Part shown: in pieces, positions 1 to 64,000 of the stretch
How the letters are laid out: each line of letters starts with the position of its first letter
Position numbering within the stretch: the stretch's first letter is position 1
DNA from: a virus
Direction: 5' to 3' (one strand)
IMG/VR virus record: IMGVR_UViG_3300009314_000004
Location: 62,001-126,000 of that record
DNA length: 64,000 bases
The notes under the pieces: model-generated
What the model saw: the letters and a program-made list of their open reading frames with translations, nothing else
What the model was told of the DNA's origin: nothing
Databases searched by the model: none
Position numbers and translations under genes: made by a program

Positions 1-1716
1 CCCGATGATGGGCAGGAAGGAAGTGGTAGGTTGGTCCAGGTGGAGCACCAAGTCTGTGCCGTCCACCACTATCCTGAGAATGGTGGCAGTGGCAGTGCCG
101 CCGTTCAAACGGACGGTGTCTCCTTCCACTACGCCGCCTGCATCAGCGGCGGCGACTACCAAGGTAGTGGCCGTAGTGCCCAACTTGGTGGCAACGGCCA
201 GGATGGTGTCCTTGATGAACAACTTGTTCAAGCAGTTCGAGCCATAAATGACCAAGCTCGACTTGAACCCGAGCAGGTCCACTGCCGTGGTCGGGCCGGT
301 CAGCACCAGGAAGTTCCCAGTCCCGTCCTTGGCGGCAATGGTGATGCCCGGGAAGGCGGCATTGATGGCCGTAATCACATCGTCGATGTCGTCTGCATCC
401 TGGAAGGTTACCCGAGTGCGGATGCCTCCCTCTACGGCCAGGTCGATGTAATCGCCGGTGGCCATAGCAATAGGCGCAATGCTGTTGCTATGGTCCCCAA
501 TGACCAGGAACTCACCACCGGGCTCGTTGGTGCCGTCCGCTCCAGCGAAGGAGAGGGGGTCTTCTCCACCTCCCAGGTAAAGCTCCACAGTGCCGTCCCA
601 CAAGGTTACGGCGGTAGTCCCGGCAGCCCCAGTGAGGAGCTCCACGTAGACCATGTCGCTGGCCACGGCGTGCGCCTCGATGGCAGCAATGACGTCGGCC
701 AGGGTCTGCGTCCCGGTGATGGTGATCGTAATCTGATTTCCAACTACCGCCACCACGGTGGCGTCCGGCCCGGCCCCTACAGTCACGACGAGGTTGACGT
801 TGTTGCCCGCGGCGCCGTGGTAATCACCGATCTGACCGGTCAGGTAGCTCCCGTCCACAGCGTCCAGGACACCCTTGGCTTGCACCTTGAAGCCATTGAC
901 GGCATCGACAGGAGTCGCCAGGACGTAGCCGATGGCGTCATCCCCCGGCCCCCAGAACTTGGTGACAAAGCCCCCCTCGGGGTCCCAGGGGCGCAGAGTG
1001 GTTGCAGACCACGAGTATGGGGAGTACCCACCCACCACCACTGCCACGGCGTTTTCGTCGAGCAGGCGCTTGGAGCTGGGGCGGTAGTACCCGTTGCGTT
1101 CGAAGGCGGTGTCCTCGTCGAAAGTGAACGTCGTCCCTGCCATATTGGCATAGACGGAGATGGACGACTCATCCAGTACGCATTGGTCCAGGATGCCCCT
1201 GGGGTCCGGCAAGGTGGTGAACGGGGCTTCTATGCGCTGTTCTGTGTAAGACCCGTACCCGTACGTCATCTCCCCCGCCGTGAGGCCGAAGTCGGCAGCA
1301 ATGCCCCCCGTCACCCGCAGGGAGGCCGAAGCCCCGGTCCGGGTGGTGCGGATGCCCAGGAAGGTCGTGTTGACGATGAACGCTGTAATGCCAGTGACAT
1401 CAGCGTTCAGTTTGGCCACCACCTGGCCGATAGACCAAGTTCCGGCAGCGAAGGAGACCTGTGTCTCCGCCCCATTCACAAAGATGCTGCCGGTATGCCC
1501 TCCCGGGTTCTCCATGGCCGTACTACCGATCAAGGTGGCCGGTCCGGACAACAAAGCGTCTACGTCGAAGGCCCCGTCACTGTCGAATGCCTCCACCACG
1601 TAGTAGGCTGGGCCTACCAGGAGGAGATTCTTCCTGGGGGCGGTAATCACGGGCGTCGCCGCCTGGATACCAAAAGTGATTTGTACGCCACCGTAAGTCA
1701 GTTTGTTCACAGCCAT
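1..1716 (-). CDS. tail structural protein (sheath-like), 3' end outside window
   Basis: The reading frame is open for 572 codons from an ATG at 1716 with a GGAGGAATAAACC ribosome site, and runs off the left edge. The N-terminus (MAVNKLTYGGVQITFGIQ) resembles tail-sheath openings. The rest carries several modules of the type common in phage sheath and tail proteins: GAAGNNV followed by a strand-rich stretch and TLADVIAAIEAH, and a second one with DIDDVITAINAAFPG. It lies downstream of capsid and connector genes, where a myovirus would carry its tail genes. A sheath is my first choice; a fibre or other large tail protein is possible. The first base of the window is in frame, so the C-terminal portion is missing. 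Confidence 0.65.
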   Translation of the reverse strand, partial: MAVNKLTYGGVQITFGIQAATPVITAPRKNLLLVGPAYYVVEAFDSDGAFDVDALLSGPATLIGSTAMENPGGHTGSIFVNGAETQVSFAAGTWSIGQVVAKLNADVTGITAFIVNTTFLGIRTTRTGASASLRVTGGIAADFGLTAGEMTYGYGSYTEQRIEAPFTTLPDPRGILDQCVLDESSISVYANMAGTTFTFDEDTAFERNGYYRPSSKRLLDENAVAVVVGGYSPYSWSATTLRPWDPEGGFVTKFWGPGDDAIGYVLATPVDAVNGFKVQAKGVLDAVDGSYLTGQIGDYHGAAGNNVNLVVTVGAGPDATVVAVVGNQITITITGTQTLADVIAAIEAHAVASDMVYVELLTGAAGTTAVTLWDGTVELYLGGGEDPLSFAGADGTNEPGGEFLVIGDHSNSIAPIAMATGDYIDLAVEGGIRTRVTFQDADDIDDVITAINAAFPGITIAAKDGTGNFLVLTGPTTAVDLLGFKSSLVIYGSNCLNKLFIKDTILAVATKLGTTATTLVVAAADAGGVVEGDTVRLNGGTATATILRIVVDGTDLVLHLDQPTTSFLPIIG

Positions 1717-1719
1717 GGT

Positions 1720-2523
1720 TTATTCCTCCGTCAACTCGGTTTGCTGTTCCAAGCAACCCTCTTCGGCTTCCTCGTCCGCCAACGGGTCGTCTACAAGGAC
1801 ATTCCCCCGGTAGCGTCTCTGGTGGACCACAACATCAAGCATGTCTTTCGGGGTGTTGCCAAGGATGAAGCGGTTGGTTCTGCGGGTTTCGGGTTCGGGC
1901 AACGCCGCTGTAATCGTCATTGTAACATTCTTCAGCAGCGTGTCAAAGAGTGATCCCTTTTCTCGCGAAACATCTAGCCCTACCATGACGGAGCAAGGCA
2001 AATTAATTATCCCAGTGGGGTAGGCCGAGCCGCTCTTCGCCTGCGTCAAGCCGTACGCCCTTACAGGGGACCCGGGAAAAGAAATCCCTGTCCTTTTCCC
2101 GATCAGGGAAGGGAACGTCGGGATCATGGTGAACACCGTCGCCGTGATGTCCTTCATTTCGTCCACGTCCTCGGCCACTACCTGCGCTACCAACGTGAAA
2201 GTTTCCGGTGACTTCAGCTGCTTGTGCCCCCGAGTCCTCTCCCACAAGGCGATGGCGGCGGCGTTCATACTCTGCCACTGAGCTGGCCCCTCATGGACGA
2301 AAATCGCCGGCAGTTTTTCCACATCTTCCGGGTCGATTGACCCATCCACGTTCCCTTCAGCGATGATAATGTCCGTGTTGTTCCTGTCCTCCACCCACTT
2401 GTACCCAAAGAACCCCTCCTTGAACACGCCTTGGAGGAAGGCGAGGAGCCCCTTCAGGGCCAACGCGGAGGAGTCCCTACCTAAGACGTTCAAGCGATTC
2501 AGGTTCTTGCCGGTACGTTCCAC
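1720..2523 (-). CDS. putative tail terminator/neck protein
   Basis: A 267-residue soluble protein with no motif I can name. It sits one codon away from the tail gene downstream and abuts a small membrane protein upstream. Predicted content is mixed alpha/beta with a hydrophobic core (residues about 18-40 and 150-200) and an acidic C-terminus rich in Glu. Position between connector-like genes and the sheath-like gene fits a tail-terminator or tail-completion role; this is inferred from order only. Confidence 0.45.
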   Translation of the reverse strand: MERTGKNLNRLNVLGRDSSALALKGLLAFLQGVFKEGFFGYKWVEDRNNTDIIIAEGNVDGSIDPEDVEKLPAIFVHEGPAQWQSMNAAAIALWERTRGHKQLKSPETFTLVAQVVAEDVDEMKDITATVFTMIPTFPSLIGKRTGISFPGSPVRAYGLTQAKSGSAYPTGIINLPCSVMVGLDVSREKGSLFDTLLKNVTMTITAALPEPETRRTNRFILGNTPKDMLDVVVHQRRYRGNVLVDDPLADEEAEEGCLEQQTELTEE

Positions 2524-2706
2524 TTACTTCCCCAACAATGGGAGCTTGGCCCCTTCTTTCAGGCGCTTCCGCACCAGGATCTTGAGCCGTCGCAGGCCCA
2601 AACTCCTGTACTTAAGGTGTAGAAGAGCAACCGGAAGCGCCACTGCCACTCCTGCCGCCCCCGCCAGTTGCCCACGAGTAAAAGGCGCCCTTTTCCTCTC
2701 CTTCAT
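2524..2706 (-). CDS. small single-pass membrane protein
   Basis: A 60-residue protein with a hydrophobic stretch at about residues 13-28 (AGAAGVAVALPVALLHL) followed by a very basic tail rich in Lys and Arg. It overlaps the stop of the upstream gene by 4 bases, so translation is coupled. The family is not recognised; the Gly/Ala membrane segment plus basic tail resembles other small proteins in this late region. Confidence 0.5.
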   Translation of the reverse strand: MKERKRAPFTRGQLAGAAGVAVALPVALLHLKYRSLGLRRLKILVRKRLKEGAKLPLLGK

Positions 2707-3473
2707 GATACTCGCTCCACCATCAACTTTGCCGGTTTCTCCAACAGGCCGAGGTCCGCCGGGAGTTGGTGCAAGATGTTGTCCGCTGGCACCGGAGACG
2801 CCGTAATAGCGTGTTTCACCAACGCCCCCTCGAACCGGAGCATCTCCACCCCCGCCACAATGAACCTGTCATTCGTGGAATCAACGAAGACGTCCCCCTT
2901 ACGCAGGGGAAAAATACCAGGGAGCATTGCCCGCAGACTTCGCCCGGTAGCCCTGGAGGTCTCTGGGCCTTCGTCCTGCTTGGGGGTGTGCTTGATGGGT
3001 AGCACTATCGGGTTGAAGAAACCCCCAACGAAGCCCTTGCCGAAACAAGCGAGGCACTTCGTATTCTTCCTGCCCCGAGTGGCGTCATAACAGGAGCACC
3101 GCTGACCAAATGTCTTCACCGGGTAGTACAAGACGAACGCCTTCCCATAGTAGAGGTCCATATAGAGGAGCCGCCGCACTTCGGCAATCGCCAACGTCTC
3201 TTCCGGAGCAATCGACACTCCTCCCGAAGTTGGGTAGTACGTGTCGGTCCCGTCAACCACCTCACGGAGCCGGTAGTAGTAGCGGGCCCCTCTCTTAATC
3301 GCAGTGTCCTGGTAGTTGTTGCGGTCCGTGAGGGGGCCGGCCAGTTCTGTGAAGGGCCCCGTGTACGACCCGGCCCGTTCCACGTACACCTCTATCGGCC
3401 GGTGGGAGCTCTGCAAGCCTTCCCACTGGAGGGTAACCATTGCCGGTCCTGTCCGTACCACCTTGATGCCCAC
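2703..3473 (-). CDS. neck/connector protein with FN3-like domain and zinc motif
   Basis: A 256-residue protein. The N-terminal 80 residues look like a fibronectin-III fold (VTLQWEGLQ, then YYYRLREVVDG). A central cluster, CSCYD followed by CLACFGKGFVGG at about residues 125-150, is a four-cysteine zinc-binding candidate. The C-terminal half is strand-rich. I have seen this arrangement in connector/neck-type proteins of large phages but cannot assign a named family. Overlaps the next gene by 4 bases. Confidence 0.5.
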   Translation of the reverse strand: MGIKVVRTGPAMVTLQWEGLQSSHRPIEVYVERAGSYTGPFTELAGPLTDRNNYQDTAIKRGARYYYRLREVVDGTDTYYPTSGGVSIAPEETLAIAEVRRLLYMDLYYGKAFVLYYPVKTFGQRCSCYDATRGRKNTKCLACFGKGFVGGFFNPIVLPIKHTPKQDEGPETSRATGRSLRAMLPGIFPLRKGDVFVDSTNDRFIVAGVEMLRFEGALVKHAITASPVPADNILHQLPADLGLLEKPAKLMVERVS

Positions 3474-3477
3474 TTCA

Positions 3478-3933
3478 TCACCAATTGTTTCCGTAGTACG
3501 AGCTGCCCACTGAGCCCGAGTACGCGATGGAGTCCATCAATGCTCGTGCCTTCTTCGCCTCTTTCAGCTCCGGGAGGACCTCGGCCCGCAGTTCCTGAAT
3601 GGTCCTCCGAATGTAGTCCCGCTGCGTCTTAGTCGCCGCCACTCCCCCAGGGTCTGACACCTCTAGGGCGTTCCGCTCCAACAAGTACAACAGGCTGCGC
3701 AAAAGACGGATGATGCTTAAATCGATGAGGTACCTACGGAACGGGCAGTCCACGAAAGTATACTCGGTAAGCGGGGGGGTGCTGTTCAACCAGTCGAGTG
3801 CCTCTTCCAGTGCTTTTACGCGGTCTTCATCCTTGTGCTCCTCCCCCTCAATAAGGGCGTTCAGATCGGGCCGGTCCCGCATTGTCGCCTTGACGGCTTC
3901 AACGTAGCTCTGGAGGGGGCTATCCGTGGACAT
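3478..3933 (-). CDS. putative head-tail connector protein
   Basis: A 151-residue, mainly helical, acidic protein with a long amphipathic helix near residues 65-140. It lies between the capsid and the neck-like gene, the usual place for head-completion or adaptor proteins. No catalytic motif is visible, and no named family can be given. Confidence 0.4.
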   Translation of the reverse strand: MSTDSPLQSYVEAVKATMRDRPDLNALIEGEEHKDEDRVKALEEALDWLNSTPPLTEYTFVDCPFRRYLIDLSIIRLLRSLLYLLERNALEVSDPGGVAATKTQRDYIRRTIQELRAEVLPELKEAKKARALMDSIAYSGSVGSSYYGNNW

Positions 3934-4236
3934 TTACCCCTCCTCGGGAACCTTCTTTTTCGCCGGGGGCTTTTTTCTCTTTCGGGGTTTGCTTTGTCTG
4001 GAGGGGGCTTTCTTTCCAGGCTCTTCCGCTTCGGGGAGGGGGGTCGATTTTTTCCGTGCAGGCGCTTCAACAACTTCAGCAGCCGGAGGGTGCGGTTGCA
4101 GCTTCTTGGTGGTGTACCGGGCAGCTTCGCCCCTGGTTGTCCAAAAGGACCCACCAGGGGGGATCATCCCCCCCTTCACCATGAGAGGAAAATTGCCATG
4201 GTTCCACAACTGGATAGGTTCGTCCCGCTTAGCCAT
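3934..4236 (-). CDS. small basic Lys/Pro-rich protein
   Basis: A 100-residue protein. A short folded-looking N-terminal part of about 45 residues contains PGGSFWTT. A low-complexity tail of Lys, Pro, Ala and Glu follows (RKRKKPPAKKK), probably disordered and nucleic-acid-binding. The start overlaps the end of the Pro-rich gene upstream by 8 bases. Function unknown; its place next to capsid genes suggests a virion component. Confidence 0.45.
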   Translation of the reverse strand: MAKRDEPIQLWNHGNFPLMVKGGMIPPGGSFWTTRGEAARYTTKKLQPHPPAAEVVEAPARKKSTPLPEAEEPGKKAPSRQSKPRKRKKPPAKKKVPEEG

Positions 4237-5068
4237 CTTTCTGCATCAGCCTCCTACCAAACTTGACTAGTTCGTTGCGCCGCATCGCCTCCAAATCCTC
4301 CCGCTCATAACCGCATTGGTCAAGCCAGTCGACCAAGTCGGCCTTGTTCATCCGATGCGGCGGCTTGGGCGGAGCGACGATAGGGGTCTCCTCATCCGCC
4401 TGCTCCTCGGAGGATTCCACCCACGCCTCGTTCACATCAGGCGTTTCCGGGTCGTCTCCTGCGTATCTCCCCTCCTCGTCCCGAGCTCGCTTTCCCTTCT
4501 TCCCCTTTTTGCCCTTGCCTGGTTCAGATTCAGGTTTGGGCTCAGGCTTGGCCTCAGGCTTGGCCTCAGGCTTGGGCTCAGGCTTGGGCTCAGGCTTGGC
4601 CTCAGGCTTGGCCTCAGGTTTGGGCTCAGGTTTGGGCTTGGGTTTGGGCTTGGGTTTGGGAGGGGTAGGCGCCACCGGCTCTGGCACGGGGGCAGGAACC
4701 GACTCCGACTTCGCCGGTGGAGGTGAGTCTTCTGGAGGTTCCTTGGCGGGGACCTCCTCCAGTTCGAGTTTTGGGGCTGCCCCCCGACTCAACGTGGGCA
4801 CCAAACTCGACACTTCCCGCACCAAATGGAGTAACTGCCGGGGCTGTGCCTCCTCCCCTTTGTACTCAACGCGGATGGCGTCAGCCCGAATCAACGTGTT
4901 GATGATTGTGACGTTGTCCGCTATGAAGATCGACGTAACGGAGACACCTCGTGTGGGAATCAGAATACCCCCGACCCGTGGGCGCAAGGGGCTGCCGGGA
5001 AGGGTAAGCAAGCGCTTCCACTTACCCTTCCCAGGCTTTGGGTTTCCGGTTTTGAATAGACGAAACAT
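4229..5068 (-). CDS. virion-region protein with Pro/Lys/Glu linker and C-terminal HeH/SAP-like helix pair
   Basis: A 279-residue protein in three parts: an N-terminal strand-rich domain (1-90), a linker of alternating Pro-Lys/Glu-Pro units (about 135-180), and a C-terminal segment from MNKADLVDWLDQCG to the end that looks like a short HeH or SAP-type helix-extended-helix. Such helix pairs often bind nucleic acid or cap the ends of proteins. The linker would act as a stiff spacer. Located directly downstream of the major capsid gene, so it may be a head protein; the exact role is unknown. Confidence 0.5.
   Translation of the reverse strand: MFRLFKTGNPKPGKGKWKRLLTLPGSPLRPRVGGILIPTRGVSVTSIFIADNVTIINTLIRADAIRVEYKGEEAQPRQLLHLVREVSSLVPTLSRGAAPKLELEEVPAKEPPEDSPPPAKSESVPAPVPEPVAPTPPKPKPKPKPKPEPKPEAKPEAKPEPKPEPKPEAKPEAKPEPKPESEPGKGKKGKKGKRARDEEGRYAGDDPETPDVNEAWVESSEEQADEETPIVAPPKPPHRMNKADLVDWLDQCGYEREDLEAMRRNELVKFGRRLMQKDG
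4531..4660. repeat. tandem coding repeat encoding KPKPEPKPEA-type linker
   Basis: Short, slightly varied repeats of GGCTTGGCCTCA / GGTTTGGGCTCA type on the plus strand, encoding alternating PKPEAKPE units on the minus strand. Length is likely variable by slippage. Units are about 12 bases with no spacers, so this is not a CRISPR array. Confidence 0.85.
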
Positions 5069-5082
5069 GTCACCCCCTTCGT

Positions 5083-6240
5083 CTATGAGGCGGTGAACCT
5101 CGGCAGCCAGTCTCCGGTGTCGACTCGGTTGTTCCGGATGACATCGTCCTCAACCTTTGGGCGGACCACGGCGAAGCCGGTGTCCTCGTAGGTCGGGGTA
5201 CTCGAAGCAGAGTAGCACTCCATCTTCTTCAACCCAGCCAGATTGCCGAAGCCGAGCCCGATGTACATCCAGGCAAACATCTCGACCCGGGTGCCTCTCT
5301 TGTCCTGGTAGGTCTTGACGCCTTCCAGTTGGAAGTAACGACCCAGGTGCGACCACGGCGAGAAGCCGTAGACGTTGCCCAGACGGAGCCAGCGGTGCTT
5401 GCCCGTACGAACCACCCGCATGTCCTTGAACTTGCGGTAGCCCTTGGTGGTCTCCACCGTGTTCTTGACCGTGACATCCCCCACTTCCTCAATCGTCCAG
5501 TCGCTGGCACGATTGAAGTCGTGGTTGGTCATGAGCACAATGGCCCCAACCAACTGCTCCCCCTCATTCGTGTTGAACGAGTTCTGGAAGTCGGTGAAGT
5601 CGGTCTTCCGCAAGGGCGTCACTTCCCAGGTGTCAGCAACTGCGCCTGCTGCGTCCACCACCTCCTTCGCTGCGGCACTCTTGTAGACTGAGTACTCGGT
5701 CACGGTGCCGTCGTCGATGTTGGTGTTGTTCAGACCGTTGGCGGCGTTCCCCGCCGTGTAGTCCTTGAACAGGAACCACACCGCCGTCTCGATGTTGATC
5801 ACGAAGGAGCGGTCTTTGGCGTCCGCCAACGCATCGCCCAGGTCCCTTTTCAGGTGCTTGGTGATGGGTCGCCGGGACATCCGGATCTCGTCCGTGTCGT
5901 ACACCGCAGTTGCCGTCTGAATCTTCTGGATCGTGATGGCATACTTCGGCTGCCGCACGGCCTCATTCCGAGTGCTGCCGGTGAAGTCCACCGGCATGCC
6001 CCACTGGCCATCCGTGATCTCGTCGATGATGATCGGCGAGGTGGTATTGACGGACCTTTCACAGTCCTCGTTGGTGATCGGCTCCGGCTCCTTGACAGCG
6101 TCCAGGAATGAACCTTCCCGAATGTGGTCTTCGATGTACTGCCTGTTCAGCGCAGCCACCTTGGCAAGACCCTCCCCTGGTTCGTCGAAGGAGTCGGCCC
6201 AGCGCTCATTCATCTCACGAATTTCGTGATCTCTCAGCAT
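5083..6240 (-). CDS. major capsid protein (HK97 fold)
   Basis: A 385-residue protein with the overall pattern of phage major capsid proteins. The N-terminal arm is helical and charged. This is followed by strand-rich P- and A-domain segments (FLDAVKEPEPITNED, then MPVDFTGSTRN), an RKF/RTGKHRW basic segment, and a C-terminal region with FAWMYIGLGFGNLAG typical of the A-domain core. Length and its place after scaffold and decoration-like genes fit. The N-terminal arm contains GEGLAKVAALNRQY, a degenerate version of the E-K-x-A motif seen in neighbouring head proteins, possibly the end of a removable delta domain. Only 9 bases separate it from the decoration-like gene. Confidence 0.88.
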   Translation of the reverse strand: MLRDHEIREMNERWADSFDEPGEGLAKVAALNRQYIEDHIREGSFLDAVKEPEPITNEDCERSVNTTSPIIIDEITDGQWGMPVDFTGSTRNEAVRQPKYAITIQKIQTATAVYDTDEIRMSRRPITKHLKRDLGDALADAKDRSFVINIETAVWFLFKDYTAGNAANGLNNTNIDDGTVTEYSVYKSAAAKEVVDAAGAVADTWEVTPLRKTDFTDFQNSFNTNEGEQLVGAIVLMTNHDFNRASDWTIEEVGDVTVKNTVETTKGYRKFKDMRVVRTGKHRWLRLGNVYGFSPWSHLGRYFQLEGVKTYQDKRGTRVEMFAWMYIGLGFGNLAGLKKMECYSASSTPTYEDTGFAVVRPKVEDDVIRNNRVDTGDWLPRFTAS

Positions 6241-6249
6241 GGTCCCCTC

Positions 6250-6810
6250 CTATGTCAACTGGACACGGACAAAGCCGTTGTTGTTGGCGGCGTTCTTGAT
6301 GAGTGTGCCTATGGCAAGGCCGCTTGTACCACCGTCACCCGTGGCGTCGGTGGACAGTACTGCACGGGCGTTTCCATCCCCGTCCAGCATGCTCACTACG
6401 TACACGGCTACTCCAACGGTTGCCCACGTTGCCACGGCATCCGGGTCGTAGATCTTCGAGTCGACCTCGACCGGCTCATGGCCCTTGTACACCGGAAGGT
6501 ACCCTTCCTGTGTCGTGGAGCTGGAATCTTCCACCTCCCGGGTCATCGCCTGTCGGGGCGGCTCGGCAGTCTTGCCCGTGACGAAGTACAGGGTCTTGGC
6601 GGCCAAGTCGACTGCCGCCGGAACGGCGCCGGCCCCCGGGACCTTGTACTTGTCGAGAGTTGCGTCGAGCTCCACCCATTCACCATCCGAAATGTACGCC
6701 CAACTGTACGGCTCCACCGCCACGGTGTCGATGAACGCCGTGAGGTGATGGGCGGTCCGAACGATTACGTTCGGGAACTGGTTGCTCAGGGTGGGAAGTG
6801 TTACTGGCAT
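6250..6810 (-). CDS. head decoration-like protein
   Basis: A 186-residue beta-rich protein with short Gly/Asp/Thr-rich turns and a repeat-like C-terminus (ATGDGGTSGLAIGTLI). It ends just before the major capsid gene. A decoration or head-fibre protein usually lies here. The family is not recognised with certainty; the fold call rests on composition and position. Confidence 0.6.
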   Translation of the reverse strand: MPVTLPTLSNQFPNVIVRTAHHLTAFIDTVAVEPYSWAYISDGEWVELDATLDKYKVPGAGAVPAAVDLAAKTLYFVTGKTAEPPRQAMTREVEDSSSTTQEGYLPVYKGHEPVEVDSKIYDPDAVATWATVGVAVYVVSMLDGDGNARAVLSTDATGDGGTSGLAIGTLIKNAANNNGFVRVQLT

Positions 6811-6821
6811 GATTTACCTCC

Positions 6822-7142
6822 CTATTGTAATGTTCTCAAGTTCTCAAGAAAGTCCACGTCACTCGTGGTCCGATCGGGCGAGCTTGCCTCCTCGCTGGCC
6901 TCACCCAGTGTGCTTCTCGGCGCCAACCTGTCAGCTAACTTCTCGATGGCCTCCCTCGGAAGTTCGGACAGGATGTCCTCGTCTGTTGACGAGGAATCAG
7001 AGAAGGTGGCTTTCACCCGAGCCACCGCTGCAGTCTTCTCCAGCTTGGTCCGGGCGGTCCGACCTTCTCGAATCTCAGCGGCTGCCGAACGGAGCAGCTC
7101 AGGGACCCCCTCCAGGGCGCCGGTCAATTCTGAAATCTTCAT
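6822..7142 (-). CDS. small acidic head protein with EKxA motif
   Basis: A 106-residue, acidic, helical protein. It carries LEKTA at about residues 34-38 followed by a Ser/Asp/Glu-rich stretch, and ends just before the decoration gene. Start overlaps the previous gene by 4 bases. Composition and position suggest a scaffold or internal core protein removed during capsid maturation; this is inference. Confidence 0.5.
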   Translation of the reverse strand: MKISELTGALEGVPELLRSAAAEIREGRTARTKLEKTAAVARVKATFSDSSSTDEDILSELPREAIEKLADRLAPRSTLGEASEEASSPDRTTSDVDFLENLRTLQ

Positions 7143-7552
7143 GACTGCCTCCTCCCCAGGTGAGCCCTGATCCGCTCCTTCAGCGCAGGGGTGATTCTGC
7201 GGGATGCCTGCTTCTCGAAGGGGCTGTCTTCCAACTGCGGAATCTCGCGCCCTTCCAGAAGCCGTTTTCCCTCAACCGACAAGATGTCCTCCAGCTCAAC
7301 GTCCGGACGAACAAAGGAAAGGGCGCCCACCACCCGTTCGACTGCCGAAGCAACCTTCTCCAGGTGCTCAGGGTCAAGGCCACTCTCGGACCCGCCCAAA
7401 TCAGCCTCGATTCCCAGGGTGGAAAGAGCATCGTCTATGGTCGCGTTCTTTTCGATGCCTTCTTCCCTGTCCTCACGAGAGGCGCCAACTATGGCATCAG
7501 CCACCTCCACCGGGTTACGGTCGAGGAGCAATTCTGTCAGCGTCTTCCTCAT
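7139..7552 (-). CDS. scaffold-like protein with three EKxA motifs
   Basis: A 137-residue charged helical protein. It contains three copies of a recurrent motif: GIEKNA near residue 33, HLEKVA near 64 and PFEKQA near 110. No other domain is recognisable. Several motif copies along one short acidic protein are what a scaffold cut into small peptides would show. Overlaps the next gene by 4 bases. Confidence 0.55.
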   Translation of the reverse strand: MRKTLTELLLDRNPVEVADAIVGASREDREEGIEKNATIDDALSTLGIEADLGGSESGLDPEHLEKVASAVERVVGALSFVRPDVELEDILSVEGKRLLEGREIPQLEDSPFEKQASRRITPALKERIRAHLGRRQS

Positions 7553-7564
7553 GGGACTACCCTC

Positions 7565-7831
7565 CTATGCTGCCCGTTTCTTGCCGAGTCCGCGGCCGCC
7601 TACTGCGGCCGCTAGGAGCGCCCCCAGCCCGCCGACCTTGCGGCCGGCGCTGAGGTCTTTGAAGCCTACCTTGGCGCCCTTCTTCTTCGCCAGCGCCAGG
7701 AGGCCTTTGGCTCGCTTCGCTTTCAGGGTCTTCAGCCACCCCGCCTGCGCTTCGATGCCTTCGTCCTCTGCCTCAGCGACTTTTTCCAGGCCGTCTTGGA
7801 AGCCTTGCTGGTACAGTTCTTCCAGGGTCAT
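7565..7831 (-). CDS. small head protein: EKxA motif plus basic Gly/Ala tail
   Basis: 88 residues from an ATG at 7831 preceded by GGAGGAGCCCCG. The N-terminus is acidic (LYQQGFQDGLEKVAEAEDEG); a basic Lys/Ala-rich middle and a Gly-rich hydrophobic C-terminus (GGLGALLAAAVGGRG) follow. The order of an EKxA motif followed by a basic/Gly tail recurs in other genes of this window. Possibly an internal virion protein processed at the motif. Confidence 0.5.
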   Translation of the reverse strand: MTLEELYQQGFQDGLEKVAEAEDEGIEAQAGWLKTLKAKRAKGLLALAKKKGAKVGFKDLSAGRKVGGLGALLAAAVGGRGLGKKRAA

Positions 7832-7909
7832 CGGGGCTCCTCCTTCTCCGTGGACAGAGGGGGCCCTAAGGCCCCCATCCGTCACGTGAGTTTCTGCAAC
7901 AGGCGCCTG

Positions 7910-8542
7910 CTACTTGCCGGCAGCGTAGCCGCCGGTGCCTGCCAACGCCGCCAGGAGGGCGCCGATGCCAATCTTGCCTTTGTGCTTCAGGCCGAGCTTC
8001 CCGGCCGCTCCGAGCTTGCTCTTGGCCTTGCCGAGCAGGGCGGAGGCCTTGCCTTTCAGCGCCTGCCGCCTCGCCATCCGGGCCTTGTACTTACCCAGCT
8101 TGCCCTTCTGCTTCTCACCGAAGAGCTGCGCCTTGAGGGCCTGAACCCGTGCGCTGGCGGCCTGCTTCTCCACGCCTTCGTCGGCCGCAGCACCCTCGTC
8201 GAGCGCTGCCTGGAAGCCCTTGCCATAGGCGTAGCCCATGCCAAACATCTCTTCCTGAGCCGCCTCCTTGTCAACGCCCTCTTCCGCCTCGCCCTCACCC
8301 AGGATTTCCATCAGGGCCTCGACCAGCTCCATGGCTTCCTCTTCCGGGATGCCGGCAGCGGCAAGGGCCTCGAGGGCTTCCTCGTCGTCCAGGTCGGCCA
8401 GGGACATATCGTCCTCACCCAGCACTTCCTGGACGCTTGCTACCTTCTCCAGGGTGCCTTCGAGCCCTGTTTCCTCGTCGGCCGCGGGCTCGGTGTCCGC
8501 CGCCTGAAGGGCCTCAATGATGTCCTTCTCTGTGATTTTCAT
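7910..8542 (-). CDS. acidic scaffold/internal head protein with Gly-rich C-terminus
   Basis: 210 residues from the ATG at 8542, chosen because GGAGGAGTGAAG lies just upstream; another in-frame ATG at 8560 is possible. The first two thirds are strongly acidic and carry TLEKVA, GVDKEA and GVEKQA. The C-terminal third is basic and ends in a Gly/Ala hydrophobic stretch (IGIGALLAALAGTGG). An acidic removable part and a basic retained part separated by motifs is a plausible scaffold or core-protein design. Confidence 0.55.
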   Translation of the reverse strand: MKITEKDIIEALQAADTEPAADEETGLEGTLEKVASVQEVLGEDDMSLADLDDEEALEALAAAGIPEEEAMELVEALMEILGEGEAEEGVDKEAAQEEMFGMGYAYGKGFQAALDEGAAADEGVEKQAASARVQALKAQLFGEKQKGKLGKYKARMARRQALKGKASALLGKAKSKLGAAGKLGLKHKGKIGIGALLAALAGTGGYAAGK

Positions 8543-8619
8543 CTTCACTCCTCCTGACATGTTCTGTTGGTTTGACCAAGGTGGGTCTTAGCATCCGTAA
8601 ATGCTCGCCTTACTCCTAA

Positions 8620-8648
8620 TGTATAACCTGCTGAGGAAGTCAGCGCAA
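8620..8648 (-). promoter_or_regulatory. candidate sigma70-type promoter for the capsid gene block
   Basis: On the minus strand TTGCGC (8648-8643) and TATACA (8625-8620) are separated by 17 bases. The start codon of the acidic head gene is about 80 bases downstream. The rest of the 8561-8682 gap contains no gene I can support. Confidence 0.4.
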
Positions 8649-8682
8649 GGAAAAACTTGCAAAAAAGTAAACGGGGGGAGAA

Positions 8683-8799
8683 TTACTTAGCTCGCAGGCG
8701 CACTTTCTGGAACGCGGACGTCACCCACGGATGCGGGCGCCCGCGTACTCTTTTAAGGATCTTGGCAAACTCGCTCCCGGCCCAAATTCTCGTAGGCGC
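8683..8799 (-). other. in-frame open extension after a TAA stop
   Basis: Directly after the TAA ending the upstream 106-residue gene, the same frame stays open for 38 codons and reads like a basic protein tail (SEFAKILKRVRGRPHPW). It has no usable ATG, GTG or TTG near its beginning and no ribosome site. Either a nonsense change shortened the gene or the stop is sometimes read through; chance is not excluded. Confidence 0.3.
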
Positions 8800-9120
8800 T
8801 TATTGCCCCATCTTTGGTTTTGCAGTCAACCCCATCCTTTCGGCTTTGGCCTTAGGGTTGAGCCCGGTTTGCTGCGTAGTTCCGCGACGAATATTGCTCA
8901 AGAGGCCCCCTGCCGGCTTCTGAACTCGTGGCCTGAGCACTTTCGGGCCGGCTCGAGTGCCTGCTATGATGGAAGGTATTCGGGCGCCTCCGGCGCCCAT
9001 CCGCTCTTTGCCCATAGCTACCGCCCGCAGCCCCGGAGTTTGAGCTACCATGCGGGCCATGCCCTCCTTATCCAACCCGTCTTCCAGGGCAGCCATGAAG
9101 CCGGCGACGAAAGGGTCCAC
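8800..9120 (-). CDS. small basic head-region protein with EKxA-like motif
   Basis: 106 residues starting MDPFVAGFMAALEDGLDKEG. The opening matches the pattern F-x-x-G-F-x-x-x-L-E-x-G-L-[ED]-K seen in other proteins here. The remainder is basic and low in complexity (Arg, Lys, Gly, Pro). It ends in TAA, but the frame continues open beyond it. Family unknown; virion component by context. Confidence 0.5.
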   Translation of the reverse strand: MDPFVAGFMAALEDGLDKEGMARMVAQTPGLRAVAMGKERMGAGGARIPSIIAGTRAGPKVLRPRVQKPAGGLLSNIRRGTTQQTGLNPKAKAERMGLTAKPKMGQ

Positions 9121-9121
9121 G

Positions 9122-10840
9122 TTACTCCCCCTCTTCCCGCAATTCCGGGTCGTTGGCCAGGCTGTGGAGCAAGGCGTAAGGCAGGGCCGTCGGCCGCAGG
9201 TCAGGCATAGGTGGGGGATTGATGACTGTCACTCGGGGGCCTTTGCTTCGTGCCCCCGCCAATGCCGCCAAGAGCGCCAACTGCTCAGCGTTCGCTTCCT
9301 GGTTCTTGCTCGCTGTTCGAGCCATAAGCCACAGGGGGATGGTGAGACTGGGAGCAATCAGCAAAGTCGTCAAACCAGCTTGCTTCTCGATCCCCAACAC
9401 TTCCCGGTCGCTGGCCAGGGCGTAGGGGGAGTCCCCCATCAAAGGAACAGCTACATCGGGCGCGGTCATGATCATGCCCAGGTAGTTCCGGTAGGCCCCC
9501 TCCAATTCAGCGTTCTTCTCAATCCCCCACTCCTCCAGCTCCGTTCGGGTATTGGAGAGAGTCTCCTCCGCCAGCGCCAAGCGGTCCAACAGACGTCGGA
9601 GGCGGGCACGTAGAATCTTGGGAAGGATAGAACGGTGCGGCGCCAGTTTGCGCTGCACGTGCCTGTCCGCAGAAACCCCCGGCTTGTCGGTACCGTCAAC
9701 TTCTACAGGAGTGACCCCGTCAGGAAACGGAATCATGACTTGCTTCTTGATTATCAGGAGTCCTTGCTTCCTCTTCCCCTGCGCTCCAAGGAAAGCCGCT
9801 GTAAACTCCCGAGGGTCAAGCAGAACCTTGTTGCGTATGAGGGAGAGGATCAGCCCTGGGCCATGCTTGTCCCCCGCTGCCAGCAAAGCGCCGGGGTCGA
9901 TGCTGGCTTCCTTGCTGAACATCTCCGCCATCTTCCTGATGAGGAAGCGCTTCTCCAACTGCGCCGGAGACGAACTGCGAAGGGCCGGAACTTTCCCAGC
10001 TTTGGCAATGGCGCCCTTGCGCACCAGTTCCCGCAACGCCGCCGTCACCCGAGCTTTGGGGATGCGGGAAGCAGGTACTCCCGAAGACATAGAGCCGTCT
10101 TTGGCCGCCACCTTCAGCAGCCCATGCGCTAAGGTGTCCGCCCCCTCGTCCACTGCCGAGATGTCATGGAACTTGGGGTAGAGATTGACCATGCAGGCCA
10201 CTCGGCCGTTGGGCATGATGGTGCCAATGAACCGCCTATTGATGTGCAAACACGCCGGGTCCTCGTGGTGGCGCCGAGTATTCCCACAAATCGGGCAGAC
10301 GTCAGCAACAGCGTACATCCCCATGGACACGTCGAAGGGATGACCGCTGTCAATCCAATTCAAGATGTCCGGGTGGTCCTTGGCCAGCGGCTCTCGGAAG
10401 ACTTTGACCAGCAGCTCAATCCAGTGCATCCCCCAGTTGTAGTTGGTGAAAATGACGTCGCCGTAGACCGGATGCCCCTTTTGCGGCTTGTTCTTGTGGT
10501 GGGCAAAAAACTTCCCATTGAGGAACGTACGGTACCCATAGGGGCGCTTAGCATATACTTTACAGGTCTGCCAGTTGGTCGGAGCCAGATGCTCCTCCAG
10601 GACAGCGTCGCCCCGGGAGTTGGGGCCCCAGTACTCGAATGCTCCAATGGGAATGATCACCATGTACGAGTAGGCAGGGTGCGGTTTGATCAACTTGATC
10701 TGGCTCTGTAACGCCGCCGAGAAATGAGACTTAGCTCCAGCTGGGAGGGCTGCCGCCGTCTTTTCCAAACCGGTCAGGGTGAACACTCGCTGGTGGTGGT
10801 GATCGTCAAAGGCGGGGACGTCGAGTGCTTTGTGGAGCAT
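9122..10840 (-). CDS. putative prohead maturation protease with zinc-binding insert
   Basis: A 572-residue protein. The region 105-245 follows the pattern of phage prohead proteases. There is a histidine after a hydrophobic strand (FFAHHKNK, His114/115) and a serine in FDVSMGMY (Ser172). HDISAVDEGAD near 225-235 matches the EiSxVdxPAd segment that follows the serine in these enzymes. A CPICGN...CLH cluster (Cys182, Cys185, Cys197, His199) lies next to the serine and probably binds zinc. The rest of the chain is helical and repeats the putative processing motif: GLEKTA at 24-29, FSKEA near 308-312, GIEKNA near 439-444, GIEKQA near 483-488. The position between terminase and capsid fits. A portal or core protein would be the alternative, since no portal is otherwise visible. 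Confidence 0.55.
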   Translation of the reverse strand: MLHKALDVPAFDDHHHQRVFTLTGLEKTAAALPAGAKSHFSAALQSQIKLIKPHPAYSYMVIIPIGAFEYWGPNSRGDAVLEEHLAPTNWQTCKVYAKRPYGYRTFLNGKFFAHHKNKPQKGHPVYGDVIFTNYNWGMHWIELLVKVFREPLAKDHPDILNWIDSGHPFDVSMGMYAVADVCPICGNTRRHHEDPACLHINRRFIGTIMPNGRVACMVNLYPKFHDISAVDEGADTLAHGLLKVAAKDGSMSSGVPASRIPKARVTAALRELVRKGAIAKAGKVPALRSSSPAQLEKRFLIRKMAEMFSKEASIDPGALLAAGDKHGPGLILSLIRNKVLLDPREFTAAFLGAQGKRKQGLLIIKKQVMIPFPDGVTPVEVDGTDKPGVSADRHVQRKLAPHRSILPKILRARLRRLLDRLALAEETLSNTRTELEEWGIEKNAELEGAYRNYLGMIMTAPDVAVPLMGDSPYALASDREVLGIEKQAGLTTLLIAPSLTIPLWLMARTASKNQEANAEQLALLAALAGARSKGPRVTVINPPPMPDLRPTALPYALLHSLANDPELREEGE

Positions 10841-10843
10841 TTG

Positions 10844-11305
10844 TCAGACCTCCCCCATCATCTTCTGATGGAGAGTCGCCGCCTTCATGGGGTCAAACAC
10901 TCCTTTGTCCGCTGGCTGCGCCAACGCCAGGACTACGGAGGGATCAATTCCCTCCTGCTCAAAGGCCATCCCCTTGTTCATGTACCCAGCTGCCGCCAGC
11001 GGGTCCCGGGAAAGGGTTGGGTTCATCCGACGCAAGGACATGAAGTGCTTGTATGCCCGTACTTGCTTCCTCCGCAAGCTGGGGGACTCACCAAGTGCTC
11101 TCTGGAAATCCCCGTCCCGAGTAAGGCGCTCATGCGCAGCCACCCCACCGGCTATCGCAGCCGCCGCAGCCAAGGACGTACCCAGAAGGACCCCAGTGGG
11201 GCCGGCCGCACTAGCGATTCGAGCGAGGGTCTTCCTCTTTTTCGGGGTGCGCCGCCACGCCTTGCTGGCCTTGGCGAGTAGCTTGCCTATCCTTCCTCCT
11301 GGCAT
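10844..11305 (-). CDS. small basic protein with Gly/Ala membrane-like segment
   Basis: 153 residues from an ATG at 11305 preceded by AGGAGGAGCCAAC; a longer frame upstream lacks a ribosome site and would overlap the previous gene. The N-terminal 35 residues are very basic (RRTPKKRKTLAR), followed by an Ala/Gly hydrophobic stretch (LLGTSLAAAAAIAGGVAA). The C-terminal half is helical. Lacks an EKxA motif. Likely virion-associated by context; function unknown. Confidence 0.5.
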   Translation of the reverse strand: MPGGRIGKLLAKASKAWRRTPKKRKTLARIASAAGPTGVLLGTSLAAAAAIAGGVAAHERLTRDGDFQRALGESPSLRRKQVRAYKHFMSLRRMNPTLSRDPLAAAGYMNKGMAFEQEGIDPSVVLALAQPADKGVFDPMKAATLHQKMMGEV

Positions 11306-11316
11306 GTTGGCTCCTC

Positions 11317-11802
11317 CTAATAGTTGGCGGGCACGTACGACGGGCGCTGGCCCCTGCTGGCCATGTAGGCGCCCCCTGCGACCAATGCGCCGCCTGCGCC
11401 TACTGCCGGCCACAGCCACTTACGCGCTGGTGCGGCTGGTTGCTCCTTGGCGGCCCGCTGGAAAAGCCCAGCAAAGCGACCCTGGCCACTCTGAATGCGC
11501 TTCATCCGGGCAGCGTGTCGAGCTTCTCTGATTTCTGCTTTGCGGGCGTACTTGCCGGTGACTGCCTCTACTCGAGCTGTGCCCTTGGCGGCCACTTCCT
11601 TCCTCCGCATTGCCCTTTTTGTTCTGGCCATAGTTGCCTTCCCCCGAACCTTCGCTGCTACTACTTTTTTACGGGCGGCCGCCCCTGCTGCTCGGCGAGC
11701 TGCCCAGGCACTACGAAAGCCCTTCATGAAGGCGTCCTTCTCAAGGCCGTCTTCGCTGCGGTCTGCTATGAACTGTGCAAGTACTGCTTTGTCAATGGCC
11801 AT
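11317..11802 (-). CDS. basic Gly/Ala protein with N-terminal GLEKDA motif
   Basis: 161 residues from the ATG at 11802, which shares its A with the TGA of the previous gene and has GGGGGACGTG upstream. SEDGLEKDAFMKGFRSAW lies at residues 16-33. A long Lys/Arg/Ala-rich helix follows, then a C-terminal Gly/Ala membrane-like segment (LWPAVGAGGALVAGG). The chain resembles a DNA-condensing internal head protein with a removable N-terminus. That role is inferred from composition and neighbours. Confidence 0.5.
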   Translation of the reverse strand: MAIDKAVLAQFIADRSEDGLEKDAFMKGFRSAWAARRAAGAAARKKVVAAKVRGKATMARTKRAMRRKEVAAKGTARVEAVTGKYARKAEIREARHAARMKRIQSGQGRFAGLFQRAAKEQPAAPARKWLWPAVGAGGALVAGGAYMASRGQRPSYVPANY

Positions 11803-12143
11803 CACGTCCCCCAAATTTGCATGGCTTTCCGGCTGGCGGCCATGTTCGCCCGCATCCCAGTGATAAATTCATGGGCAAAGAGCCCCGCAATACCCAACCG
11901 CATCGCTCTCCCCGCGGTTGCCCCTATCCCACCCCGTAACGCCTTTCGTACGGCCGACTGCGCCGGGCGAGTAGCGATTGTGTACGGGTTGACCGGGGAG
12001 GAAGTTACCTTGCGCAGATACCCCGCTACCCGGTCATACCGAGTCTGTGGTTTGAAAAGGCGCACCACAGCGACCTTCTCCAGCTCCTTCCGGCGTTGGT
12101 ATTCCGCAACCGCAGCCGCAAGCAATGGCCCTACTTGACCCAT
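11802..12143 (-). CDS. small head-region protein with ELEKVA motif
   Basis: 113 residues with ELEKVAVV at 20-27. A basic segment and an Ala/Gly-rich helix (GGIGATAGRAMRLGIAGLF) follow. Start overlaps the upstream gene by 13 bases and the stop overlaps the downstream start by one base. Family unknown. Confidence 0.5.
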   Translation of the reverse strand: MGQVGPLLAAAVAEYQRRKELEKVAVVRLFKPQTRYDRVAGYLRKVTSSPVNPYTIATRPAQSAVRKALRGGIGATAGRAMRLGIAGLFAHEFITGMRANMAASRKAMQIWGT

Positions 12144-12871
12144 GCCCCCTCCAACTTGGCGGAGGCGTCGGTATACGCAGCCACAGCCGTCAAAAATGAT
12201 GTCATCGACGCCACCACCGGGTGCTCTGCTGACGGGGTCATTCCAGTATACTGGGCCACCTTGTCGAAGTCTATGTCGGCTGTCTTCTCCAAGGCCCCCT
12301 GCATAACTCGGGTAAGGACGGTGGACCCGTGCCCCCGGTCCAAGACTACCGCCAGCCCCATGAGTTCCTCAGGAGGCAACTTCCGCAGCGCTGCGTTGAC
12401 CGTTCCGGTCAGATCCCCCAAGCTCTCACTGAGAACCTCGGCGGCTGCCGTCTTCTTCAAATGGCGGTGCCCTGGGAGCTTGTCCCGCAGAGGGATTTTC
12501 GGCTTCCTCTTGGCCTTTTTCGCCTTGGAGGTGTGCGACACCGGCCCTACTCGGCGCAACTCCGGGAGGGTGAGGGGTGGGCCCTTCGCTTCCTTCCTCG
12601 CCCTCCCCCCCAGCCGTACCTTGGCCAAGGAGGCCAATTTGAAGCGGACCAAGCGATGCTTCTTGAACGCGTTCTTGTGGACTGCCCGATTGACCATTTG
12701 ACAAAGGGTGCGGACGTGAGTATCCGTCAAAGCTTTCCCCTTGTGTATTCGCGCGAACCGGGCAACATTTTCCGCAACCAACGTTGACAGGTCCTTCTTC
12801 CCTTCATTGTGGAAAAACGCCTTGACTATGGTGATTGCCATTTCGGTGAGAAGTTCAGGATACACTTCCAT
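12131..12871 (-). CDS. head-region protein with ALEKTA motif
   Basis: 246 residues from an ATG with GGAGGTCGGCG upstream. The first 80 residues are helical (LLTEMAITIVKAFFHNEG), then a basic region rich in Lys and Arg, then an acidic helical part. LEKTA occurs at 194-198 and is followed by DIDFDKVAQYTG. No known domain is recognised. Presumed internal virion protein because of the motif and the location between terminase and protease-like genes. Confidence 0.5.
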   Translation of the reverse strand: MEVYPELLTEMAITIVKAFFHNEGKKDLSTLVAENVARFARIHKGKALTDTHVRTLCQMVNRAVHKNAFKKHRLVRFKLASLAKVRLGGRARKEAKGPPLTLPELRRVGPVSHTSKAKKAKRKPKIPLRDKLPGHRHLKKTAAAEVLSESLGDLTGTVNAALRKLPPEELMGLAVVLDRGHGSTVLTRVMQGALEKTADIDFDKVAQYTGMTPSAEHPVVASMTSFLTAVAAYTDASAKLEGAWVK

Positions 12872-12946
12872 CGCCGACCTCCATACACATTACTATGGTA
12901 ACAAAGAAACAGCTCATGACAAGGAAAAGGTGAATTCCGCAGGACT

Positions 12947-13720
12947 CTACTTCTTAGAATCCCGCAACACCCGCTCCGTCACGGCTCCCAAAATCCCAGC
13001 TCCAAAAGCCCCGGCAACCCCCCGGCCGACCACTCTCGGCAGCCACAACTTGGGACGGCGCAGGACTTTTCTGTACGTGCGCAACTTCAGAGGTGATCCT
13101 TTGGCCTTGAAGAACACCGTTTCCGGTACTTGCTTAGCCGCCGCAGTCAACCCCCCTACCCCCGCTACCAGGGGAATAATCGAGCCTCCCTTTTTTTTCT
13201 TGCGTTTCAGGCCGTAGCCAATGCTCCCCGCTGTCACAGCTGCCGCCGCCAATCCCGGTACCGCCCTGGCAGCAAACGCCCGGCCAAACACCTTACGCAT
13301 CCCCGCAGCGGTCAATTTCTTCCCCGACTGGGCCCGCTCAAGGGCGTACTCCACGCCCCCTTTGCCTCCCGAGTAGACAATGCCGCTGGCCAGGATCTTG
13401 GTCATCCCCCGAGCTCTTCGGCCGGGGTCGCCGGACTTCAAGTCTTTCACGCCGCTAACGAATATCGGAAAAGTCGCTGCCCCTACCGCTACTCCGCCAG
13501 CCGCCCGGGGAAGTCCTCGCCTGCGGAAGGAGGCAAGGAGCCGCTTCATTCGGAAGGCTTCCCGCACCCGTTTCCGCTGCATGCGGCGGAGGACCCCTCC
13601 CTCTACAGCGTGCTCAATAGTTCCCTTGGGGAGGTCGGCCATGACAGCTTTGAGGCCCCCCGCACCGATGAGGGCAGCCATGGACTTGCTTTGCCTGTCC
13701 TTCACCGAGCTGACCTCCAA
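12947..13720 (-). CDS. basic Gly/Ala-rich protein downstream of terminase
   Basis: 257 residues if translation begins at the TTG at 13720, which has GGGGAGA seven bases upstream; an ATG at 13681 is an alternative with a weaker ribosome site. The protein is very basic, with several short Gly/Ala hydrophobic stretches (AAGGVAVGAATFPIFVSG) that could insert in membranes or pack as glycine zippers. No EKxA motif. Function unknown. Confidence 0.45.
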   Translation of the reverse strand: MEVSSVKDRQSKSMAALIGAGGLKAVMADLPKGTIEHAVEGGVLRRMQRKRVREAFRMKRLLASFRRRGLPRAAGGVAVGAATFPIFVSGVKDLKSGDPGRRARGMTKILASGIVYSGGKGGVEYALERAQSGKKLTAAGMRKVFGRAFAARAVPGLAAAAVTAGSIGYGLKRKKKKGGSIIPLVAGVGGLTAAAKQVPETVFFKAKGSPLKLRTYRKVLRRPKLWLPRVVGRGVAGAFGAGILGAVTERVLRDSKK

Positions 13721-13808
13721 ACGCAGCTCTCCCCACGCTTGCGGGGAGAAGCCGTGCGAGATAGGGCCGTTTGGCCTGATACTCCTTTCATTACCTCATC
13801 CACCTCCC

Positions 13809-15509
13809 TTATGTCAACTGGAAAGATGCCGCCGGGAACATGTCGCTGCGCGGATACACCAAATGCGACGCCAGGAGACAGTTGAACATAGCATGGAAGT
13901 AGTCATCCGTCTCATTCTCACTGTGAATGTACCGCACCTTTCCCTTTCTGTCCACTTCCGCCTTCACCGCCTTCAAGTCCTGGTACCAATGGTGCGCCCG
14001 CAAATCCGCCATCCGGGGGAGCTTGAAACGGGAGGGGGTCATCTTCATCGCCGTCACCACATTGGTGAGCATCTCGTCTCGGCTGACCTTCACAATGAGG
14101 TCGTGGGGGGCAAACTTGATAGGGGCGTTCTGGTTGACATACTGGACCTGCACGAACCGCTCCGCCCCGAATATGCTGACAAGCATCCGGTTACGCACGT
14201 ACCCCATTCCAGCGTCCGCTCCCAGCTTGGCGATGCGCACTTGCCGCAGCAACGGCAGGAAGGGAAGGTAGGCGTCCACTTCAGTCCCCACCCGGTACTC
14301 CTCCAGGTCCGGGAGCCCTAACTCGAAGTAACGGAAGCCCCCTACGAACGTAAAGATGTCTTTGATGTACGCCCCGAACACGATGACTGTGGCGGATTGG
14401 CCGCCAGCGCCCCAGTCGACGCCCACGAACATGGGGTACACGCCGGCCCGAGCCAACACGTTATCCTCAGTATTGGGCAGCTCCGCATCGCTGATCTTCT
14501 CAATCAGGGCGTCGGTGAAGACCTGCCGGGCCTGCGTCACGGACAGGGCGAAGGACTCCTGCATGGTCTCGATTGGCCGCTGCTCCATGCTGGTCACGAT
14601 GTCGTCGTAGTCAGTGTAGGGGGCGGCCAACTGAGGCAGCCGGAAGGCGTGCCAGGTGCGGGGGGACTGGGTGCCCGTAGTCCGCAGCCACTTCCCCTCC
14701 AAGGTGTCAATGAGCCTCCCACACTTGTCGCAAATGGGGCCGGACCGGGAGAGGTTACGGGGGGTAAGAATGTTCCAATGGAAGGAGTTCATATTGATCT
14801 GGCCCACCCCGCTGGACATCGACCGGCAAGAGCAAGGGATGCCCCACTCATGCTGGACGGAGTACTTGTCCCAGTACACCCAGGCAGTGTTGTCAGTGGA
14901 CAAGGGTGTGGCCGCATGGAGCTCATACTTGTAGGGGGAGTGGTGGAGCGAATGCTGCAACACCGGCACCACCTCCAACTGCACCAGCTCAAGCTCGTCC
15001 ATCTCCAACATGTCAGCAGGCACACCACGAATTCGGGCGGCGTCACCAAAGGCGGTGCCTGTCAGGATGCGGGAGCCAGTGTAGCTCTCCTTCTCCCGCC
15101 GGTTGTACATCAGCTGGACACCCCGCGTGTCGTAGATGCTCCTGAGGAACTCGGAGTGTTTGATGAACCCGTCCAGCTTCCAGTGGGAGAACTCCATCGC
15201 TTGGGTGAGCGTCCCCGAAGTGTACTGGACGGTCATAGTCTGCAAAGTAGAAAGCAGGAGGGGAATTACCGCCAACGAGGTCGATTTTTCCAGTTGCCGG
15301 CCCCACAGAAAAAACATCTTCCTCATTGCCGGAAAGCTGTCCACAATCTGCCGGAGGAAAGGGCGGTCTTCATAACTGAGAGGCACCACCCCACTTGGAG
15401 TTTGGATGTTCAACAAAGTGGGCGCTAATTCAGACAGCGGAATAGGGGGCAACTCCAAAATTTCCTCTTCCGACTCCTTGGGCGGTAACTGCCTGAACGG
15501 GAAAAGCAA
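13809..15509 (-). CDS. terL: terminase large subunit (DNA packaging ATPase-nuclease)
   Basis: The enzyme powers DNA translocation into the prohead and cuts packaged DNA. A Walker A variant GRQLEKST lies about 70 residues from the start, and a Walker B ADMLEMDE follows about 110 residues later. A CDKCG zinc knuckle sits in the middle. The RNase-H-fold nuclease begins with FVGVDWGAGGQS, with further acidic residues (GADAG, then ENETDDYFHA). The zinc knuckle points to the GpA-like terminase branch. The frame is open up to 15563, but a TTGCCT-N18-TATAAT promoter lies inside that extension, so I place the start at the TTG at 15509, which has AAGGGGGGACCTC upstream (566 residues). Confidence 0.9.
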   Translation of the reverse strand: MLFPFRQLPPKESEEEILELPPIPLSELAPTLLNIQTPSGVVPLSYEDRPFLRQIVDSFPAMRKMFFLWGRQLEKSTSLAVIPLLLSTLQTMTVQYTSGTLTQAMEFSHWKLDGFIKHSEFLRSIYDTRGVQLMYNRREKESYTGSRILTGTAFGDAARIRGVPADMLEMDELELVQLEVVPVLQHSLHHSPYKYELHAATPLSTDNTAWVYWDKYSVQHEWGIPCSCRSMSSGVGQINMNSFHWNILTPRNLSRSGPICDKCGRLIDTLEGKWLRTTGTQSPRTWHAFRLPQLAAPYTDYDDIVTSMEQRPIETMQESFALSVTQARQVFTDALIEKISDAELPNTEDNVLARAGVYPMFVGVDWGAGGQSATVIVFGAYIKDIFTFVGGFRYFELGLPDLEEYRVGTEVDAYLPFLPLLRQVRIAKLGADAGMGYVRNRMLVSIFGAERFVQVQYVNQNAPIKFAPHDLIVKVSRDEMLTNVVTAMKMTPSRFKLPRMADLRAHHWYQDLKAVKAEVDRKGKVRYIHSENETDDYFHAMFNCLLASHLVYPRSDMFPAASFQLT

Positions 15510-15533
15510 GAGGTCCCCCCTTTTCGTCGTGGT

Positions 15534-15563
15534 ATTATAGCACTTAGTCGCCTTGAAAGGCAA
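15534..15563 (-). promoter_or_regulatory. sigma70-type promoter for terminase
   Basis: On the minus strand TTGCCT (15563-15558), an 18-base spacer and TATAAT (15539-15534). Transcription would start near 15527, giving a leader of about 18 bases before the TTG start at 15509. Confidence 0.65.
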
Positions 15564-15645
15564 CCCTAACTACGAGGAGTACGCAACAGCCCTGAACAAG
15601 GAGCGCTCCCCCCGTCCTGCGGGCCCAGGGGAGACGTAGCCACCA

Positions 15646-15682
15646 GCACAAGGCTAAAGAAACTCGTTTTTTAACCTTGTGC
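15646..15682 (-). terminator. hairpin at the end of the biosynthetic operon
   Basis: Inverted repeat GCACAAGG (15646-15653) / CCTTGTGC (15675-15682) with A/T-rich complementary inner arms. It overlaps the stop codon of the ATP-grasp/QueC-like gene and precedes the terminase promoter, so it may separate the two transcription units. The classical U-run is weak. Confidence 0.45.
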
Positions 15683-17476
15683 CGGCACCGCTCGGCGAAT
15701 GCACATCTCACACCGGCCGCAAGGGGAGCCGTTCTTCTGAGGAAACCAACATGACCAGGTCCGCTTGAGGATTGGGAGGTACTCCCGTTCTTCGCTGACG
15801 GCCAGCATGTGAGCCTTGGTACTCCTGATAAGGGGGAACACAAAGGGGCGGAAAATCTCGAGGGCCTTGTCTGTCAGCTCCGAGTAAGGTTTCAGCCGAA
15901 TTCCCTGGGGAGTATCCACCACGTCGCTGCGGAGGAGCTTCTCCGCCCGCCCCCCCACCTCGATGCACAGCTCCATCTCCCCAAAGTGCTTAGCGAACCG
16001 GCAAAACGCCTCGTACTGCCTGCCCATCCTCTCCTTACCCGTGCCGCCGTACCCGATCTGTTTGGCTGCGGCAGTTACCAGGTGGTCGCCGGGGATGCCG
16101 TGAGATATCGAGTGGTCCCCCGGCCGGCCAACGTGCATGGTGGGGAGCACCTTACTTCGAGGGAACCTCTTCCGCAACAAGGGCCGGAGGGCCTGCATGG
16201 TGACAATTTCGGACATTTGGTTCTTGCGCATGTCAAGGGCGCTGGCCAAGTACACTGGGAGCACCTCTGCCCCCCCGTCCAGCAATTGGCAGATGCGGAA
16301 CGTGGAGTCCCACCCCCCGGTCCACAGGACCGCCACGGGCCGGTCTCCCCCCACTGCCCGCATGTGCATCTCCCGCCCGGAAACCAAGGCCAACTGCTGC
16401 TCCTTATGCACGACCATCTCCGGATTGGCAATACCAGTGGACTTTCGAAAGGCGATATCGATGGTGCGGCTCCCCTTCCCCGCCATGCCGTAGCAGGCGT
16501 TGATCTCCCATACCACCAGGTCGCCCTCGGGGGTGTACGAGTAGTCTACCGCCCCCGCATCCAACCCCACCGCCCGGGCAGCTCGGAGTAGTATCTCGTC
16601 CCGGGCGGGGTCCGCCTCAGTGAACAAGCGCTGATTCTCCGCCACTGAAACAGGGCAACGCACTCCCACGGTGTGCCCCAGAGTCACTATCCACTGGTCG
16701 GAGAACATTGCCTGCCTGGGAATTACAGTGCCGCCGGCAATGTAGCAGCGGTATTTGCTGTAGAACCCGTCTCCCCGGCGCACATCGATATACTCCACTG
16801 CCAGGTCCAACTCAGGGTGCGCTTGGCGAATCTCCCGTTCCTCTTCCCGGGACCGGGCCAGGTACATGGAATTCCCCTGGCTCATTTTGCGGTCCCTCCG
16901 CAAAACAACCGGGTAGGGCAACCGCACTTCCTCCTTGGGGCCCAGCCGCTGGGACTGGGGGCACTTGATGCCCGCCTCCGCCCACTGCTGTAAAGAAGCG
17001 TGATGCCCGCACGCCTTTGTGGGTATCCCACTGAACACCGGGATTTTCAACTCCCGAGCCCGGGCCAGCAAACGCCGAGAGCGTTCCCAGAAAGGCCAAG
17101 GCTCGTCGCACGCCTCCCACCCGTGCGGCCATAGGAGGATGAGGTCGTAGCTGCGCAACTCTTCTTCCGGCAACTCGGGGTCTTCGCACAACGACCACTC
17201 CCAATGGAGGTCGTCCAGAATGCCCATGTGCAAAGCGGTCATGTAGGCCAAAGTTGCCCGCACGTATCCTACATGGAGGACGAAAAAAAGGGCCTTCATG
17301 CGGCGGGGGACCGAAGTAGGGCGGGCGCTCCCCCGCATCACTCCGTGCGGCTGCGGTTGGGTAATGTAATCGGGTCCGTTGATGACGGGGCGGGGGCGGC
17401 GCACAACCCGGGGCTGCCCTGAAGGGGGCAAAACTACCACTGGTCCCCGCCGCCTGCGCGGCCGCCGTCGTTGCAT
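15671..17476 (-). CDS. ATP-grasp / QueC-like PP-loop fusion protein
   Basis: A 601-residue two-domain protein. After a basic Pro/Arg N-terminal extension of about 60 residues comes an ATP-grasp domain (about 60-370) with VVLRRDRKMSQGNS, VEYIDVRRG, and VVWEINACYGM as the metal-binding end. Residues 383-601 are a QueC-type PP-loop nucleotidyl transferase: WTGGWDST at 385-392 and a C-terminal zinc cluster Cys576, Cys586, Cys589, Cys592 in SPCGRCEMC. QueC makes preQ0 by ATP-driven amide then nitrile formation; ATP-grasp enzymes join carboxylates to amines. No other preQ0 genes are present, so this fusion probably modifies another substrate. First in map order but last gene of the operon; start ATG has GGGGGTGCC. 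Confidence 0.78.
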   Translation of the reverse strand: MQRRRPRRRRGPVVVLPPSGQPRVVRRPRPVINGPDYITQPQPHGVMRGSARPTSVPRRMKALFFVLHVGYVRATLAYMTALHMGILDDLHWEWSLCEDPELPEEELRSYDLILLWPHGWEACDEPWPFWERSRRLLARARELKIPVFSGIPTKACGHHASLQQWAEAGIKCPQSQRLGPKEEVRLPYPVVLRRDRKMSQGNSMYLARSREEEREIRQAHPELDLAVEYIDVRRGDGFYSKYRCYIAGGTVIPRQAMFSDQWIVTLGHTVGVRCPVSVAENQRLFTEADPARDEILLRAARAVGLDAGAVDYSYTPEGDLVVWEINACYGMAGKGSRTIDIAFRKSTGIANPEMVVHKEQQLALVSGREMHMRAVGGDRPVAVLWTGGWDSTFRICQLLDGGAEVLPVYLASALDMRKNQMSEIVTMQALRPLLRKRFPRSKVLPTMHVGRPGDHSISHGIPGDHLVTAAAKQIGYGGTGKERMGRQYEAFCRFAKHFGEMELCIEVGGRAEKLLRSDVVDTPQGIRLKPYSELTDKALEIFRPFVFPLIRSTKAHMLAVSEEREYLPILKRTWSCWFPQKNGSPCGRCEMCIRRAVPAQG

Positions 17477-17486
17477 GGCACCCCCG

Positions 17487-18803
17487 TCAGCCCACTAATG
17501 GGCGACCGATGGACCAATAGGTGAATCCCGCCGCCCTCATTTCCTCCAGGCGGAACAAGTTGCGGCCGTCGAAGATCACCGGGGTGTTCATGGCCTCCTG
17601 AACTGCACCTAAGTCCGCCCCCTGGAACATCCCCCACTCGGTCATAATGGCCAGCGCATCCGCCCCCGCCACCGCAGCGTACAGGTCACCCGCAAAGGTG
17701 ACCCCCGTAGGAAAAAGCTCCTGTGCTTTGGGCATCGCCGCCGGGTCGTACGCAACAACTTCAGCCCCCTGCGCCAACAACTGGACCAACAGCTCCCGTG
17801 CGGGGGCTTCCCTCATGTCGTCGGTGTTCGGTTTGAAAGCCAGCCCCCACACGGCCACCCGCTTCCCTGCAAGCCCACCCCGGTCCTTGAAGTAGCTGAT
17901 AAGTGAGCGCCCTACCAATTGACGTTGCTGGGTGTTTACTTCATCGACACTGTGCGCTATGCGTAGAGGAATATCGAGCTCGTTGGCCATGCGCAGCAAG
18001 GCACGCACGTCCTTGGGAAAACAGGAACCACCGTACCCGGCGCCGGCGAACAGGAAACGGTCCCCGATGCGGGCGTCCGCCCCCATCCCTCGGCGGACGG
18101 CGTCGACATCGCCGCCTACCGCAGCGCACAAGTCGGCCATCTCATTCATGAAGGAGATTCGCGTAGCCAACATAGCGTTGGCTCCGTACTTGGTAATCTC
18201 GGCACTCACTGCGTCCATGAACAAGATACGGCCGGTGCGCCGGTAAAAGGGGGCGTAGAGCGTCCTCATTACTGCCTGGGTAACGGGGCAACTCGAGCCG
18301 ATGACGACGCGGTCCGGATTCAAGAAGTCCGCAACCGCCGTGCCCTCCTTGAGAAACTCGGGATTGGAGACCACCTCGATGGCCTCCCCGGCAGCCGCGC
18401 GGATAATCGCCGTAACTCGGGCGTTGGTGCCGACCGGCACGGTGCTCTTCAAGACCACTATTTGGCCCTTGGACACAACCTCCCCGACCTGCTGCGCTAC
18501 CGCGAGGACGTTGGAAAGGTCCGCCGAGCCGTCGACATCGGAGGGGGTACCCACAGCAATGAACAGCACCTCGGACACCTTAACCGCGTCGTGCAAGTCG
18601 GTTGTAAATCGAAGGTTCCCTGTGGCCAACGCCCTACCCAAGCGCTGCTCCAAGCCAGGCTCGTAAATGTGAGGTACTCCCCGCGTCAAATTTTCCACCA
18701 CGGCGGCGTTGCTGTCGACGCCGACAACGCTGTGGCCCTTTTCTGCAAAGCCAACCGCAGCGACCAAGCCTACGTACCCGGTTCCTACCAGTGCTATCTG
18801 CAT
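17487..18803 (-). CDS. ugd: UDP-glucose 6-dehydrogenase
   Basis: A 438-residue, full-length member of the UDP-glucose/GDP-mannose dehydrogenase family, which oxidises UDP-glucose to UDP-glucuronate with two NAD+. It shows the Rossmann start IALVGTGYVGLVAAVGFA, STVPVGTNA, NPEFLKEG, the catalytic GYGGSCFPKD with its cysteine, and FKPNTDDMREAP. Start is the ATG at 18803 with GGAGG eight bases upstream. In this operon it would supply a uronic acid donor for the glycosyltransferases. Substrate could also be GDP-mannose, though the motifs fit UDP-glucose better. Confidence 0.9.
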   Translation of the reverse strand: MQIALVGTGYVGLVAAVGFAEKGHSVVGVDSNAAVVENLTRGVPHIYEPGLEQRLGRALATGNLRFTTDLHDAVKVSEVLFIAVGTPSDVDGSADLSNVLAVAQQVGEVVSKGQIVVLKSTVPVGTNARVTAIIRAAAGEAIEVVSNPEFLKEGTAVADFLNPDRVVIGSSCPVTQAVMRTLYAPFYRRTGRILFMDAVSAEITKYGANAMLATRISFMNEMADLCAAVGGDVDAVRRGMGADARIGDRFLFAGAGYGGSCFPKDVRALLRMANELDIPLRIAHSVDEVNTQQRQLVGRSLISYFKDRGGLAGKRVAVWGLAFKPNTDDMREAPARELLVQLLAQGAEVVAYDPAAMPKAQELFPTGVTFAGDLYAAVAGADALAIMTEWGMFQGADLGAVQEAMNTPVIFDGRNLFRLEEMRAAGFTYWSIGRPLVG

Positions 18804-18818
18804 CACTACCTCCGTCAA

Positions 18819-19058
18819 TTACTGAACTAACCGCAGCCCCGCCACACGCGCGTGTAGTGAACTCAACGCCCCCACTTCAGGGGTCTCCGCCCAGCGCACA
18901 TAGGCTTTCACTCGCGTTGCCAGGAAGCGCAGCAACGCCCATTGCTCAGTTGCCGACAACGTTGCCGGAGGGACGTCGTGCGAGTAAGGGAAGTTCACCA
19001 GGGTCTGGTTCACAAATGCGGCTACCGGTGACGACCCAAGTATCTGGAAAACCCCCAT
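18819..19058 (-). CDS. small protein of the biosynthetic operon
   Basis: 79 residues, start ATG at 19058 overlapping the upstream stop (TGATG) with GGAGCTGAGTG ahead. No motif recognised; helical with a few aromatic residues. It might be an accessory or binding partner of a neighbour, and is a conceivable but unsupported precursor peptide. Confidence 0.45.
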   Translation of the reverse strand: MGVFQILGSSPVAAFVNQTLVNFPYSHDVPPATLSATEQWALLRFLATRVKAYVRWAETPEVGALSSLHARVAGLRLVQ

Positions 19059-19789
19059 CACTCAGCTCCATCCTTAATTATTTGCGCAGCCTCTGCCCGC
19101 AACCATTCCCCTACTACTGGTACGAAGTCGTCGCTGTAGTGCGTAGGGCTCACCAACGCCTGCGCCAAGTCAGCAGGGAGTAGTAGCGACGGGTCCACTA
19201 CCCGCACCCCCTCTACACGGCAAGACCGCAGCAACGCAAGGAGGACGTCCCTCCTTCGGCTCCTCCCGGGATTGCCGAAGGGGGCAAAGTCAGCGTTGAA
19301 GTGCGACACCACCAGCAAGGGGCACCCCAATAACCGACGCAGAACCGAAAGGTCCCGATTAATGTCGTTGACGTCCAAGAACCTCCGGTGTATCCCCCCA
19401 ACCAACGGGGGCGCCCCCCCGTTGCCCCCTACTAAATGATCGCCGTCCCAGCTCATTTGGTACTTGTCCAGCACCTGCTCCTTGACACACCACCGGTGCA
19501 GCACGTACCGTCCCAGTTCGGCCTGCCGGAAGGTGCTGATTTCCACTACCGCCACAGCCAATTTGGGAACGGGGACGGGCTCCTGGGGATGCTGCAAGAT
19601 GAGATCCCGCAACTCGCAGGGAATCCTAACCTCGCCGACGACGTAGCCGACGAGTTGGGCTGCCTCACCCGAAGTGTGGGTCAGACCGTACAGGTCAGCG
19701 AAGCTATGCAATTTAGTTGGGCGGGGGAAACCCTCCCCTCCCCAAGCTAAGGGGGTGGCCACCCGGCAACTGCCAATGACCCCAATCAT
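19058..19789 (-). CDS. SGNH/GSCFA-like putative esterase or acyltransferase
   Basis: 243 residues. It begins MIGVIGSCRVATP, the G-S-C block that opens GSCFA/SGNH-type hydrolases with the nucleophile serine, and near the C-terminus has SPTHYSDDFVPVVG, which can provide the Asp/His pair. Between them VVSHFNADFAPFG matches an internal block. Such enzymes add or remove acetyl groups on glycans. Coupled by ATGA overlap to the methyltransferase upstream. Family assignment is moderate; substrate is unknown. Confidence 0.55.
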   Translation of the reverse strand: MIGVIGSCRVATPLAWGGEGFPRPTKLHSFADLYGLTHTSGEAAQLVGYVVGEVRIPCELRDLILQHPQEPVPVPKLAVAVVEISTFRQAELGRYVLHRWCVKEQVLDKYQMSWDGDHLVGGNGGAPPLVGGIHRRFLDVNDINRDLSVLRRLLGCPLLVVSHFNADFAPFGNPGRSRRRDVLLALLRSCRVEGVRVVDPSLLLPADLAQALVSPTHYSDDFVPVVGEWLRAEAAQIIKDGAE

Positions 19790-20796
19790 GGTTTGTCCCC
19801 ACTAAGTTGCACCGACAAGGGGGAAAGCAAAGTACCTTCCGGATACAACGCAGCAACCGAGTCAGGGACAGCAACATGATTGGTCGTTGTCATCGCCACA
19901 TTGGCCAAGCCGACATCCCGGAACAACCTCTCCCATTCGTGCGCCCGCAACCGATTCTGTGGGTAACCTACGCAATTGTCCCCCACTGCTCGGCGATAGT
20001 CTTCTTCCGACCAGGTCAAGAAATCCAGCGGCCCTTCGCCTAAACCGTGCCCGTCGATACCGATAGTTGCCAAGAGCAGCGCTCCCGGACGAAGTAAGTC
20101 GTACATACGTTGCACGCAAGCAGCTGGATTAGGGACGTGCTCCAACGTCACTACGGAATACACCAAGTCAAAACACGACTCCCCCGGAAAGTCCTCTACT
20201 CGAGTAGCGTAACGAACGCACCCCAAAGCAGGCGATAGGTCGGGAACATCAACAAAACGAGTAAGTAGGGAAACCAACGCTTGCAAATTCGTCTGGGGGC
20301 CCTCGTCTAACGTGGCCCCACTGAAAACGGCCCCCCGCATACCGCACGCAAGCAATTGCCCGTGATGGTCCGGGCCGAACCCCATCTCGAACACGTCTCG
20401 AGGGTCGTGGCCCCGCAACTTTCGGTACCACCTGAATTGCTGAGCTACCCCCGCCATATTGTGGAGCGGGCTCCCGCTGGTGTCCGCCCCTCGCAGTACC
20501 GTTCGGGCAACAAGGCCCTCCACTGCTGCAATATCAGCGTACCACCCCCGAGCCTGGGCAACTCGCCGTACCAGGAAACGCCCCACACAGGGAGTGCACT
20601 CAAGAGGGGTACCCTTATCTGTTAGAACCACCGGAATTACTCGGTAAGTGCCTAACAATTCCTGCAAACTACGGGGGACCGCCGCCCACTCCTCTACACT
20701 GGTGAGGAAGAGGGTACCGCCATAGGTCCGCTCGAACCACTGAGTGAACTGGTCCAACCCACAAGCCCCTGTTACACACTCTATAGGCGTATCCAT
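19786..20796 (-). CDS. SAM-dependent methyltransferase (paralogue A)
   Basis: 336 residues. The C-terminal two thirds form a class I methyltransferase: VFEMGFGPDHHG (motif I), then FDLVYSVVTLEHVPNP (motifs III/IV) and a later LRPGALLLATIG. The segment LDFLTWSEEDYRRA near residue 265 also occurs in altered form in the second methyltransferase of this operon. The N-terminal third has no named domain. Probably methylates the operon product; the acceptor is unknown. Confidence 0.8.
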   Translation of the reverse strand: MDTPIECVTGACGLDQFTQWFERTYGGTLFLTSVEEWAAVPRSLQELLGTYRVIPVVLTDKGTPLECTPCVGRFLVRRVAQARGWYADIAAVEGLVARTVLRGADTSGSPLHNMAGVAQQFRWYRKLRGHDPRDVFEMGFGPDHHGQLLACGMRGAVFSGATLDEGPQTNLQALVSLLTRFVDVPDLSPALGCVRYATRVEDFPGESCFDLVYSVVTLEHVPNPAACVQRMYDLLRPGALLLATIGIDGHGLGEGPLDFLTWSEEDYRRAVGDNCVGYPQNRLRAHEWERLFRDVGLANVAMTTTNHVAVPDSVAALYPEGTLLSPLSVQLSGDKP

Positions 20797-20810
20797 CAGC
20801 CAAAAATCTC

Positions 20811-21422
20811 CTAATCGACCAACGTGTGCAGATAGGCAGCTCCTGACTCTCCGTACCTGGCCGAGTAGGGCCCGCCTGCCTGCTCCCAGGCAATAACCTC
20901 AGCAGGGTCTGCAATCAAGTCAGCAACCGACTTCAGCCCTCGCGAAGCAAAGCCAAACAGGGGGTCGAAAAACACGTAGCCCCCCTTCAGTAAAAACTCC
21001 ACAACTGTGTGCTGCACTCCTGCCGCATTTGCAATGTGGACGTAGCGGGAAAAATACCCGATAGTTGCCCCCAGGTAACGCAGAGCCAAACAGTACCCGG
21101 CACATGCGGCGACGTCCTCCCCCCGGAACAGCTTAGCCAGGTCGAAATGCTGATGCCAGTCGTCCTCCGGAATGCCAAGCTTAATGTTGTGCCGCACGTA
21201 CCCCATGATAAAGGCAAGGAAGGCGTATTGCGCTGAAGGCACCCACAAGTTATGCACTAGATTGTACACCGCCCCCCAAGGCTGACCTACCAGGTCGACC
21301 CCATAGTTGAACATACACCGGTCCATGTGCGTGCGTGCGCAAGCCAAATTGCGCCGAGCGAGCCTTACCCGAGGTTCTCCCACAACTTGTAGTACTCCGC
21401 ATTGATAAAGTGGTGCGTCCAT
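20811..21422 (-). CDS. transglutaminase-like cysteine protein
   Basis: 203 residues from the ATG at 21422, chosen for its GGGGGGAGTGGCA ribosome site; this overlaps the radical SAM gene by 58 bases, like other overlaps in this operon. A Cys-His-Asp set in transglutaminase-core order is visible: CAGYCLALRYLG (Cys), GVQHTVVEF (His) and YVFFDPLFG (Asp). These folds act as proteases, amidases or cross-linkers. In RiPP clusters such proteins cleave leader peptides, but no precursor is evident here. The substrate is unknown. Confidence 0.6.
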   Translation of the reverse strand: MDAPLYQCGVLQVVGEPRVRLARRNLACARTHMDRCMFNYGVDLVGQPWGAVYNLVHNLWVPSAQYAFLAFIMGYVRHNIKLGIPEDDWHQHFDLAKLFRGEDVAACAGYCLALRYLGATIGYFSRYVHIANAAGVQHTVVEFLLKGGYVFFDPLFGFASRGLKSVADLIADPAEVIAWEQAGGPYSARYGESGAAYLHTLVD

Positions 21423-22357
21423 TGCCACTCCCCCCTGGCAGCGTAGCACCGGTCACACTTGGCGCTCCTAGTATCGAAACGGTACCGTCCCTGCTTGACG
21501 ATTTCCTCCCAGCTGCTCTCAGTCACGTTACCAATCGAGGCGTCGTACCTGTTGCAGCAGGGAAAAACATCCCCAGTGGGGCGCACGTACATGTACTTCG
21601 GGAAGGAACACCCAGGCACAGCCCACACAGGGGAGGCGCCATACTCACCCCCAATCCCGTGGACTGCCCCGAAGGAGATGCCGTGGCCTTCGCAGTAAGC
21701 CTGGGTTTCTTCCAAGCATTGCTGGTACTCCTCGCGTAACCCGTACAGGCTCTCTCCGACCATCTCCTCAGTGCAGACATGCAACGTGTTGAGGAAAATC
21801 CACCGAATCCCCGGCAGCAACCGCAACAAGGGGATCACGTCCCCCATATTGCGGGCCGTAGCCATGTAGGAAAGCCCAACGTAGTTCCACCTACTCAGTG
21901 TGCTAATAGCCTCTCGGACGTTCTCCAAGACTACGTCGAACTTAGCCCCGGTACGCAGCCGCTCAAAGTTGTCCTTGAGCCCGTCCATTGAAAAGGACAA
22001 CGAGTAGGTGTTGCGATTCAACAACGGCCACAGTTCCTGAGCTGGGAAGCGCCACATCCCGTTGGTGTTCAACTTCAAGGCAAACTTCCCATTCATATTG
22101 AGGTAGTCCAGCATCTTCAAGAAGTCGGGGTGGGTAGTGTGCTCCCCCTCCGAATTGATCTCGATGGTCCGATAAGGCGGGAGCTGGTCAATCAGCGCCT
22201 GCCACACGGCAAAGGGCATCCACTCGAGCTTTTTTTTCTCCTTGGTGTGCTGAGACCCGCACATGCGGCAAGTGAGGTTGCACCCGGTAGTTAGCACAAC
22301 ATTAACGGCCTCTTGCGCCAATTGCTCGGTGCGCAACATGTGCGGGTACTCGGCCAT
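21365..22357 (-). CDS. radical SAM enzyme with SPASM-type C-terminus
   Basis: 330 residues. TGCNLTCRMCGSQ near residue 25 gives the CxxxCxxC ligands of the radical SAM [4Fe-4S] cluster. The C-terminal part has CSFPKYMYVRPTGDVFPCC and CDRCY, cysteines arranged like a SPASM domain holding auxiliary clusters. SPASM enzymes modify peptides or sugars. The reaction here is not predictable. Start ATG at 22357 with GAGGGGCGAA upstream. Confidence 0.88.
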   Translation of the reverse strand: MAEYPHMLRTEQLAQEAVNVVLTTGCNLTCRMCGSQHTKEKKKLEWMPFAVWQALIDQLPPYRTIEINSEGEHTTHPDFLKMLDYLNMNGKFALKLNTNGMWRFPAQELWPLLNRNTYSLSFSMDGLKDNFERLRTGAKFDVVLENVREAISTLSRWNYVGLSYMATARNMGDVIPLLRLLPGIRWIFLNTLHVCTEEMVGESLYGLREEYQQCLEETQAYCEGHGISFGAVHGIGGEYGASPVWAVPGCSFPKYMYVRPTGDVFPCCNRYDASIGNVTESSWEEIVKQGRYRFDTRSAKCDRCYAARGEWQWTHHFINAEYYKLWENLG

Positions 22358-22366
22358 TTCGCCCCT

Positions 22367-23356
22367 CTACACAGAACCGTAGGTGATCAGCTCGGTTACG
22401 TCGGCGTCCTCCCCCGTTACCTGGGAGTTCTCCGGGAGCTCGGTACGGTTCCGCACCTCGAACTCGACCTGCATTCCGGCCTGCTTCACTTGTGCCACGT
22501 ACCAAGGCGCCCGCTCCCGGCGGCAGGGGAGGTACCCATGATGGTCCAAGTAGCCAACTTGCGCAGCCTCCCACTCTTCCTGCGTCATGGTCAAGAAGTG
22601 AAGCGGGTGCGGATCTCCGGAAATGCCATGACCGGACAAATCGGTGTAAGCAATGAACTGCCCACCCTTCTTGAGCAACCTCCGCACTTCACCCAGGAAG
22701 CCTTGCATGTTTTCCACGTGCTCCAGGACTACGTGCGCAAAGATGAGATCGTACTTCTTCCGCCGCAAGGGGAACTTCCCCCCTTCGCCCAAACGGTAGT
22801 CCCGAGCAACTCGCCGCTCGGCCTTCTCTATGAAAGAGGCAAGGTTGAGCTTGGCCAGTACCTCCCGCTCCACCTCACGGAGCTCAGGATCGACCTCCCT
22901 CACCGCGGTGACGCCGGCGTACTCCGCCCCCCACATGTTGCAAGCGAGCATTGACCCTACCGGGCTATCGCCGAAACCAAGCTCGAGAACGGTTTTGGGC
23001 AGTTTCCCCATCTTCGCCTCGTAAAGGTCCATATAGAAATTGAGGATGCCTAAGCTGTGAATCATGTTCGGCTGCGCATCGAAAAGGGCCGCCGTGATGT
23101 CTCGAAAGCCCCGGTTGACCTTACGACTGTGCACAGTGAGCAGGTTCCGAGCGGCGGACCACAACGAATCGAAATTGTCAAGTGCTTCGGGGTCGGTGCT
23201 GGGCAGCAAGAAGGCTACCCCGTAGCGTTCCCCCAACAGGGTGGCCAGGGGCCCAGGCTCCTCAGTGACTGCGATGCAGGTGGTGCCTGCTCGCTTTTGC
23301 GTCATCTCAGCGAGAACCTCGGGGAGGTACTCAGGCATGTTGACTTTGATAACCAT
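22367..23356 (-). CDS. SAM-dependent methyltransferase (paralogue B)
   Basis: 329 residues from the ATG at 23356 (AAGGAGAAAGAC upstream), 55 bases inside the glycosyltransferase gene. Class I core with TVLELGFGDSPVG (motif I), YDLIFAHVVLEHVEN and LLKKGGQFIAYTDL. LHFLTMTQEEWEAA parallels a segment of the other operon methyltransferase, and the regions before motif I also align, so the two are paralogues. Probably acts on the same product at another site. Confidence 0.8.
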   Translation of the reverse strand: MVIKVNMPEYLPEVLAEMTQKRAGTTCIAVTEEPGPLATLLGERYGVAFLLPSTDPEALDNFDSLWSAARNLLTVHSRKVNRGFRDITAALFDAQPNMIHSLGILNFYMDLYEAKMGKLPKTVLELGFGDSPVGSMLACNMWGAEYAGVTAVREVDPELREVEREVLAKLNLASFIEKAERRVARDYRLGEGGKFPLRRKKYDLIFAHVVLEHVENMQGFLGEVRRLLKKGGQFIAYTDLSGHGISGDPHPLHFLTMTQEEWEAAQVGYLDHHGYLPCRRERAPWYVAQVKQAGMQVEFEVRNRTELPENSQVTGEDADVTELITYGSV

Positions 23357-24426
23357 GTCTTTCTCCTTTTCGATTGGCACACGCTGCGAAGACAAGCGAG
23401 GAGAGCTTCTGCTGCCCCCATCGGGTCCACCTTACGATAGCGCAGCTGCTGCTTCTCAGCGAGTGCATGGGTGATTGCTGCTGCAAACGTCTCAATTGAC
23501 AAATCCGGGCAACACAACGGGGGAGGGTGCTTATCTATGTTCCCCACATTGGTTGAGACTACTACGTTGCACCCCAACTTGGCCGCCTCGGCGTACAAAT
23601 TGGGGGAAGGGTCGTACATGGAAGGGATGACTACTACTCGCGAGTTGCCCAAAAGCGTCAACATGGTAGCGTGGTCGACCAACCCGAAGTCAATGACGTT
23701 GGGCAAGGGCAGGTTCAGCCGGTCACCGCATACGGCGATGCGCACTTGAGGAAACCGCCGAGCGACCGCCTCCAGCAGCCCCCGGTTTTTCATCCTCCGC
23801 CCCCAATCCGAGGCGGAGAAGCACAAACCGAACTGACGCTCCCGGTAGGGGCGGGCCCATTCACTGTTGATGGGAGGCACAGCAATATCCGGAGTGTAAA
23901 TAACCGAGTCCCGGTGGATCTTGGCTACCAACTTCGCCGGGAAATATTTACGGTAGTAGGCCAAATCGATGGTGCTGTGAACAAGTACGTGGTCGGCACT
24001 CCCAAACGCTACGAAGTCGTTGTTGCCCTCAGGCGGGGGCTCCTGGACTTGGTGGTAGGGCTTGCCTGAGCGCGAGATGAAGTCTACTCCCGACGTCAGG
24101 TACACTTTGGGTACGTCGGTGCGTTTCCGCAGCACCCAAGGCGCATCGTAGTTCTTCCCTACCATCACATCGAAATCACCCGCAAGAAGGGCTGGGTCAT
24201 CCCGTTGGCACCACCCTGTAGCCCGAATTCCCCCGATCCGGTCGGGGTCGCTCCAGTTGCCGGTGATGTCGTAAGGAAGGCCCAGATGCCGGCATTTGCC
24301 GCAGTGGTCAATAGCTACCCCCAGCACCCCGCACCCCAATTGCCGCAAACGCTTCACTGTCTCGTACGCCTCAGTAGAGGCGCCCCCGTAACCAGGCGGT
24401 TGGTTCCACACATAGCAAATCCGCAT
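23302..24426 (-). CDS. GT4-like glycosyltransferase
   Basis: 374 residues, start ATG overlapping the stop of the upstream gene (TGATG). GT-B fold: an N-terminal acceptor domain (YVWNQPPGYGGASTEAYE), then a C-terminal donor domain with SMYDPSPNLYAEAAKLGC, the E-x7-E region that binds the nucleotide sugar. Cysteine-rich patch HCGKCRH near residue 52 is unusual. The last 20-30 residues lie in the overlap with the next gene. Sugar donor unknown; UDP-glucuronate from the operon dehydrogenase is possible. Confidence 0.8.
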   Translation of the reverse strand: MRICYVWNQPPGYGGASTEAYETVKRLRQLGCGVLGVAIDHCGKCRHLGLPYDITGNWSDPDRIGGIRATGWCQRDDPALLAGDFDVMVGKNYDAPWVLRKRTDVPKVYLTSGVDFISRSGKPYHQVQEPPPEGNNDFVAFGSADHVLVHSTIDLAYYRKYFPAKLVAKIHRDSVIYTPDIAVPPINSEWARPYRERQFGLCFSASDWGRRMKNRGLLEAVARRFPQVRIAVCGDRLNLPLPNVIDFGLVDHATMLTLLGNSRVVVIPSMYDPSPNLYAEAAKLGCNVVVSTNVGNIDKHPPPLCCPDLSIETFAAAITHALAEKQQLRYRKVDPMGAAEALLACLRSVCQSKRRKTWLSKSTCLSTSPRFSLR

Positions 24427-26174
24427 CAGTCGATAAACTCCCGAAACCATAACTCCAGCGAAACCAACTTGTACAGCTGACGGTCGAATTCCCCCCGTCT
24501 CAATTTAGTGTGCACGTTAGGGTCGTGCGGGAGGCGCCTGCGCAAGCCTCGAACCAACTCGTCCGCCCACTCCGTAAGTGGCCCCTGAAGCCAACGAGTG
24601 GCCGGCACCACCAACCCTTTTTTGTCCGCCCGCTCCGTGACTGAGGAGGGGACCCCGATTCGCCGACCAACCTCGCGCAGAATCCACTTAGTCTGCCCCT
24701 CAACCAACTTCAAGTGCGGGACAGAGAAACAGAACTGCATGACGTTGGGGTCCAAGTAGGGGCAGAACGCCTCCAGCCCAAATGCGGTGGCGTCGCTCGC
24801 GCCCATGTGCATCTGCGCGGGGTAGGTAAGGTTAAACTCTACGTTGCCGAGTGAATTGGGGAGCTGCGGGAACTCATTGAAGTACCTAGTCACCTGCTCT
24901 CGCTGCTCCCGTCCACTAGTAGGGGAACGATCCGTAACTCGGAGGTGCTGCTCCAGCGGCGACGCTTCAGCCAACTCTGGAGTTGCCCATAAGTACTCAG
25001 CCAACGGCCGGTAGGCATGGCAAGAAGTGGCACCAAGGAACTGCTCCGTCAAGTCCCCCTCACCCGCATGCTGCGCCCCGTACATGATAAGCAAATGCCG
25101 AATGTACCCACTGAGGAGCTCATCCGGCCCATGGCCAAAAACGCAGGAAGAGAAGCCCAACTCCTGCGTCTTCTTTGCCATCATGAAATTGGAGATAGGG
25201 GAGAAAGTGGCAACGATGCCCTCAAGGTTCCGAATGATTTCCGGGAAGTACTTCCTGAAATCATCTGCCGTGGGGCGGACGTAGTGAACTCCGGCCCCAA
25301 TGGAGGCAGCCACCGCAAGGGCGTACTCAAGCTCGTCGAAGGCATCCCCGTACCCTTCGTAGGTGTTGACAATGACCTGTTCTGGGCGCATCAGCGCAGC
25401 CAAGACCGCCGAGTCCAGTCCCCCTGAAACGGTGAAGCCCTGGTTGTCCCGGCGGCAAGTCTCCGCCGACTGGCGCAGCAACTGCTCAAAAGCAACCACA
25501 CTTTGCGTGGGGGAGCCCTGCACAAGGGGGACACGCGGGTGCCAGTACCGGATAGCCGCCGGCGTCGTTGACCCCCAAGCGAAGTGAACAATGTGCTGCG
25601 CGGGGACCTGGTGGATACCTTCAAACATCGTTGCAGCAGCAACGGGGAATTCGAAAGTCCATAAATCCTGGGTAATATGGGGAACGGCGGGCACCAAAGT
25701 CAACAAGGAGCTAATCTTGTTGGCAAAGAGCACACCTCCCTTCTTGTCGACATGGTAATAGAGAACACTGCCCCACGCTGGGTCAACTGCCAACCACAGC
25801 CCTTCGAAGGTTTGCACTACCAGGGCGAACAACCCACGCAACGCAGACACCGTCAGGTACACCCCCATTCCTTCAACCAACGCCCGCACTACTTCTGCGT
25901 CGCCGGCCCCCTTCTTGTGAGGAACGTGGGTGGCAATAAGGGCTTCCCGATTTTGTAAATAGCCGGAGAAGAAAACAGTAGCGTCGCCCAGGGACAAGGG
26001 CCCGCTGGAAACAGTGGGGGGGAGCGTAGCGGCCAAGGCCATCTCCGTACCCTCCTCATAAAGGAGCGGGGCCCCTCTTCCATACCGGTGACGACAAACC
26101 GACACCATCGCCCGAGGGTCACCCTCCCGACGATATACTCCGGCGTAAATCACAAATCCTCCCAATGCGCTCAA
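24426..26174 (-). CDS. asparagine-synthetase-like amide ligase lacking the N-terminal cysteine
   Basis: 582 residues with the two-domain architecture of AsnB-type enzymes: an N-terminal Ntn-hydrolase (glutaminase-like) domain to about residue 195, and a PP-loop synthetase domain with GFTVSGGLDSAVLAAL. True AsnB begins Met-Cys-Gly; here it begins MSALGGFVIY, so the glutaminase nucleophile is absent while the rest of the fold is kept. The same loss is known in beta-lactam synthetase and lasso-peptide cyclase, which adenylate a carboxylate and use an amine already in the substrate. It may therefore form an amide on the operon product. Start overlaps the upstream glycosyltransferase by 56 bases. 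Confidence 0.8.
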   Translation of the reverse strand: MSALGGFVIYAGVYRREGDPRAMVSVCRHRYGRGAPLLYEEGTEMALAATLPPTVSSGPLSLGDATVFFSGYLQNREALIATHVPHKKGAGDAEVVRALVEGMGVYLTVSALRGLFALVVQTFEGLWLAVDPAWGSVLYYHVDKKGGVLFANKISSLLTLVPAVPHITQDLWTFEFPVAAATMFEGIHQVPAQHIVHFAWGSTTPAAIRYWHPRVPLVQGSPTQSVVAFEQLLRQSAETCRRDNQGFTVSGGLDSAVLAALMRPEQVIVNTYEGYGDAFDELEYALAVAASIGAGVHYVRPTADDFRKYFPEIIRNLEGIVATFSPISNFMMAKKTQELGFSSCVFGHGPDELLSGYIRHLLIMYGAQHAGEGDLTEQFLGATSCHAYRPLAEYLWATPELAEASPLEQHLRVTDRSPTSGREQREQVTRYFNEFPQLPNSLGNVEFNLTYPAQMHMGASDATAFGLEAFCPYLDPNVMQFCFSVPHLKLVEGQTKWILREVGRRIGVPSSVTERADKKGLVVPATRWLQGPLTEWADELVRGLRRRLPHDPNVHTKLRRGEFDRQLYKLVSLELWFREFID

Positions 26175-27384
26175 CGAGGCCGTGGAACCGGCTGGCCCAA
26201 CTCCAGGACCGCTGCATTACTTCGCGGTTTTTCCGTCCCCACTTCCGGTGCAGGGCAGCGCACGCCTTGAATGTCTCCAAGGCCTCGACAATGCCCGCCA
26301 CTGAATCCTCCAAAATGAGCACGCCCCCCTGGGAGCAGGCGTGGATCTCCGGGACTAAACCTACGGGAGTTGAAATGTAAGGCAGCCCCGAAGCCGCCCC
26401 CTCCATGATCGGGTTGGGGGTTCCTTCGCTGGTGGAAACACAGACAATGGCTGAAAGTCCTCGGTACCACTCAGGCATGGCTACGTAGGGAATCCTCTTT
26501 CGCGCGATGTCGGCGACGACTAGCTCCACCCCTGAAACTTGCGCTGCCGCCTCCTCTAATTTCTGTAAGTTCTTTACTCCTCGCGCCACTTTGGAGTTCC
26601 CTGCCCAACCAACCCGAAGAACGGGAGACTTCAGCCGATTAACTGAAGGGGTAAACATTCGTGCATCTACCCCATCAGACATGTACTCAATAGGCCGCCC
26701 CAACACCTCGCGCAATTCCTCCACCAGCAGCTGACTTGCCCCCGTGATGATGTCCGCCCGCTCAACTGCTGTGTCGAACTCAGTTCGGTGCCGCTTCCAC
26801 AGATAATGGCTGTACACGCAAAGGACCAAAACGGCCTCTTTTGGGAGCAGGGGAAGGACGTTGCTTGCTGCCCGCCAACGGATTAACGTAACTACCTCGT
26901 ACCCCCGCAAATCCGGAATTGCCGCCGACGGCACTATTTCCACATGCCATGAAGGGGGAAAGTTAGCCGCCATATGACGAGCAATATTGTGGAAGACCTC
27001 TTCCGGCCTATGATAAACCAGTAGGGCCCTCCCCGTAGTACCCAAGCTCAGGGGGAGTGCCGAGAGTTCGCTCAGAGTAACTTCGACATCCGCAGCTGCC
27101 CGAGGTCTACCAGAACTTGTGTCCAAGGGCTTTTTCTGGGCCACTGCTGCTCCACCTGCAACGAACGGGGAGGGGGGGCTGCGCTTAACAACCCCCCCAT
27201 GCCGTACCGGTGTCTTCGCTTCACAAGGGGAGGGGCCCCCCCGATGATTGGGCGAAACCAATGGGCGGCCCCCAGGCCCCCTCACAAGTACAGGGCCTTT
27301 CTTAGAGGGGCGACGTTTCCCCCTCTTTTTTGCCCGCTCCCCTACGAGTGTCCTAGTAATTTTCACGTTGTCGGACCGGGCCAT
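26119..27384 (-). CDS. GT4-like glycosyltransferase with long basic N-terminal extension
   Basis: 421 residues and the first gene of the operon. Residues 1-95 are a low-complexity Lys/Arg/Pro/Gly extension; the rest is a GT-B glycosyltransferase, with LRVGWAGNSKVARGVKN and the donor-site EGTPNPIMEGAASGLP. The extension resembles the N-terminus of the last gene of the operon and is not part of the enzyme fold. It may target the protein to DNA, membrane or virion. Start ATG at 27384 with GGGGGAGTC upstream. Confidence 0.78.
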   Translation of the reverse strand: MARSDNVKITRTLVGERAKKRGKRRPSKKGPVLVRGPGGRPLVSPNHRGGPSPCEAKTPVRHGGVVKRSPPSPFVAGGAAVAQKKPLDTSSGRPRAAADVEVTLSELSALPLSLGTTGRALLVYHRPEEVFHNIARHMAANFPPSWHVEIVPSAAIPDLRGYEVVTLIRWRAASNVLPLLPKEAVLVLCVYSHYLWKRHRTEFDTAVERADIITGASQLLVEELREVLGRPIEYMSDGVDARMFTPSVNRLKSPVLRVGWAGNSKVARGVKNLQKLEEAAAQVSGVELVVADIARKRIPYVAMPEWYRGLSAIVCVSTSEGTPNPIMEGAASGLPYISTPVGLVPEIHACSQGGVLILEDSVAGIVEALETFKACAALHRKWGRKNREVMQRSWSWASRFHGLVERIGRICDLRRSISSGG

Positions 27385-27432
27385 GACTCCCCCAATTCAT
27401 TTAAGTTTTACACTATTACTCCCCCGTGCGCA

Positions 27433-27462
27433 ACTCAAAACTTTCGCCCCATCTGCTATAAG
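27433..27462 (+). promoter_or_regulatory. plus-strand promoter of the shared ACTCAA-N16-GCTATAAG type
   Basis: ACTCAA (27433-27438), 16 bases, GCTATAAG (27455-27462), about 60 bases before the first gene of the plus block. The same layout recurs at 41333 and 57224. The divergent 27385-27522 gap holds this promoter; I see no convincing promoter for the minus operon. Confidence 0.65.
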
Positions 27463-27522
27463 AGAAATGGGAGGAGGGAATTGCCCTCACTCCCAAAATA
27501 GGCTATTTTTATGGAGGGTTAA

Positions 27523-28080
27523 ATGCGCAGCAACTACTGGTTCTTAGTGGAGGTAAGCGGGGTACCACAACGATACGTCCACGAGCAAGTCCGACTTCTG
27601 GCAGGCAAAGTCCAAGGCATAGAAGGGGAAAACTGGGACAAAGAAAGGCAGAAGAGCTCCTTTGAAACAACCTGCCTAGAACTCCTCGGCGACCCAAACG
27701 AGCTTGCTCAGGGCATCGCTACTGCCATTGTCGAGGAATTCTCCTACCTGCGGGTTTCGGTGACGACCTACCAAAGAGAAGAACGCCGGATCTCCGTGAC
27801 AACCAAGGAGGGAGCACCCCCGAACTGCCCGCCGGGGGCATTCTACATGCGTCAGGTGGAGGGGGAGGACGGACCCTACATGGTTTACGGCGAGGTCTTC
27901 GAACTTCGGGGGTTGACTGGCGCCCCCGAATTACCGGACCCGGAGTTCCGGGTGGTGCAAACGTGGTCCCGGAACTGCCCAGCGGTAGGAATATGGGGTG
28001 TAGAGCACCCCGTAAATATGACTCGGGTAACCCGTACGCAGTTCCTCCGGGGGCTCCAAGAAGTTAGAAGGAAATCATGA
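27523..28080 (+). CDS. hypothetical protein, first gene of plus block
   Basis: 185 residues, ATG preceded by GGAGGGTTAA and by the shared promoter. The N-terminus (YWFLVEVSGVPQRYVHEQV) suggests an alpha/beta fold, but no family is recognised. It is the first of about twenty small co-directional genes, a typical early-region arrangement. Confidence 0.6.
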   Translation: MRSNYWFLVEVSGVPQRYVHEQVRLLAGKVQGIEGENWDKERQKSSFETTCLELLGDPNELAQGIATAIVEEFSYLRVSVTTYQREERRISVTTKEGAPPNCPPGAFYMRQVEGEDGPYMVYGEVFELRGLTGAPELPDPEFRVVQTWSRNCPAVGIWGVEHPVNMTRVTRTQFLRGLQEVRRKS

Positions 28081-28220
28081 GATTCAGAGCCAATCACCAA
28101 CCTCACCGCAGACAACGCCAAGCCTGGGCAAGGTGCTCGTGTGGAGGAGTTGCTGCTTGCTTACTGGAGGGTGCCTATGGCAAGCCGGAACATGGAGCTG
28201 TCTCAAAAGCAACTGCGTGA
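28077..28220 (+). CDS. possible small Arg-rich protein
   Basis: A 47-codon frame starts with an ATG overlapping the previous stop (ATGA), with AGAAGGAAATC upstream, but it overlaps the next gene by 44 bases. Composition is Arg/Gln-rich at the start (MRFRANHQPHRRQRQ) with a CSCGG patch. Could be chance. Confidence 0.25.
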   Translation: MRFRANHQPHRRQRQAWARCSCGGVAACLLEGAYGKPEHGAVSKATA

Positions 28221-29199
28221 GCTGAACCGAGCCAAGGCTGGGGACTTCTCGGCTTACGACAAAGTCATCATCGCTTTTAGCGGTGGGAAGGACTCCCAAG
28301 CCAGCACGATGAAGTTGCTGGACCTCGGGTGCCCGCCAGAGCAAATGTACCTGTGGCACCACGACGTGGAGGGCGGGGCCACCCCCTTCTTTGATTGGCC
28401 CTGCACGTCCGACTACTGCTGCGCCGCCGCTGAGCAGCTGGAAATCGACCTCTACTTCTCGTGGAAGGAAGGGGGCTTTCGCAGGGAGCTACTACGAGAC
28501 AATGAGCCCACTGCCCCCACCTCTTTGGAGTTGGTTGGGGGCGGCATCGCCCGCACAGGCGGGAAGGGCCCCAAGGGCACCAGGCGACGGTTCCCGGCCA
28601 TCGCTGCCGACCTGACCCGGCGCTGGTGCTCAGCCTACCTCAAAATCGACGTGGGCGACAAAATCTTCGCCAACGACCCAACCTTCGCACGGGGGTTCTT
28701 CCTGTTCGTCACCGGAGAGAGGCGAGAGGAATCCCCTGGTCGGGCCAAGTACTTGGAAGCGGAAAACGATCGGGCCTCCACCAGGAAGCGAATCATCACT
28801 CACTGGCGGCCGGTCATCGACTTTCCTGAGAAGCAAGTGTGGGACACCATCAAGAACTATGGGGTCAACCCCCATCCGGCGTACCACCTGGGCTTCGGCC
28901 GGCTGTCTTGCGCTGCCTGCATCTTCGGCAACCCAGACCAGTGGGCCACCGTACGGGAACTCTTCCCGGAACAGTTTGCTGAAATTGCCGAGTACGAAGT
29001 GGCATTGCGGCATACACTGCGCGACGGGACGACCCTTCCCGAACTCGCTGATAGGGGAACCAGCTACCTCAGGTGGCTCCCCCACTCGGCAGCCTGGGCC
29101 ATAGAAGCCGGGCGCAGTCACCAGTACAATCACCCCATCACTACGGACCCATGGGAATGCCCAACGGGCGCCTTCAAGAAGGGCGGAGGACCAACATAA
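28177..29199 (+). CDS. PAPS-reductase-family PP-loop enzyme
   Basis: 340 residues from the ATG at 28177, chosen for GGAGGGTGCCT upstream; a GTG at 28141 is the alternative. VIIAFSGGKDSQAS is the PP-loop that binds ATP. Later cysteines in TRRWCSAYLK and GRLSCAACIFG are typical of phage PAPS-reductase/DndC-like proteins and may hold an iron-sulfur cluster. Many phages carry such enzymes, and the substrate is generally unknown. No partner dnd genes are present. It is the third PP-loop ATPase in the window, beside the QueC-like and AsnB-like proteins. Confidence 0.8.
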   Translation: MASRNMELSQKQLRELNRAKAGDFSAYDKVIIAFSGGKDSQASTMKLLDLGCPPEQMYLWHHDVEGGATPFFDWPCTSDYCCAAAEQLEIDLYFSWKEGGFRRELLRDNEPTAPTSLELVGGGIARTGGKGPKGTRRRFPAIAADLTRRWCSAYLKIDVGDKIFANDPTFARGFFLFVTGERREESPGRAKYLEAENDRASTRKRIITHWRPVIDFPEKQVWDTIKNYGVNPHPAYHLGFGRLSCAACIFGNPDQWATVRELFPEQFAEIAEYEVALRHTLRDGTTLPELADRGTSYLRWLPHSAAWAIEAGRSHQYNHPITTDPWECPTGAFKKGGGPT

Positions 29200-29522
29200 T
29201 GCCGAAAATCATCACCGAAACAGAGCTTGCCGCGCTGGTAGCGGACCTCATCTGCGACCCCGCCAGCCGAGGGGAGGGGATGGACCGCGACCGGTACACT
29301 CGGTTCCTCCGGGACATTGCGCAGACCGTAGCCAATCACTGCGGCGGAGAAGTAACGTGCATCCGGCCGGGGGACGCTCACCCGGACCGAGTCACGGACG
29401 CTCGCCTGATTGGCATAGACAAAGGGAATCTGGATTACCACTGGCAACTCCACATCGCCCCCAACGAGTGCCTGCCTTCCCCCGGTGACGGGGTGTGGGG
29501 CAAGGCTCGACGACTCATTTGA
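29199..29522 (+). CDS. small hypothetical protein
   Basis: 107 residues; ATG at 29199 with GGAGGACCAACATA upstream, overlapping the previous stop by one base. Contains an N-terminal helix (ETELAALVADLICD) and CIRPGDAHPD. Ends with a Trp/Leu-containing tail. No family recognised. The 29523-29629 gap that follows shows only the ribosome site of the next gene. Confidence 0.5.
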   Translation: MPKIITETELAALVADLICDPASRGEGMDRDRYTRFLRDIAQTVANHCGGEVTCIRPGDAHPDRVTDARLIGIDKGNLDYHWQLHIAPNECLPSPGDGVWGKARRLI

Positions 29523-29629
29523 AGCTACAGACGGCGTTCGCTACGACGAGGAACACCCCCCCCTGGACAAGTTTGCTGAAGCCGAAAGTGTCCGCCGCTG
29601 ATGGAATCTAGAACGGAGGTATTCCAGAC

Positions 29630-30016
29630 ATGAAGAAGCTAGTTGACGCATGCAAAGCCCTCGTTCAGGCGTACAAGAACGGGGAAAAGTCGGGGGGTTC
29701 TGTCGATTGGCAGGATCTCGACGACGCACACGTACTGGCCGTGGCAGCCTTGGGGGAAACGCCCCGGGTCCACGTGGCCGTCATCACCTATCTGGGGGAC
29801 TCCCCCACCGTTTTCATCACTGCTACCGAAGATGGTATGACCAACCGTCTGCACGAGTATGCAATGGAGGACTGGGAAGACGTCATGGGGAGCCCCCGAG
29901 AGGAAGCCCCAAAAGACAAAGATGCGGCTATCTCCGCCTACTTCGAGCAGCAGGGGGAAGACGAACGGGAGTGGCTGGAGGAGTCCATCAAGTACCTGGA
30001 GGACCTCAATGATTGA
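29630..30016 (+). CDS. small acidic hypothetical protein
   Basis: 128 residues, acidic, with a helical N-terminus and a central strand pair (VHVAVITYLGDSPTVFI). The C-terminus is Glu/Asp-rich. ACGGAGGTATTCCAGAC precedes the ATG. Overlaps the next gene by 8 bases. Confidence 0.5.
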   Translation: MKKLVDACKALVQAYKNGEKSGGSVDWQDLDDAHVLAVAALGETPRVHVAVITYLGDSPTVFITATEDGMTNRLHEYAMEDWEDVMGSPREEAPKDKDAAISAYFEQQGEDEREWLEESIKYLEDLND

Positions 30017-30515
30017 CGAAGACAAAAGCGAGGCACAGAAGATCGCCGAAGAGCAAAGCCTCATTCCCCGCTGCCCTTTCTGCGGGAGCACGGAAGTCTA
30101 CCATAACACCAACGTCCCTCGTTCGGTGGGGATTGCTCTTGTAGCTACAGACGGACACGGCGACGTCCACACCATAACCGAGTGGACGGGAGTGGACGGA
30201 ACCTTCTACGAGGAGGAGGAAGCAGATCCTAAGGGGAAATACTACTGCGAAACCTGCGGGGCAAAGGGCAATTCCTTAGTCACTCGGCGGAAACGCCAGT
30301 GGCTCAAACAGCGGGGAGGCGCTCCCCCACTTCCCTCCCTGGTCGACACCCAAGGACTGAGGGACACCATCAGCGACCCAGACGAGCCTATTGACAAACG
30401 GGCACGAATAGCCCGAGAATTATCTATGGCCTACATGGCGTTCGCTAAGGTGCTGGTGCTCACTGACGACCCTCGGTGGGACGAACTCGATGAAGCGGCC
30501 AAGAAGAGGGGCTAG
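30009..30515 (+). CDS. zinc-ribbon protein
   Basis: 168 residues. CPFCGST near residue 23 and CETCGAKG near 83 form a split zinc ribbon, as in small nucleic-acid-binding or transcription-factor-like proteins. The C-terminal half is helical. Starts inside the end of the previous gene. Role unknown. Confidence 0.6.
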   Translation: MIDEDKSEAQKIAEEQSLIPRCPFCGSTEVYHNTNVPRSVGIALVATDGHGDVHTITEWTGVDGTFYEEEEADPKGKYYCETCGAKGNSLVTRRKRQWLKQRGGAPPLPSLVDTQGLRDTISDPDEPIDKRARIARELSMAYMAFAKVLVLTDDPRWDELDEAAKKRG

Positions 30516-30529
30516 CGAAGGGGGAAAGA

Positions 30530-30832
30530 ATGAAAGTCTGGGGGTTGTGGTACGGGGGGAGCAGCTATGCAACCCCTGAGAGGAGCGACCTTGAAGAGTT
30601 TCCCAGCATCACCGGCGCCCGGGAGATCTTCGAGTGTCGCGGAGACGGGTGGGACCCCGTCACGCGGAGTCGGTGCCCTTGCGTCGACGCCGGCGCAAGT
30701 GCTTATGAGTATGGGCACGGCGCTGAAATGCAGCTATTCTTCGACAAGCCTCATTTGGATGACCCCTACTGGTACCCAGACCGCATCATTCGTTTCGGGC
30801 CTCGGGGAGGGGTACAGGTAATCCCATGCTGA
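30530..30832 (+). CDS. small hypothetical protein
   Basis: 100 residues rich in Trp, Tyr and Gly (VWGLWYGGSSYA). A CPCVD pair sits in the middle. AAGGGGGAAAGA precedes the ATG. Overlaps the next gene by 7 bases. No family recognised. Confidence 0.5.
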   Translation: MKVWGLWYGGSSYATPERSDLEEFPSITGAREIFECRGDGWDPVTRSRCPCVDAGASAYEYGHGAEMQLFFDKPHLDDPYWYPDRIIRFGPRGGVQVIPC

Positions 30833-31083
30833 AGAAAGATTTCCTGTGGTTGCTACACCACACCAAGAAGCCTGTACGGGTGTTCGTCACCAGCACAGTC
30901 AAGGGAGCCCACTCGGTGTGCCTGCGGGGAACGAAATTCCCCGACCAGCTACCGGGAGGGCCCCGCCTCACCAAAGCTGGAACCAAGTGCCAACTCGAGT
31001 TGGTGGTTGGTTCCCGAACCAAGGCATACAGAATAAGAGACAAGTACGCCGGATGGATGGCGACGGCCTGCAAGGAGGAGTAA
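30826..31083 (+). CDS. small basic hypothetical protein
   Basis: 85 residues, basic, beginning MLKKDFLWLLHHTKKPV. Probably a small beta protein. Ends with a TAA that overlaps the next ATG by one base. No family recognised. Confidence 0.45.
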   Translation: MLKKDFLWLLHHTKKPVRVFVTSTVKGAHSVCLRGTKFPDQLPGGPRLTKAGTKCQLELVVGSRTKAYRIRDKYAGWMATACKEE

Positions 31084-31415
31084 TGGCAAAACCAACACCG
31101 GAGCTGGACAAGCTCCTGGCGAACAAGGTGAAAAGAGACCTCGCTCAGGAGTTCTATGATTGGATAACGGAGGGGAAAGGGTGGGTTTTCTGCAAGTACG
31201 TCGAGGACGCTCCTGACCCGGAATACGCAGATGACCCCGACTGCGTCGACGAAGACGGGCTGTGGGTTGGGCCCACCATACCAACGTTCGTCCCCATTCG
31301 CCTCAAGCCGGAAGAATTCATTGCTGATTTCCTCGGCATCGACTACGCCGGCTACTTGGCAGAAAGGGAGGCCATCTTCCAAGAAGTGCGGGAAGAGGCA
31401 AAGAAACGGGAGTAG
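31083..31415 (+). CDS. small acidic hypothetical protein
   Basis: 110 residues from an ATG with AGGAGGAGTA upstream. Helical and acidic, with a middle Asp-rich segment (ADDPDCVDEDG) and a helical C-terminus. Possibly a decoy-type or inhibitor protein, but nothing specific is visible. Confidence 0.5.
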   Translation: MAKPTPELDKLLANKVKRDLAQEFYDWITEGKGWVFCKYVEDAPDPEYADDPDCVDEDGLWVGPTIPTFVPIRLKPEEFIADFLGIDYAGYLAEREAIFQEVREEAKKRE

Positions 31416-31418
31416 CCC

Positions 31419-31658
31419 ATGTGCTCGAAGTGCCCCCTGTGGGACTACGAACTGACCTGCGGGCACACAGTGGTGCGCGAAGACCCCCCGTACTCCGGGT
31501 TGACCGTGCACTGCAAAGTGTGCGGGGAGTACCGGGACTTCGTCACCGTCGCCTTCGGAAACCCAATGGCCTTCGTGCTCAAAAAAACACTGGGCATCGA
31601 GGTCGAGCCCCTGTGGTGGTACCGCAGGGGCGACGAACCAACTGAGGAGGACCAATGA
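31419..31658 (+). CDS. small zinc-finger protein
   Basis: 79 residues with CSKCPLWDYELTCGH at the N-terminus and VHCKVCGEY near residue 31, a four-cysteine zinc site. The remainder is short and hydrophobic/aromatic. One of several zinc-ribbon proteins in this plus block. Confidence 0.55.
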   Translation: MCSKCPLWDYELTCGHTVVREDPPYSGLTVHCKVCGEYRDFVTVAFGNPMAFVLKKTLGIEVEPLWWYRRGDEPTEEDQ

Positions 31659-32017
31659 ATACTGAATTCACCATCGCCATGCCATGGTACGACAGCACCG
31701 GCAAGCTCCGTTGCTCCCTCGTAGTGGGCGGAGAGGAGTACGATTTCTTTGTGAGCAACCAGGACGACTGCGAGGGGGAGATCCCCCACGTTGTGGAGTT
31801 CCACCCCCAGGACCAGTTCTGCACCTTGCACGGGCCCGTCACCCGGGACGTGCAGACCGCACTGCGTAGAGTGGTCTCTCCTCCCCACAAGGAGCACGGG
31901 GGTTTTTGGGGGCACTACCCCGACCACCCTGTTGGCGACTGGCAAGATGAGGTCGCGGCCGGCAACACCCGCCTGGGATACTGGGAGTGGGTAGGAGTCC
32001 AGCTGGAGCTCGCATGA
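31655..32017 (+). CDS. small hypothetical protein
   Basis: 120 residues, start overlapping the previous stop by 4 bases. Predominantly beta, with CEGEIPHVVEFHPQDQFC in the middle. Ends with a TGA overlapping the next ATG. No family recognised. Confidence 0.5.
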   Translation: MNTEFTIAMPWYDSTGKLRCSLVVGGEEYDFFVSNQDDCEGEIPHVVEFHPQDQFCTLHGPVTRDVQTALRRVVSPPHKEHGGFWGHYPDHPVGDWQDEVAAGNTRLGYWEWVGVQLELA

Positions 32018-32265
32018 GCAGCGCACTTGCGGAGTATCACAAGTTCCTCAAGGGCCCCATAGCAGCAAAAATCGTCCCCGGGACGAAGCTGTTTCTTCGT
32101 TACTATCACACCCAAGGTCGATTGCTGCACATCCGAGCGATAGTAGACATGGAGTACGTCGTCTTTCGCTATTGGGCAAGAGCCCGCTGGAACTACGAGG
32201 TCCGGGATATGACCCTGTTCTTCGTGAGCCAGGAAAACATTGAATTCAGAGGTAAAAGCCAGTAA
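32014..32265 (+). CDS. small basic hypothetical protein
   Basis: 83 residues from the ATG at 32014 (ATGA overlap). Basic and aromatic, with RYYHTQGRLLHIRAIVD in the core, which suggests a small OB- or beta-barrel-like protein. No family recognised. Confidence 0.45.
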   Translation: MSSALAEYHKFLKGPIAAKIVPGTKLFLRYYHTQGRLLHIRAIVDMEYVVFRYWARARWNYEVRDMTLFFVSQENIEFRGKSQ

Positions 32266-32294
32266 ACGACCACTCCGCAAGCGAAGGAGGCCGC

Positions 32295-33266
32295 ATGGCG
32301 AAAATCTGCTACACCCCCAAACGATTCCGGGAGTCCTCCCGGGCGAAGATCGAGTGGGCCAACAGCATCATCGAGGAGTACTTAGCCAAGGGTTTTTCAC
32401 TTACTCTCCGCCAACTTTTCTACCAGTTTGTGAGCCGCGACCTCATCCCCAACTCCCAACGGGAGTACTCCAACCTGGGGAACCTCATCTCGGACGCCCG
32501 CTTGGCCGGCTTGGTTGACTGGGACGCCATTGAAGACCGTCGCCGAGGACTGCGGGGTGCGGGCACCCCGCAGCGCCCCCACTGGAACAGCCCAACGGAG
32601 ATCATCGACGCCTGCGTCTACGGCTACCGTCGGGACAAGTGGGCCACCCAACCCCAACGCATCGAAGTCTGGGTTGAAAAAGAAAGTCTTATTGAAATCG
32701 TCCAGCACGCCTGCGACCCCCTCGACGTGCCCTACTATGCCTGCCTGGGATACAACTCCCAGACCGGGATGTGGGTGGGCGCCCAACGCCTCATCAGGCA
32801 CCTGCGCCGAGGGCAGACACCTACCATTATCCACCTGGGCGACCACGACCCTTCCGGGATCGACATGACCCGGGATACGGTGGACCGGCTGACTCTGTTC
32901 CTCACCCACCACGGGCACAACCCCCCGCGGGTGTTCAGGGCCGGCTTGAACATGGACCAAGTGGAAGAATACAACCCACCGCCCAACCCAGCCAAAGTGA
33001 CCGACTCCCGCTTTGCTGAATATGTCGCTCTGTACGGGGAAGAATGCTGGGAGCTGGACGCTCTTCCCCCCGACGTCCTTTCAGGCATCATCCAAGAGGA
33101 AATCTTGAGGCGGATGGACCAAGCAAACTTCGACAAAGTACGAGCCCGGGAAGAACGAGAGAAACGGGACCTCGTTGGGATTCAGCGCAACTGGGAAGAA
33201 GTCTCCGAACTAGTCCGTGAACTGGACATGGAGGATGCAGATGACGAAGAAGACGACGAGTACTAG
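32295..33266 (+). CDS. Spo11/TopoVI-A-like protein with Toprim domain (Topo mini-A type)
   Basis: 323 residues. An N-terminal winged helix with LTLRQLFYQFVSRDLI carries the tyrosine expected to attack DNA. A Toprim domain follows, with IHLGDHDPSGIDMTRD as the metal-binding D-x-D and an upstream Glu in VWVEKESL. This matches the single-subunit homologues of archaeal topoisomerase VI A / Spo11 called Topo mini-A, reported in mobile elements and viruses. It could cut DNA for recombination or relax replicating phage DNA. No B-subunit-like GHKL ATPase is visible nearby. The C-terminus is very acidic. Confidence 0.72.
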   Translation: MAKICYTPKRFRESSRAKIEWANSIIEEYLAKGFSLTLRQLFYQFVSRDLIPNSQREYSNLGNLISDARLAGLVDWDAIEDRRRGLRGAGTPQRPHWNSPTEIIDACVYGYRRDKWATQPQRIEVWVEKESLIEIVQHACDPLDVPYYACLGYNSQTGMWVGAQRLIRHLRRGQTPTIIHLGDHDPSGIDMTRDTVDRLTLFLTHHGHNPPRVFRAGLNMDQVEEYNPPPNPAKVTDSRFAEYVALYGEECWELDALPPDVLSGIIQEEILRRMDQANFDKVRAREEREKRDLVGIQRNWEEVSELVRELDMEDADDEEDDEY

Positions 33267-33456
33267 AGGCCTCACCATCACCGCCAAAATCGGTGAACTG
33301 ACGGTGCGCCTGTTCCCCAACGACAAGTTGGGACTACTCAACGAACAGAGCACCCTACGGGACATCGGCGAACTGAGGGCCCGGCTCGAAGAGGAATGGG
33401 GCCCCCTGGAACTCACCAGCCAAGTCAAGCAGGTAGAGGAAGAGCATGCTCACTGA
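33241..33456 (+). CDS. small hypothetical protein
   Basis: 71 residues from the ATG at 33241 with GGAGGATGCAG upstream, overlapping the previous gene by 26 bases. Basic N-terminus (MTKKTTSTRG) then a helical acidic part. No family recognised. Confidence 0.45.
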   Translation: MTKKTTSTRGLTITAKIGELTVRLFPNDKLGLLNEQSTLRDIGELRARLEEEWGPLELTSQVKQVEEEHAH

Positions 33457-33907
33457 CCTCATCCACCGCCTGGAGGAGCTGGAGCAATCCCAACTCGGGG
33501 ACACCGCCTTTGTTGAAAAAGTGGGTCCGGAGCAAAAGGCGAAATACCGACAACTCGAAGAGAGGCTTAGGGCCTTCTTTGAGAATGGTGACTGGTTCAA
33601 CACCATCTCCGTCCCCGGCGTGGGGGTGGTCGGCGTATTCGCCCCCCATCATGGAGGCGAGGCCAATGCCAGAGCTATGCTGGAAGGGGCCAAACTGACA
33701 AGGGAAACCTCGGCGCGGCTGAAAGAGGTCCGTTCAATACTGACAGCTGTCAAGGACGACGCCTGCGACCTCATTGCCGAAATCAACGAGGCGGCCCCTG
33801 AGGGGGATGGGATGCTCCTGGAGGTTCGGGATGCCTGTGAGGCCATCATGCACAAATTGGAGAGTATCCTAATGCCCAACGACGGAGGAGTCGGAGGAAA
33901 ACCATGA
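33446..33907 (+). CDS. helical hypothetical protein
   Basis: 153 residues, helical and charged. The first 55 residues look like a coiled coil (DLIHRLEELEQS, YRQLEERLRAFF). A central hydrophobic patch SVPGVGVVGVFA interrupts two helical parts. Overlaps the next gene by 4 bases. No family recognised. Confidence 0.5.
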   Translation: MLTDLIHRLEELEQSQLGDTAFVEKVGPEQKAKYRQLEERLRAFFENGDWFNTISVPGVGVVGVFAPHHGGEANARAMLEGAKLTRETSARLKEVRSILTAVKDDACDLIAEINEAAPEGDGMLLEVRDACEAIMHKLESILMPNDGGVGGKP

Positions 33908-34710
33908 AAAAAACACTGAACAGCATCATCAGCTGCATTCTTGAGCGGGAAAACCGACGCGGGCAGGCGGCAAAGGCCCGACTGCCGCAGCGTCCCCCCC
34001 GACACTCGTACATGGTGACGTACCCTAGTGTGTCGGGCCTGCCCATAAGCGAAGATGTGGGGGGACAAGAGATAGAAACGGTAGAGGTACGGGCTGAATT
34101 CCAGCTGCGTCTTGCTGATCGTTACATAGGAAAGGCCATGGCAGTCGCAGAGGCAGCAAGGCTGGCGAGAGAAACGCCCGAGTCCCGGCACGGGTTCCGC
34201 AAGGGACAAAGGGTGATGGTTGCCCATCAAGGACCGGGGACGGTGGTAGGCGGCATCGTGGGGTGTATCTACGTTGTCCTGGATAGTGGTCTAAGGGGCT
34301 GTGGGGCGCTCGGGGAGTGGATGTGTCCCCCCGCCGACCTCACGCCCTTGGAAGAAGAACAGCCCGAAAAGCCGACGCCGGAGTTCAAGGTGGGTGATCG
34401 GGTCTGTCATCTCTTAGGCGAAAGGCCGTACACAGGCGTGATCATGCAGATTTCCGACCTACTTTCCATTCGTCGTGACGATAATGTCCCCGGTTCCGGA
34501 GAAAACGATCTTTGGACTATCCGTCCATACAGAGTTACCCCCTACGACCCCAAGAACCGACAGCATGCCGAGGCAAGGTGGCCAGGCGCCGAGGTAGGCA
34601 ATTGCGGTCATTTCACCAAATGCAAACGTTGTGGTGGTGCGGCAAACAATCGGCACAAGTGGCCCACGCTGGACGGGCGCTACTACTGCCCGGAGTGTTG
34701 GGACAAGTGA
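33904..34710 (+). CDS. protein with KOW/tandem-barrel-like core and C-terminal zinc motif
   Basis: 268 residues. The middle contains two similar segments, FRKGQRVMVAHQGPGTVVG and FKVGDRVCHLL with YTGVIMQI, which look like small beta-barrels of the KOW/CarD type. The end has CKRCGGAANNRHKWP and YYCPECWD, a likely zinc site. Such combinations often bind RNA or RNA polymerase, so a transcription-modulating role is possible. Confidence 0.5.
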   Translation: MKKTLNSIISCILERENRRGQAAKARLPQRPPRHSYMVTYPSVSGLPISEDVGGQEIETVEVRAEFQLRLADRYIGKAMAVAEAARLARETPESRHGFRKGQRVMVAHQGPGTVVGGIVGCIYVVLDSGLRGCGALGEWMCPPADLTPLEEEQPEKPTPEFKVGDRVCHLLGERPYTGVIMQISDLLSIRRDDNVPGSGENDLWTIRPYRVTPYDPKNRQHAEARWPGAEVGNCGHFTKCKRCGGAANNRHKWPTLDGRYYCPECWDK

Positions 34711-34726
34711 GAAGAAGGGGCGAGTG

Positions 34727-34993
34727 ATGAAAACCACAGCGAAGCACCGGACAACAGCAAAAAAGACACTCCCTAGTGGACTTGCGGTAGGTCTGCTCAA
34801 CCTAACAGCGGATGGCCTGTTCGACATCCTCGACGATTTAGATGACGCACTGACGTTGTTGAAAGAACATCGTGACGAGTTTGTCGCTCTGTGCTTAGTG
34901 CTTCCGGTACAAGATCCCCGTAGGCATGCTTTGAGGGAGTTGTTGCGGACTCTCAACGCCTTTCTGAAGGAGAAGGAAGATGACACGAAATAG
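34727..34993 (+). CDS. small helical hypothetical protein
   Basis: 88 residues from an ATG with GAAGAAGGGGCGAGTG upstream. A basic N-terminal stretch (KHRTTAKKTL) precedes a helical core with LFDILDDLDDALTLL. Overlaps the next gene by 14 bases. No family recognised. Confidence 0.45.
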   Translation: MKTTAKHRTTAKKTLPSGLAVGLLNLTADGLFDILDDLDDALTLLKEHRDEFVALCLVLPVQDPRRHALRELLRTLNAFLKEKEDDTK

Positions 34994-35162
34994 ATACTTT
35001 TTGCATTTGGCGGAAATAGGTACCTTTGCAGACTGGGCGCACTTAAAAGGGTGGATTCGGGAGGAGAGCTACGGGGATTATGAAGTATTGCGTCTGCGAA
35101 AGGGGAGTAGAAGGAAGACCGCAATAATAACAAACACAAAAACGGAGAGGGAACATGAGTAA
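34980..35162 (+). CDS. small basic hypothetical protein
   Basis: 60 residues, basic, ATG with AAGGAGAAGGAAG upstream. Contains WIREESYGDYEVLRL. Lower GC than its neighbours. Overlaps the next gene by 8 bases. Confidence 0.45.
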   Translation: MTRNRYFLHLAEIGTFADWAHLKGWIREESYGDYEVLRLRKGSRRKTAIITNTKTEREHE

Positions 35163-35565
35163 CCAAACCATTGGAGCCAAAGACTTCGCTGAATTCTTGG
35201 GGCCCTGGACTCCTCAAGGTGTAGAGGCCAGTCCGGCCGTAGCCGAAGTCCTAAAGGAGGACATCGACCTCAGCAACGCCGCTGAGGACGCCACCGTTCT
35301 GCTCCTCAACGAACTGGTGCAAGACAAACGGGAAACAGGCATAATCGCCGGCCGGTGCTACCAAGCCACCCTGTCCAAGCCGTTGGACGACGGGGGGTTC
35401 AGGTACTGGCTATTGCTCGTCATCACCAACGCCGACCCGGAGGTCCCCAAAAGCCGGATGCTCATTTTGACCCCTCAAGAGGTCAAGGGCAACGCCGTCG
35501 TGTGGGACCTCATCGGTGAAGCTGCGCAGAAGACCGTTCAGTCCATGATCGAACTGGGGACCTGA
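35155..35565 (+). CDS. hypothetical protein
   Basis: 136 residues, mixed alpha/beta, with FRYWLLLVITNADPEVP in the core. GAGAGGGAAC precedes the ATG. Stop and next start overlap as TGATG. No family recognised. Confidence 0.5.
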   Translation: MSNQTIGAKDFAEFLGPWTPQGVEASPAVAEVLKEDIDLSNAAEDATVLLLNELVQDKRETGIIAGRCYQATLSKPLDDGGFRYWLLLVITNADPEVPKSRMLILTPQEVKGNAVVWDLIGEAAQKTVQSMIELGT

Positions 35566-36014
35566 TGCGCCTCATTAGCGCCGCCAGCTTCGCCAAGGAG
35601 ACGGTAGCAGGAGGAACAATCCAGTGCCCGCTCTGCCGCACCTACCTGCGGAAAGAGGATGAGTACGGCGCCCGTCTAAGTGCACGGTCAACATCTGAGC
35701 CAGGAAAGGTGAACATCCGCATCTCCTGGCACTGCCGACACTGCCACACCGACTGCGACGTGGGCCTCATGCCTGATGCGGACTGGTGGGAGGACTACTT
35801 CGAAGAAGGTCACCCGTACCAGCTGTGGGACCCCAACGCCAAGAACGCTCGATGCCGGGACGCCGTGACTCTCAGGGCCCACCTGGCCATCACCAAGATC
35901 CTGAAAAGGGGGGAGAACAGGCCCCTCTTCCAAGAGCTGGTGGAGGCGGACAAACTGATCCTTGAGGACCTGGAAGACATCGTCGCCCGCCTTGAGCGGC
36001 TGGCGCCCACGTAG
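35565..36014 (+). CDS. zinc-ribbon protein, last clear gene of plus block
   Basis: 149 residues. CPLCRTYL near residue 23 and CRHCHTDC near 57 give a zinc ribbon. The C-terminal part is an acidic helix (LVEADKLILEDLEDIV). ATG overlaps the previous stop. The 36015-36146 stretch that follows contains no convincing gene: an in-frame ATG at 36052 opens a 58-codon frame to 36228 but lacks a ribosome site and covers an RNA hairpin. Confidence 0.55.
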   Translation: MRLISAASFAKETVAGGTIQCPLCRTYLRKEDEYGARLSARSTSEPGKVNIRISWHCRHCHTDCDVGLMPDADWWEDYFEEGHPYQLWDPNAKNARCRDAVTLRAHLAITKILKRGENRPLFQELVEADKLILEDLEDIVARLERLAPT

Positions 36015-36146
36015 GAGTAGCAACGAAATTCAACGCATCTACCTCTGGCCTATGGCCTCCGGTAGGCGCTTGACTCCACCTCCCAGTCCAGTAGTCTGGG
36101 GGTACCGCACTATCCCGTTCTACCAGGTATGGGGAGAGGGGGTCGA

Positions 36147-36183
36147 GCGGGGGGCAAGGGACGCAAGTCCCGTCACCCCCCGC
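36147..36183 (+). ncRNA. structured RNA hairpin with GCAA tetraloop
   Basis: Outer stem GCGGGGGG (36147-36154) / CCCCCCGC (36176-36183), an internal loop, and inner stem GGGAC-GCAA-GTCCC closed by a GNRA-type GCAA loop. It lies after the last plus-strand gene and before the bidirectional terminator. Likely a 3'-end RNA structure that protects or processes the transcript; function unknown. Confidence 0.45.
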
Positions 36184-36241
36184 TGGAAGGGGTATGCTCC
36201 AGAGAAGAGGTCAAAAAAGCGGAACTGAAGACACCCAACTA

Positions 36242-36279
36242 GGGGAGGGGGTCCTTACTTAAGTAAGGCACCCCTCCCC
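36242..36279. terminator. palindromic hairpin between convergent transcription units
   Basis: GGGGAGGGG (36242-36250) and CCCCTCCCC (36271-36279) flank CCTTACTTAAGTAAGG, itself a perfect palindrome, with two mismatched pairs between. Located between the last plus gene and the minus-strand spanin gene; symmetric enough to stop transcription in both directions. Confidence 0.6.
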
Positions 36280-36290
36280 GACGTTGGCGG

Positions 36291-36836
36291 TCATTTCCAC
36301 GCCATCGCCCCAATCCCCAATCCCAGAACAGCGCCCCCTACTGTCCCCACGATACCCCAGAACAAGGGGGACTGGTACCAGGAGGGCTTGGAGGGTTCCA
36401 CCAGGCCGGTGACTTCTTTTAGCCTCCTCCCATAGGACTGGGAGACATCCTGCACCAAGGTATTGGTCTGGGCCACCAGGTTCTTCATCTGGTCGTCACA
36501 GGAAGTACGCAACCGGGACAGTTGGGTGTCGCACCACGTCCGGACGCCTTTGACTTCCAGCTCGTAGCTGCCCAGCAGGTGCTTCTCCCGGGCCGCTGCC
36601 GCCTCTTTGGAGGCAGCCAACGACAGCACACATGACTTGTACTTGAAGCTGGCAGTAGCGAGTCGTTCGCTAGTAACACACCAGCACTGGCTGCTCTTCA
36701 GCCACTTGGAGGGTTCGAGGACCTTGTCCTCAGGGGGAGCTGTCTCCGCTGGTTGGGCCCTCCCAATACTCGGGAGGAGTAGTCCAATTGTCAAAGTCAG
36801 CACCAACAGCCTCAGGGTTCTCGAGTAGGTGGTCAT
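36291..36836 (-). CDS. putative outer spanin-like exported protein
   Basis: 181 residues from the ATG at 36836 (GGAGATACT upstream), starting inside the inner-spanin gene in another frame, as Rz1 does with Rz. The N-terminus is a secretion signal (LRLLVLTLTIGLLLPSIG, then RAQ) but lacks a lipobox cysteine. After a helical middle with paired cysteines (QCWCVTS, TWCDTQ, TSCDDQ) there is a C-terminal Gly/Ala membrane segment (WGIVGTVGGAVLGLGIGAM). It could be an unusual outer-spanin substitute anchored by the C-terminal segment. Confidence 0.5.
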   Translation of the reverse strand: MTTYSRTLRLLVLTLTIGLLLPSIGRAQPAETAPPEDKVLEPSKWLKSSQCWCVTSERLATASFKYKSCVLSLAASKEAAAAREKHLLGSYELEVKGVRTWCDTQLSRLRTSCDDQMKNLVAQTNTLVQDVSQSYGRRLKEVTGLVEPSKPSWYQSPLFWGIVGTVGGAVLGLGIGAMAWK

Positions 36837-37215
36837 AGTATCTCCGCAGTTGAGTGTGTTCCTCCGCCAACTTCTCCCGGACGGCCGCTGTAAGCTCCTC
36901 CAAGTCCTGCTGCCGTTTCTTCTCCGCCTCAACCAGCCGCTCATCCAGCTCCGCCCAGGCGGCTGCCGCCTGCTCAGTCACCGTCCTTTGGTAATTGACG
37001 ATGTTGGTGGTCATGGTCGCCAACTGTGTCGAGGTCGCTTGCAGGAGCCTGGTCGACTCGGCCTGCTGGCTCTGCATGGACTCCACCAGCTGATGGACCT
37101 GGGCGTCGTGCGAACACCCTCGAATGGTCCACGACAACCAGAAAGCGATGAGGAGCAGGAGGGCCATGGCCGCCACCAGTACCCACTTCCAATACTTCTC
37201 AAGGAGCTTCAGCAT
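36730..37215 (-). CDS. inner spanin (Rz-like)
   Basis: 161 residues. An N-terminal membrane anchor (WVLVAAMALLLLIAFWLSW) precedes a periplasmic coiled coil of about 100 residues (RLVEAEKKRQQDLEELTA). Size and topology match Rz-type inner spanins, which join the inner and outer membranes at the last step of lysis. The C-terminal part overlaps the next lysis gene by 107 bases; the start overlaps the holin-like gene by 17 bases. Confidence 0.65.
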   Translation of the reverse strand: MLKLLEKYWKWVLVAAMALLLLIAFWLSWTIRGCSHDAQVHQLVESMQSQQAESTRLLQATSTQLATMTTNIVNYQRTVTEQAAAAWAELDERLVEAEKKRQQDLEELTAAVREKLAEEHTQLRRYYDHLLENPEAVGADFDNWTTPPEYWEGPTSGDSSP

Positions 37216-37447
37216 TCGACTTCTCCTTCTGGTCCCTCCCCGCCAACAACTTCAGGAGGGGAACTCCCTTCTTGCCAAAGTTGTAAATGAGCATCCACAG
37301 CACCAGGTTGTACTGCTGCTCCCCCACCGTTTGGCTGTTGTACCACATGTACAAAGTAAGGAAAAAGAGCGCCCAGAATGCCCATCTTCCCAGGCTGGCC
37401 TTCCCATTCTCTGACAACAACCCGCTGAGCCACTTTAAAATGTCCAT
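37199..37447 (-). CDS. holin-like small membrane protein
   Basis: 82 residues with two hydrophobic segments (LGRWAFWALFFLTLYMWYNS and NLVLWMLIYNFG) and a charged C-terminus ending in Lys/Glu. It lies immediately before the spanin genes, as holins do. No endolysin was recognised in the window, so the cassette is incomplete here. Confidence 0.55.
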   Translation of the reverse strand: MDILKWLSGLLSENGKASLGRWAFWALFFLTLYMWYNSQTVGEQQYNLVLWMLIYNFGKKGVPLLKLLAGRDQKEKSNAEAP

Positions 37448-37506
37448 GTCACCCTCCAGGCACCCATTGTAGCACCCCGTACCGGTCCCGGCAAGCCCAC
37501 TTGTAG

Positions 37507-37593
37507 TGGGAAGGGGAGGATTCGAACCCCCGTGTTTACCCGTTCGGGACCTGGTCTACAGCCAGGCGCCATCAACCACTCGGCCACCTTCCC
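37507..37593 (-). tRNA. tRNA-Tyr (GTA)
   Basis: Acceptor GGGAAGG/CCTTCCC with discriminator A, anticodon loop CTGTAGA (GTA), long variable arm and T arm with GGTTCGAATCC. Class II. 3' CCA not encoded. Confidence 0.9.
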
Positions 37594-37594
37594 A

Positions 37595-37681
37595 TGGTAC
37601 GGGAGGGGGGACTCGAACCCCCACGAGCTTGCGCCCACTAGATCCTGAATCTAGCGCATCTGCCAGTTACGCCACTCCCGC
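37595..37681 (-). tRNA. tRNA-Leu (CAG)
   Basis: Acceptor GCGGGAG/CTCCCGT (G-U end pair), anticodon loop TTCAGGA (CAG), variable arm GGGCGCAAGCTCG, T arm GGTTCGAGTCC. An encoded CCA (37597-37595) appears to follow the discriminator A. Confidence 0.9.
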
Positions 37682-37682
37682 A

Positions 37683-37769
37683 TGGTACCGAGGGGGAGAC
37701 TCGAACTCCCACGAGCTTTCGCCCACAGCGCCCTCAACGCTGCGCATCTGCCAATTACGCCACCTCGGT
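37683..37769 (-). tRNA. tRNA-Leu (GAG)
   Basis: Acceptor ACCGAGG/CCTCGGT, anticodon loop TTGAGGG (GAG), long variable arm, T arm AGTTCGAGTCT, encoded CCA (37685-37683). One base from the preceding tRNA. Confidence 0.9.
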
Positions 37770-37786
37770 ATCCTCTCAAAGAACAG

Positions 37787-37870
37787 TGCTCGGGGTGGGG
37801 GTCGAACCCACGTGGGCTTGCGCCCCAGGGATTTTAAGTCCCCTGCCTGAGCCAGCTCGGCAACCCGAGC
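37787..37870 (-). tRNA. tRNA-Leu (TAA)
   Basis: Acceptor GCTCGGG/CCCGAGC, anticodon stem GGGGA/TCCCT with loop CTTAAAA (TAA), class II variable arm, T arm GGTTCGACCCC. No CCA encoded. The anticodon stem has one G-U pair. Confidence 0.85.
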
Positions 37871-37874
37871 GCAG

Positions 37875-37958
37875 TACCGGGGGCGGGAATCGAACCCGCA
37901 CGACCTTGCGGCCACCGACTTTTGAGGCCGGCGCATCTGCCAGTTACGCCACCCCGGC
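37875..37958 (-). tRNA. tRNA-Leu (CAA)
   Basis: Acceptor GCCGGGG/CCCCGGT, anticodon stem CCGGC/GTCGG with loop CTCAAAA (CAA), class II variable arm, T arm GGTTCGATTCC. Confidence 0.85.
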
Positions 37959-38008
37959 AAAGCAACGATTGGAGCGGGGACCCTCCCCCTGTCTCCCAAC
38001 TCGTTGAG

Positions 38009-38084
38009 AACGCACGTATCAAAGAAACAACCCAACCGCTGCGGGGATCTTCGGTCCCCGCTCTACCAGCTGAGCTACCTGAGC
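38009..38084 (-). pseudogene. tRNA-Phe (GAA)-like gene lacking a normal 3' half
   Basis: The 5' half is normal: GCTCAGG, a D arm with GCTCAGCTGGTAGAGC, and anticodon arm GGGGA-CCGAAGA-TCCCC (GAA). After the anticodon arm no TTCRA T-loop and no CCTGAGC acceptor partner follow within about 140 bases. The 3' end given here is only the position expected for a 76-base tRNA. The 37959-38008 stretch instead holds an imperfect AACGATTGG / CCAACTCGTT inverted repeat. Confidence 0.5.
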
Positions 38085-38111
38085 AACAGCTGCAAATGAT
38101 TTCCTGAAAAG

Positions 38112-38194
38112 TCGGGGCGACAGGATTCGAACCTGCGTATGCCTCTCGGCCCGGGCCCCAAACCCGGTGGGTAACCAGCCTACCCTACACCCCG
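38112..38194 (-). tRNA. tRNA-Pro (TGG) with extended variable arm
   Basis: Acceptor CGGGGTG/CGCCCCG with A73; C1-G72 and A73 match bacterial proline identity. Anticodon arm CCGGG-TTTGGGG-CCCGG (TGG), T arm GCAGG-TTCGAAT-CCTGT. The variable region is 14 bases with a GCC-GAGA-GGC stem-loop; tRNA-Pro normally has about five bases here. Confidence 0.8.
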
Positions 38195-38195
38195 G

Positions 38196-38269
38196 TCGCC
38201 GCAACTGGAATTGAACCAGCGGCCTCTTCCTTATCAGGGAAGTGCTCTAACCTGCTGAGCTATGCGGCG
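38196..38269 (-). tRNA. tRNA-Ile (GAT)
   Basis: Acceptor CGCCGCA/TGCGGCG, D arm GCTCAGCAGGTTAGAGC, anticodon arm CTTCC-CTGATAA-GGAAG (GAT), T arm GCTGG-TTCAATT-CCAGT. First gene of the cluster in transcription order. The 38270-38492 gap ahead of it holds no gene or clear promoter that I can support. Confidence 0.88.
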
Positions 38270-38492
38270 TCTACTTGTGCGGCAATTTCCGGGAAATCGT
38301 TACGGAATCAGGTTGTCACAGAGCGCACCACTCCCGAAGCCAGATAGGCTACTCGAAAGAGAATAAAACAAGTACAAGCTCTGTGGCATTTTGGCCTCCC
38401 AGCCAAGAAACGCAGGCTCATGCCGACGTTTGCCCCCGGCGTCAGCCAGTGGGGCGGTACAAAGGAAGCTTACCCAACCACAAGGAAGTCTG

Positions 38493-38999
38493 TCAAGGAC
38501 TTTCTCGGGGGGTTTCCTTCAGCTGCTTCAAGTCGGTCTCCATGACGGCTTGACGAATGTCAAATTCATGGAGCTTTTTCGTAATGTCCCGTTGGTCCTG
38601 GGCCATACTATCGACATCTTTCCTGATTTCATCGAGGGCTCTGGCGGACTTCCGCTCGCTACCCTCGATCGTCCTACGAATGGCCTGCACCTCTTTCTTT
38701 GCGCTCGCACCCACAGCCGTAATCGACCTGGTAGCGCTTTCCTCCATTTGCTTCACAGAGTCAGCCGTGGCCTTCTCCAAAACCTCAACTCGGGTTATCA
38801 CGGGGGCAACGGCCTCCTCGCTTTCCTTTTCTGCTGTCTTCCCTACGTAAATGACGGCAGCGGTCCCAACCACCAACAAGGAGATCACTATCTGGAGAAT
38901 CGTGTGCATCCACGAAATCCCAGGTCCTCGGGGCCTGCTTTTGAGTAAAAGGTAGATGTCCTCCACCGTGACTTCTTTTGGGGCTTCCTCTCCTGGCAT
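38493..38999 (-). CDS. membrane-anchored coiled-coil protein
   Basis: 168 residues from the ATG at 38999 (overlaps previous stop). A membrane segment at about 33-52 (ILQIVISLLVVGTAAVIYVG) is followed by about 110 residues of charged coiled coil. Topology resembles an inner spanin or a membrane-bound scaffold. LEKATADSV near residue 74 only loosely resembles the EKxA motif. Confidence 0.5.
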   Translation of the reverse strand: MPGEEAPKEVTVEDIYLLLKSRPRGPGISWMHTILQIVISLLVVGTAAVIYVGKTAEKESEEAVAPVITRVEVLEKATADSVKQMEESATRSITAVGASAKKEVQAIRRTIEGSERKSARALDEIRKDVDSMAQDQRDITKKLHEFDIRQAVMETDLKQLKETPRESP

Positions 39000-39307
39000 T
39001 AGCGTCCTCCCAGTAGGTAAGAAAGGATTACCGATAAATCCCAAAGTACCAAGGCAATGTACGCCCCCAAAACAACCTTAACCCATTTGCCGCGGGCATG
39101 CAACAAAACATAGGCCAAGACCGCCACAACGACCTTCACTGCGCCAAATACCCCCACCCCTACTGACAACAGCCAAGCGCATAACGGGTTAGCCTCGGGC
39201 GCACCGAACACTACGAATGCGACTACCGTGAGCACGGCGTCGAGGAGTATCAGGACGGGTAGTAGCTTCCTTCTGGAATTCTGCACGTATCCCTCGCCAA
39301 AAACCAA
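38999..39307 (-). CDS. three-helix membrane protein (DUF5658-like)
   Basis: 102 residues if started at the TTG at 39307, which has GGAGGAGCAACCATGC upstream; the frame is open to 39382, where a TTG lies inside the preceding gene. Three membrane segments (LILLDAVLTVVAFVVFG, VGVFGAVKVVVAVLAYVLL, GAYIALVLWDLSVILSYLL). The pattern D-x(n)-ANP between the first two helices resembles the DUF5658 family. Function unknown. Confidence 0.5.
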   Translation of the reverse strand: MVFGEGYVQNSRRKLLPVLILLDAVLTVVAFVVFGAPEANPLCAWLLSVGVGVFGAVKVVVAVLAYVLLHARGKWVKVVLGAYIALVLWDLSVILSYLLGGR

Positions 39308-39365
39308 GCATGGTTGCTCCTCCGTAGGGAGTATACGATAATCGAAGGGGAAATGGGAGGGGGAA

Positions 39366-40490
39366 CTACTCGCCGTCTTCAATACTCAACCAGCGCTTGA
39401 CCTCTGCCAGGTGCTTCTCCCACCCCTTCTCGTCGCCCTTGAGCGTAAGGAACACCTTGAACATCTTCTGGAGGGTGTTGTGGAGGGCCGTAAGGGCGCC
39501 AAGCCGCTCGCTGATGATCTCCTCGAACTCCTCGAACGTGTACCTGGGGACCCTCACTCCGGACAGTATGTTCTTGTCGCAATCGAAGGTGAACTTCCAC
39601 CGCCGGGGGAATTTATCCACCTCAGCCAGCATAGTCATCTTAGCCGCCACCGGCACTCGCTGCTCCTTAAGGGCGGTCATTCCTGTCGGGCAAGAGAACG
39701 GATCGTCGCACTGAATGGTAATCAACGATTGGTCGTACAAGCTGCCGAACACCGCCTTGTCTTCAAAGTATACCTCGATACCCACCCCCTCCACCTTGAC
39801 GAACTCCTGGTCACGCAAGCAGTAGGCCGTCCACAGCAGGAACTGCGACCACCAGGGCCGGGAGGCCTCCACCTTGCTCGGGAAATCCCCGTCCGGGTCA
39901 CCTCCTCCCGCCTCGATGAGCTCGTCGGCTTTCCCCTCCCCCAAACAATGCTGCGCTACCACGTAGGGGAACGTCTGCACCGGCGAAACCCCCACGATGG
40001 GGGCGACCGCTTCAAGAAGTTCGTCCTGGGTCCCCCTCGCCGTGGAAAAGATGTAGAGGCGGTTGTACAACGTGTCCCACGCCACCTCCACTAACTTGAT
40101 GACCGGGTAAGAGCCCCGGGCCATCTCGTCAATGACGTCCTCGTAGATGTCTCGCTTGGCCAATTTGGTCAACGGCCTTTCGTTCTCCCGGGCGGCGGCG
40201 GCAATGCGCTTTTGAGCCACCAACTTCGCCTGGGTCCTGCTCACTTTGACCTCGTCAATCCGGTACAGGAAGACAAGGAACTCCCCCGCCTCCAAGACCA
40301 GGTTGTCAGTCCCATGGATGTCGTTGTAGTCCACCCACCCAGCCGAGCGGAGGTTCCCCGGCCCAGGGCGGACCAGCTCTGCAAACTTGCCTTCCTCCAA
40401 TAGCTCCCGTACAGTGGTAAGGTTCACTGTTCGGTTGTCCTTCTCCAAGTGGTACGCAACGGCTGTCATTGCGCCAGTTCTCAGTCCCAT
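39366..40490 (-). CDS. rdgC: RdgC-like recombination-associated protein
   Basis: 374 residues with the pattern of RdgC. A GWVDYNDIHG opening is followed by a strand-rich EFLVFLYRIDEVKV, then conserved LTKLAKRDIYEDVIDEMA and an aromatic strand LVEVAWDTLYNRLYIF. RdgC is a ring-forming double-strand DNA-binding protein that restrains RecA. Length is somewhat above that of bacterial RdgC (about 300). ATG has GAGGAGGAAGAT upstream. A 16-codon ATGA-coupled frame at 40506-40556 lies just before it and may be only a spacer. Confidence 0.6.
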   Translation of the reverse strand: MGLRTGAMTAVAYHLEKDNRTVNLTTVRELLEEGKFAELVRPGPGNLRSAGWVDYNDIHGTDNLVLEAGEFLVFLYRIDEVKVSRTQAKLVAQKRIAAAARENERPLTKLAKRDIYEDVIDEMARGSYPVIKLVEVAWDTLYNRLYIFSTARGTQDELLEAVAPIVGVSPVQTFPYVVAQHCLGEGKADELIEAGGGDPDGDFPSKVEASRPWWSQFLLWTAYCLRDQEFVKVEGVGIEVYFEDKAVFGSLYDQSLITIQCDDPFSCPTGMTALKEQRVPVAAKMTMLAEVDKFPRRWKFTFDCDKNILSGVRVPRYTFEEFEEIISERLGALTALHNTLQKMFKVFLTLKGDEKGWEKHLAEVKRWLSIEDGE

Positions 40491-40552
40491 ATCTTCCTCC
40501 TCGAATTAGGGTTGTTGCCCACTCAAGGGCAGGGTTGGTATGTAGTGCTTGC

Positions 40553-40816
40553 TCATTTAAACTCCCTCACTTCGATCAAGTTCCCCTGCCGGTCTACGGT
40601 GGCCAAGACTGTACGACTCTCATCACCAGCACCCCAGTCTATGCCGACCATGACGTCGTTGGTGCGGGCCTTATCGATGTAGCTGCGAACCAGAGCACCC
40701 ATGGACATATCTCGGCGAGCGGCCTCTTCCTGCAACCAGTGGTATTGCCTACGTGTAAGGAGGATGGGCAACTGAGCATCTTTCTTGGTCAACGGGGGCC
40801 CCTGAATGTAAAACAA
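40553..40816 (-). CDS. ribbon-helix-helix protein with terminase-nuclease-like tail
   Basis: Up to 87 residues from the TTG at 40816; a TTG nine codons later with GGGG upstream is an alternative. The middle (PILLTRRQYHWLQEEAARRD) is a ribbon-helix-helix DNA-binding unit of the Arc/CopG type. The C-terminal third, MVGIDWGAGDESRTVLATVD, resembles the first strands of the terminase nuclease of this phage (GVDWGAGGQS). Probably an autoregulatory repressor; CCTATATAGG lies across its start. Confidence 0.6.
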   Translation of the reverse strand: MFYIQGPPLTKKDAQLPILLTRRQYHWLQEEAARRDMSMGALVRSYIDKARTNDVMVGIDWGAGDESRTVLATVDRQGNLIEVREFK

Positions 40817-40855
40817 CCTATATAGGAGTTATACATCTATTCAGGGGGATGTCAA
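40815..40855 (-). promoter_or_regulatory. promoter and palindromic operator for the RHH gene
   Basis: Minus-strand TTGACA (40855-40850), 16-base spacer, TATAAC (40833-40828), then the palindrome CCTATATAGG just downstream of the -10 box. A near-identical palindrome occupies the spacer of the promoter at 46268. Confidence 0.65.
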
Positions 40856-41101
40856 GCACCTTTTTGCAACTGGGGGTACTTTTTGTAGACAGCGATGCGA
40901 ACGCGAATCTTTTCTTCGGGGGTGCCGTACTGCGCCACTCGAGAAAGCGCGTTCCTGCCATGACGGAGATCATGAATAGGATACCCCTTCTCGGCGGGGA
41001 AGACGAAGTTGTCTGCTTTGACCTGCCGTCGGCCCCCTGGCCGTCAACACCTTGGCAGTCTTCTCCAAGCGCAGGCGCCTGATGAACTCCCTCTCTTTCA
41101 T
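40852..41101 (-). pseudogene. frameshifted small protein with EKTA motif and YPIHD domain
   Basis: An ATG at 41101 opens a frame beginning MKEREFIRRLRLEKTAKVL. Shortly after, at a run of five G (41037-41033), the sense passes to another frame that reads NFVFPAEKGYPIHDLRHG, NALSRVAQYGTPEEK and ends at 40854. The second part is a compact domain common in phage proteins (YPIHD...NALxRVxQ..T). A one-base shift would restore a single protein of about 82 residues. Could be a sequencing error, a true mutation, or a programmed frameshift. Confidence 0.6.
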
Positions 41102-41102
41102 T

Positions 41103-41279
41103 CTATTCCTCCGGCGGCATGGGAATCTCCCCACTGATGAGGCCGCGGATTACAGCAGCGTAGAGGAGGTGATTCACGGGCCCTCGGCGCCACTCCACCC
41201 GGAAGTCCAGCACAACGGTTTCCACGTTGTTCCGGAAAGTGTCCAGCTTGGTGCCTCTTTCGGTGGTGTAGGTAGCCAT
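41103..41279 (-). CDS. small hypothetical protein
   Basis: 58 residues from an ATG with GCGAGGGAGCG upstream: MATYTTERGTKLDTF, then VVLDFRVEWRRGPVNHLLY, ending GEIPMPPEE. Coding is supported by the ribosome site, sensible composition and tight coupling to the next gene. Function unknown. Confidence 0.5.
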   Translation of the reverse strand: MATYTTERGTKLDTFRNNVETVVLDFRVEWRRGPVNHLLYAAVIRGLISGEIPMPPEE

Positions 41280-41332
41280 CGCTCCCTCGCTTCACCCCAG
41301 AGTATGCCCTAACTTCAGGCAGTTGTAAAGAA

Positions 41333-41362
41333 ACTCAATTCCCCCCCCAGTCGAGCTATAAG
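41333..41362 (+). promoter_or_regulatory. plus-strand promoter, ACTCAA-N16-GCTATAAG type
   Basis: ACTCAA (41333-41338), 16 bases, GCTATAAG (41355-41362), 39 bases before the ATG at 41401. Same spacing as the copies at 27433 and 57224. Confidence 0.68.
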
Positions 41363-41400
41363 AGCCACGAAGAGGACCAACAACTTTTACGGAGGAGCAA

Positions 41401-41844
41401 ATGGAGGACCCTACCAATCCCCCCTGCCAACGTTGCAGGGAGCCGGCGGCCTTCCCGGACGCCAAAAAGTGCACCCGATGCTGGGAGCTGGAAACCCGTA
41501 TCGAGCACAGTCCCCAAATCGCTGCCAACATCCTGAACCAGGTGGGCGGCTACATCGTTGTGGGGCTGCTGCCGTGGACTGACCAAGTACCGGTGGAGCC
41601 AGGCAACTGGTGGTTCCACGGGTGGACCCACTACAACATGGCTGGCAGCCACGACCCCTACCTGCGCTTCGTGGAAGTGCATTGGGCGGGCAGCGGGCAG
41701 CACCGCCATCTCATCTTCGTCAGCGAGGGCGAATTCCTCTACTCGCACCAAGTCGCTGGGCTGTGGCTCGAAGCGGCCGTGCCGGATGAACCTGACCTTG
41801 CCGACGTCATTGCGGGGCTCGCCCCCACCAACAAGGAGGAGTAG
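41401..41844 (+). CDS. zinc-motif hypothetical protein
   Basis: 147 residues. The N-terminus has CQRCREPAAFPDAKKCTRCW, a four-cysteine zinc knuckle of the phage small-protein type. The rest is Trp- and His-rich (WWFHGWTHYNMAG) and strand-like. ACGGAGGAGCAA precedes the ATG. First gene behind the promoter at 41333. Confidence 0.6.
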   Translation: MEDPTNPPCQRCREPAAFPDAKKCTRCWELETRIEHSPQIAANILNQVGGYIVVGLLPWTDQVPVEPGNWWFHGWTHYNMAGSHDPYLRFVEVHWAGSGQHRHLIFVSEGEFLYSHQVAGLWLEAAVPDEPDLADVIAGLAPTNKEE

Positions 41845-41845
41845 A

Positions 41846-42235
41846 ATGAAAGCAGCAACACGAGGAAACGTAGCAGCGCTGGTGTTCGGGAGGGGGAAAG
41901 TTGTCTCCTTCACCGCCGGCGGCAAGAAGCGGTACGAAATCCAGCCCGGGTATGTTATCGTCAACGGCGAAATCCGCATGGCGGACGGGACCGAAGCCTT
42001 TGCCCTGCTGGAATTCGACGAGCTTTCCAGTGGAGAGCACAGCGGTACAGGAATCTTCATCCCGGACAAGGACGTCATCGTCTTCCTGGACGAGGAGGGC
42101 TCCCTGGACAAACTGGGGAAGACAACGGCGGAAGTGTTCCCGTACCGGTACCGGTACCACGTGCAGCTGAGCTGCTCCGACCACCACGTCGGGGACGACG
42201 GTTGGTCGTTAGCCGGGTGGAAGTTAAGGAGGTAG
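41846..42235 (+). CDS. hypothetical protein
   Basis: 129 residues, beta-rich, ATG at 41846 one base after the previous stop with AAGGAGGAGTAGA upstream. Contains GGKKRYEIQPGYVIVNGE. No family recognised. Confidence 0.55.
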   Translation: MKAATRGNVAALVFGRGKVVSFTAGGKKRYEIQPGYVIVNGEIRMADGTEAFALLEFDELSSGEHSGTGIFIPDKDVIVFLDEEGSLDKLGKTTAEVFPYRYRYHVQLSCSDHHVGDDGWSLAGWKLRR

Positions 42236-42236
42236 C

Positions 42237-42632
42237 ATGTTCGAGGTGAAGAGAGCAACCAAAGAGGAACTGGAAGCATTCCTCAAAGGGACGTTCGGTG
42301 ACGTCCAATGGACCAGGTACGACAACTTCTGGTGCGCCGTGTCCCCAAAGGACTGGCCGCCAAACCTGCGCGCCGCCATAGAGACTGAGTTCGACCCCGC
42401 CAAGGAGCTGTGCAAGGGGGAAGACTGCCCCGCCTGCACATACCTGAGGGAGCACGGCTTCTTTGTTATGGCGGTACGGGTAGGTGTTTTCCTCGTCTTC
42501 GCTCCGTACCAGGACGACCTGTTCATCGGGAAGCTCGCCGGCCCCGGCGCCGGGAGGGTACATGAAGAGCTGCGACAGATGACTGCGGAGGACGTCATGA
42601 CCAACGCCCCGCCTAAGGCGGAGATGCACTGA
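42237..42632 (+). CDS. hypothetical protein
   Basis: 131 residues, mixed alpha/beta, with CKGEDCPACTYL near residue 60 as a possible metal site. AAGGAGGTAGC precedes the ATG; stop overlaps the helicase start (TGATG). Possibly a partner of the helicase. Confidence 0.55.
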   Translation: MFEVKRATKEELEAFLKGTFGDVQWTRYDNFWCAVSPKDWPPNLRAAIETEFDPAKELCKGEDCPACTYLREHGFFVMAVRVGVFLVFAPYQDDLFIGKLAGPGAGRVHEELRQMTAEDVMTNAPPKAEMH

Positions 42633-44911
42633 TGAAAGAACCTGAGGAGTACACTGGGACCTTCGTCCGGGAAATCTTCCGCCGAGGGGATTTCTGCATA
42701 GGCATTGTCAAGCTCTCTCAAGCAGAGGAAGACGGGCCCAACAGCATGAAGATCATTGGCGAATTCGATCTCGTCCAGGAGGGGGAGCAAATTTCCTTCT
42801 CCGGGGAATGGGAGAAGGACCGCCGAGGGGACGGTGACATCTTTCGGGTCCACCTCCTTGCTCCCGCTCTCCCGCACGACCAGCAGGGGATGATAGAGTT
42901 CCTGCAACGGTTCACGGACCAGATCGGCCCTACCCTTGCGGAGCGCATCGTTGAGGCCTTCGGGTCCGACACCATTGACGTCTTGAATACCGCCCCCCTC
43001 CGCCTGCTGGAAGTTGAGGGGGTGGGGGAAGGGCGTGTCACCGCCATTGTCGACGCCTGGCGGGAGCACCAGTACCTCCACGAGTTGCTGACGTTTCTCT
43101 GCCGCATCGGGGTGCCGCCCCGGTTCCTGCGGCGCATCCACGACCGCTGGGGAGAGAAGGCGCAGGAGATCATCAAAGACAACCCGTACAGCCTCATTGA
43201 GCTCGATGGGATCAGTTTCCGCACGGCTGACAAAGCCGGCCTGCGAGCAGGCATCGACCGGGAGAGCGTCGAACGCATGGCAGCGGCCTGCTGGCACACC
43301 CTGAAGACCATCGAAAGGAACGGGCACACCTGCTTCCCCCTGACTGAGTTCGAGGACGAAGTCTACTCCACCCTCCAAGACGAAGAGGGGCTGGAAGACC
43401 TCCCCCTGCGGGGGCTGGAGAGGCTCGTCGAGCAGGGGAAGGTCTCCCTGGTCGAGGACGAAGAGGAGGGGGAGGCCTTCGTGTACCTCGCCAGGACCTT
43501 GGAGAGGGAGCAGTACATCGGGAAACGGTTACGGGCACTCTCCCGAGACCGAGGGCACCCCCTCCACTTCAACAAAGCCGCTTGGCAAGAAGGGGTGGGT
43601 TCCCTTGAACTCTCCAAGGGGCAAGAGCAAGCCTTGCACCTGGCTTTGAACCACCATGCCCTAATCGTAACCGGCGGGCCAGGAACCGGGAAGACTACCC
43701 TGCTGAAGGCCCTCCTGATGGCGTTCGAGAGTGCAGATGTGGAGGTCTTCCTGTGCTCCCCCACCGGCCGGGCGGCCAAGCGCATGGAGGAGGTCACCGG
43801 CCAGCCGGCCATGACCATCCACCGGGCCCTCCACTTCTGCCCCAGCAACCGCAGCAAGAAGGGGGAGAAGACAGAGAAGGAGGACAACCAACTGCAGGGA
43901 GGGTGGGGGCTGAACCGGGATAACCCGCTGCCCCCCGGCGTGGTCATCGTGGATGAAGCGTCCATGTTGGACAACCACTTGACCTTCCGCATTATGGACG
44001 CCCTACCGGAAGACGGGAGCCTCATCTTGATCGGGGACGTCGACCAACTCCCCAGCGTGGGCAACGGCAACGTGCTCCGGGACATCCTCCTCAGTGGGGT
44101 CCTACCCACCATGCGACTAACGGAAGTCTTCCGCCAGGCACAATCCAGCATGATCATTAGGAACGCCCACCGCATCAACCAGGGAAGAATCCCCCGGAGC
44201 AAAGCGGACGAGGGGCGGCTCGACGACTTCCGCTGGGTCAAGTTTGACGACCCGGACGAGGCCAGAGAGGCCATAGTGAGCCGGATGATCAAGGAGCACC
44301 TGTCCGGAGTGTACAAAGGGGGGGTTCAAGTACTGGCCCCTACCTACGCCGGCCCGCTCGGGGTGGACCTCCTGAACGAGGAGATCCAGAAGCGGCTCAA
44401 CCCCCACAACCCGGTCTTGCTGGAACAGCACGGCCACAAGATCAAGCTTCGGGACAAGGTCATCCACACCCGGAACAACTATGACTTGTCCATCTTCAAC
44501 GGGGACATCGGCGTGGTTGTGCCGGAACCCTCCGACCTCGCCCCCCTGCAATGGGACATCGACCTGGCCGCCCGCATCAAGGTGCAGCTGCAGTCGAAGA
44601 AGGCCCTGGTGTGGGTGGAGTACCCGGACCGCCCCTTCCCGGTCCCCTACTTCGAGGGGGCTACCGACCAGCTCCGGCTGGCCTACTGCATTACCGTCCA
44701 CAAGGCCCAAGGGTCGGAGTACGGCTGCGCAGTCATAGCCCTCCACTCCTCCCACAGCATCATGCGGGTGCGGAACTTGCTGTACACCGCCGTCACTCGA
44801 GGGGCCGAGAGGGTCATCCTGGTAGGGGAGGAGTCCTCCGTCAGGTGGGCTGTCAACAACGCCCGAGTATCTCGGCGCTTCACCCTGCTGGACAAGTGGA
44901 TCACTGCGTAA
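42632..44911 (+). CDS. recD2: RecD2-like SF1 DNA helicase
   Basis: 759 residues with all SF1B helicase motifs: GGPGTGKTTLLKA (Walker A), VIVDEASMLDN (Walker B), IGDVDQLPSVGNG (motif III), ITVHKAQGSEY (motif V) and YTAVTRGAERVILVG (motif VI). The N-terminal 200 residues carry an OB-like and helix-hairpin-helix region (LRLLEVEGVGEG) as in RecD2. It moves 5' to 3' on single-stranded DNA. In a phage it would help replication, recombination or repair. Confidence 0.9.
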   Translation: MKEPEEYTGTFVREIFRRGDFCIGIVKLSQAEEDGPNSMKIIGEFDLVQEGEQISFSGEWEKDRRGDGDIFRVHLLAPALPHDQQGMIEFLQRFTDQIGPTLAERIVEAFGSDTIDVLNTAPLRLLEVEGVGEGRVTAIVDAWREHQYLHELLTFLCRIGVPPRFLRRIHDRWGEKAQEIIKDNPYSLIELDGISFRTADKAGLRAGIDRESVERMAAACWHTLKTIERNGHTCFPLTEFEDEVYSTLQDEEGLEDLPLRGLERLVEQGKVSLVEDEEEGEAFVYLARTLEREQYIGKRLRALSRDRGHPLHFNKAAWQEGVGSLELSKGQEQALHLALNHHALIVTGGPGTGKTTLLKALLMAFESADVEVFLCSPTGRAAKRMEEVTGQPAMTIHRALHFCPSNRSKKGEKTEKEDNQLQGGWGLNRDNPLPPGVVIVDEASMLDNHLTFRIMDALPEDGSLILIGDVDQLPSVGNGNVLRDILLSGVLPTMRLTEVFRQAQSSMIIRNAHRINQGRIPRSKADEGRLDDFRWVKFDDPDEAREAIVSRMIKEHLSGVYKGGVQVLAPTYAGPLGVDLLNEEIQKRLNPHNPVLLEQHGHKIKLRDKVIHTRNNYDLSIFNGDIGVVVPEPSDLAPLQWDIDLAARIKVQLQSKKALVWVEYPDRPFPVPYFEGATDQLRLAYCITVHKAQGSEYGCAVIALHSSHSIMRVRNLLYTAVTRGAERVILVGEESSVRWAVNNARVSRRFTLLDKWITA

Positions 44912-44923
44912 TCTCTGCCTTTT

Positions 44924-44946
44924 CCTGTCATAAGAACAGTGACAGG
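44924..44946 (+). other. short inverted repeat after the helicase gene
   Basis: CCTGTCA (44924-44930) and TGACAGG (44940-44946) form a seven-pair stem with a nine-base loop, thirteen bases after the helicase stop. Could be a weak terminator or RNA site; there is no U-run. Confidence 0.35.
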
Positions 44947-44997
44947 GTGTACCTGTCCACCAAGCCGGGGGACACTCGGCGAAGGAGGGAATATAGA

Positions 44998-45165
44998 ATG
45001 GGTTGTGCAGAGAGTTACACAAGGAGCTCGGGGGAGTTGTGCTGCTCCATCAAGGAGCAAGACGTGGGTGGCTTCCCCGCCCCGCCCGATGAGGATTGCT
45101 TGTGCACTGGAAACTGCCGGTTCTTCCTCCTCGAGGAGGACCCGGAAGACTCGGAAGAGGAGTAG
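44998..45165 (+). CDS. small cysteine-rich protein
   Basis: 55 residues from an ATG preceded by AAGGAGGGAATATAGA. Cysteines occur in pairs (MGCAES, LCCSIK, CLCTGNCRF) and the C-terminus is acidic (DPEDSEEE). Might bind metal. The 45166-45234 convergent gap shows no clear terminator. Confidence 0.5.
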   Translation: MGCAESYTRSSGELCCSIKEQDVGGFPAPPDEDCLCTGNCRFFLLEEDPEDSEEE

Positions 45166-45234
45166 TTGGTCCACCCCCGCCCGTAGTTGGCCCGGCCAGC
45201 TGCGAGCGGGGGTAGTCCGCTGTCGACCTTCCCT

Positions 45235-45549
45235 TTAGCGTCGACGCTTGGGCGAACCACTACGCCTATGGCGAGTCTTGGCTTGTGCCTGCGCTCTCCT
45301 GAGGGCAAACCTGTGGAAGAGGAGGGCGGTAAGAGGGCCAGCGCTTTTCTCCATCCCCTCCAGGGCCGCTACGGCCCCCGCAGCCCCGGCGTTCTTGCTG
45401 ATGGTCTCTACAGGATCTGACTTTGTCTTCTTGGCCGGGAGCTTCTTGATGCTTTGCCCTTTAGCCTTCATTTCGTCGGCCCACTTCCGCGCAAGTCGAG
45501 GTTTCCTGGCGAACAGGAACCTTTGCTGGGCACGGCTCTCAAATGGCAT
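45235..45549 (-). CDS. basic phage protein with AQQRF motif and EKSA
   Basis: 104 residues. The N-terminus (SRAQQRFLFARKPRLARKWA) matches a short motif widespread in phage structural regions. ISKNAGAAGAVAALEGMEKSA near residues 50-70 carries two copies of the recurrent [E/S]-K-x-A motif. The tail is Arg/Ala-rich. Likely a virion component carried outside the main late block. Confidence 0.55.
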   Translation of the reverse strand: MPFESRAQQRFLFARKPRLARKWADEMKAKGQSIKKLPAKKTKSDPVETISKNAGAAGAVAALEGMEKSAGPLTALLFHRFALRRAQAQAKTRHRRSGSPKRRR

Positions 45550-45551
45550 AG

Positions 45552-45872
45552 CTACCTCGCTATTCTCCCTATTCCCTTGGCTGCCAACCCTCCCAGCTCA
45601 CCACCGCCATAGCCCAGCATACCCCCCAACACAGTGGCCAACGGGGAGAGTTTACGGGCTACTCGCGTACGCCGGAAGATGCTTCCAGTGCGCTTGGCTA
45701 CCAGCCGAGGATTCAGCAACGCCGCCAGGGCTGCGCCGGTACTTACATTTACTGCTGTGGCATGCTTGGCTCCGTGCCCCCGCTTGTACCCAACTACAGC
45801 GGGGATGATGAATGACAGGCCGGCTTCCTTGGCCAAGGCGTCTGCAACTCCAAGGGCGAAGTGCTCGTCCAT
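45552..45872 (-). CDS. Gly/Ala-rich protein with AKEA motif
   Basis: 106 residues from the ATG at 45872 (GGAGGTAGG upstream). FALGVADALAKEAGLSF near residues 5-21 resembles the GF...LEKEA pattern of the head proteins. A central Ala-rich part and a Gly-rich end (LGGMLGYGGGELGGLA) suggest membrane or glycine-zipper packing. Likely virion-associated. Confidence 0.5.
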   Translation of the reverse strand: MDEHFALGVADALAKEAGLSFIIPAVVGYKRGHGAKHATAVNVSTGAALAALLNPRLVAKRTGSIFRRTRVARKLSPLATVLGGMLGYGGGELGGLAAKGIGRIAR

Positions 45873-46007
45873 CCTACCTCCAGAGGGGAAGTGTACCATT
45901 ATCTTCGCGGACGGTCCAGAAAAGGCTGCTTCTTAAAAAAGGAACGGATCAGGAGGCACACCAACTGTATGGCCGCTTTGACCTCACGAACAAGGGATAT
46001 GCGCCGT

Positions 46008-46247
46008 TTATGCACCTGCCCTGTCCTCAACCCAAGCACTGAAGGAGTCTTCAGGAATGTCTAAGTAACTATTGAGGGGGGCGGGAGCTACCGCCCGATG
46101 CCACAACTCCGTGATGTTGACCTCAAGTAGATCGACCCGGCGCCTTGTGCTGCTCAGCTGCTCCTCCAAGAGCTCTTTGTGCTGCCTCAACTGAGCAACT
46201 TGCTCCCTCAAGGCCCGAACTACTTCTAAGGGATCTCCCCCACACAT
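46008..46247 (-). CDS. small coiled-coil protein
   Basis: 79 residues from the ATG at 46247 (GGAGGGCAGCGTC upstream). A coiled coil spans about residues 10-45 (VVRALREQVAQLRQHKELL). First gene behind a TTGACA promoter with an operator-like palindrome. Function unknown. Confidence 0.55.
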   Translation of the reverse strand: MCGGDPLEVVRALREQVAQLRQHKELLEEQLSSTRRRVDLLEVNITELWHRAVAPAPLNSYLDIPEDSFSAWVEDRAGA

Positions 46248-46267
46248 GACGCTGCCCTCCTGGTTAC

Positions 46268-46295
46268 AGGATAGCAACCTGTATAGGTTTGTCAA
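46268..46295 (-). promoter_or_regulatory. promoter with palindrome in the spacer
   Basis: Minus-strand TTGACA (46295-46290), 16-base spacer, TATCCT (46273-46268). The spacer is largely AACCTATACAGGTT (46289-46276), close to the CCTATATAGG palindrome at the RHH gene. Confidence 0.55.
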
Positions 46296-46363
46296 GATTA
46301 CTCGACTTTTCTGCTGAGGGAGCTCTCCTCCTCAGGGATGTACTTGGCCCAAGAGGCCCAGCA

Positions 46364-48169
46364 CTACAACTCTTTGGGGTACTCGTACTCCCACTCCCCC
46401 CGCATAATGTTCCACGTACGGGAGATGTACTTGTGCGGCCGAGTCAACAACCACATCTCCGGAGTGGGGTCCTCCCCCGGCTTCAGGGGGTGGGCGCCGG
46501 ACAAAGAGATCCGCACGCCCTCATTGGTAAAGTGCTTTGCTTTAGCCACGTTGTACACCCACTCATCCGTAGTGTGGTGGGCAGTCCTCCCACTGCGCAG
46601 CTTCCGCCAGGCTTTCACCAGGAAGCCGGGGTTGGGCTCCACCGAGACATACCGCTTCACGATCACTCGACGGTCCTCCGGAGCGAACTGGGCCTGCCCC
46701 TCCAAACGGCGTACCCGGGCTTGGGCCTGACGGATGATCTCGGGGTTGAAGTGCCCCTCCATGGCCTGAAACATGTTGGCGTTCTTGAGGTCCAACCCTT
46801 CAGCCCCTGCGCCTGAAAGCACCAATACTCGAGTCTTGCCTGCTTTGAAGTCCTTGACCGCTTGTTGGCGCCCTTCTTTGCTGATTTCGTGCTCCCCAAC
46901 CTCCCGGCCGGCGCCGATAAAAATGGAGTGGGGTATCCCCCGCTGCGTCAACGCATAGTGGACTGCCTCCACACCCCCCTTGATGAAGTTGGAATAGATG
47001 ACCGTCTTGTTGCGGGGGTCTGCCGCCAAATGTTCCTCGGCATCACTTGCTACTCGCTCGAGCTTGGTGGAGGTCTCCAGCATCTTGTCGTTCAGCCCAA
47101 AACGATTCTGCGTGGACTGCGCTGCCTGGCGGGCCTTGGTTACCCGAGCGAAGACGTGGTGCCGTTCCTTCCTCTTTGGGACAATGCCGGCAATGATTCG
47201 CCGAACAATGGACGACGGAACTCCCCGGAGTTCCTCCTGGTAAAAATCCCACTGCTGGGAGGACATCTCCACCGGAATATACTCCGTAGTCACAGGGGGC
47301 AGGGACTTCCCCAGGTCCTCAGTGGAGACGAAGTCTATCCACTGCTCTCCCAACTTCATAAGGGTCTCGGGTTCAGTGACCGCCTTTTGCCCCCGCTCCC
47401 GGCCAAACAGCCCCTCAAACGTCCCCACCTGGGTAGTCACCTGTCGAGACAACCGCCCCTTGGCCGAAATCTCCCCGTCCGACACCGCCGACAATAGCGG
47501 CATCATGTCGTTGGGGGTGTTGGAAACTATCGAGCCAGTCAACAGGAGGCAATGGGGCACCCCCCTCCGCAGCTCCATGAAGGAGCGAAAGTTCTGGGAG
47601 TTTGGGTCCTTCATCCTCTGAGCTTCGTCCGCTATCACCAAGCCCGGGGACAGGGCACTCAGTGCCGCCGCATGACGGCGGACCATGGCCCACCCCAACA
47701 CGATGTAGTCAGGGAGGTTGTTCTGCACTTGGAGTTTCTTCAGGAAGGCAACGTCCTTCCCGGTCTGGATAACGAAGCCGTCTCGGTTGGTGAACTTCTC
47801 AATGCCCTGCTCATCAAACTGGGTCTTCAGCCCATCGGGGGTGATCACTACGATCGGCCCCCCACCTTGCTTCAGCACGTCCTCAGCAAGAGCTACCGAC
47901 ACAAAGGACTTCCCCGTGCCCACGCCATGGGCAAGGATGAGGCGGCCCCCATTCCGCCGGGCTTTCTCCAGCGCCCGCTTCTGGTGAGGGTAGGGAGTGA
48001 ACCCCACCCGCAACCCTGGCCGCGAGGGGCGCCCCTCCGCCCACTTCGGGTGGGCCTGGCGAGCCTCGGCTAACTTCCCCAAGCCAGGGTGGTCGAGTAT
48101 GCTGTTGAGTACTGAAGAAGCCACTGAGCGCACCTCCCGGGGCCATTCTACAGCCCCTACCTGGCACAT
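46364..48169 (-). CDS. SNF2/DEAD-type helicase
   Basis: 601 residues. N-terminal core with YPHQKRALEKARRNGG (Q-like motif), LAHGVGTGKSFVSVAL (Walker A), VIADEAQRMKDPNSQ (DEAQ motif II) and LLLTGSIVSN (motif III). C-terminal core with VIYSNFIKGGVEA (motif IV), VLSGAGAEGLDLKNAN (motif V) and QAQARVRRLEGQ (motif VI). SNF2-like phage helicases remodel protein-DNA complexes or assist replication and defence evasion. The start is uncertain: the ATG at 48169 lacks a good ribosome site and a GTG about 16 codons on has GGGAGG upstream. Confidence 0.85.
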   Translation of the reverse strand: MCQVGAVEWPREVRSVASSVLNSILDHPGLGKLAEARQAHPKWAEGRPSRPGLRVGFTPYPHQKRALEKARRNGGRLILAHGVGTGKSFVSVALAEDVLKQGGGPIVVITPDGLKTQFDEQGIEKFTNRDGFVIQTGKDVAFLKKLQVQNNLPDYIVLGWAMVRRHAAALSALSPGLVIADEAQRMKDPNSQNFRSFMELRRGVPHCLLLTGSIVSNTPNDMMPLLSAVSDGEISAKGRLSRQVTTQVGTFEGLFGRERGQKAVTEPETLMKLGEQWIDFVSTEDLGKSLPPVTTEYIPVEMSSQQWDFYQEELRGVPSSIVRRIIAGIVPKRKERHHVFARVTKARQAAQSTQNRFGLNDKMLETSTKLERVASDAEEHLAADPRNKTVIYSNFIKGGVEAVHYALTQRGIPHSIFIGAGREVGEHEISKEGRQQAVKDFKAGKTRVLVLSGAGAEGLDLKNANMFQAMEGHFNPEIIRQAQARVRRLEGQAQFAPEDRRVIVKRYVSVEPNPGFLVKAWRKLRSGRTAHHTTDEWVYNVAKAKHFTNEGVRISLSGAHPLKPGEDPTPEMWLLTRPHKYISRTWNIMRGEWEYEYPKEL

Positions 48170-48176
48170 GCAAGGA

Positions 48177-48638
48177 TCAGGGAACCCAATCAGTACGGGC
48201 GTCGACGTCGAAGTCGGGGTACGCCCAGGAAACAGCGAGGTCGGCAGCGAAGGTGACCTTCTCCATCCCCGTATGCGTAGCGGAAGCTATCTCAACCAAC
48301 CGAGCGTAGGGGAAGAACAAGCCTTCTTTGTAGTCAGGAGTACTTATGGCGGGGATCTTACCGTGCATCTCCACCCCGTCCCCGAACGGCACCCGCAGGT
48401 GCAATAACAAGCGCCCCTCGGAGAACTCGTAGTCCAGGCGGTCGTACGTGGCCGGCTCTATCCCCATCGCCGCTTTAATGACCGGGCCAGGGTCAATGTC
48501 CTCCTGGAAGTGGCTGAGCGCCAGCTTCCTCCGGAGCTGCAACGGCAGCAGCTCATCCCCCACCAGCTTGATGACGGCCTCGTAACTCCTGATAAGCCGC
48601 ACCAGCACCCGGACGTGGTCGGTAGTAACGACAAACAT
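48177..48638 (-). CDS. hypothetical protein
   Basis: 153 residues from the ATG at 48638 (TGATG overlap). Alpha/beta, starting MFVVTTDHVRVLVRLIRSYE. No family recognised; coupled to its neighbours. Confidence 0.5.
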   Translation of the reverse strand: MFVVTTDHVRVLVRLIRSYEAVIKLVGDELLPLQLRRKLALSHFQEDIDPGPVIKAAMGIEPATYDRLDYEFSEGRLLLHLRVPFGDGVEMHGKIPAISTPDYKEGLFFPYARLVEIASATHTGMEKVTFAADLAVSWAYPDFDVDARTDWVP

Positions 48639-48922
48639 CAGCCGCCCTTCCGCCGGCGCTCGATCTCCTCTCCCACTTCCCGAGCGGCGGTCAGCGCCGC
48701 TTCCTGCCGCTCCCTCGCCGACGTACAAGCCAACCCCTCAGCCTGTGCCGCCATGAACAGGAATCCCATCGGCTGGTAATCGCCGGCAGCAACGCACTTC
48801 CCCGTCCTGATGTCCTGCACGTACACTGCCTTGCCCGAATCGTACTTCGTAAAACCGGGGGCGATGGGCACCCACTTGTGCTCTGGAATCATTCCGGGGT
48901 CAGCTACAATTGATAAATCCAT
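48638..48922 (-). CDS. hypothetical protein
   Basis: 94 residues, N-terminal beta part (VPIAPGFTKYDSG) and C-terminal charged helix (AALTAAREVGEEIERRRKGG). ATG preceded by GGAGAGTGGG. No family recognised. Confidence 0.5.
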   Translation of the reverse strand: MDLSIVADPGMIPEHKWVPIAPGFTKYDSGKAVYVQDIRTGKCVAAGDYQPMGFLFMAAQAEGLACTSARERQEAALTAAREVGEEIERRRKGG

Positions 48923-49092
48923 CCCACTCTCCTATTTTTTACGGTTGAGGCAGCGACAAACAACAACACCACCAAGAGCCCTACTGAGAGCAACAACCAA
49001 CCCGAAACCGCCCAAGCCCAAACCTCTTCCCAGGCCTCGCTACACGAGGGGGGGAGCTCCATCCCAAGCATTTTGCTGAGCTGCGTAATCAT
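48904..49092 (-). CDS. small membrane protein
   Basis: 62 residues with one membrane segment (WLLLSVGLLVVLLFVAAS) and an N-terminal amphipathic stretch. It overlaps the genes on both sides (18 and 53 bases) and is supported mainly by its hydrophobic profile. Confidence 0.4.
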   Translation of the reverse strand: MITQLSKMLGMELPPSCSEAWEEVWAWAVSGWLLLSVGLLVVLLFVAASTVKNRRVGWIYQL

Positions 49093-49498
49093 CGGCGAGC
49101 TTCTTCGCCTCCTTTTGTGACTGCACTTCCAGGATTCCCCGTACCGGGTGCTGAATGACGTACACGGGCGCCTCCTCGCGCTCCTCTCCCGCGAACGGAA
49201 GGGGCATAATGTGAAAGCCGGAGAGGATTGTCCCGGCGTGCTTTCGGTACCACGTGTACGGAATTACGTAACCCTTGATGCACAAGTTGGTATAGAAGTC
49301 TCCTTTCCCCTCCACAACCAATTGATTGTGGAACAGCGCAATGCCGATTCTCAACTTGTCGACTGGGATGTGGACGCCCAGCGCCTTCCCACGAGCCTCT
49401 ACCCACCGCCTCACTTCCCACACGATATCGTCAGCGGTGGGGCTCCTCTTGGCCAGGGCGTTCCTCACTACCTCAGCAAGCCCCTCTGACCACCTCAT
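49040..49498 (-). CDS. hypothetical protein
   Basis: 152 residues, alpha/beta. Starts MRWSEGLAEVVRNALAKRS and carries LRIGIALFHNQLVVEGKGD in the middle. ATGA overlap with the methyltransferase gene upstream. No family recognised. Confidence 0.5.
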   Translation of the reverse strand: MRWSEGLAEVVRNALAKRSPTADDIVWEVRRWVEARGKALGVHIPVDKLRIGIALFHNQLVVEGKGDFYTNLCIKGYVIPYTWYRKHAGTILSGFHIMPLPFAGEEREEAPVYVIQHPVRGILEVQSQKEAKKLADDYAAQQNAWDGAPPLV

Positions 49499-51291
49499 GT
49501 TCTGGCTTCTCTTTGAAATAGCAAGATCGCCTCTTCCTGAATGATCCTATCCTGCCACGGCACCTGCGAATTGCTATTGTTCGTCTTCAGCTTGTGTCTT
49601 ATTGCGCCCGTCGTCCGCAAACCAACAGATGCGAACACCTCGCAGATAATCTCATCGGTAGGAATCACCCTATCACCGAGCCTCTTGTTTCCAACGACGA
49701 AAGCTACTTGCCCACCATCGTCCAGCCACTCAGACATCCGCTCTCCAACGGACAGCATGTCCTGGAAAAACTGCATCATCGCTCGCCGGCGGGCTTCCAT
49801 CTTGGGGGCGACTTCTTCAGCGCCAAAGAACTCATGGAATGTGGGAGAGACCTTTCGCACGCCAGGCCTATCCCCCACGGCGAGTGGTTCTACATACTCG
49901 GATCCAATCGTCTTGTCCCGAGTCTCGTAGGGGTCGTGCTTGAGTTCAGCCACAAGGGCCCGATAGGAGAGCAAGTGCGTTCGGAGGTAGCTCAATGCCT
50001 CTACGCCATATGGTGGGGACGTGATGACGTGAGTAAGAGAGCGGGCACCAAGATCGACGTCAAGGACCGAAGCCTCATGCACGGTGACAGCATTTGGGGG
50101 GCCAACAAGATCGCCGTGCGAATGAACCGATGCGTCAATGCTATTCGCCATTCTGTTGATGTGCTTGGCCACAATTTCACCTACGTTTACGTCCGTTCTG
50201 GGAGTGGCTCTGTATTCCGCTCGAACGACATCGACGTCAACATTGCCGATGCTCCTCATCCTCGCCGAGAGTGCAACGAGGAGAGCATCCCTTGCAAACC
50301 CGGACTCCTTCAAGGCGAGTTCAACAGCGATCGAGACACCAAGCAAGGCTTCTTGAGTGAACCAACGCTCCACATTGGAGAAGGCAGGCACGGGATTGCC
50401 GGGGCGTGCGAGTATCGCCGAGTGGTCCAGAGAATGAACATCCCTGCCGCCAAGGAACGAATTCCAGCCCCTCCAATAGTCCCGCACGAACTGCTTGGCG
50501 CCCTGACGCAGCAACTGAGGGTCAAGTGGAAACGCAGCCTTGGTCCAAGACAGGAGGGCGGAAAGCGGACAGACCTCGATTCCCACGAAAGGAATTCCGA
50601 GCAGGCGGCATTCGACGGCCGTAGTCCCGCTACCGAGAAACGGATCGCACACGACGTCCGATTTGCCTGCTCCGAAGTAGTTCAGCAAGGTGCGAACGAC
50701 ATGTGGGGGGAAACGCCCTACGTAGCGATGCCATCCATGCGAGCCGTAGTTCGAATTCCAGGACACAGCGGTGGGTTTTGGCTTCTCAAGTTGGAATTGA
50801 GCAGTGAACTCTCGTTCTCCAATCTTCTCGACGAGGGAAAGCCTCCGTACTGCGGTTCTCCGAGGGAACGGGCGGAGCCCCTCAACCTGCATGCTGAGTA
50901 GAGTTTGGTGGAACTCCAACTGGTCCGGCGGTCCATTTCGCATCCAAGGCATGGGAACGGCTTGAGCAGTTCCCCATGGGAATTGCAGTGGTAACAGCGA
51001 TTCAGCTTTGAGGGCAGCCGCCCTCTGGAGGGCAGTGGGCCCCGTACGTTCGGTGAGCCGAGGAATGGAGGGATCACGCAGCCCTTCGGCAAGGTCTCTC
51101 TCGGAGGATCCTGGCAGAGGGAAAAGCATGCCTCCGGAGAAAGAATTACTGGGTGCTTTGGCCTGCCGGACATCCTGCAACTTCTTGTCGGGAGGCGAAT
51201 GTGAAGTCAGCTCGCGCATCGGAGTTCTGACTGAGCGTACTCCCTTCTGCGCCTCTTCTAATTCCTTCAGCGTGATCTTCTTGACGTCCAA
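49495..51291 (-). CDS. DNA methyltransferase (N4-cytosine/N6-adenine class)
   Basis: 598 residues from the TTG at 51291 (AAGGAG six bases upstream); an ATG at 51360 would add 23 residues. DPFLGSGTTAVEC is the SAM-binding motif and THVITSPPYGVEAL the catalytic motif; TSPPY is typical of N4-cytosine enzymes. A long N-terminal part (about 200 residues) and a middle part may recognise the target. GC is visibly lower and the codon pattern differs from the neighbours, which suggests recent acquisition. No restriction endonuclease is adjacent, so it likely protects phage DNA. Confidence 0.82.
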   Translation of the reverse strand: MDVKKITLKELEEAQKGVRSVRTPMRELTSHSPPDKKLQDVRQAKAPSNSFSGGMLFPLPGSSERDLAEGLRDPSIPRLTERTGPTALQRAAALKAESLLPLQFPWGTAQAVPMPWMRNGPPDQLEFHQTLLSMQVEGLRPFPRRTAVRRLSLVEKIGEREFTAQFQLEKPKPTAVSWNSNYGSHGWHRYVGRFPPHVVRTLLNYFGAGKSDVVCDPFLGSGTTAVECRLLGIPFVGIEVCPLSALLSWTKAAFPLDPQLLRQGAKQFVRDYWRGWNSFLGGRDVHSLDHSAILARPGNPVPAFSNVERWFTQEALLGVSIAVELALKESGFARDALLVALSARMRSIGNVDVDVVRAEYRATPRTDVNVGEIVAKHINRMANSIDASVHSHGDLVGPPNAVTVHEASVLDVDLGARSLTHVITSPPYGVEALSYLRTHLLSYRALVAELKHDPYETRDKTIGSEYVEPLAVGDRPGVRKVSPTFHEFFGAEEVAPKMEARRRAMMQFFQDMLSVGERMSEWLDDGGQVAFVVGNKRLGDRVIPTDEIICEVFASVGLRTTGAIRHKLKTNNSNSQVPWQDRIIQEEAILLFQREART

Positions 51292-51387
51292 ATCTACTCC
51301 TTCGTATCGTGCCCGTTCTCTTCGGGATTTGTTCGACCGGCTGCATCGCCCGAGCGTCATGCACGCCCGAGAGCCGATCCCCCGGAG

Positions 51388-51576
51388 TCAGCACCCCTTA
51401 ACTTTGCCAGACTGTCCTCCCGGCATCAAGGATTGTTTCCGAGTTTTCTTTGTCCCATCCCTTTGGCGAGCGGCATCTTGGCCCAGTGAGGCCAACGGAA
51501 ATGTCTCCACCCCCGGGAGGGTACCCCGGTCCCCGATGGCAGCGTCCCCTACGGGGGGTTTGGCCTTCTTACCCAT
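51388..51576 (-). CDS. small basic hypothetical protein
   Basis: 62 residues, disordered and basic. Begins MGKKAKPPVGDAAIGDRG. Its ATG lies within the end of the HTH gene, after GGGGGAGG. No family recognised. Confidence 0.4.
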   Translation of the reverse strand: MGKKAKPPVGDAAIGDRGTLPGVETFPLASLGQDAARQRDGTKKTRKQSLMPGGQSGKVKGC

Positions 51577-51952
51577 TGGCCTCCCCCATCGTCAGCAGTA
51601 CCTGCAACATCTGGGGCTTGTTGAGTTCCTTCACCGACTCATAGGCCCTACGCCGCTTCTTAGGGGGCATTTGCTTGACGCCTTGCACGGCCAGGTCCCA
51701 CACCGCCGCAGCACTCGTCAGCAAGTCAATCGCAGGGACATCCAGCGCTTCAGCGTGGCGAACCAAGGTGAGCAGTCGAATATCCTGATTGTCGTGCCGC
51801 TCCATCTTGGACACTGCGACCGGGTGCACCCCCATCCGCTCCGCCACCTCCACCTGGGTCATCCCTTGCTGCTCCCGGAGCAGCCGCATGGTGTAGTACA
51901 CAGCGGTGCACAACGACAAGCCCAGTTTTTCTATTACCTCGTCAGCTTTCAT
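51569..51952 (-). CDS. Cro/CI-type helix-turn-helix regulator
   Basis: 127 residues from the ATG at 51952. An XRE-type HTH lies at about 25-75 (LLREQQGMTQVEVAERMGV, then AVSKMERHD). The C-terminal 50 residues are helical. Probably a transcriptional regulator of phage genes; its operator is not known. Confidence 0.75.
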   Translation of the reverse strand: MKADEVIEKLGLSLCTAVYYTMRLLREQQGMTQVEVAERMGVHPVAVSKMERHDNQDIRLLTLVRHAEALDVPAIDLLTSAAAVWDLAVQGVKQMPPKKRRRAYESVKELNKPQMLQVLLTMGEANG

Positions 51953-52121
51953 CAAGGAGGTCCTCCGTTATCGTCTCCGCCTCTACCTTGTCCCCCGGCC
52001 CCAACGTGATGCTGATCGTCACCTTCTTCTTAGGTACGGGGAAGACCCCGTCGAAGCCAGGAGCAACCCTGAAAGGGACGGTCCCTCCCAAATCCACGTG
52101 GTCGTCACTCCGGTAGCACAT
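51942..52121 (-). CDS. small hypothetical protein
   Basis: 59 residues, beta-rich, from the ATG at 52121 (TGATG overlap with upstream gene). Contains KKKVTISITLGPGDKVE. Overlaps the HTH gene by 11 bases. Confidence 0.45.
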   Translation of the reverse strand: MCYRSDDHVDLGGTVPFRVAPGFDGVFPVPKKKVTISITLGPGDKVEAETITEDLLDES

Positions 52122-53200
52122 CACGCCCCTTCGTTTTTTTGCCCCAACAGGGGGGCAACGACCCGCACAAGCATACCCTTGTCCACAACGAGCACGGGCA
52201 CATCCTCCAACTCCCCGTCTTCCCGAATGAGCGCTACTCCCCGCAGCAGCACGACGTCCTCCTCCTCTGCAACTTCCTCCACGGAGACGATGGTCTTTGC
52301 CAAAGGCGGGGGTTCCTCCCCCGACGGGGACGCCGTTTTGCAGCGCTCCCCCACGCCCTCTGTTGTGGAGGGTTCAGGCTCCATCCCCGGCAAATAGGGC
52401 TCTTCATCCTCTTCTCCCAACTCGGAGCGGGAGTGTTTCCCCGCTATATCCCTCAAAGTTTTGGACACGTCATCGTGAGTGCCCTTGCACCGCCACACCA
52501 ACTCTCCTTCCAGGGTGAGGGAACCGATCATGTCGCCCGGGTCTGTGGACTCCGGGTCGGACATGATGACCGCAGTGTATATTCTCTCCCCCGTGCCTAT
52601 ATCCTCAGCCAACTCCAGTCGTGTGACGGTGGTGGTGACCGGGGACACTTGCCCTGCCTCCCCCACTACGCCCACCTCCCCCTCGAATTCTTCGCAGTCC
52701 AACAAGCGATTGTACCTGTAGCCTACCTGGCGGATCAACGCCACCGTGATGTGCTCTAGCAATTCAAGGACAGGGAAGGCGTACACCACCTTCTTCAAGG
52801 AGGTTTCCTCAAACAACGGGTCCCGCTTGGGGGGGCGCTGCCCCACGGAGCGGCAGCGGTCGAGTGCATCAGTTACCACCTCCTCCAGGGCCTCCAACCC
52901 CCGCTCCTCGGCGCCCTCGGCGTCGGACTCGCTGCGAATAGCAGTGTTACGCGAAAAGCTCAGGATGGCTGCGCCTTGCAAAGCATCCACCACTCGGCAA
53001 AGGATGAGATCCTGCACTCGAGAAGCCTCCTCCTTCGTAAACGTCCTCCCCTTCACCTTCTCGGCGATGCCCGCCACCCCTTTCAGCTCGTCCGCTACCG
53101 CCAACAACAGGGGCGAAACTGCCCCCTGCCGACGAATAAGCTCATCCTCGAAGGCCACTTTTCCCGCCAACGCTGACAACAACTCAGCTTTCTTCTTCAT
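52121..53200 (-). CDS. hypothetical protein
   Basis: 359 residues from the ATG at 53200 (GGAGGAACAGGTG upstream; an ATG five codons earlier is possible). The N-terminal half is helical, with a histidine- and aromatic-containing core (YAFPVLELLEHITVALI). The C-terminal part is acidic and low-complexity. No family recognised. Confidence 0.55.
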   Translation of the reverse strand: MKKKAELLSALAGKVAFEDELIRRQGAVSPLLLAVADELKGVAGIAEKVKGRTFTKEEASRVQDLILCRVVDALQGAAILSFSRNTAIRSESDAEGAEERGLEALEEVVTDALDRCRSVGQRPPKRDPLFEETSLKKVVYAFPVLELLEHITVALIRQVGYRYNRLLDCEEFEGEVGVVGEAGQVSPVTTTVTRLELAEDIGTGERIYTAVIMSDPESTDPGDMIGSLTLEGELVWRCKGTHDDVSKTLRDIAGKHSRSELGEEDEEPYLPGMEPEPSTTEGVGERCKTASPSGEEPPPLAKTIVSVEEVAEEEDVVLLRGVALIREDGELEDVPVLVVDKGMLVRVVAPLLGQKNEGA

Positions 53201-53218
53201 CACCTGTTCCTCCATTAG

Positions 53219-53713
53219 TTACTCAGTCCATGTCACCGGCCGGTACATTGGCGGCCCCTCACTCCAGGGGGTGAACAGCACCCCCGAGTTCGGGACCTGG
53301 GCCGTGTGCTTCGCTCCGTCAAACTTCACCCTTGGGTCGAGGGGGAACACCGTATCCGACATCGGTACCGCACAACGCCACCACTCCGTCTCGTGCCTGG
53401 AGTAGCATAGCACGAACACGAGAGTGTTGGGCCACCGGCTCTCCTCGTACGCCCTTCGCACCCACAGCCCGTTCGTTCCCCGGCTGTAGGGGAAGTTGAG
53501 GAAGATACGAGTCCCCAGCTCGTGCCAGGGCAACGCCAACGCATCCTCTCCCAACGGGGACCCCGGCCCCAACCACCGCTCGCACTTGTGGTTCCCAGCA
53601 TGGGCGGCGGCGTCCAGGTCGAACCTGAACACATGGTCGAAATAGTCGTACAGCTCCTGAGGAGTACCATAGTCCTCCTTGCCGCCGCCCGAAGGCTCTA
53701 AAGGGAAACCCAT
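53219..53713 (-). CDS. phage-type DNA N6-adenine methyltransferase with altered motif
   Basis: 164 residues matching the small phage Dam-like family: DYGTPQELYDYF, FRFDLDAAAHAGNHKCERW, then the catalytic region RIFLNFPYSRG. The usual catalytic tetrapeptide is NPPY or DPPY; here it reads NFPY. The Pro-to-Phe change may change or abolish activity. Probably protects phage DNA from restriction or regulates packaging. Confidence 0.75.
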   Translation of the reverse strand: MGFPLEPSGGGKEDYGTPQELYDYFDHVFRFDLDAAAHAGNHKCERWLGPGSPLGEDALALPWHELGTRIFLNFPYSRGTNGLWVRRAYEESRWPNTLVFVLCYSRHETEWWRCAVPMSDTVFPLDPRVKFDGAKHTAQVPNSGVLFTPWSEGPPMYRPVTWTE

Positions 53714-53714
53714 A

Positions 53715-53873
53715 CTAGAACTCTTCGTTGTCGTTGAGGGTATCCAACATGACGTCGATGCGGCCGGCGATCTCCTCCAGTGAGTCCCGGGTTTGCCTTT
53801 GGCTCACCGACGTGTCTCCGAACACCTCCTCAATGGCGGCTTTGGCCGCTTCCACTTTGTCTGCGTGTTCCAT
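53715..53873 (-). CDS. small acidic protein
   Basis: 52 residues: MEHADKVEAAKAAIEEVFG, then QTRDSLEEIAGRIDVML, ending in Asp/Glu-rich DNDNEEF-like sequence. AGGAGGGAGTTTGGCA precedes the ATG. A single helical protein of unknown role, too short to appear in long-frame searches. Confidence 0.5.
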   Translation of the reverse strand: MEHADKVEAAKAAIEEVFGDTSVSQRQTRDSLEEIAGRIDVMLDTLNDNEEF

Positions 53874-53921
53874 TGCCAAACTCCCTCCTAAGTAATAAGC
53901 ACCCCCCGAACTACTTCTCTG

Positions 53922-54659
53922 CTAAAGGGCATCTTCCGCCTCTCCTACTTCATCTTCGTCAAGGAAAAACCCCCTCCTGGTAGCTTCCTCCTCCTGCGCC
54001 TCGGAGATGTCGAACCCCTCCAACACTCCGTCGTTCACCCACGCCCATCCATTTGACTTGAGCTCCCAGGAGGAACTCTCGAGAACCCACATAGCGTATT
54101 GGTCCTTCTCAGTGCCCAGGCACCCCTGGAACTCCCCCTTTGGGTCCATCCACCCATGCTGGGAATCGGGGACCTTCAAGTGGTCCCAAGACAGGTCCGA
54201 GAAGAACTCCGCCTCCATGCGTTGCAAGACCACGTGGTCCGAGCACTTGGGCATGTACCCGCCGACATCGTTCACCCAGGCTTTCTCAGACTCTAGGAAC
54301 CATGACGTGATCGGAATCCCTCGAGCTGCTGCGTAGGTCACTAGGGCAAACACCTTCATGTTAACGTTCTTCTTCCCCCTTTTGATGCCTCGCATTACCC
54401 GATTCACTGTGGCAAGTCCATCCCCGCCGAGGGCTCTCTTCATACCCCGCAACAGCTCATCCAATTGCCGCACCAGGCCCTCCACCCCCAGGGGGTCCCT
54501 TTGGGACATCTTCGCCACTTCCTCAGCCAACTCAGCCAGCCGCCCCACCAAAGCGTCCCGCTCCTTGCGCCAATCCTTGGGGGGAATGCGCTGCTTCAAC
54601 CCCTTCACAACGATGCGCAGCTTCCGGTTCTCCCGGCGCAGGTCTTCAAGCTCTCCCAT
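53922..54659 (-). CDS. coiled-coil hypothetical protein
   Basis: 245 residues with an N-terminal coiled coil (LEDLRRENRKLRIVVKGLKQ) and a Trp-rich C-terminal domain (WELKSNGWAWVNDG). The C-terminus is acidic. No family recognised. The coiled coil suggests a homo-oligomer. Confidence 0.55.
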   Translation of the reverse strand: MGELEDLRRENRKLRIVVKGLKQRIPPKDWRKERDALVGRLAELAEEVAKMSQRDPLGVEGLVRQLDELLRGMKRALGGDGLATVNRVMRGIKRGKKNVNMKVFALVTYAAARGIPITSWFLESEKAWVNDVGGYMPKCSDHVVLQRMEAEFFSDLSWDHLKVPDSQHGWMDPKGEFQGCLGTEKDQYAMWVLESSSWELKSNGWAWVNDGVLEGFDISEAQEEEATRRGFFLDEDEVGEAEDAL

Positions 54660-54824
54660 CTACTCAAACTCCTGGTCGTAGTGCTCATCGGCGGCCTGAA
54701 TGACCGCCTCGGCCGCAGTGCTCCCCTTGCTGATCACGCCGCCAGTGACGTGGCAGTACACCTCTCCAACGTTCTGCATCACTCCAGCCCCAGGACAGCC
54801 CAGAATCTTCTGCTCACTCCCCAT
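54660..54824 (-). CDS. small hypothetical protein
   Basis: 54 residues from an ATG overlapping the previous stop by 11 bases: MGSEQKILGCPGAGVMQN, then VGEVYCHVTGGVISKG. Ends in acidic residues. No family recognised; the frame has normal codon use for this phage. Confidence 0.5.
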   Translation of the reverse strand: MGSEQKILGCPGAGVMQNVGEVYCHVTGGVISKGSTAAEAVIQAADEHYDQEFE

Positions 54825-55221
54825 CGTTCTCCCCGCTCAGCACCGAGCACTCGTGGAAGTTCATTTCGTCGATGACCGTGACGTCCCCCTCCTGGTGGGA
54901 CTTCTTTATGGCGCCCCCGAGCCCCATAGGTAGTGTGCCCATCGGCAGCACTCTCGAGTGGTCGGGGGACTCACGCATCTTGCGGAATTCCTCCCGCATC
55001 ACCCCCAGTTGGTCCTTGGTGTACGCCCGCCCATCATGGGTGAATATCCTGTTCCCGCCGAAAGAATGCACCCGCACCTTCAGGGGGTCCAAGAGGCGGT
55101 ACATGGTCCCCTCCGGCGTCTCCACCTCCAAGGAGAGGGCGTTCCCGTAGAACAGCAACTCCAGCTCCATGAGGGCGTCGAGCTCTACCTTGGTGTGGAG
55201 CTTCGTGTACTTGTCAGCCAT
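54814..55221 (-). CDS. hypothetical protein
   Basis: 135 residues, alpha/beta, starting MADKYTKLHTKVELDAL. Contains NRIFTHDGRAYTKDQLGVM. Start overlaps the preceding stop. No family recognised. Confidence 0.5.
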   Translation of the reverse strand: MADKYTKLHTKVELDALMELELLFYGNALSLEVETPEGTMYRLLDPLKVRVHSFGGNRIFTHDGRAYTKDQLGVMREEFRKMRESPDHSRVLPMGTLPMGLGGAIKKSHQEGDVTVIDEMNFHECSVLSGENDGE

Positions 55222-55742
55222 CAGTTGTCCAGCTTTTCCGGCTTGGCCTGCTTGGCCTGCTCCAAGACGGCCATGAGGAAAGTACGTATCCCGTGCCCCA
55301 CATGGCTAGGTGGAAGCAGGGAGCACACCTTCGTGATGAAGGAAGTCTGCTTGCTCAACCGGGGGAGCGCTACCTTGAGCTCCAGTGTTACCTGACGAGA
55401 ATCGCTCACCGCCTCTTTCCGGGCCGTCTCCGCCGCTGCCAACTCGTTGATGAGGGCCTCCATCCCCTCCGGGACATCCTGCACCGCCAAGTCGACGTAC
55501 TTGTAGAGGCAAACGGCCATCGCCATCCCCTGATAGAACCCGATGGCCCGCTCACTGGCGCCCCGCGCCCCACCCCCAACAAGAGCCTCTCCCAGGTAGT
55601 CCTTGATTTTCCCTACCACCCCCGGGGGTATCCGGTAGTCCTTGACGAACTGCCAGTTCAACGTGCGCAGCTTGTCAATACCACTCTCCTCGTCGACGAT
55701 GGCCAGTACCCGCTCTACGAACTCCATCAGCTCAAATGACAT
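55221..55742 (-). CDS. hypothetical protein
   Basis: 173 residues, helical, with MEFVERVLAIVDEESGIDKL at the start and a central patch GFYQGMAMAVCLYKYVDLA. No family recognised. Confidence 0.5.
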   Translation of the reverse strand: MSFELMEFVERVLAIVDEESGIDKLRTLNWQFVKDYRIPPGVVGKIKDYLGEALVGGGARGASERAIGFYQGMAMAVCLYKYVDLAVQDVPEGMEALINELAAAETARKEAVSDSRQVTLELKVALPRLSKQTSFITKVCSLLPPSHVGHGIRTFLMAVLEQAKQAKPEKLDN

Positions 55743-56098
55743 TACGATTCCCCCTTAGGGCAATTGCCCTCCGGTAGCAGATCCGCACAGAGTCGGGCTA
55801 GTCGGACACCCTCTTCTGTCGGTTCGAATCTGGCCAGCACTGGATGCCCACCCCCTAAGAAGTGGGGGTCCAACTTTCCATTGTCCTTGTAGACGCCTCG
55901 GGTGAGGAGGAGCTTTCGGCCATCGAAGGTGGTACATCCTTCGTAGTCCACCACCAGAATCGAATGGCCGTTCCGGTCCTCTTGGGCTACTATCGTGTAC
56001 TTGAAAGGATTGGGGTTCGGCGGCTCGGGGGGAGGGCAACTGCACTGGGTTTGGCAGGTACAGCTACTCCCTCCGCTGAATAACGTTATCGCTCCCAT
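55742..56098 (-). CDS. cysteine-rich N-terminal protein
   Basis: 118 residues from the ATG at 56098 (GGGAGGGTCCTG upstream). The first 20 residues hold SSCTCQTQCSCPPPEPPNP, a cysteine cluster that could bind metal. The rest is beta-rich (HSILVVDYEGCTTFDG). No family recognised. Confidence 0.5.
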   Translation of the reverse strand: MGAITLFSGGSSCTCQTQCSCPPPEPPNPNPFKYTIVAQEDRNGHSILVVDYEGCTTFDGRKLLLTRGVYKDNGKLDPHFLGGGHPVLARFEPTEEGVRLARLCADLLPEGNCPKGES

Positions 56099-56180
56099 CA
56101 GGACCCTCCCATTTGTTGGTGAGCTAATGATACCCACCCGATAAGGTCTGATCCCGGGAACTCCACGTAGAATTCGTTCG

Positions 56181-56840
56181 TCATTCCTCCTCCGACCCCT
56201 TGGTGGGCATGTCCAACAACGCCTCCAAGGACCTGGTCCCATGCAAGGAAATATGGGAGTCGTAGTCCTCCATAGTCTGCAACAAGTGCCTCAAGCAGTC
56301 CCGCACTTTGTCCTGAGTGTTGCAATTCGGGCACGGCGCCCCCAACCGTCTCGCTTCCTCCCGAGTGAGTGGGCAGCCCTGGATGAATTCGTCACTTTCC
56401 GCCAACGCCCGCAGCTGGGCCTTCCGGCCAGCTCGGTCCACCACTGCCTCCGGCAACTTTTGCTGCAGGCGCTCCGCCAAATCCGTAGGGGTCTGGAAAT
56501 ACTCCCCCGGCAATGGGGGAGGCAGCACCACCCCGACGCCCTCAAGGATGTCCCCCGCCTCGAGCGTCATCCCCCGCTCCCAAACGGCCTTCAGGGCGTC
56601 CCATCGCTTGCGGCACTCCTTGCAGCCAGGGGGTTTGTCCGTGTAGCGCACCCTGTGCGGCTCAGCCGGAAGGCCGTACCTACCGAATAGGGCGCCCTCC
56701 TTGCAATCCAAACGAACGAACCTCGCCAACGGGGGAGCCGAGTTATTCAGGCGCTCCTTGAGACTCATCCCATAGTAGGAGGTCACCAGGTGCCAAGTGG
56801 CGTCCCTGCGGGGGTGCCATTGCAAAGTCAGGAACTTCAT
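56181..56840 (-). CDS. zinc-motif hypothetical protein
   Basis: 219 residues from the ATG at 56840 (GGGAGGGGGTGCT upstream). CKECRKRW near residue 72 and CPNCNTQDKVRDCLRHL near 180 are likely zinc ligands. Mostly helical. No family recognised. Confidence 0.5.
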   Translation of the reverse strand: MKFLTLQWHPRRDATWHLVTSYYGMSLKERLNNSAPPLARFVRLDCKEGALFGRYGLPAEPHRVRYTDKPPGCKECRKRWDALKAVWERGMTLEAGDILEGVGVVLPPPLPGEYFQTPTDLAERLQQKLPEAVVDRAGRKAQLRALAESDEFIQGCPLTREEARRLGAPCPNCNTQDKVRDCLRHLLQTMEDYDSHISLHGTRSLEALLDMPTKGSEEE

Positions 56841-57067
56841 AGCACCCCCTCCCGTTCCAGCAGCCACCTGGTCACGCTGAGGTCCACTACCTCCCCTTCG
56901 GTGTAGCCCTCGTCCCCGTGCTCCAACTGAGAATGAGGTATCCACACCTCCGTGTCAACCTGGGTGATGCCGTCGGCTACCTCGATGTCAACCAGGACGG
57001 CGGCGTCGCTGGGCGCCACCACTACTCCCCGAACTGCTACATACTTGTCTTCGTCAAACCCGCTCAT
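56837..57067 (-). CDS. small acidic beta protein
   Basis: 76 residues, from an ATG overlapping the upstream stop by 4 bases. Contains VAVRGVVVAPSDAAVLVDI. Possibly a small inhibitor or DNA-mimic protein by charge, without direct evidence. Confidence 0.5.
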   Translation of the reverse strand: MSGFDEDKYVAVRGVVVAPSDAAVLVDIEVADGITQVDTEVWIPHSQLEHGDEGYTEGEVVDLSVTRWLLEREGVL

Positions 57068-57138
57068 GTCTCATTCCCTCGGCAGCACAGGCACCCTGAA
57101 CTCCAGAGTGCCGAAACCACTTCTGCTTCTGCCAGCAT
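57064..57138 (-). CDS. 24-residue leader peptide candidate
   Basis: MLAEAEVVSALWSSGCLCC is followed by RGNET and a TGA that overlaps the next ATG (ATGA). GGAGGGTTACTTG precedes its ATG and a TTGACA promoter lies upstream. The coupling makes translation plausible. Could be a translated leader for the operon. Confidence 0.4.
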   Translation of the reverse strand: MLAEAEVVSALWSSGCLCCRGNET

Positions 57139-57175
57139 CAAGTAACCCTCCGGTGCTGCACTAACCCTACAGGCT

Positions 57176-57204
57176 ACTCTACGTCGAAGGGGGAACCCTG
57201 TCAA
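57176..57204 (-). promoter_or_regulatory. minus-strand promoter with TTGACA
   Basis: TTGACA (57204-57199), 17-base spacer, TAGAGT (57181-57176). Drives the minus block beginning with the 24-codon leader at 57138. Divergent to the plus promoter at 57224. Confidence 0.6.
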
Positions 57205-57223
57205 GCTTTTTTTGTTTAACATC

Positions 57224-57253
57224 ATTCAATTCCTCGCCCGTATGTGCTATAAG
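57224..57253 (+). promoter_or_regulatory. plus-strand promoter, ATTCAA-N16-GCTATAAG
   Basis: ATTCAA (57224-57229), 16 bases, GCTATAAG (57246-57253), 29 bases before the ATG at 57282. Matches the copies at 27433 and 41333. Confidence 0.65.
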
Positions 57254-57281
57254 GACCATGGACCAACATACGGAGGGAAGA

Positions 57282-57617
57282 ATGACAAAGACACCGAGGG
57301 TAATCCTGGGGGACTCAACCCCGAAACCATGCAAATACCACCTCTCATTCGAAGGGGGGGTATTCTGTTGTACCTTCGCCCCGAGACATAAGGGGGAAGC
57401 CCCACAAGCGCTGGCGTCCTGGAACCGTAAGGGGGGAGGGTCCTACACACTACGACCCTACGGGGTAAGTATCACCCAGACAGCCCCTGGCGCCGTCCTG
57501 GACTGGGAAAAAGTACCGGGGGTGTCGCTCTGGCTCACCGAAGCAACGCCCAAGATCGGGGGGGCCTGCAAAACGGGCTTCCCGCAAAAAAGAAAGGGGG
57601 AGACAAGTGAAGAATAA
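57282..57617 (+). CDS. small protein, tandem paralogue 1
   Basis: 111 residues from the ATG at 57282 (GGAGGGAAGA upstream). TFAPRHKGEAPQA, LRPYGVSI and DWEKVPGVSLW also occur in altered form in the next gene, so the two are tandem duplicates. Fold and function unknown; overlaps the next gene by 11 bases. Confidence 0.6.
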   Translation: MTKTPRVILGDSTPKPCKYHLSFEGGVFCCTFAPRHKGEAPQALASWNRKGGGSYTLRPYGVSITQTAPGAVLDWEKVPGVSLWLTEATPKIGGACKTGFPQKRKGETSEE

Positions 57618-57936
57618 CTTCCAAGAGTGGCCCCGGGAAAATGGGAGCCCAAAAGGCGTTGGCTACCACCTGGAGGATGCCGGGTGGACCTTCTATGCCT
57701 CCTTCGCCCCCAGACATGAGGGGTCGGCCAAGGAGACAGAGGGGAACCTCAATGGAACTGAAGGGAGGACCTTCGAGTTGCGTCCCTACGGGGTCAACTT
57801 CACCGGCCCAAGTGACGAATTCGGCGCCATTGCGGAAACGGACTGGGAGAAAGTCCCCGGTTTTTCGCTGTGGTTCACCCGGGACTTGGCAGTAGCCAAA
57901 GGTATAGCGACCTTGGCAGGGAAGGGCGATGCCTGA
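57607..57936 (+). CDS. small protein, tandem paralogue 2
   Basis: 109 residues, GTG start with GGGGGAGACAA upstream. SFAPRHEGSAKET, LRPYGVNF and DWEKVPGFSLW match paralogue 1. Overlaps the next gene by 8 bases. Confidence 0.6.
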   Translation: MKNNFQEWPRENGSPKGVGYHLEDAGWTFYASFAPRHEGSAKETEGNLNGTEGRTFELRPYGVNFTGPSDEFGAIAETDWEKVPGFSLWFTRDLAVAKGIATLAGKGDA

Positions 57937-58267
57937 AAAGATTGAATTCCACCCCGGATTCGGGGATGAACTGTGGGAGAACCTCCCCAAGGTAGTTCAG
58001 GGGGCCTTCATGGCCTCCGGACTGAGCCGCAAAGACTTCATCCGGGGCTGGGCGCAGTCGCTGTCCTGGCCCCGCAGGGAGCGGGAGCACGCCATTATGG
58101 CCGTCACCTCCGCCGGCCAACTCTGGGTCGCTGCCATGAGCTCCGGCCTGTGGAAGGGCGCAGCGCTGGTCAAGGACGTCCCCGTCAAGCTCTCACCGGG
58201 CAGTAGCTTGGAGAGCGGGGTTCGGGCGTTCCTGGAGGCCGCCCACGCCACCATGAAAGGCACTTAG
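57929..58267 (+). CDS. hypothetical protein
   Basis: 112 residues, helical, with GLSRKDFIRGWAQSLSWPRR in the middle. ATG preceded by CAGGGAAGGGCG. No family recognised. Confidence 0.5.
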   Translation: MPEKIEFHPGFGDELWENLPKVVQGAFMASGLSRKDFIRGWAQSLSWPRREREHAIMAVTSAGQLWVAAMSSGLWKGAALVKDVPVKLSPGSSLESGVRAFLEAAHATMKGT

Positions 58268-58289
58268 CAAGGGGGGATAGGAGAAACCA

Positions 58290-58649
58290 ATGCAAAAAAT
58301 ACTAGTAGTAGGCAGACCCATGACAGGAAAGACCTCGTTCGCCCGGGGTCTCAAGGGGACAATTGAGAGTACCAGCCATGCCTCTGGTAGAGAATTGCGG
58401 GTCGCTACCTACGACCCAGACGTCTACCCCAACCGGGGGGACATCGAGGCCTGGCTCAAGATGGTGGAGGGGCAAGGATTCGACGCTGCCATCGTCACCG
58501 CCCAGCTCTCCGCCAGGGAACCTCCTACGATGCACCACGAAGGGGAGCACTACGAGTGCCATGCGTGGCCGCTCATCGACCAGTTCAGCTCAGTGTACCG
58601 AGTGGAGCGGGTGCGCCTGAAGAAGGCCGCCGTGGACGACCGCCTGTAG
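58290..58649 (+). CDS. small P-loop NTPase-like protein
   Basis: 119 residues starting MQKILVVGRPMTGKTSFARG, a strand followed by a Walker A loop (GRPMTGKTS). A later FDAAIVTAQLS could be the Walker B strand, though no clear acidic pair follows it. Short for a kinase or GTPase, so it may be a minimal or degenerate P-loop protein. GGGGGATAGGAG precedes the ATG. Confidence 0.6.
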   Translation: MQKILVVGRPMTGKTSFARGLKGTIESTSHASGRELRVATYDPDVYPNRGDIEAWLKMVEGQGFDAAIVTAQLSAREPPTMHHEGEHYECHAWPLIDQFSSVYRVERVRLKKAAVDDRL

Positions 58650-58674
58650 TCCGCGCACATCCCCGCAATTTCCA

Positions 58675-58682
58675 GCTATAAG
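58675..58682 (+). promoter_or_regulatory. fourth GCTATAAG box, weak upstream element
   Basis: GCTATAAGAG lies 76 bases before the ATG at 58758, but the element 16 bases upstream reads GCGCAC instead of ACTCAA, so the promoter may be weaker. A CCCCTACGGGG hairpin lies in the leader just ahead of a consensus AAAGGAGGT ribosome site. Confidence 0.45.
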
Positions 58683-58757
58683 AGTAGTGAGGAGGAACGC
58701 CGAAGGAAACATAGCGTTCCTAGCGACTCCCCTACGGGGGAAAGGAGGTAAAGCGAA

Positions 58758-59066
58758 ATGCTTACCCTGGTCATGCTGACCTTGCAGCTGAATTTGCCAG
58801 TCCAGCTGCCTGTGTCAGTGCATGTCCCCGCCACCATCTCCCAAGCCTGCATTGTGGTTGTGGAGCCACTCGCCGGCCCGGAAGACGAGAGCATTCCCCG
58901 GGAGCATCCCAGGGATCTCGGTGACGGAAGCGAGGGGACTGGCATCATTCCCAATGCGCAGGCTTGCGGCGCCTGTCTGCAACTGGGTATGGCTAGCCGG
59001 GACCCCACAACCCCGCGGCCGGTCCAGGCCGGTGTCCCTATGGCACGGGGCAAGGCAAACATGTAA
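58758..59066 (+). CDS. small hypothetical protein with hydrophobic N-terminus
   Basis: 102 residues, ATG after the strongest ribosome site in the window (AAAGGAGGTAAAGCGAA). The first 25 residues are hydrophobic (LTLVMLTLQLNLPVQLPV), the rest Pro/Gly-rich with an ACGAC pair. Family unknown; may be exported or membrane-associated. Confidence 0.5.
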   Translation: MLTLVMLTLQLNLPVQLPVSVHVPATISQACIVVVEPLAGPEDESIPREHPRDLGDGSEGTGIIPNAQACGACLQLGMASRDPTTPRPVQAGVPMARGKANM

Positions 59067-59078
59067 GAGCACACAAGA

Positions 59079-59132
59079 CGAAGGGGGGGGTCCGGCGTTA
59101 GTCGGAGGCCCCCCTTCGCGCTCCTCCTTTTT
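59079..59132 (+). terminator. strong terminator hairpin
   Basis: CGAAGGGGGG (59079-59088) pairs with CCCCCCTTCG (59109-59118), with an inner TCCG/CGGA stem, followed ten bases later by TTTTT (59128-59132). Ends the short plus block. Confidence 0.65.
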
Positions 59133-59146
59133 AGCTGCGAGGACAC

Positions 59147-59183
59147 ACCAACCCGGGGAGGGAACTGGTCTCCCCGGGTTGGT
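59147..59183. terminator. perfect 14-bp inverted repeat between convergent units
   Basis: ACCAACCCGGGGAG (59147-59160) and CTCCCCGGGTTGGT (59170-59183) with a nine-base loop. Lies between the plus gene ending at 59066 and the minus gene ending at 59308. No T-run directly follows on either strand; may act as a transcript-end barrier or protein site. Confidence 0.5.
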
Positions 59184-59267
59184 ACAAGGAAGAAACAAGA
59201 ACGGCACACCCACTGAAGGGGGTGTAGGGGGCTGAGTGGACCTGTGCGAGAGAGGCCCCAACCCCCG

Positions 59268-59285
59268 CTCCACTTAGAAGTGGAG
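59268..59285 (+). terminator. third hairpin of the convergent region
   Basis: CTCCACTT (59268-59275) and AAGTGGAG (59278-59285) with a two-base loop, followed by GACTTTTATC. It is the last of three hairpins in the 59067-59307 gap, which otherwise contains no gene. Confidence 0.45.
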
Positions 59286-59307
59286 GACTTTTATCAACGT
59301 GCTCCCC

Positions 59308-60063
59308 CTAACTGAGAGCCGCTCCGCCCACCAGGCCGGCGCCGGCGCCGACAGCGGCAGGAACGAAGTACGGGTGCTGTGTTACTTTACGAGCTCTGCC
59401 CATGAACCCGGCCAGCATCCCCCGCTGCATGGGGGAGTAAACCGGGCCTCGAGTATAAGAGCGCACCGGCGCACCGGCGCCGGCCCGAGTAGTGGTCACC
59501 GCTGTCGGCGCTCCTGGGAGCGCTGCGGTGGGCCTGGTGGCGGCTAAGTGCTGCTGGTAAGCGGGAGCCCGGCCCCGGTACAGCCCCACCTGCCGGCCGG
59601 TAGCGAAACCTTCGCTCTGGCGGAAAGCCGTCCGCTGCTGCTTTGCCGCTCGTTGAGTCAGCTGCCCAGTACGGGCGCTGGCCACCGGCCTGAGCCGCTG
59701 CGCCCCGGCGGCTGCCGCCGCCTGCTCCACCCGGACGGCCTTCTGGGTACCTACGGCACGGGCCGTGGTGCCCTTGATGCGCCGAGCGCCGGCGCCTCCG
59801 GCCTTACCGGTCCCCTTGAGGGCAGCAACGCCGGATTTGTTGAACTTGGCCATGCCCCCCTTGCCGATCTTACTGATCATCTGAGCTTCCAGGGCAGCGA
59901 GGCGCTTGGCCTCCATGCCCGCCAAGGTGCCGGCCTGGCCCAAGGAGCGAAGCTTCAGGATGGCCCGGCCGAGGGATTGGAGGCCCCCCGCTTCCTTCTC
60001 CAGGCCCTCCCCCATTGCCGCCAACATTCCCTGCCGAAATTCCTGCAACAGGCTGCTGCTCAT
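59308..60063 (-). CDS. basic Gly/Ala-rich protein with GLEKEA motif
   Basis: 251 residues. Begins with QEFRQGMLAAMGEGLEKEA, then a very basic Ala/Arg/Gln-rich middle. It ends with a Gly/Ala membrane-like segment (FVPAAVGAGAGLVGG). The same three-part design occurs in the late block near 11.3 kb, so this is probably a virion or DNA-binding internal head protein. Overlaps the upstream gene by 4 bases. Confidence 0.55.
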   Translation of the reverse strand: MSSSLLQEFRQGMLAAMGEGLEKEAGGLQSLGRAILKLRSLGQAGTLAGMEAKRLAALEAQMISKIGKGGMAKFNKSGVAALKGTGKAGGAGARRIKGTTARAVGTQKAVRVEQAAAAAGAQRLRPVASARTGQLTQRAAKQQRTAFRQSEGFATGRQVGLYRGRAPAYQQHLAATRPTAALPGAPTAVTTTRAGAGAPVRSYTRGPVYSPMQRGMLAGFMGRARKVTQHPYFVPAAVGAGAGLVGGAALS

Positions 60064-60383
60064 CGCGCCTCCCCAGTCAGCATCTTCTTACCTTTCACCC
60101 CCAACCAAGCGAGGGCTGCTCCTGCTGCCGCCCCGCCGCCGAGCATTCGCCTGTGGCCTACGGCCTTCAAGGTCTTGGGGTTCTTGAGGAGGTCCCCCAG
60201 CCTTCTGGTCCAACGGGACTGCCTGCGGTACCGGCGGTTCATAAGTAAGGCCTTGCCCGCCCCGTAGACGGCGCCGGCGGCGCCGCCTCGGGCCATCCAC
60301 TTGGCCTCGTCGCTGACGCCTCTTTTTTCCAGGGCCTTCTCCCGCAGGTACCCCCGAAGGGTGTCGGTATTTACCGTCTTCAT
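60060..60383 (-). CDS. basic protein with ALEKRG motif
   Basis: 107 residues from the ATG at 60383, which lacks a ribosome site but lies about seven bases after a good -10 box, so the message may be nearly leaderless. REKALEKRGVSDEAKW near residues 12-28 resembles the recurrent motif. A Gly/Ala stretch (GGAAGAVYGAGKALL) and a basic end follow. Confidence 0.5.
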   Translation of the reverse strand: MKTVNTDTLRGYLREKALEKRGVSDEAKWMARGGAAGAVYGAGKALLMNRRYRRQSRWTRRLGDLLKNPKTLKAVGHRRMLGGGAAAGAALAWLGVKGKKMLTGEAR

Positions 60384-60389
60384 GTCGTC

Positions 60390-60417
60390 AGTATACACTA
60401 TGAAACGGGGTTGTCCA
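60390..60417 (-). promoter_or_regulatory. promoter directly upstream of the ATG at 60383
   Basis: TGGACA (60417-60412), 16-base spacer, TATACT (60395-60390). Transcription would begin at or next to the ATG at 60383. Confidence 0.5.
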
Positions 60418-60458
60418 GTACTTCAAAACAAGGCAGGGCGGGTGTTCAGCCTCAGCGG

Positions 60459-61073
60459 CTACCCAGCGCTTACCGCCACCTCTATACGCCCCGGCAACTT
60501 CTCCCACCAGGACACCCACCCTTTCTTTCCTTTCCATAACTTACTTGCAACGCAAATACGCCTCTCCCCCCGCATCCCTATGTCAGATGAGCAGTAGACG
60601 CCGGGGATGTCTGCAAGCTGCTGCACAATGCCGCTGTGATTTCTTTGCCCGCCGGGAAGACGGAACACTACTGCCGCCGGCCGCAAGGCGTTCTTCCCGG
60701 CCTCCGTAGACCTGATCTCCACGGGGAGGGCGTTGATGCTCTCCAGCCACTCGTCCTTAAGGTCCTTGTCCACGGAGAGACCCCGCCACAGCTTCTTAGG
60801 GGCGTTCGTACGCCCACGCAGAAGCCCGGGAGGGTCCTTTTTATAGACAGTCCTATAAGCAAGAGTGGGAGAGTTTACCTTTCCTTCCAAGAGCATCCGC
60901 AAGCCCAATCCCCGGCCTATCCGGCCGATCAAGCCACGGGGGCGCCTCTCCCGGTCCCCCCGCCAGTACCCTTTCACCTGCGATTGTTCTCGCTGATGAG
61001 GGCGGACGTAACCGGCAGTTTTCTCAAAGGCGGCAAAAAAACCTCGTTGGAATGGGCCAAACTGGTTTCTCAT
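60459..61073 (-). CDS. protein with N-terminal FEKTA motif
   Basis: 204 residues from the ATG at 61073 (GGAGGAAGCC upstream). GPFQRGFFAAFEKTAGYV at residues 6-23 matches the F-x-x-G-F...EKxA pattern. The rest is basic, with a long alpha/beta C-terminal part (PAAVVFRLPGGQRNHSG). Motif and composition suggest a virion protein; family unknown. Confidence 0.5.
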   Translation of the reverse strand: MRNQFGPFQRGFFAAFEKTAGYVRPHQREQSQVKGYWRGDRERRPRGLIGRIGRGLGLRMLLEGKVNSPTLAYRTVYKKDPPGLLRGRTNAPKKLWRGLSVDKDLKDEWLESINALPVEIRSTEAGKNALRPAAVVFRLPGGQRNHSGIVQQLADIPGVYCSSDIGMRGERRICVASKLWKGKKGWVSWWEKLPGRIEVAVSAG

Positions 61074-61161
61074 GGCTTCCTCCACCTGGAAGCAGGATAC
61101 CACTACTGCGGAAAATGTCCAGCAGCGGGCAACGCACTAAGAGACAGCCACCCACCGAGCA

Positions 61162-61929
61162 CTAGACTCCCCGTTGTCTCGCTGAAGGTCGATGCGTCTG
61201 CCAAGCAGAGATTCGCTTCTCCACCCTCCTGTCTCTCACTCGGGCTCCTGAGCATCCTACAATCGCTGCTACTTTGGCATCCGACATGGTTCCCAACAGA
61301 TGATCATATTTGGCCCAATCAAAGCGAGAAAAGTGCCACTTGCGGTAGGGGGCAATCCCAAGACGGCTCCGCCGGGCCGTTACGGTTCGGGTCGCGCAGC
61401 CTACCTTTTGCGCTACTCTGGCATCCGACGTTGTGCCCAGGAGGCAGTCGTAGGTGGCCCAGTCATAGCGCTCGGGGCGCGTACAAGGGGGTATGCCCTT
61501 CTGCTTGCGGTGGCTGTAAACCGTCGACGCAGAACAACCTAGAATTTGGGCAATTACTGTGTCAACCTCTTTGCCCAGGAGGTGCTGCACTCTATACCAC
61601 TCATACTGAGGCTTTCGCCCAATTTCCCGCATTGAAAGCGGCGCCATCGGGATGCCGAGTAGCGCACGTTCTTGCCTGATTCGTTCTCGACTGCACCCGA
61701 ATCTCTTCGCAAGCTGGTTGTCCGGAACCTTCCCCAGGAGAGGCGTGATCTTTGCCCAGTCGAGTTTGGGTTTTCCCCCTCTGTAGGGTGCCCGCCCTCC
61801 AGTGTAACTGGGGGATATTCCCCGCTTCTGCCGCTGGTATGTTACTACGCTTTGAGGTACTCCAAGGCGCTCAGCGATGAATCGATCAGTGTACTCGCCG
61901 AGCGGGATCTGGTCCCAAGTTACGTTCAA
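61162..61929 (-). CDS. protein of five tandem HTH modules
   Basis: 255 residues built from five repeats of about 46-50 residues. Each carries W-x(n)-LLG, then a helix pair with [LI]A-x(2)-[FGV]GC-type turns, and ends in RR-x(3)-GI. Clear copies are KVPDNQLAKRFGCS, EVDTVIAQILGCS, TSDARVAQKVGCA and MSDAKVAAIVGCS; the first module is more divergent (FIAERLGVPQ). Each repeat looks like a helix-turn-helix. A string of five could read a long DNA site. A role in gene regulation or DNA organisation is inferred. Confidence 0.7.
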   Translation of the reverse strand: MNVTWDQIPLGEYTDRFIAERLGVPQSVVTYQRQKRGISPSYTGGRAPYRGGKPKLDWAKITPLLGKVPDNQLAKRFGCSRERIRQERALLGIPMAPLSMREIGRKPQYEWYRVQHLLGKEVDTVIAQILGCSASTVYSHRKQKGIPPCTRPERYDWATYDCLLGTTSDARVAQKVGCATRTVTARRSRLGIAPYRKWHFSRFDWAKYDHLLGTMSDAKVAAIVGCSGARVRDRRVEKRISAWQTHRPSARQRGV

Positions 61930-61974
61930 GGTGCACCTCCAGTGCCTCTCGGAGGCGGAATGTCGGTTCGGACT

Positions 61975-62358
61975 CTATCCACCATCTTCGTTCTCCCCGA
62001 GGGCCTCCCGTACCGTCTCGAAGGTCAGTTCGCAGCACCGCTCTTCCCCGCACTTGGGGCAGATGTTGTCAACTCCAGGGAAGTAATTCCCGGCGTCGTC
62101 CCATTCTTCGGGGATGTTGCCTAACTCCCCCCATGGGAAGTACGCCAGGCACCGCCAGCATTGAACGGCGAAGTCCTTGACGTACTCGAAAAAGTAGGAG
62201 GGCTGCCCCTTACTGCCGATCTCGTAAAAGGGGACTTGTTGGATTACCCTGGCGCCCTCCTCCTCCGTAGCCCTCCCAGGCACGTAGTAGGGCTCCCCCG
62301 CATGGGGGTTTTTCCGGAGCGTGCCCTTGTCTATCCTAATGTAGAAGTTACCCTTCAC
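61975..62358 (-). CDS. zinc-ribbon protein
   Basis: 127 residues from the GTG at 62358 (GGAGGGAGA upstream, overlapping the previous stop by 11 bases). CWRCLAYF near residue 66 and CPKCGEERCC near 95 are zinc ligands. Beta-rich. Function unknown. Confidence 0.55.
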   Translation of the reverse strand: MKGNFYIRIDKGTLRKNPHAGEPYYVPGRATEEEGARVIQQVPFYEIGSKGQPSYFFEYVKDFAVQCWRCLAYFPWGELGNIPEEWDDAGNYFPGVDNICPKCGEERCCELTFETVREALGENEDGG

Positions 62359-63229
62359 TCTCTCCCTCCTCTTCCTCAAACTCCCGATTCTGTCCATCCC
62401 CCCCTCCGTCAGTAGCATCCGACTTCTGTGGTAGCCCAAACAGGTAGCGGAGCTTGGCCTCCAAGTTCTCCTTGAGCTCCACATGTTCGGCAAGTACTTT
62501 CTGCAACCGCTCATCGTTGAGGGCCTCCCGCGCCTTGTCGAGCCTCTCTTCCACCTCCAGGCAGCGGGCTTTCCAGCCCGTCGCCCCTCCGTCGTACACC
62601 GACTGGGTGCGGACCTCCCAGGGTTTCGCCGTACGGTCCAGCATGGCCTCGCAAGCCCGGAGCCGCAGCTGGTCGGCGTAGAACTGCGCCAGCTGTCCCA
62701 CCCAGCCGTTGAAATAGTGGACTCGCTTCGCCGTAGGGGAGGAGTACTTGAGGGTGAGGTTGCTCCAGGCGTTGGCCGAGAGTTCCCCCTGCACCCGGTC
62801 CAGGAAGCTGGACACGGTACACCTGTACGTGCAGTCGTGTTTGTGCCAGTGAGTGACGTCGCAGAAGATCTCGAACACCCGACCGGTGGGGAGGTAGCCC
62901 ACCATCAAGCCGTAGAGAAACTCCGCCAGGTAGTCACGGGGCAGACTGATTCCCCCCGAGCTCTCCTTGAGGGCCTGATTCATCGCCATGATGTGCTCCG
63001 ACGGGGTAACCATCTTCTGGCCAATCTCGTCCGCCGCCTCTTCGGCCGGCGTCCCGCCTTGGAGCGCCTTCAGGAGGGAATGCAGGTCTTCCATAGGCAA
63101 CTGAATTGCCCCGGGAGCCTCCTGCCCCTCCGGAAACTCGAGGGCGACATCCCTGAGGATGACCACGCTCCCCCGCTTTTCTATGCCGCCGATGTGAGTC
63201 ACAACGATGTTCGGTTTGCTCGTCTTCAT
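62348..63229 (-). CDS. hypothetical protein
   Basis: 293 residues from the ATG at 63229 (AAAGGAGGAGCAA upstream). Alpha/beta with an acidic, Glu-rich end; contains TCCYRC-like cysteines near residue 140 (HDCTYRCTVSSF). GQKMVTPSEHIMAMNQAL near residue 72 lies in a 28-base direct repeat with the sequence upstream of the gene. No family recognised. Confidence 0.5.
   Translation of the reverse strand: MKTSKPNIVVTHIGGIEKRGSVVILRDVALEFPEGQEAPGAIQLPMEDLHSLLKALQGGTPAEEAADEIGQKMVTPSEHIMAMNQALKESSGGISLPRDYLAEFLYGLMVGYLPTGRVFEIFCDVTHWHKHDCTYRCTVSSFLDRVQGELSANAWSNLTLKYSSPTAKRVHYFNGWVGQLAQFYADQLRLRACEAMLDRTAKPWEVRTQSVYDGGATGWKARCLEVEERLDKAREALNDERLQKVLAEHVELKENLEAKLRYLFGLPQKSDATDGGGDGQNREFEEEEGESEG
63008..63035. 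repeat. 28-base direct repeat, copy 1
   Basis: AACCATCTTCTGGCCAATCT continuing to CGTCCGCC; copy 2 is at 63272-63299 with one mismatch. Copy 1 is inside the coding sequence of the 293-residue protein, copy 2 in the region just upstream of its start, so it looks like a small segmental duplication. Confidence 0.8.
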
Positions 63230-63271
63230 TTGCTCCTCCTTTTCTTTAGCCAGGCGTACCACCGCCTGGGC

Positions 63272-63299
63272 AACCATCTTTTGGCCAATCTCGTCCGCC
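63272..63299. repeat. 28-base direct repeat, copy 2
   Basis: One-mismatch copy of 63008-63035. Read on the minus strand, it lies in frame with the downstream gene and encodes ADEIGQKMV. The frame is open from the upstream stop at 63305 but has no obvious start before 63229. Confidence 0.75.
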
Positions 63300-63304
63300 A
63301 GTTC

Positions 63305-63775
63305 CTAAGTGTCACTTACGTCGTTTGACTTCTCTCGCATCTCTTCCTCCTGCGCCTGCGTGGTATCCGGTACGTGGATCTCAGTAAACGGCACCATCGG
63401 ACCTGGGGGGTCTATCAGCCGAGTAATCTCAAACGTCTCCCCCAGCTGATCCAGAACGTGTTGCTGGTACATCTCCTCTGGTGAGGGTAGGTCGTTCCCA
63501 ATCGTAATGAGGCGGTCCATTGGGTACTCCCGGGCAGTCTCCCGGTGGAACAAAGAAGACAAGCAGGCGACTACCTTGAGGCGGTTTTCGTCCTCCTCCT
63601 CCGGCGGTTCATCGGGGAGGGCCGCTAGCATGAGTGCAGCGAAGTCATGCTGCGTCACTTTCATCACTGGGAGTTTCTTCCCCTCCTCCCTTATGTACTT
63701 CGCAGCCGCCTGGAGATCCTCAATGCTCTTCGCCCCCCATACCCCGAACACTACTTCCTGTTTCCCTTCTACCAT
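63305..63775 (-). CDS. hypothetical protein
   Basis: 156 residues from the ATG at 63775 (AAAGGAGAAGGGAAG upstream). Alpha/beta with an acidic Glu-rich C-terminus. VVFGVWGAKSIEDLQ near the start. No family recognised. Confidence 0.5.
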   Translation of the reverse strand: MVEGKQEVVFGVWGAKSIEDLQAAAKYIREEGKKLPVMKVTQHDFAALMLAALPDEPPEEEDENRLKVVACLSSLFHRETAREYPMDRLITIGNDLPSPEEMYQQHVLDQLGETFEITRLIDPPGPMVPFTEIHVPDTTQAQEEEMREKSNDVSDT

Positions 63776-63788
63776 CTTCCCTTCTCCT

Positions 63789-64000
63789 TTACTCTTCTTT
63801 GCTAGACAGTTCGAGTTTCTTGATTCCCGCCAGGTTCCCGCCGAACAGAACAGCCCAAAATTTCGTCGGCTTGCGGGGCCAGCCCATGAAGGAGTCGACA
63901 TACTCCAGGAACCACCCAGTTCCCTCAAGTGACCCAGCCATTCCTTTCTTCCCGTCGATGCTGATAACCGACGCAATCGCCAAGTGACCAGAAGAGGTGA
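63789..64000 (-). CDS. hypothetical protein, 5' end outside window
   Basis: The frame is open to the right edge. Visible part ends FWAVLFGGNLAGIKKLELSSKEE-like; it contains SIDGKKGMAGSLEGTGWF. Aromatic and Gly-rich. Could be a compact beta protein. Start codon unknown because the sequence stops. Confidence 0.45.
   Translation of the reverse strand, partial: TSSGHLAIASVISIDGKKGMAGSLEGTGWFLEYVDSFMGWPRKPTKFWAVLFGGNLAGIKKLELSSKEE

Follow-up and report, generated by a model that had tools for sequence, protein, structure and literature searches.

What would a phage make with eleven clustered genes that encode, among others, glycosyltransferases, a UDP-glucose dehydrogenase, ATP-dependent ligases and a radical SAM enzyme, and where would the product go? 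The genes lie in a stretch of viral DNA of 64,000 nucleotides (the window; positions 62,001 to 126,000 of IMG/VR record IMGVR_UViG_3300009314_000004). Gene clusters for surface glycans are known from phages and have been proposed to act against superinfection (PMC7824862). In this work, domain, motif and structure comparisons were combined with a scan of bacterial gene neighbourhoods and with searches for relatives of the operon.

Operon organization and genomic context

Eleven intact open reading frames occupy positions 15671-27384 of the window, all on the minus strand (Table 1). From GT1 to the QueC fusion, the ten junctions measure -56, -25, -94, +9, -85, +14, -4, -4, 0 and +10 bases, in agreement with the tightly coupled operon proposed in the initial annotation. 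The same annotation had placed these genes between early genes and terminase; they do adjoin terL, but lie on its strand, immediately upstream, at the head of a run in which 28 of 28 called genes are co-oriented (GT1 and the 80-aa gene escaped the gene caller, and the dehydrogenase was cut at the border of a piece). A shared strand with the terL run is no proof of one transcript. The suspicion of a chimeric assembly was rejected as unlikely, because contig IMGVR_UViG_3300013120_000767 is 100% identical over window positions 5674-32357 and continues through both operon borders without a break.

At 22-23% identity, the terL product resembles proteins of Vibrio, Bacillus and Pectobacterium phages, 12 of 13 being annotated as terminase large subunit, and the 145-kb record also includes a baseplate gene; the bearer of the operon is a large, little-known, contractile-tailed phage. 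The codon comparison used 54 called non-operon genes of at least 600 bases and left out the 80-aa gene.

Table 1. Genes of the operon, ordered from GT1, and the adjoining terL (window coordinates)
Feature	Coordinates	Strand	Evidence
GT1, GT4-like glycosyltransferase, first operon gene	26119..27384	-	TIGR03088 1.5e-12, below curated cut-off; Ex7E motif at 320
AsnB-like ATP-dependent amide/lactam-type ligase	24426..26174	-	PF00733 2.9e-36; synthetase PP-loop SGGxDS present as SGGLDS at 250
GT2, GT4-like glycosyltransferase, third gene	23302..24450	-	PF13692 6.7e-6, 26.9 bits vs cut-off 27; DPSPNLYAE motif
MT1, SAM-dependent methyltransferase	22367..23395	-	PF08241 2.2e-10; ELGFG
Radical SAM/SPASM enzyme	21365..22357	-	PF04055 8.9e-10, PF13186 1.4e-8; CNLTCRMC at 26, CDRC at 301
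Transglutaminase-like protein	20811..21449	-	Putative Cys120-His147-Asp162, spacing read by eye
MT2, methyltransferase	19786..20796	-	PF13489 6.4e-7; PF08241 2e-6
SGNH/GSC-like protein, possible acyl transferase/esterase	19058..19789	-	TviD N-terminus 1.8e-5 (weak); GSCR at 6
Small protein, 80 aa	18819..19061	-	Open frame, 4-base overlap with SGNH-like gene
UDP-glucose 6-dehydrogenase	17487..18818	-	TIGR03026 7e-129, 430 bits vs cut-off 189.8 (NCBIfam); GGSCF (catalytic Cys region)
ATP-grasp (about 60-345) + QueC-like PP-loop synthase (about 380-600) fusion	15671..17476	-	QueC half PF06508 2.3e-7, over cut-off (Pfam); ATP-grasp half weakly RimK-like, PF08443 0.0024
Large terminase (terL), next gene downstream of operon, outside pathway	13809..15563	-	

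Domain scans covered ten of the 11 operon proteins in each case, Pfam all except GT1, and PHROGs and NCBIfam all except the 80-aa protein. They recognised no flippase, polymerase, ABC exporter or priming transferase among the operon proteins, and the only hydrophobic 19-mer above 1.7 falls in the N-terminal nucleotide-binding strand of the dehydrogenase. With none of these genes recognised and no membrane-type protein encoded, the operon does not form a complete surface-polysaccharide locus.

These features bear on the main alternative to a product for the infected-cell surface, in which a capsid or tail protein would be glycosylated and modified with a glucuronate-based unit. Such decoration of the virion is rather unlikely in our estimation, although the operon shares its strand and immediate neighbourhood with the structural genes, and cytosolic protein acceptors would need no export, since no operon product is membrane-like. 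Co-orientation with structural genes does not establish a single transcript.

Functional assignment of the operon proteins

Judged by their sequences, the assignments are firm for the UDP-glucose dehydrogenase, the AsnB-like ligase, the radical SAM/SPASM enzyme, both methyltransferases, one GT4 and the QueC-like domain; to this extent the enzyme list of the initial annotation was confirmed. Less secure are the second GT4 and the ATP-grasp half of the fusion, and the transglutaminase-like and SGNH-like labels are motif-based. The best equivalog of the dehydrogenase is TuaD (465 bits, below the 700 cut-off), and its specificity for UDP-glucose is predicted. MT1 and MT2 are paralogues (27% identity, E 2e-14). 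In the SGNH-like protein, the position that we take to be block V reads PTHY rather than DxxH, and the 80-aa protein matches DUF7853 below the Pfam cut-off (0.023). The transglutaminase-like protein gave a sub-threshold Pfam match to Peptidase_C58 (0.017), no PHROG or NCBIfam match, and a structure model with pLDDT 39. A transglutaminase homologue, HvyA, blocks the capsule in Caulobacter (PMC4241560); unlike the exported HvyA, the phage protein lacks a hydrophobic leader, so that the parallel serves as a lead only.

No N-terminal Cys nucleophile was found in the AsnB-like protein, and its frame contains no MC, as seen from the start region and a motif scan; by its sequence, it is not a standard glutamine amidotransferase. 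Translation more likely starts at an internal GTG behind GGGAGGA than at the frame start. Among solved structures, the closest is beta-lactam synthetase (1jgt, 8e-9). The protein also matches the lasso cyclase model (4e-11, 42 bits against a cut-off of 525; NCBIfam), which, with the missing amidotransferase Cys, could suggest a modified, lasso-like peptide formed by an AsnB-like cyclase, a transglutaminase-like protease that keeps a plausible triad, and the radical SAM enzyme, with the 80-aa protein as a conceivable substrate. We regard this as very improbable: the general AsnB model fits far better (8.7e-42, both models scoring below their cut-offs), no lasso protease family of Pfam or NCBIfam recognises the transglutaminase-like protein, a leader-binding domain is absent from the same scans, and the glycosyltransferases and dehydrogenase would be left unexplained.

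The kinship with beta-lactam synthetase, together with two methyltransferases and a radical SAM enzyme, would also suit a small diffusible metabolite of sugar and amino acid, antibiotic- or signal-like, in place of a glycan; a cyanophage cluster of 8-12 genes has been interpreted likewise, or as capsule decoration (PMC7824862). This seems quite unlikely in view of the two GT4 enzymes and the UDP-glucose dehydrogenase, and Pfam, PHROGs and NCBIfam revealed neither an export gene nor a self-resistance gene among the operon genes.

The ATP-grasp/QueC-like fusion

The second half of the fusion carries both marks of the QueC superfamily of PP-loop synthases, a PP-loop motif (TGGWDST at 386) and a four-Cys zinc site, C-x9-C-x2-C-x2-C (C576, C586, C589, C592). 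Its predicted structure matches Cap9 (Z 12.9) and QueC (Z 10.7), as well as QatC and the nitrile synthetase ArtA; the ATP-grasp half was poorly modelled. The profile of canonical QueC, for preQ0 synthesis, gave 23 bits against a cut-off of 150.3 (TIGR00364). A PADLOC scan of nine proteins returned weak matches alone (QueC 0.001, viperin 1e-6, mads_2 7e-9).

The predicted QueC fold might point to a role of the QueC-like and glycosyltransferase enzymes in hypermodifying the bases of the phage DNA, 7-deazaguanines included; systems of this kind contain glycosyltransferases and enzymes of the radical SAM and ATP-grasp types. We consider this improbable, since the 145-kb record contains no TGT/DpdA-, QueD(PTPS)- or thymidylate-synthase-type gene in a search that detected its positive controls. 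TET/JBP was likewise not found in the record, in a search that detected no control; of a further 38 kb or so of the genome, ten proteins were covered.

Bacterial neighbourhoods of the QueC-like family

Scanning bacterial genomes with the pattern WTGGWDST[FY] drew at least 120 stretches, with 80 loci listed among them; among these listed matches, 79 of the 80 loci encode a relative of the phage QueC half. The bacterial proteins are about 25-41% identical to this half, in which the loop and zinc residues are kept. From the 122 listed neighbour genes, 88 were chosen by hand, the omitted ones being mainly short frames, and one misframed sequence (L061) was left out between sets A3 and A4. The chosen genes include eight TupA-like ATP-grasp, two sugar-transfer ATP-grasp, five GT4, four PGA_cap and four flippase-type genes, together about a quarter of the 88, provided that the families do not overlap. 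By contrast, a control of 88 genes from elsewhere in 12 genomes bearing such loci, flavobacterial genomes being absent, gave eight recurring families, none of which belongs to these types. Glycan genes are nevertheless a minority of the neighbours, which matched 113 families, many of those shown having a single member. The eight TupA-like genes come from six flavobacterial loci (flanking genes 83-93% identical) and, in two cases, from one Synergistales locus; they probably represent two lineages only. None of the bacterial neighbour genes matched the phage ATP-grasp half.

On this sequence comparison, the QueC-like WTGGWDST family is often found in bacteria, with glycan genes as recurrent neighbours. 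The largely glycan character of its recurring neighbours, unlike the control, argues against a diffusible metabolite, and its association in some bacteria with surface-glycan genes, including flippase-type genes, argues against virion decoration.

AsnB-like genes near bacterial QueC-like genes were also considered as support, as were dehydrogenase genes (L045, L053, L073, L110, L176; in L110 the match lies about 7 kb from the QueC-like gene). AsnB-like matches occur in two of the 80 loci; because the control is equally rich in them (Asn_synthase in 2 of 88 genes), this argument was dropped. Dehydrogenase matches, in three of the 80 loci and without a comparable control figure, were dropped with it. 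A functional study of the family was not found in the literature; passages of PMC8757827 list an ordinary queC only, and passages of PMC12419801 hold nothing on QueC.

Search for relatives of the operon

The same gene order had been expected to be worth seeking in other phages, and megablast of window positions 13000-28200 against 50,697 phage records gave no match. Six operon proteins were compared with these records by tblastn: no match was obtained at a limit of 1e-5 for the QueC fusion and MT1, or at 0.01 for the transglutaminase-like and SGNH-like proteins, while the radical SAM enzyme (23.9%) and the AsnB-like ligase (23.1%) had one weak match each. On plasmids, MT1 found two weak methyltransferase matches and the transglutaminase-like protein none. 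Searches run without a positive control gave no relative of the latter in 33 genomes reached via QueC loci or in 299 genomes of one phylum, and none of MT1 (0 of 150 at 1e-10).

In viral contigs, the QueC fusion, its 60-residue piece, the radical SAM enzyme, terL, polA and an MT1/MT2 alignment retrieved this phage population only, single-sequence scans of this kind reaching just close relatives. The exact WTGGWDST pattern occurs in four viral contigs, two being this phage; the other two have no further operon relative within the 6-7 kb examined. Dehydrogenase relatives are present in 17 other viral contigs, one of which (L032) also has an AsnB-like match. None of the bacterial WTGGWDST loci inspected contains the whole phage gene set.

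Proposed product and pathway

An acidic-sugar product is most likely assembled and decorated by the operon enzymes. It is best read as a glycan or glycoconjugate that contains a uronic acid and carries an amide modification, because the QueC-like family has glycan-locus neighbours and a TupA-like ATP-grasp enzyme amidates glucuronate in Campylobacter. The initial annotation, with its uronate-containing, amidated product, is thereby supported in part, without a standard glutamine amidotransferase or a complete surface-polysaccharide locus behind it.

Our preferred scheme, to which we give a probability of roughly 0.45, is a pathway of soluble enzymes leading to a glucuronate-based, amide- or nitrile-modified glycoconjugate that is placed on a host carrier and displayed on the infected-cell surface. 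As their family assignments support, the dehydrogenase would convert host UDP-glucose to UDP-glucuronate and the two GT4 enzymes would transfer sugars. A carboxylate, plausibly the one at C6 of glucuronate, may be coupled to an amine or amino acid by the ATP-grasp half, the AsnB-like ligase or both; the QueC-like half may convert a carboxylate to an amide or nitrile; and the radical SAM enzyme, MT1, MT2 and the SGNH-like protein may decorate the product. Since no membrane, priming or export gene was recognised, host machinery would probably display the product, set on a carrier or glycan precursor of the host; the infected-cell surface would thereby be altered, for example so as to exclude competing phages.

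Of all steps, the target is the least secure. Against the scheme speaks that no relative with the whole gene set was found in the above searches and that no operon protein spans a membrane, and a position at the head of the minus-strand terL run would be no less expected of a late-expressed operon that acts on the virion. It is unlikely that the virus encodes a new class of glycan or glycoconjugate, bearing glucuronate with an amide- or nitrile-type group on virions or the host surface; there the group would be set by the ATP-grasp/QueC-like fusion and an AsnB-like ligase without glutaminase. A product that reached the virion or the cell surface would matter for phage competition for hosts, and the function of the WTGGWDST family could be easier to learn from so compact a phage operon, in which the ATP-grasp partner is fused to it.

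Comparison with known systems

The fold predicted for the QueC-like half is common to Cap9, QatC and QueC. Cap9 (CBASS) and QatC are components of anti-phage systems and QueC acts in queuosine synthesis, whereas the PADLOC matches of the phage are weak and QueD and TGT genes are absent from the 145-kb record. The bacterial WTGGWDST loci share the motifs of the phage protein, and in some of them ATP-grasp, GT4, PGA_cap or flippase-type genes are adjacent; their ATP-grasp is a separate gene, while in the phage it is fused to the QueC-like half.

In the HS:2 capsule of Campylobacter jejuni, the TupA-like C-terminal domain of Cj1438 amidates the C6 carboxylate of glucuronate (PMC11800379). Both this enzyme and the phage protein are ATP-grasp ligases, and the Cj1438 substrate is glucuronate in a glycan; the phage half, however, is weakly RimK-like and does not match the TupA-like neighbours. 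An ATP-grasp aminoacyl ligase and a sugar methylase also occur together in sugar operons of bacteria (PMC4000134).

Two GT4-like glycosyltransferases and a UDP-glucose dehydrogenase, by which we recognise a glycan cluster of the cyanophage type, are present in the operon. The 15-gene 'LPS' cluster of P-SSM2 is likewise a large phage set of glycosyltransferase and sugar-modifying genes, with a proposed change of the host surface, and the 8-12-gene cluster of S-SSM6a also joins sugar and amino-acid chemistry with methyltransferases (PMC7824862). Compared by description, the 'LPS' clusters contain epimerases, sugar kinases and nucleotidyltransferases, none of which was recognised here; in their place stand the ATP-grasp/QueC fusion and the AsnB-like, radical SAM/SPASM and transglutaminase-like proteins. 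Nor did the operon show any of the enzyme types described for the S-SSM6a cluster, which are carbamoyl transferases, a halogenase and 2OG oxygenases. The operon is most likely related to the sugar-coat gene sets known from cyanobacterial phages, though more elaborate, and adds to them amide-forming and radical enzymes that section 22 of PMC7824862 does not describe for the cyanophage clusters.

Operon organization and phage setting

The eleven open frames of the minus-strand operon follow one another with junctions of -94 to +14 bases, the tightly coupled arrangement described in the initial annotation (see the feature table). The large terminase gene terL lies on the same strand and starts 107 bases past the last operon gene. 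All 28 genes called in the stretch that begins about 2.5 kb ahead of the window and runs to the second operon gene lie on the operon strand; the first gene of the operon and its 80-aa gene were overlooked by the gene caller. The record (145,296 bases), whose bases 62001-126000 form the window, was taken for a contractile-tailed phage, since it contains matches elsewhere to a baseplate wedge subunit, GroEL, and family A DNA polymerase, as well as a weak match to a tail sheath protein.

Features of the operon and of the phage genome
Feature	Position	Strand	Remarks
Operon, eleven open frames	window 27384 down to 15671	minus	
Region spanned by viral contig 3300013120_000767	window 5674-32357		
Ends of two contigs from metagenome 3300009320	window 16946-17064		inside ATP-grasp/QueC gene; strain variation possible
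PAPS-reductase-like gene	window 28141-29199	plus	resembles DndC, SspD, BrxP weakly
Seven tRNA genes	window 37506-38269		four are tRNA-Leu with differing anticodons
Helicase-like gene	L007:1170-3935 (record 1170-3935)		intein-like stretch with LAGLIDADG domain
GroEL gene (PHROG 7e-94)	L009:17332-18999 (record 57332-58999)	plus	inside mostly minus-strand block
Extension of 3300013120_000767 past record start	G332:C1:96364-134075		
TnpB-like gene	L190:11991-13151		Cas12f1-like TNB 4e-19, OrfB_IS605 8e-8; phage genome part outside the record

Assembly integrity and origin

A chimeric assembly, which the initial annotation said would refute its reading, is unlikely: contig 3300013120_000767 crosses the operon unbroken, with 100% identity in the compared stretches, and two 3300009320 contigs together cover it, their single break falling within the last gene and bridged by a 119-base overlap. 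The operon is thus not an assembly artefact, with the proviso that the compared contigs may share reads with the record; no variant copy was found. Contig 3300013120_000767 continues for 37.7 kb beyond the record start without matching the rest of the record; the record is therefore incomplete and the phage genome measures at least about 183 kb, unless this contig is itself chimeric; absence claims based on the 145-kb record are accordingly provisional. In codon usage, GT1 (the first gene, a GT4-like glycosyltransferase), the transglutaminase-like gene, and the second methyltransferase gene rank above just 3 of 54 other phage genes, and the QueC fusion and radical SAM genes above 39 of them. 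This mixture fits an operon pieced together from parts, not one recent import.

Enzyme assignments

Sequence comparisons firmly assign the UDP-glucose dehydrogenase, the AsnB-like synthetase, the radical SAM/SPASM enzyme, the QueC-like domain, two mutually paralogous methyltransferases, and one GT4 enzyme (TIGR03088 1.5e-12, yet under the curated cut-off). The second GT4, slightly under its cut-off, and the ATP-grasp half of the fusion (RimK 0.0024; PHROG 6.8e-4; WEIN motif) are fair assignments, and the transglutaminase-like (motif as sole basis) and SGNH-like (TviD 1.8e-5) labels are weak. The AsnB-like protein possesses the SGGLDS loop but lacks a Met-Cys, which excludes a standard glutamine amidotransferase. 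Beta-lactam synthetase is its closest solved relative, and it is a putative ligase working with ammonia or an amine.

QueC-like family and its genomic context

The WTGGWDST[FY] pattern drew at least 120 stretches of bacterial genomes, and 80 loci were listed; a relative of the phage QueC-like domain is encoded in 79 of these at <=1e-2 and in 77 at 1e-6. The loop and four cysteines are kept across the aligned family and in the phage. Modelled with pLDDT mostly >90, the QueC half matched Cap9 (Z 12.9, rmsd 3.2, 157 aligned), QueC (Z 10.7, rmsd 3.9-4.0, 163-167 aligned), LarE (Z 10.7, rmsd 3.6, 151 aligned), QatC (Z 10.2, rmsd 4.1, 166 aligned), and the nitrile synthetase ArtA (Z 9.2, rmsd 3.6, 143 aligned); as matches differing by Z <=1 were counted as tied, Cap9 alone stands out. 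The exact pattern occurs in four viral contigs, two of which represent the operon phage; the other two carry no further operon relatives within the stretch examined.

The 88 scanned neighbours of bacterial QueC-like genes include 8 TupA-like and 2 sugar-transfer ATP-grasp, 5 GT4, 4 PGA_cap, and 4 flippase-type genes. An identically scanned control set, 88 genes taken elsewhere in 12 of the same genomes, yielded eight recurring families, including ABC transporters (3) and Asn_synthase (2) but none of the above glycan-related types; as the listing gives the first 25 of 130 families, single members of those types may lie further down. Six dapD-like neighbours were traced to six near-identical flavobacterial loci, which most likely also account for 6 of the 8 TupA genes, so fewer lineages underlie the glycan association than the tally would imply. 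Co-occurrence of AsnB-like genes is weakened as an argument, their frequency near QueC being no higher than in the control. Adding the control and losing some of this argument pull in opposite directions, and the weighting of the readings was kept unchanged.

Proposed pathway and comparison with known systems

In the proposed pathway, host UDP-glucose would be converted by the dehydrogenase to UDP-glucuronate, the GT4 enzymes would transfer the sugar, the ATP-grasp/QueC-like fusion and AsnB-like ligase would make an amide or nitrile, and the remaining enzymes would decorate the product. Because no operon protein looks membrane-bound, the product would have to be exported by the host or placed on a cytosolic acceptor. 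The gene neighbourhood of the QueC-like family favours alteration of the cell surface, and the operon position upstream of terL a virion target; either may be right. For the amide step, the nearest experimental precedent encountered is Campylobacter Cj1438, in which a TupA-like ATP-grasp domain amidates glucuronate at C6 (PMC11800379).

Literature searches, mostly outside full texts, for glycan loci containing QueC-like genes and for biosynthetic clusters of phages yielded no description of the gene set of this operon. A 15-gene sugar cluster in cyanophage P-SSM2 and a 10-gene sugar/amino-acid cluster in S-SSM6a are discussed as means against superinfection or as metabolites (PMC7824862). As described there, they have few enzyme types in common with the operon, although it is of the same general kind.
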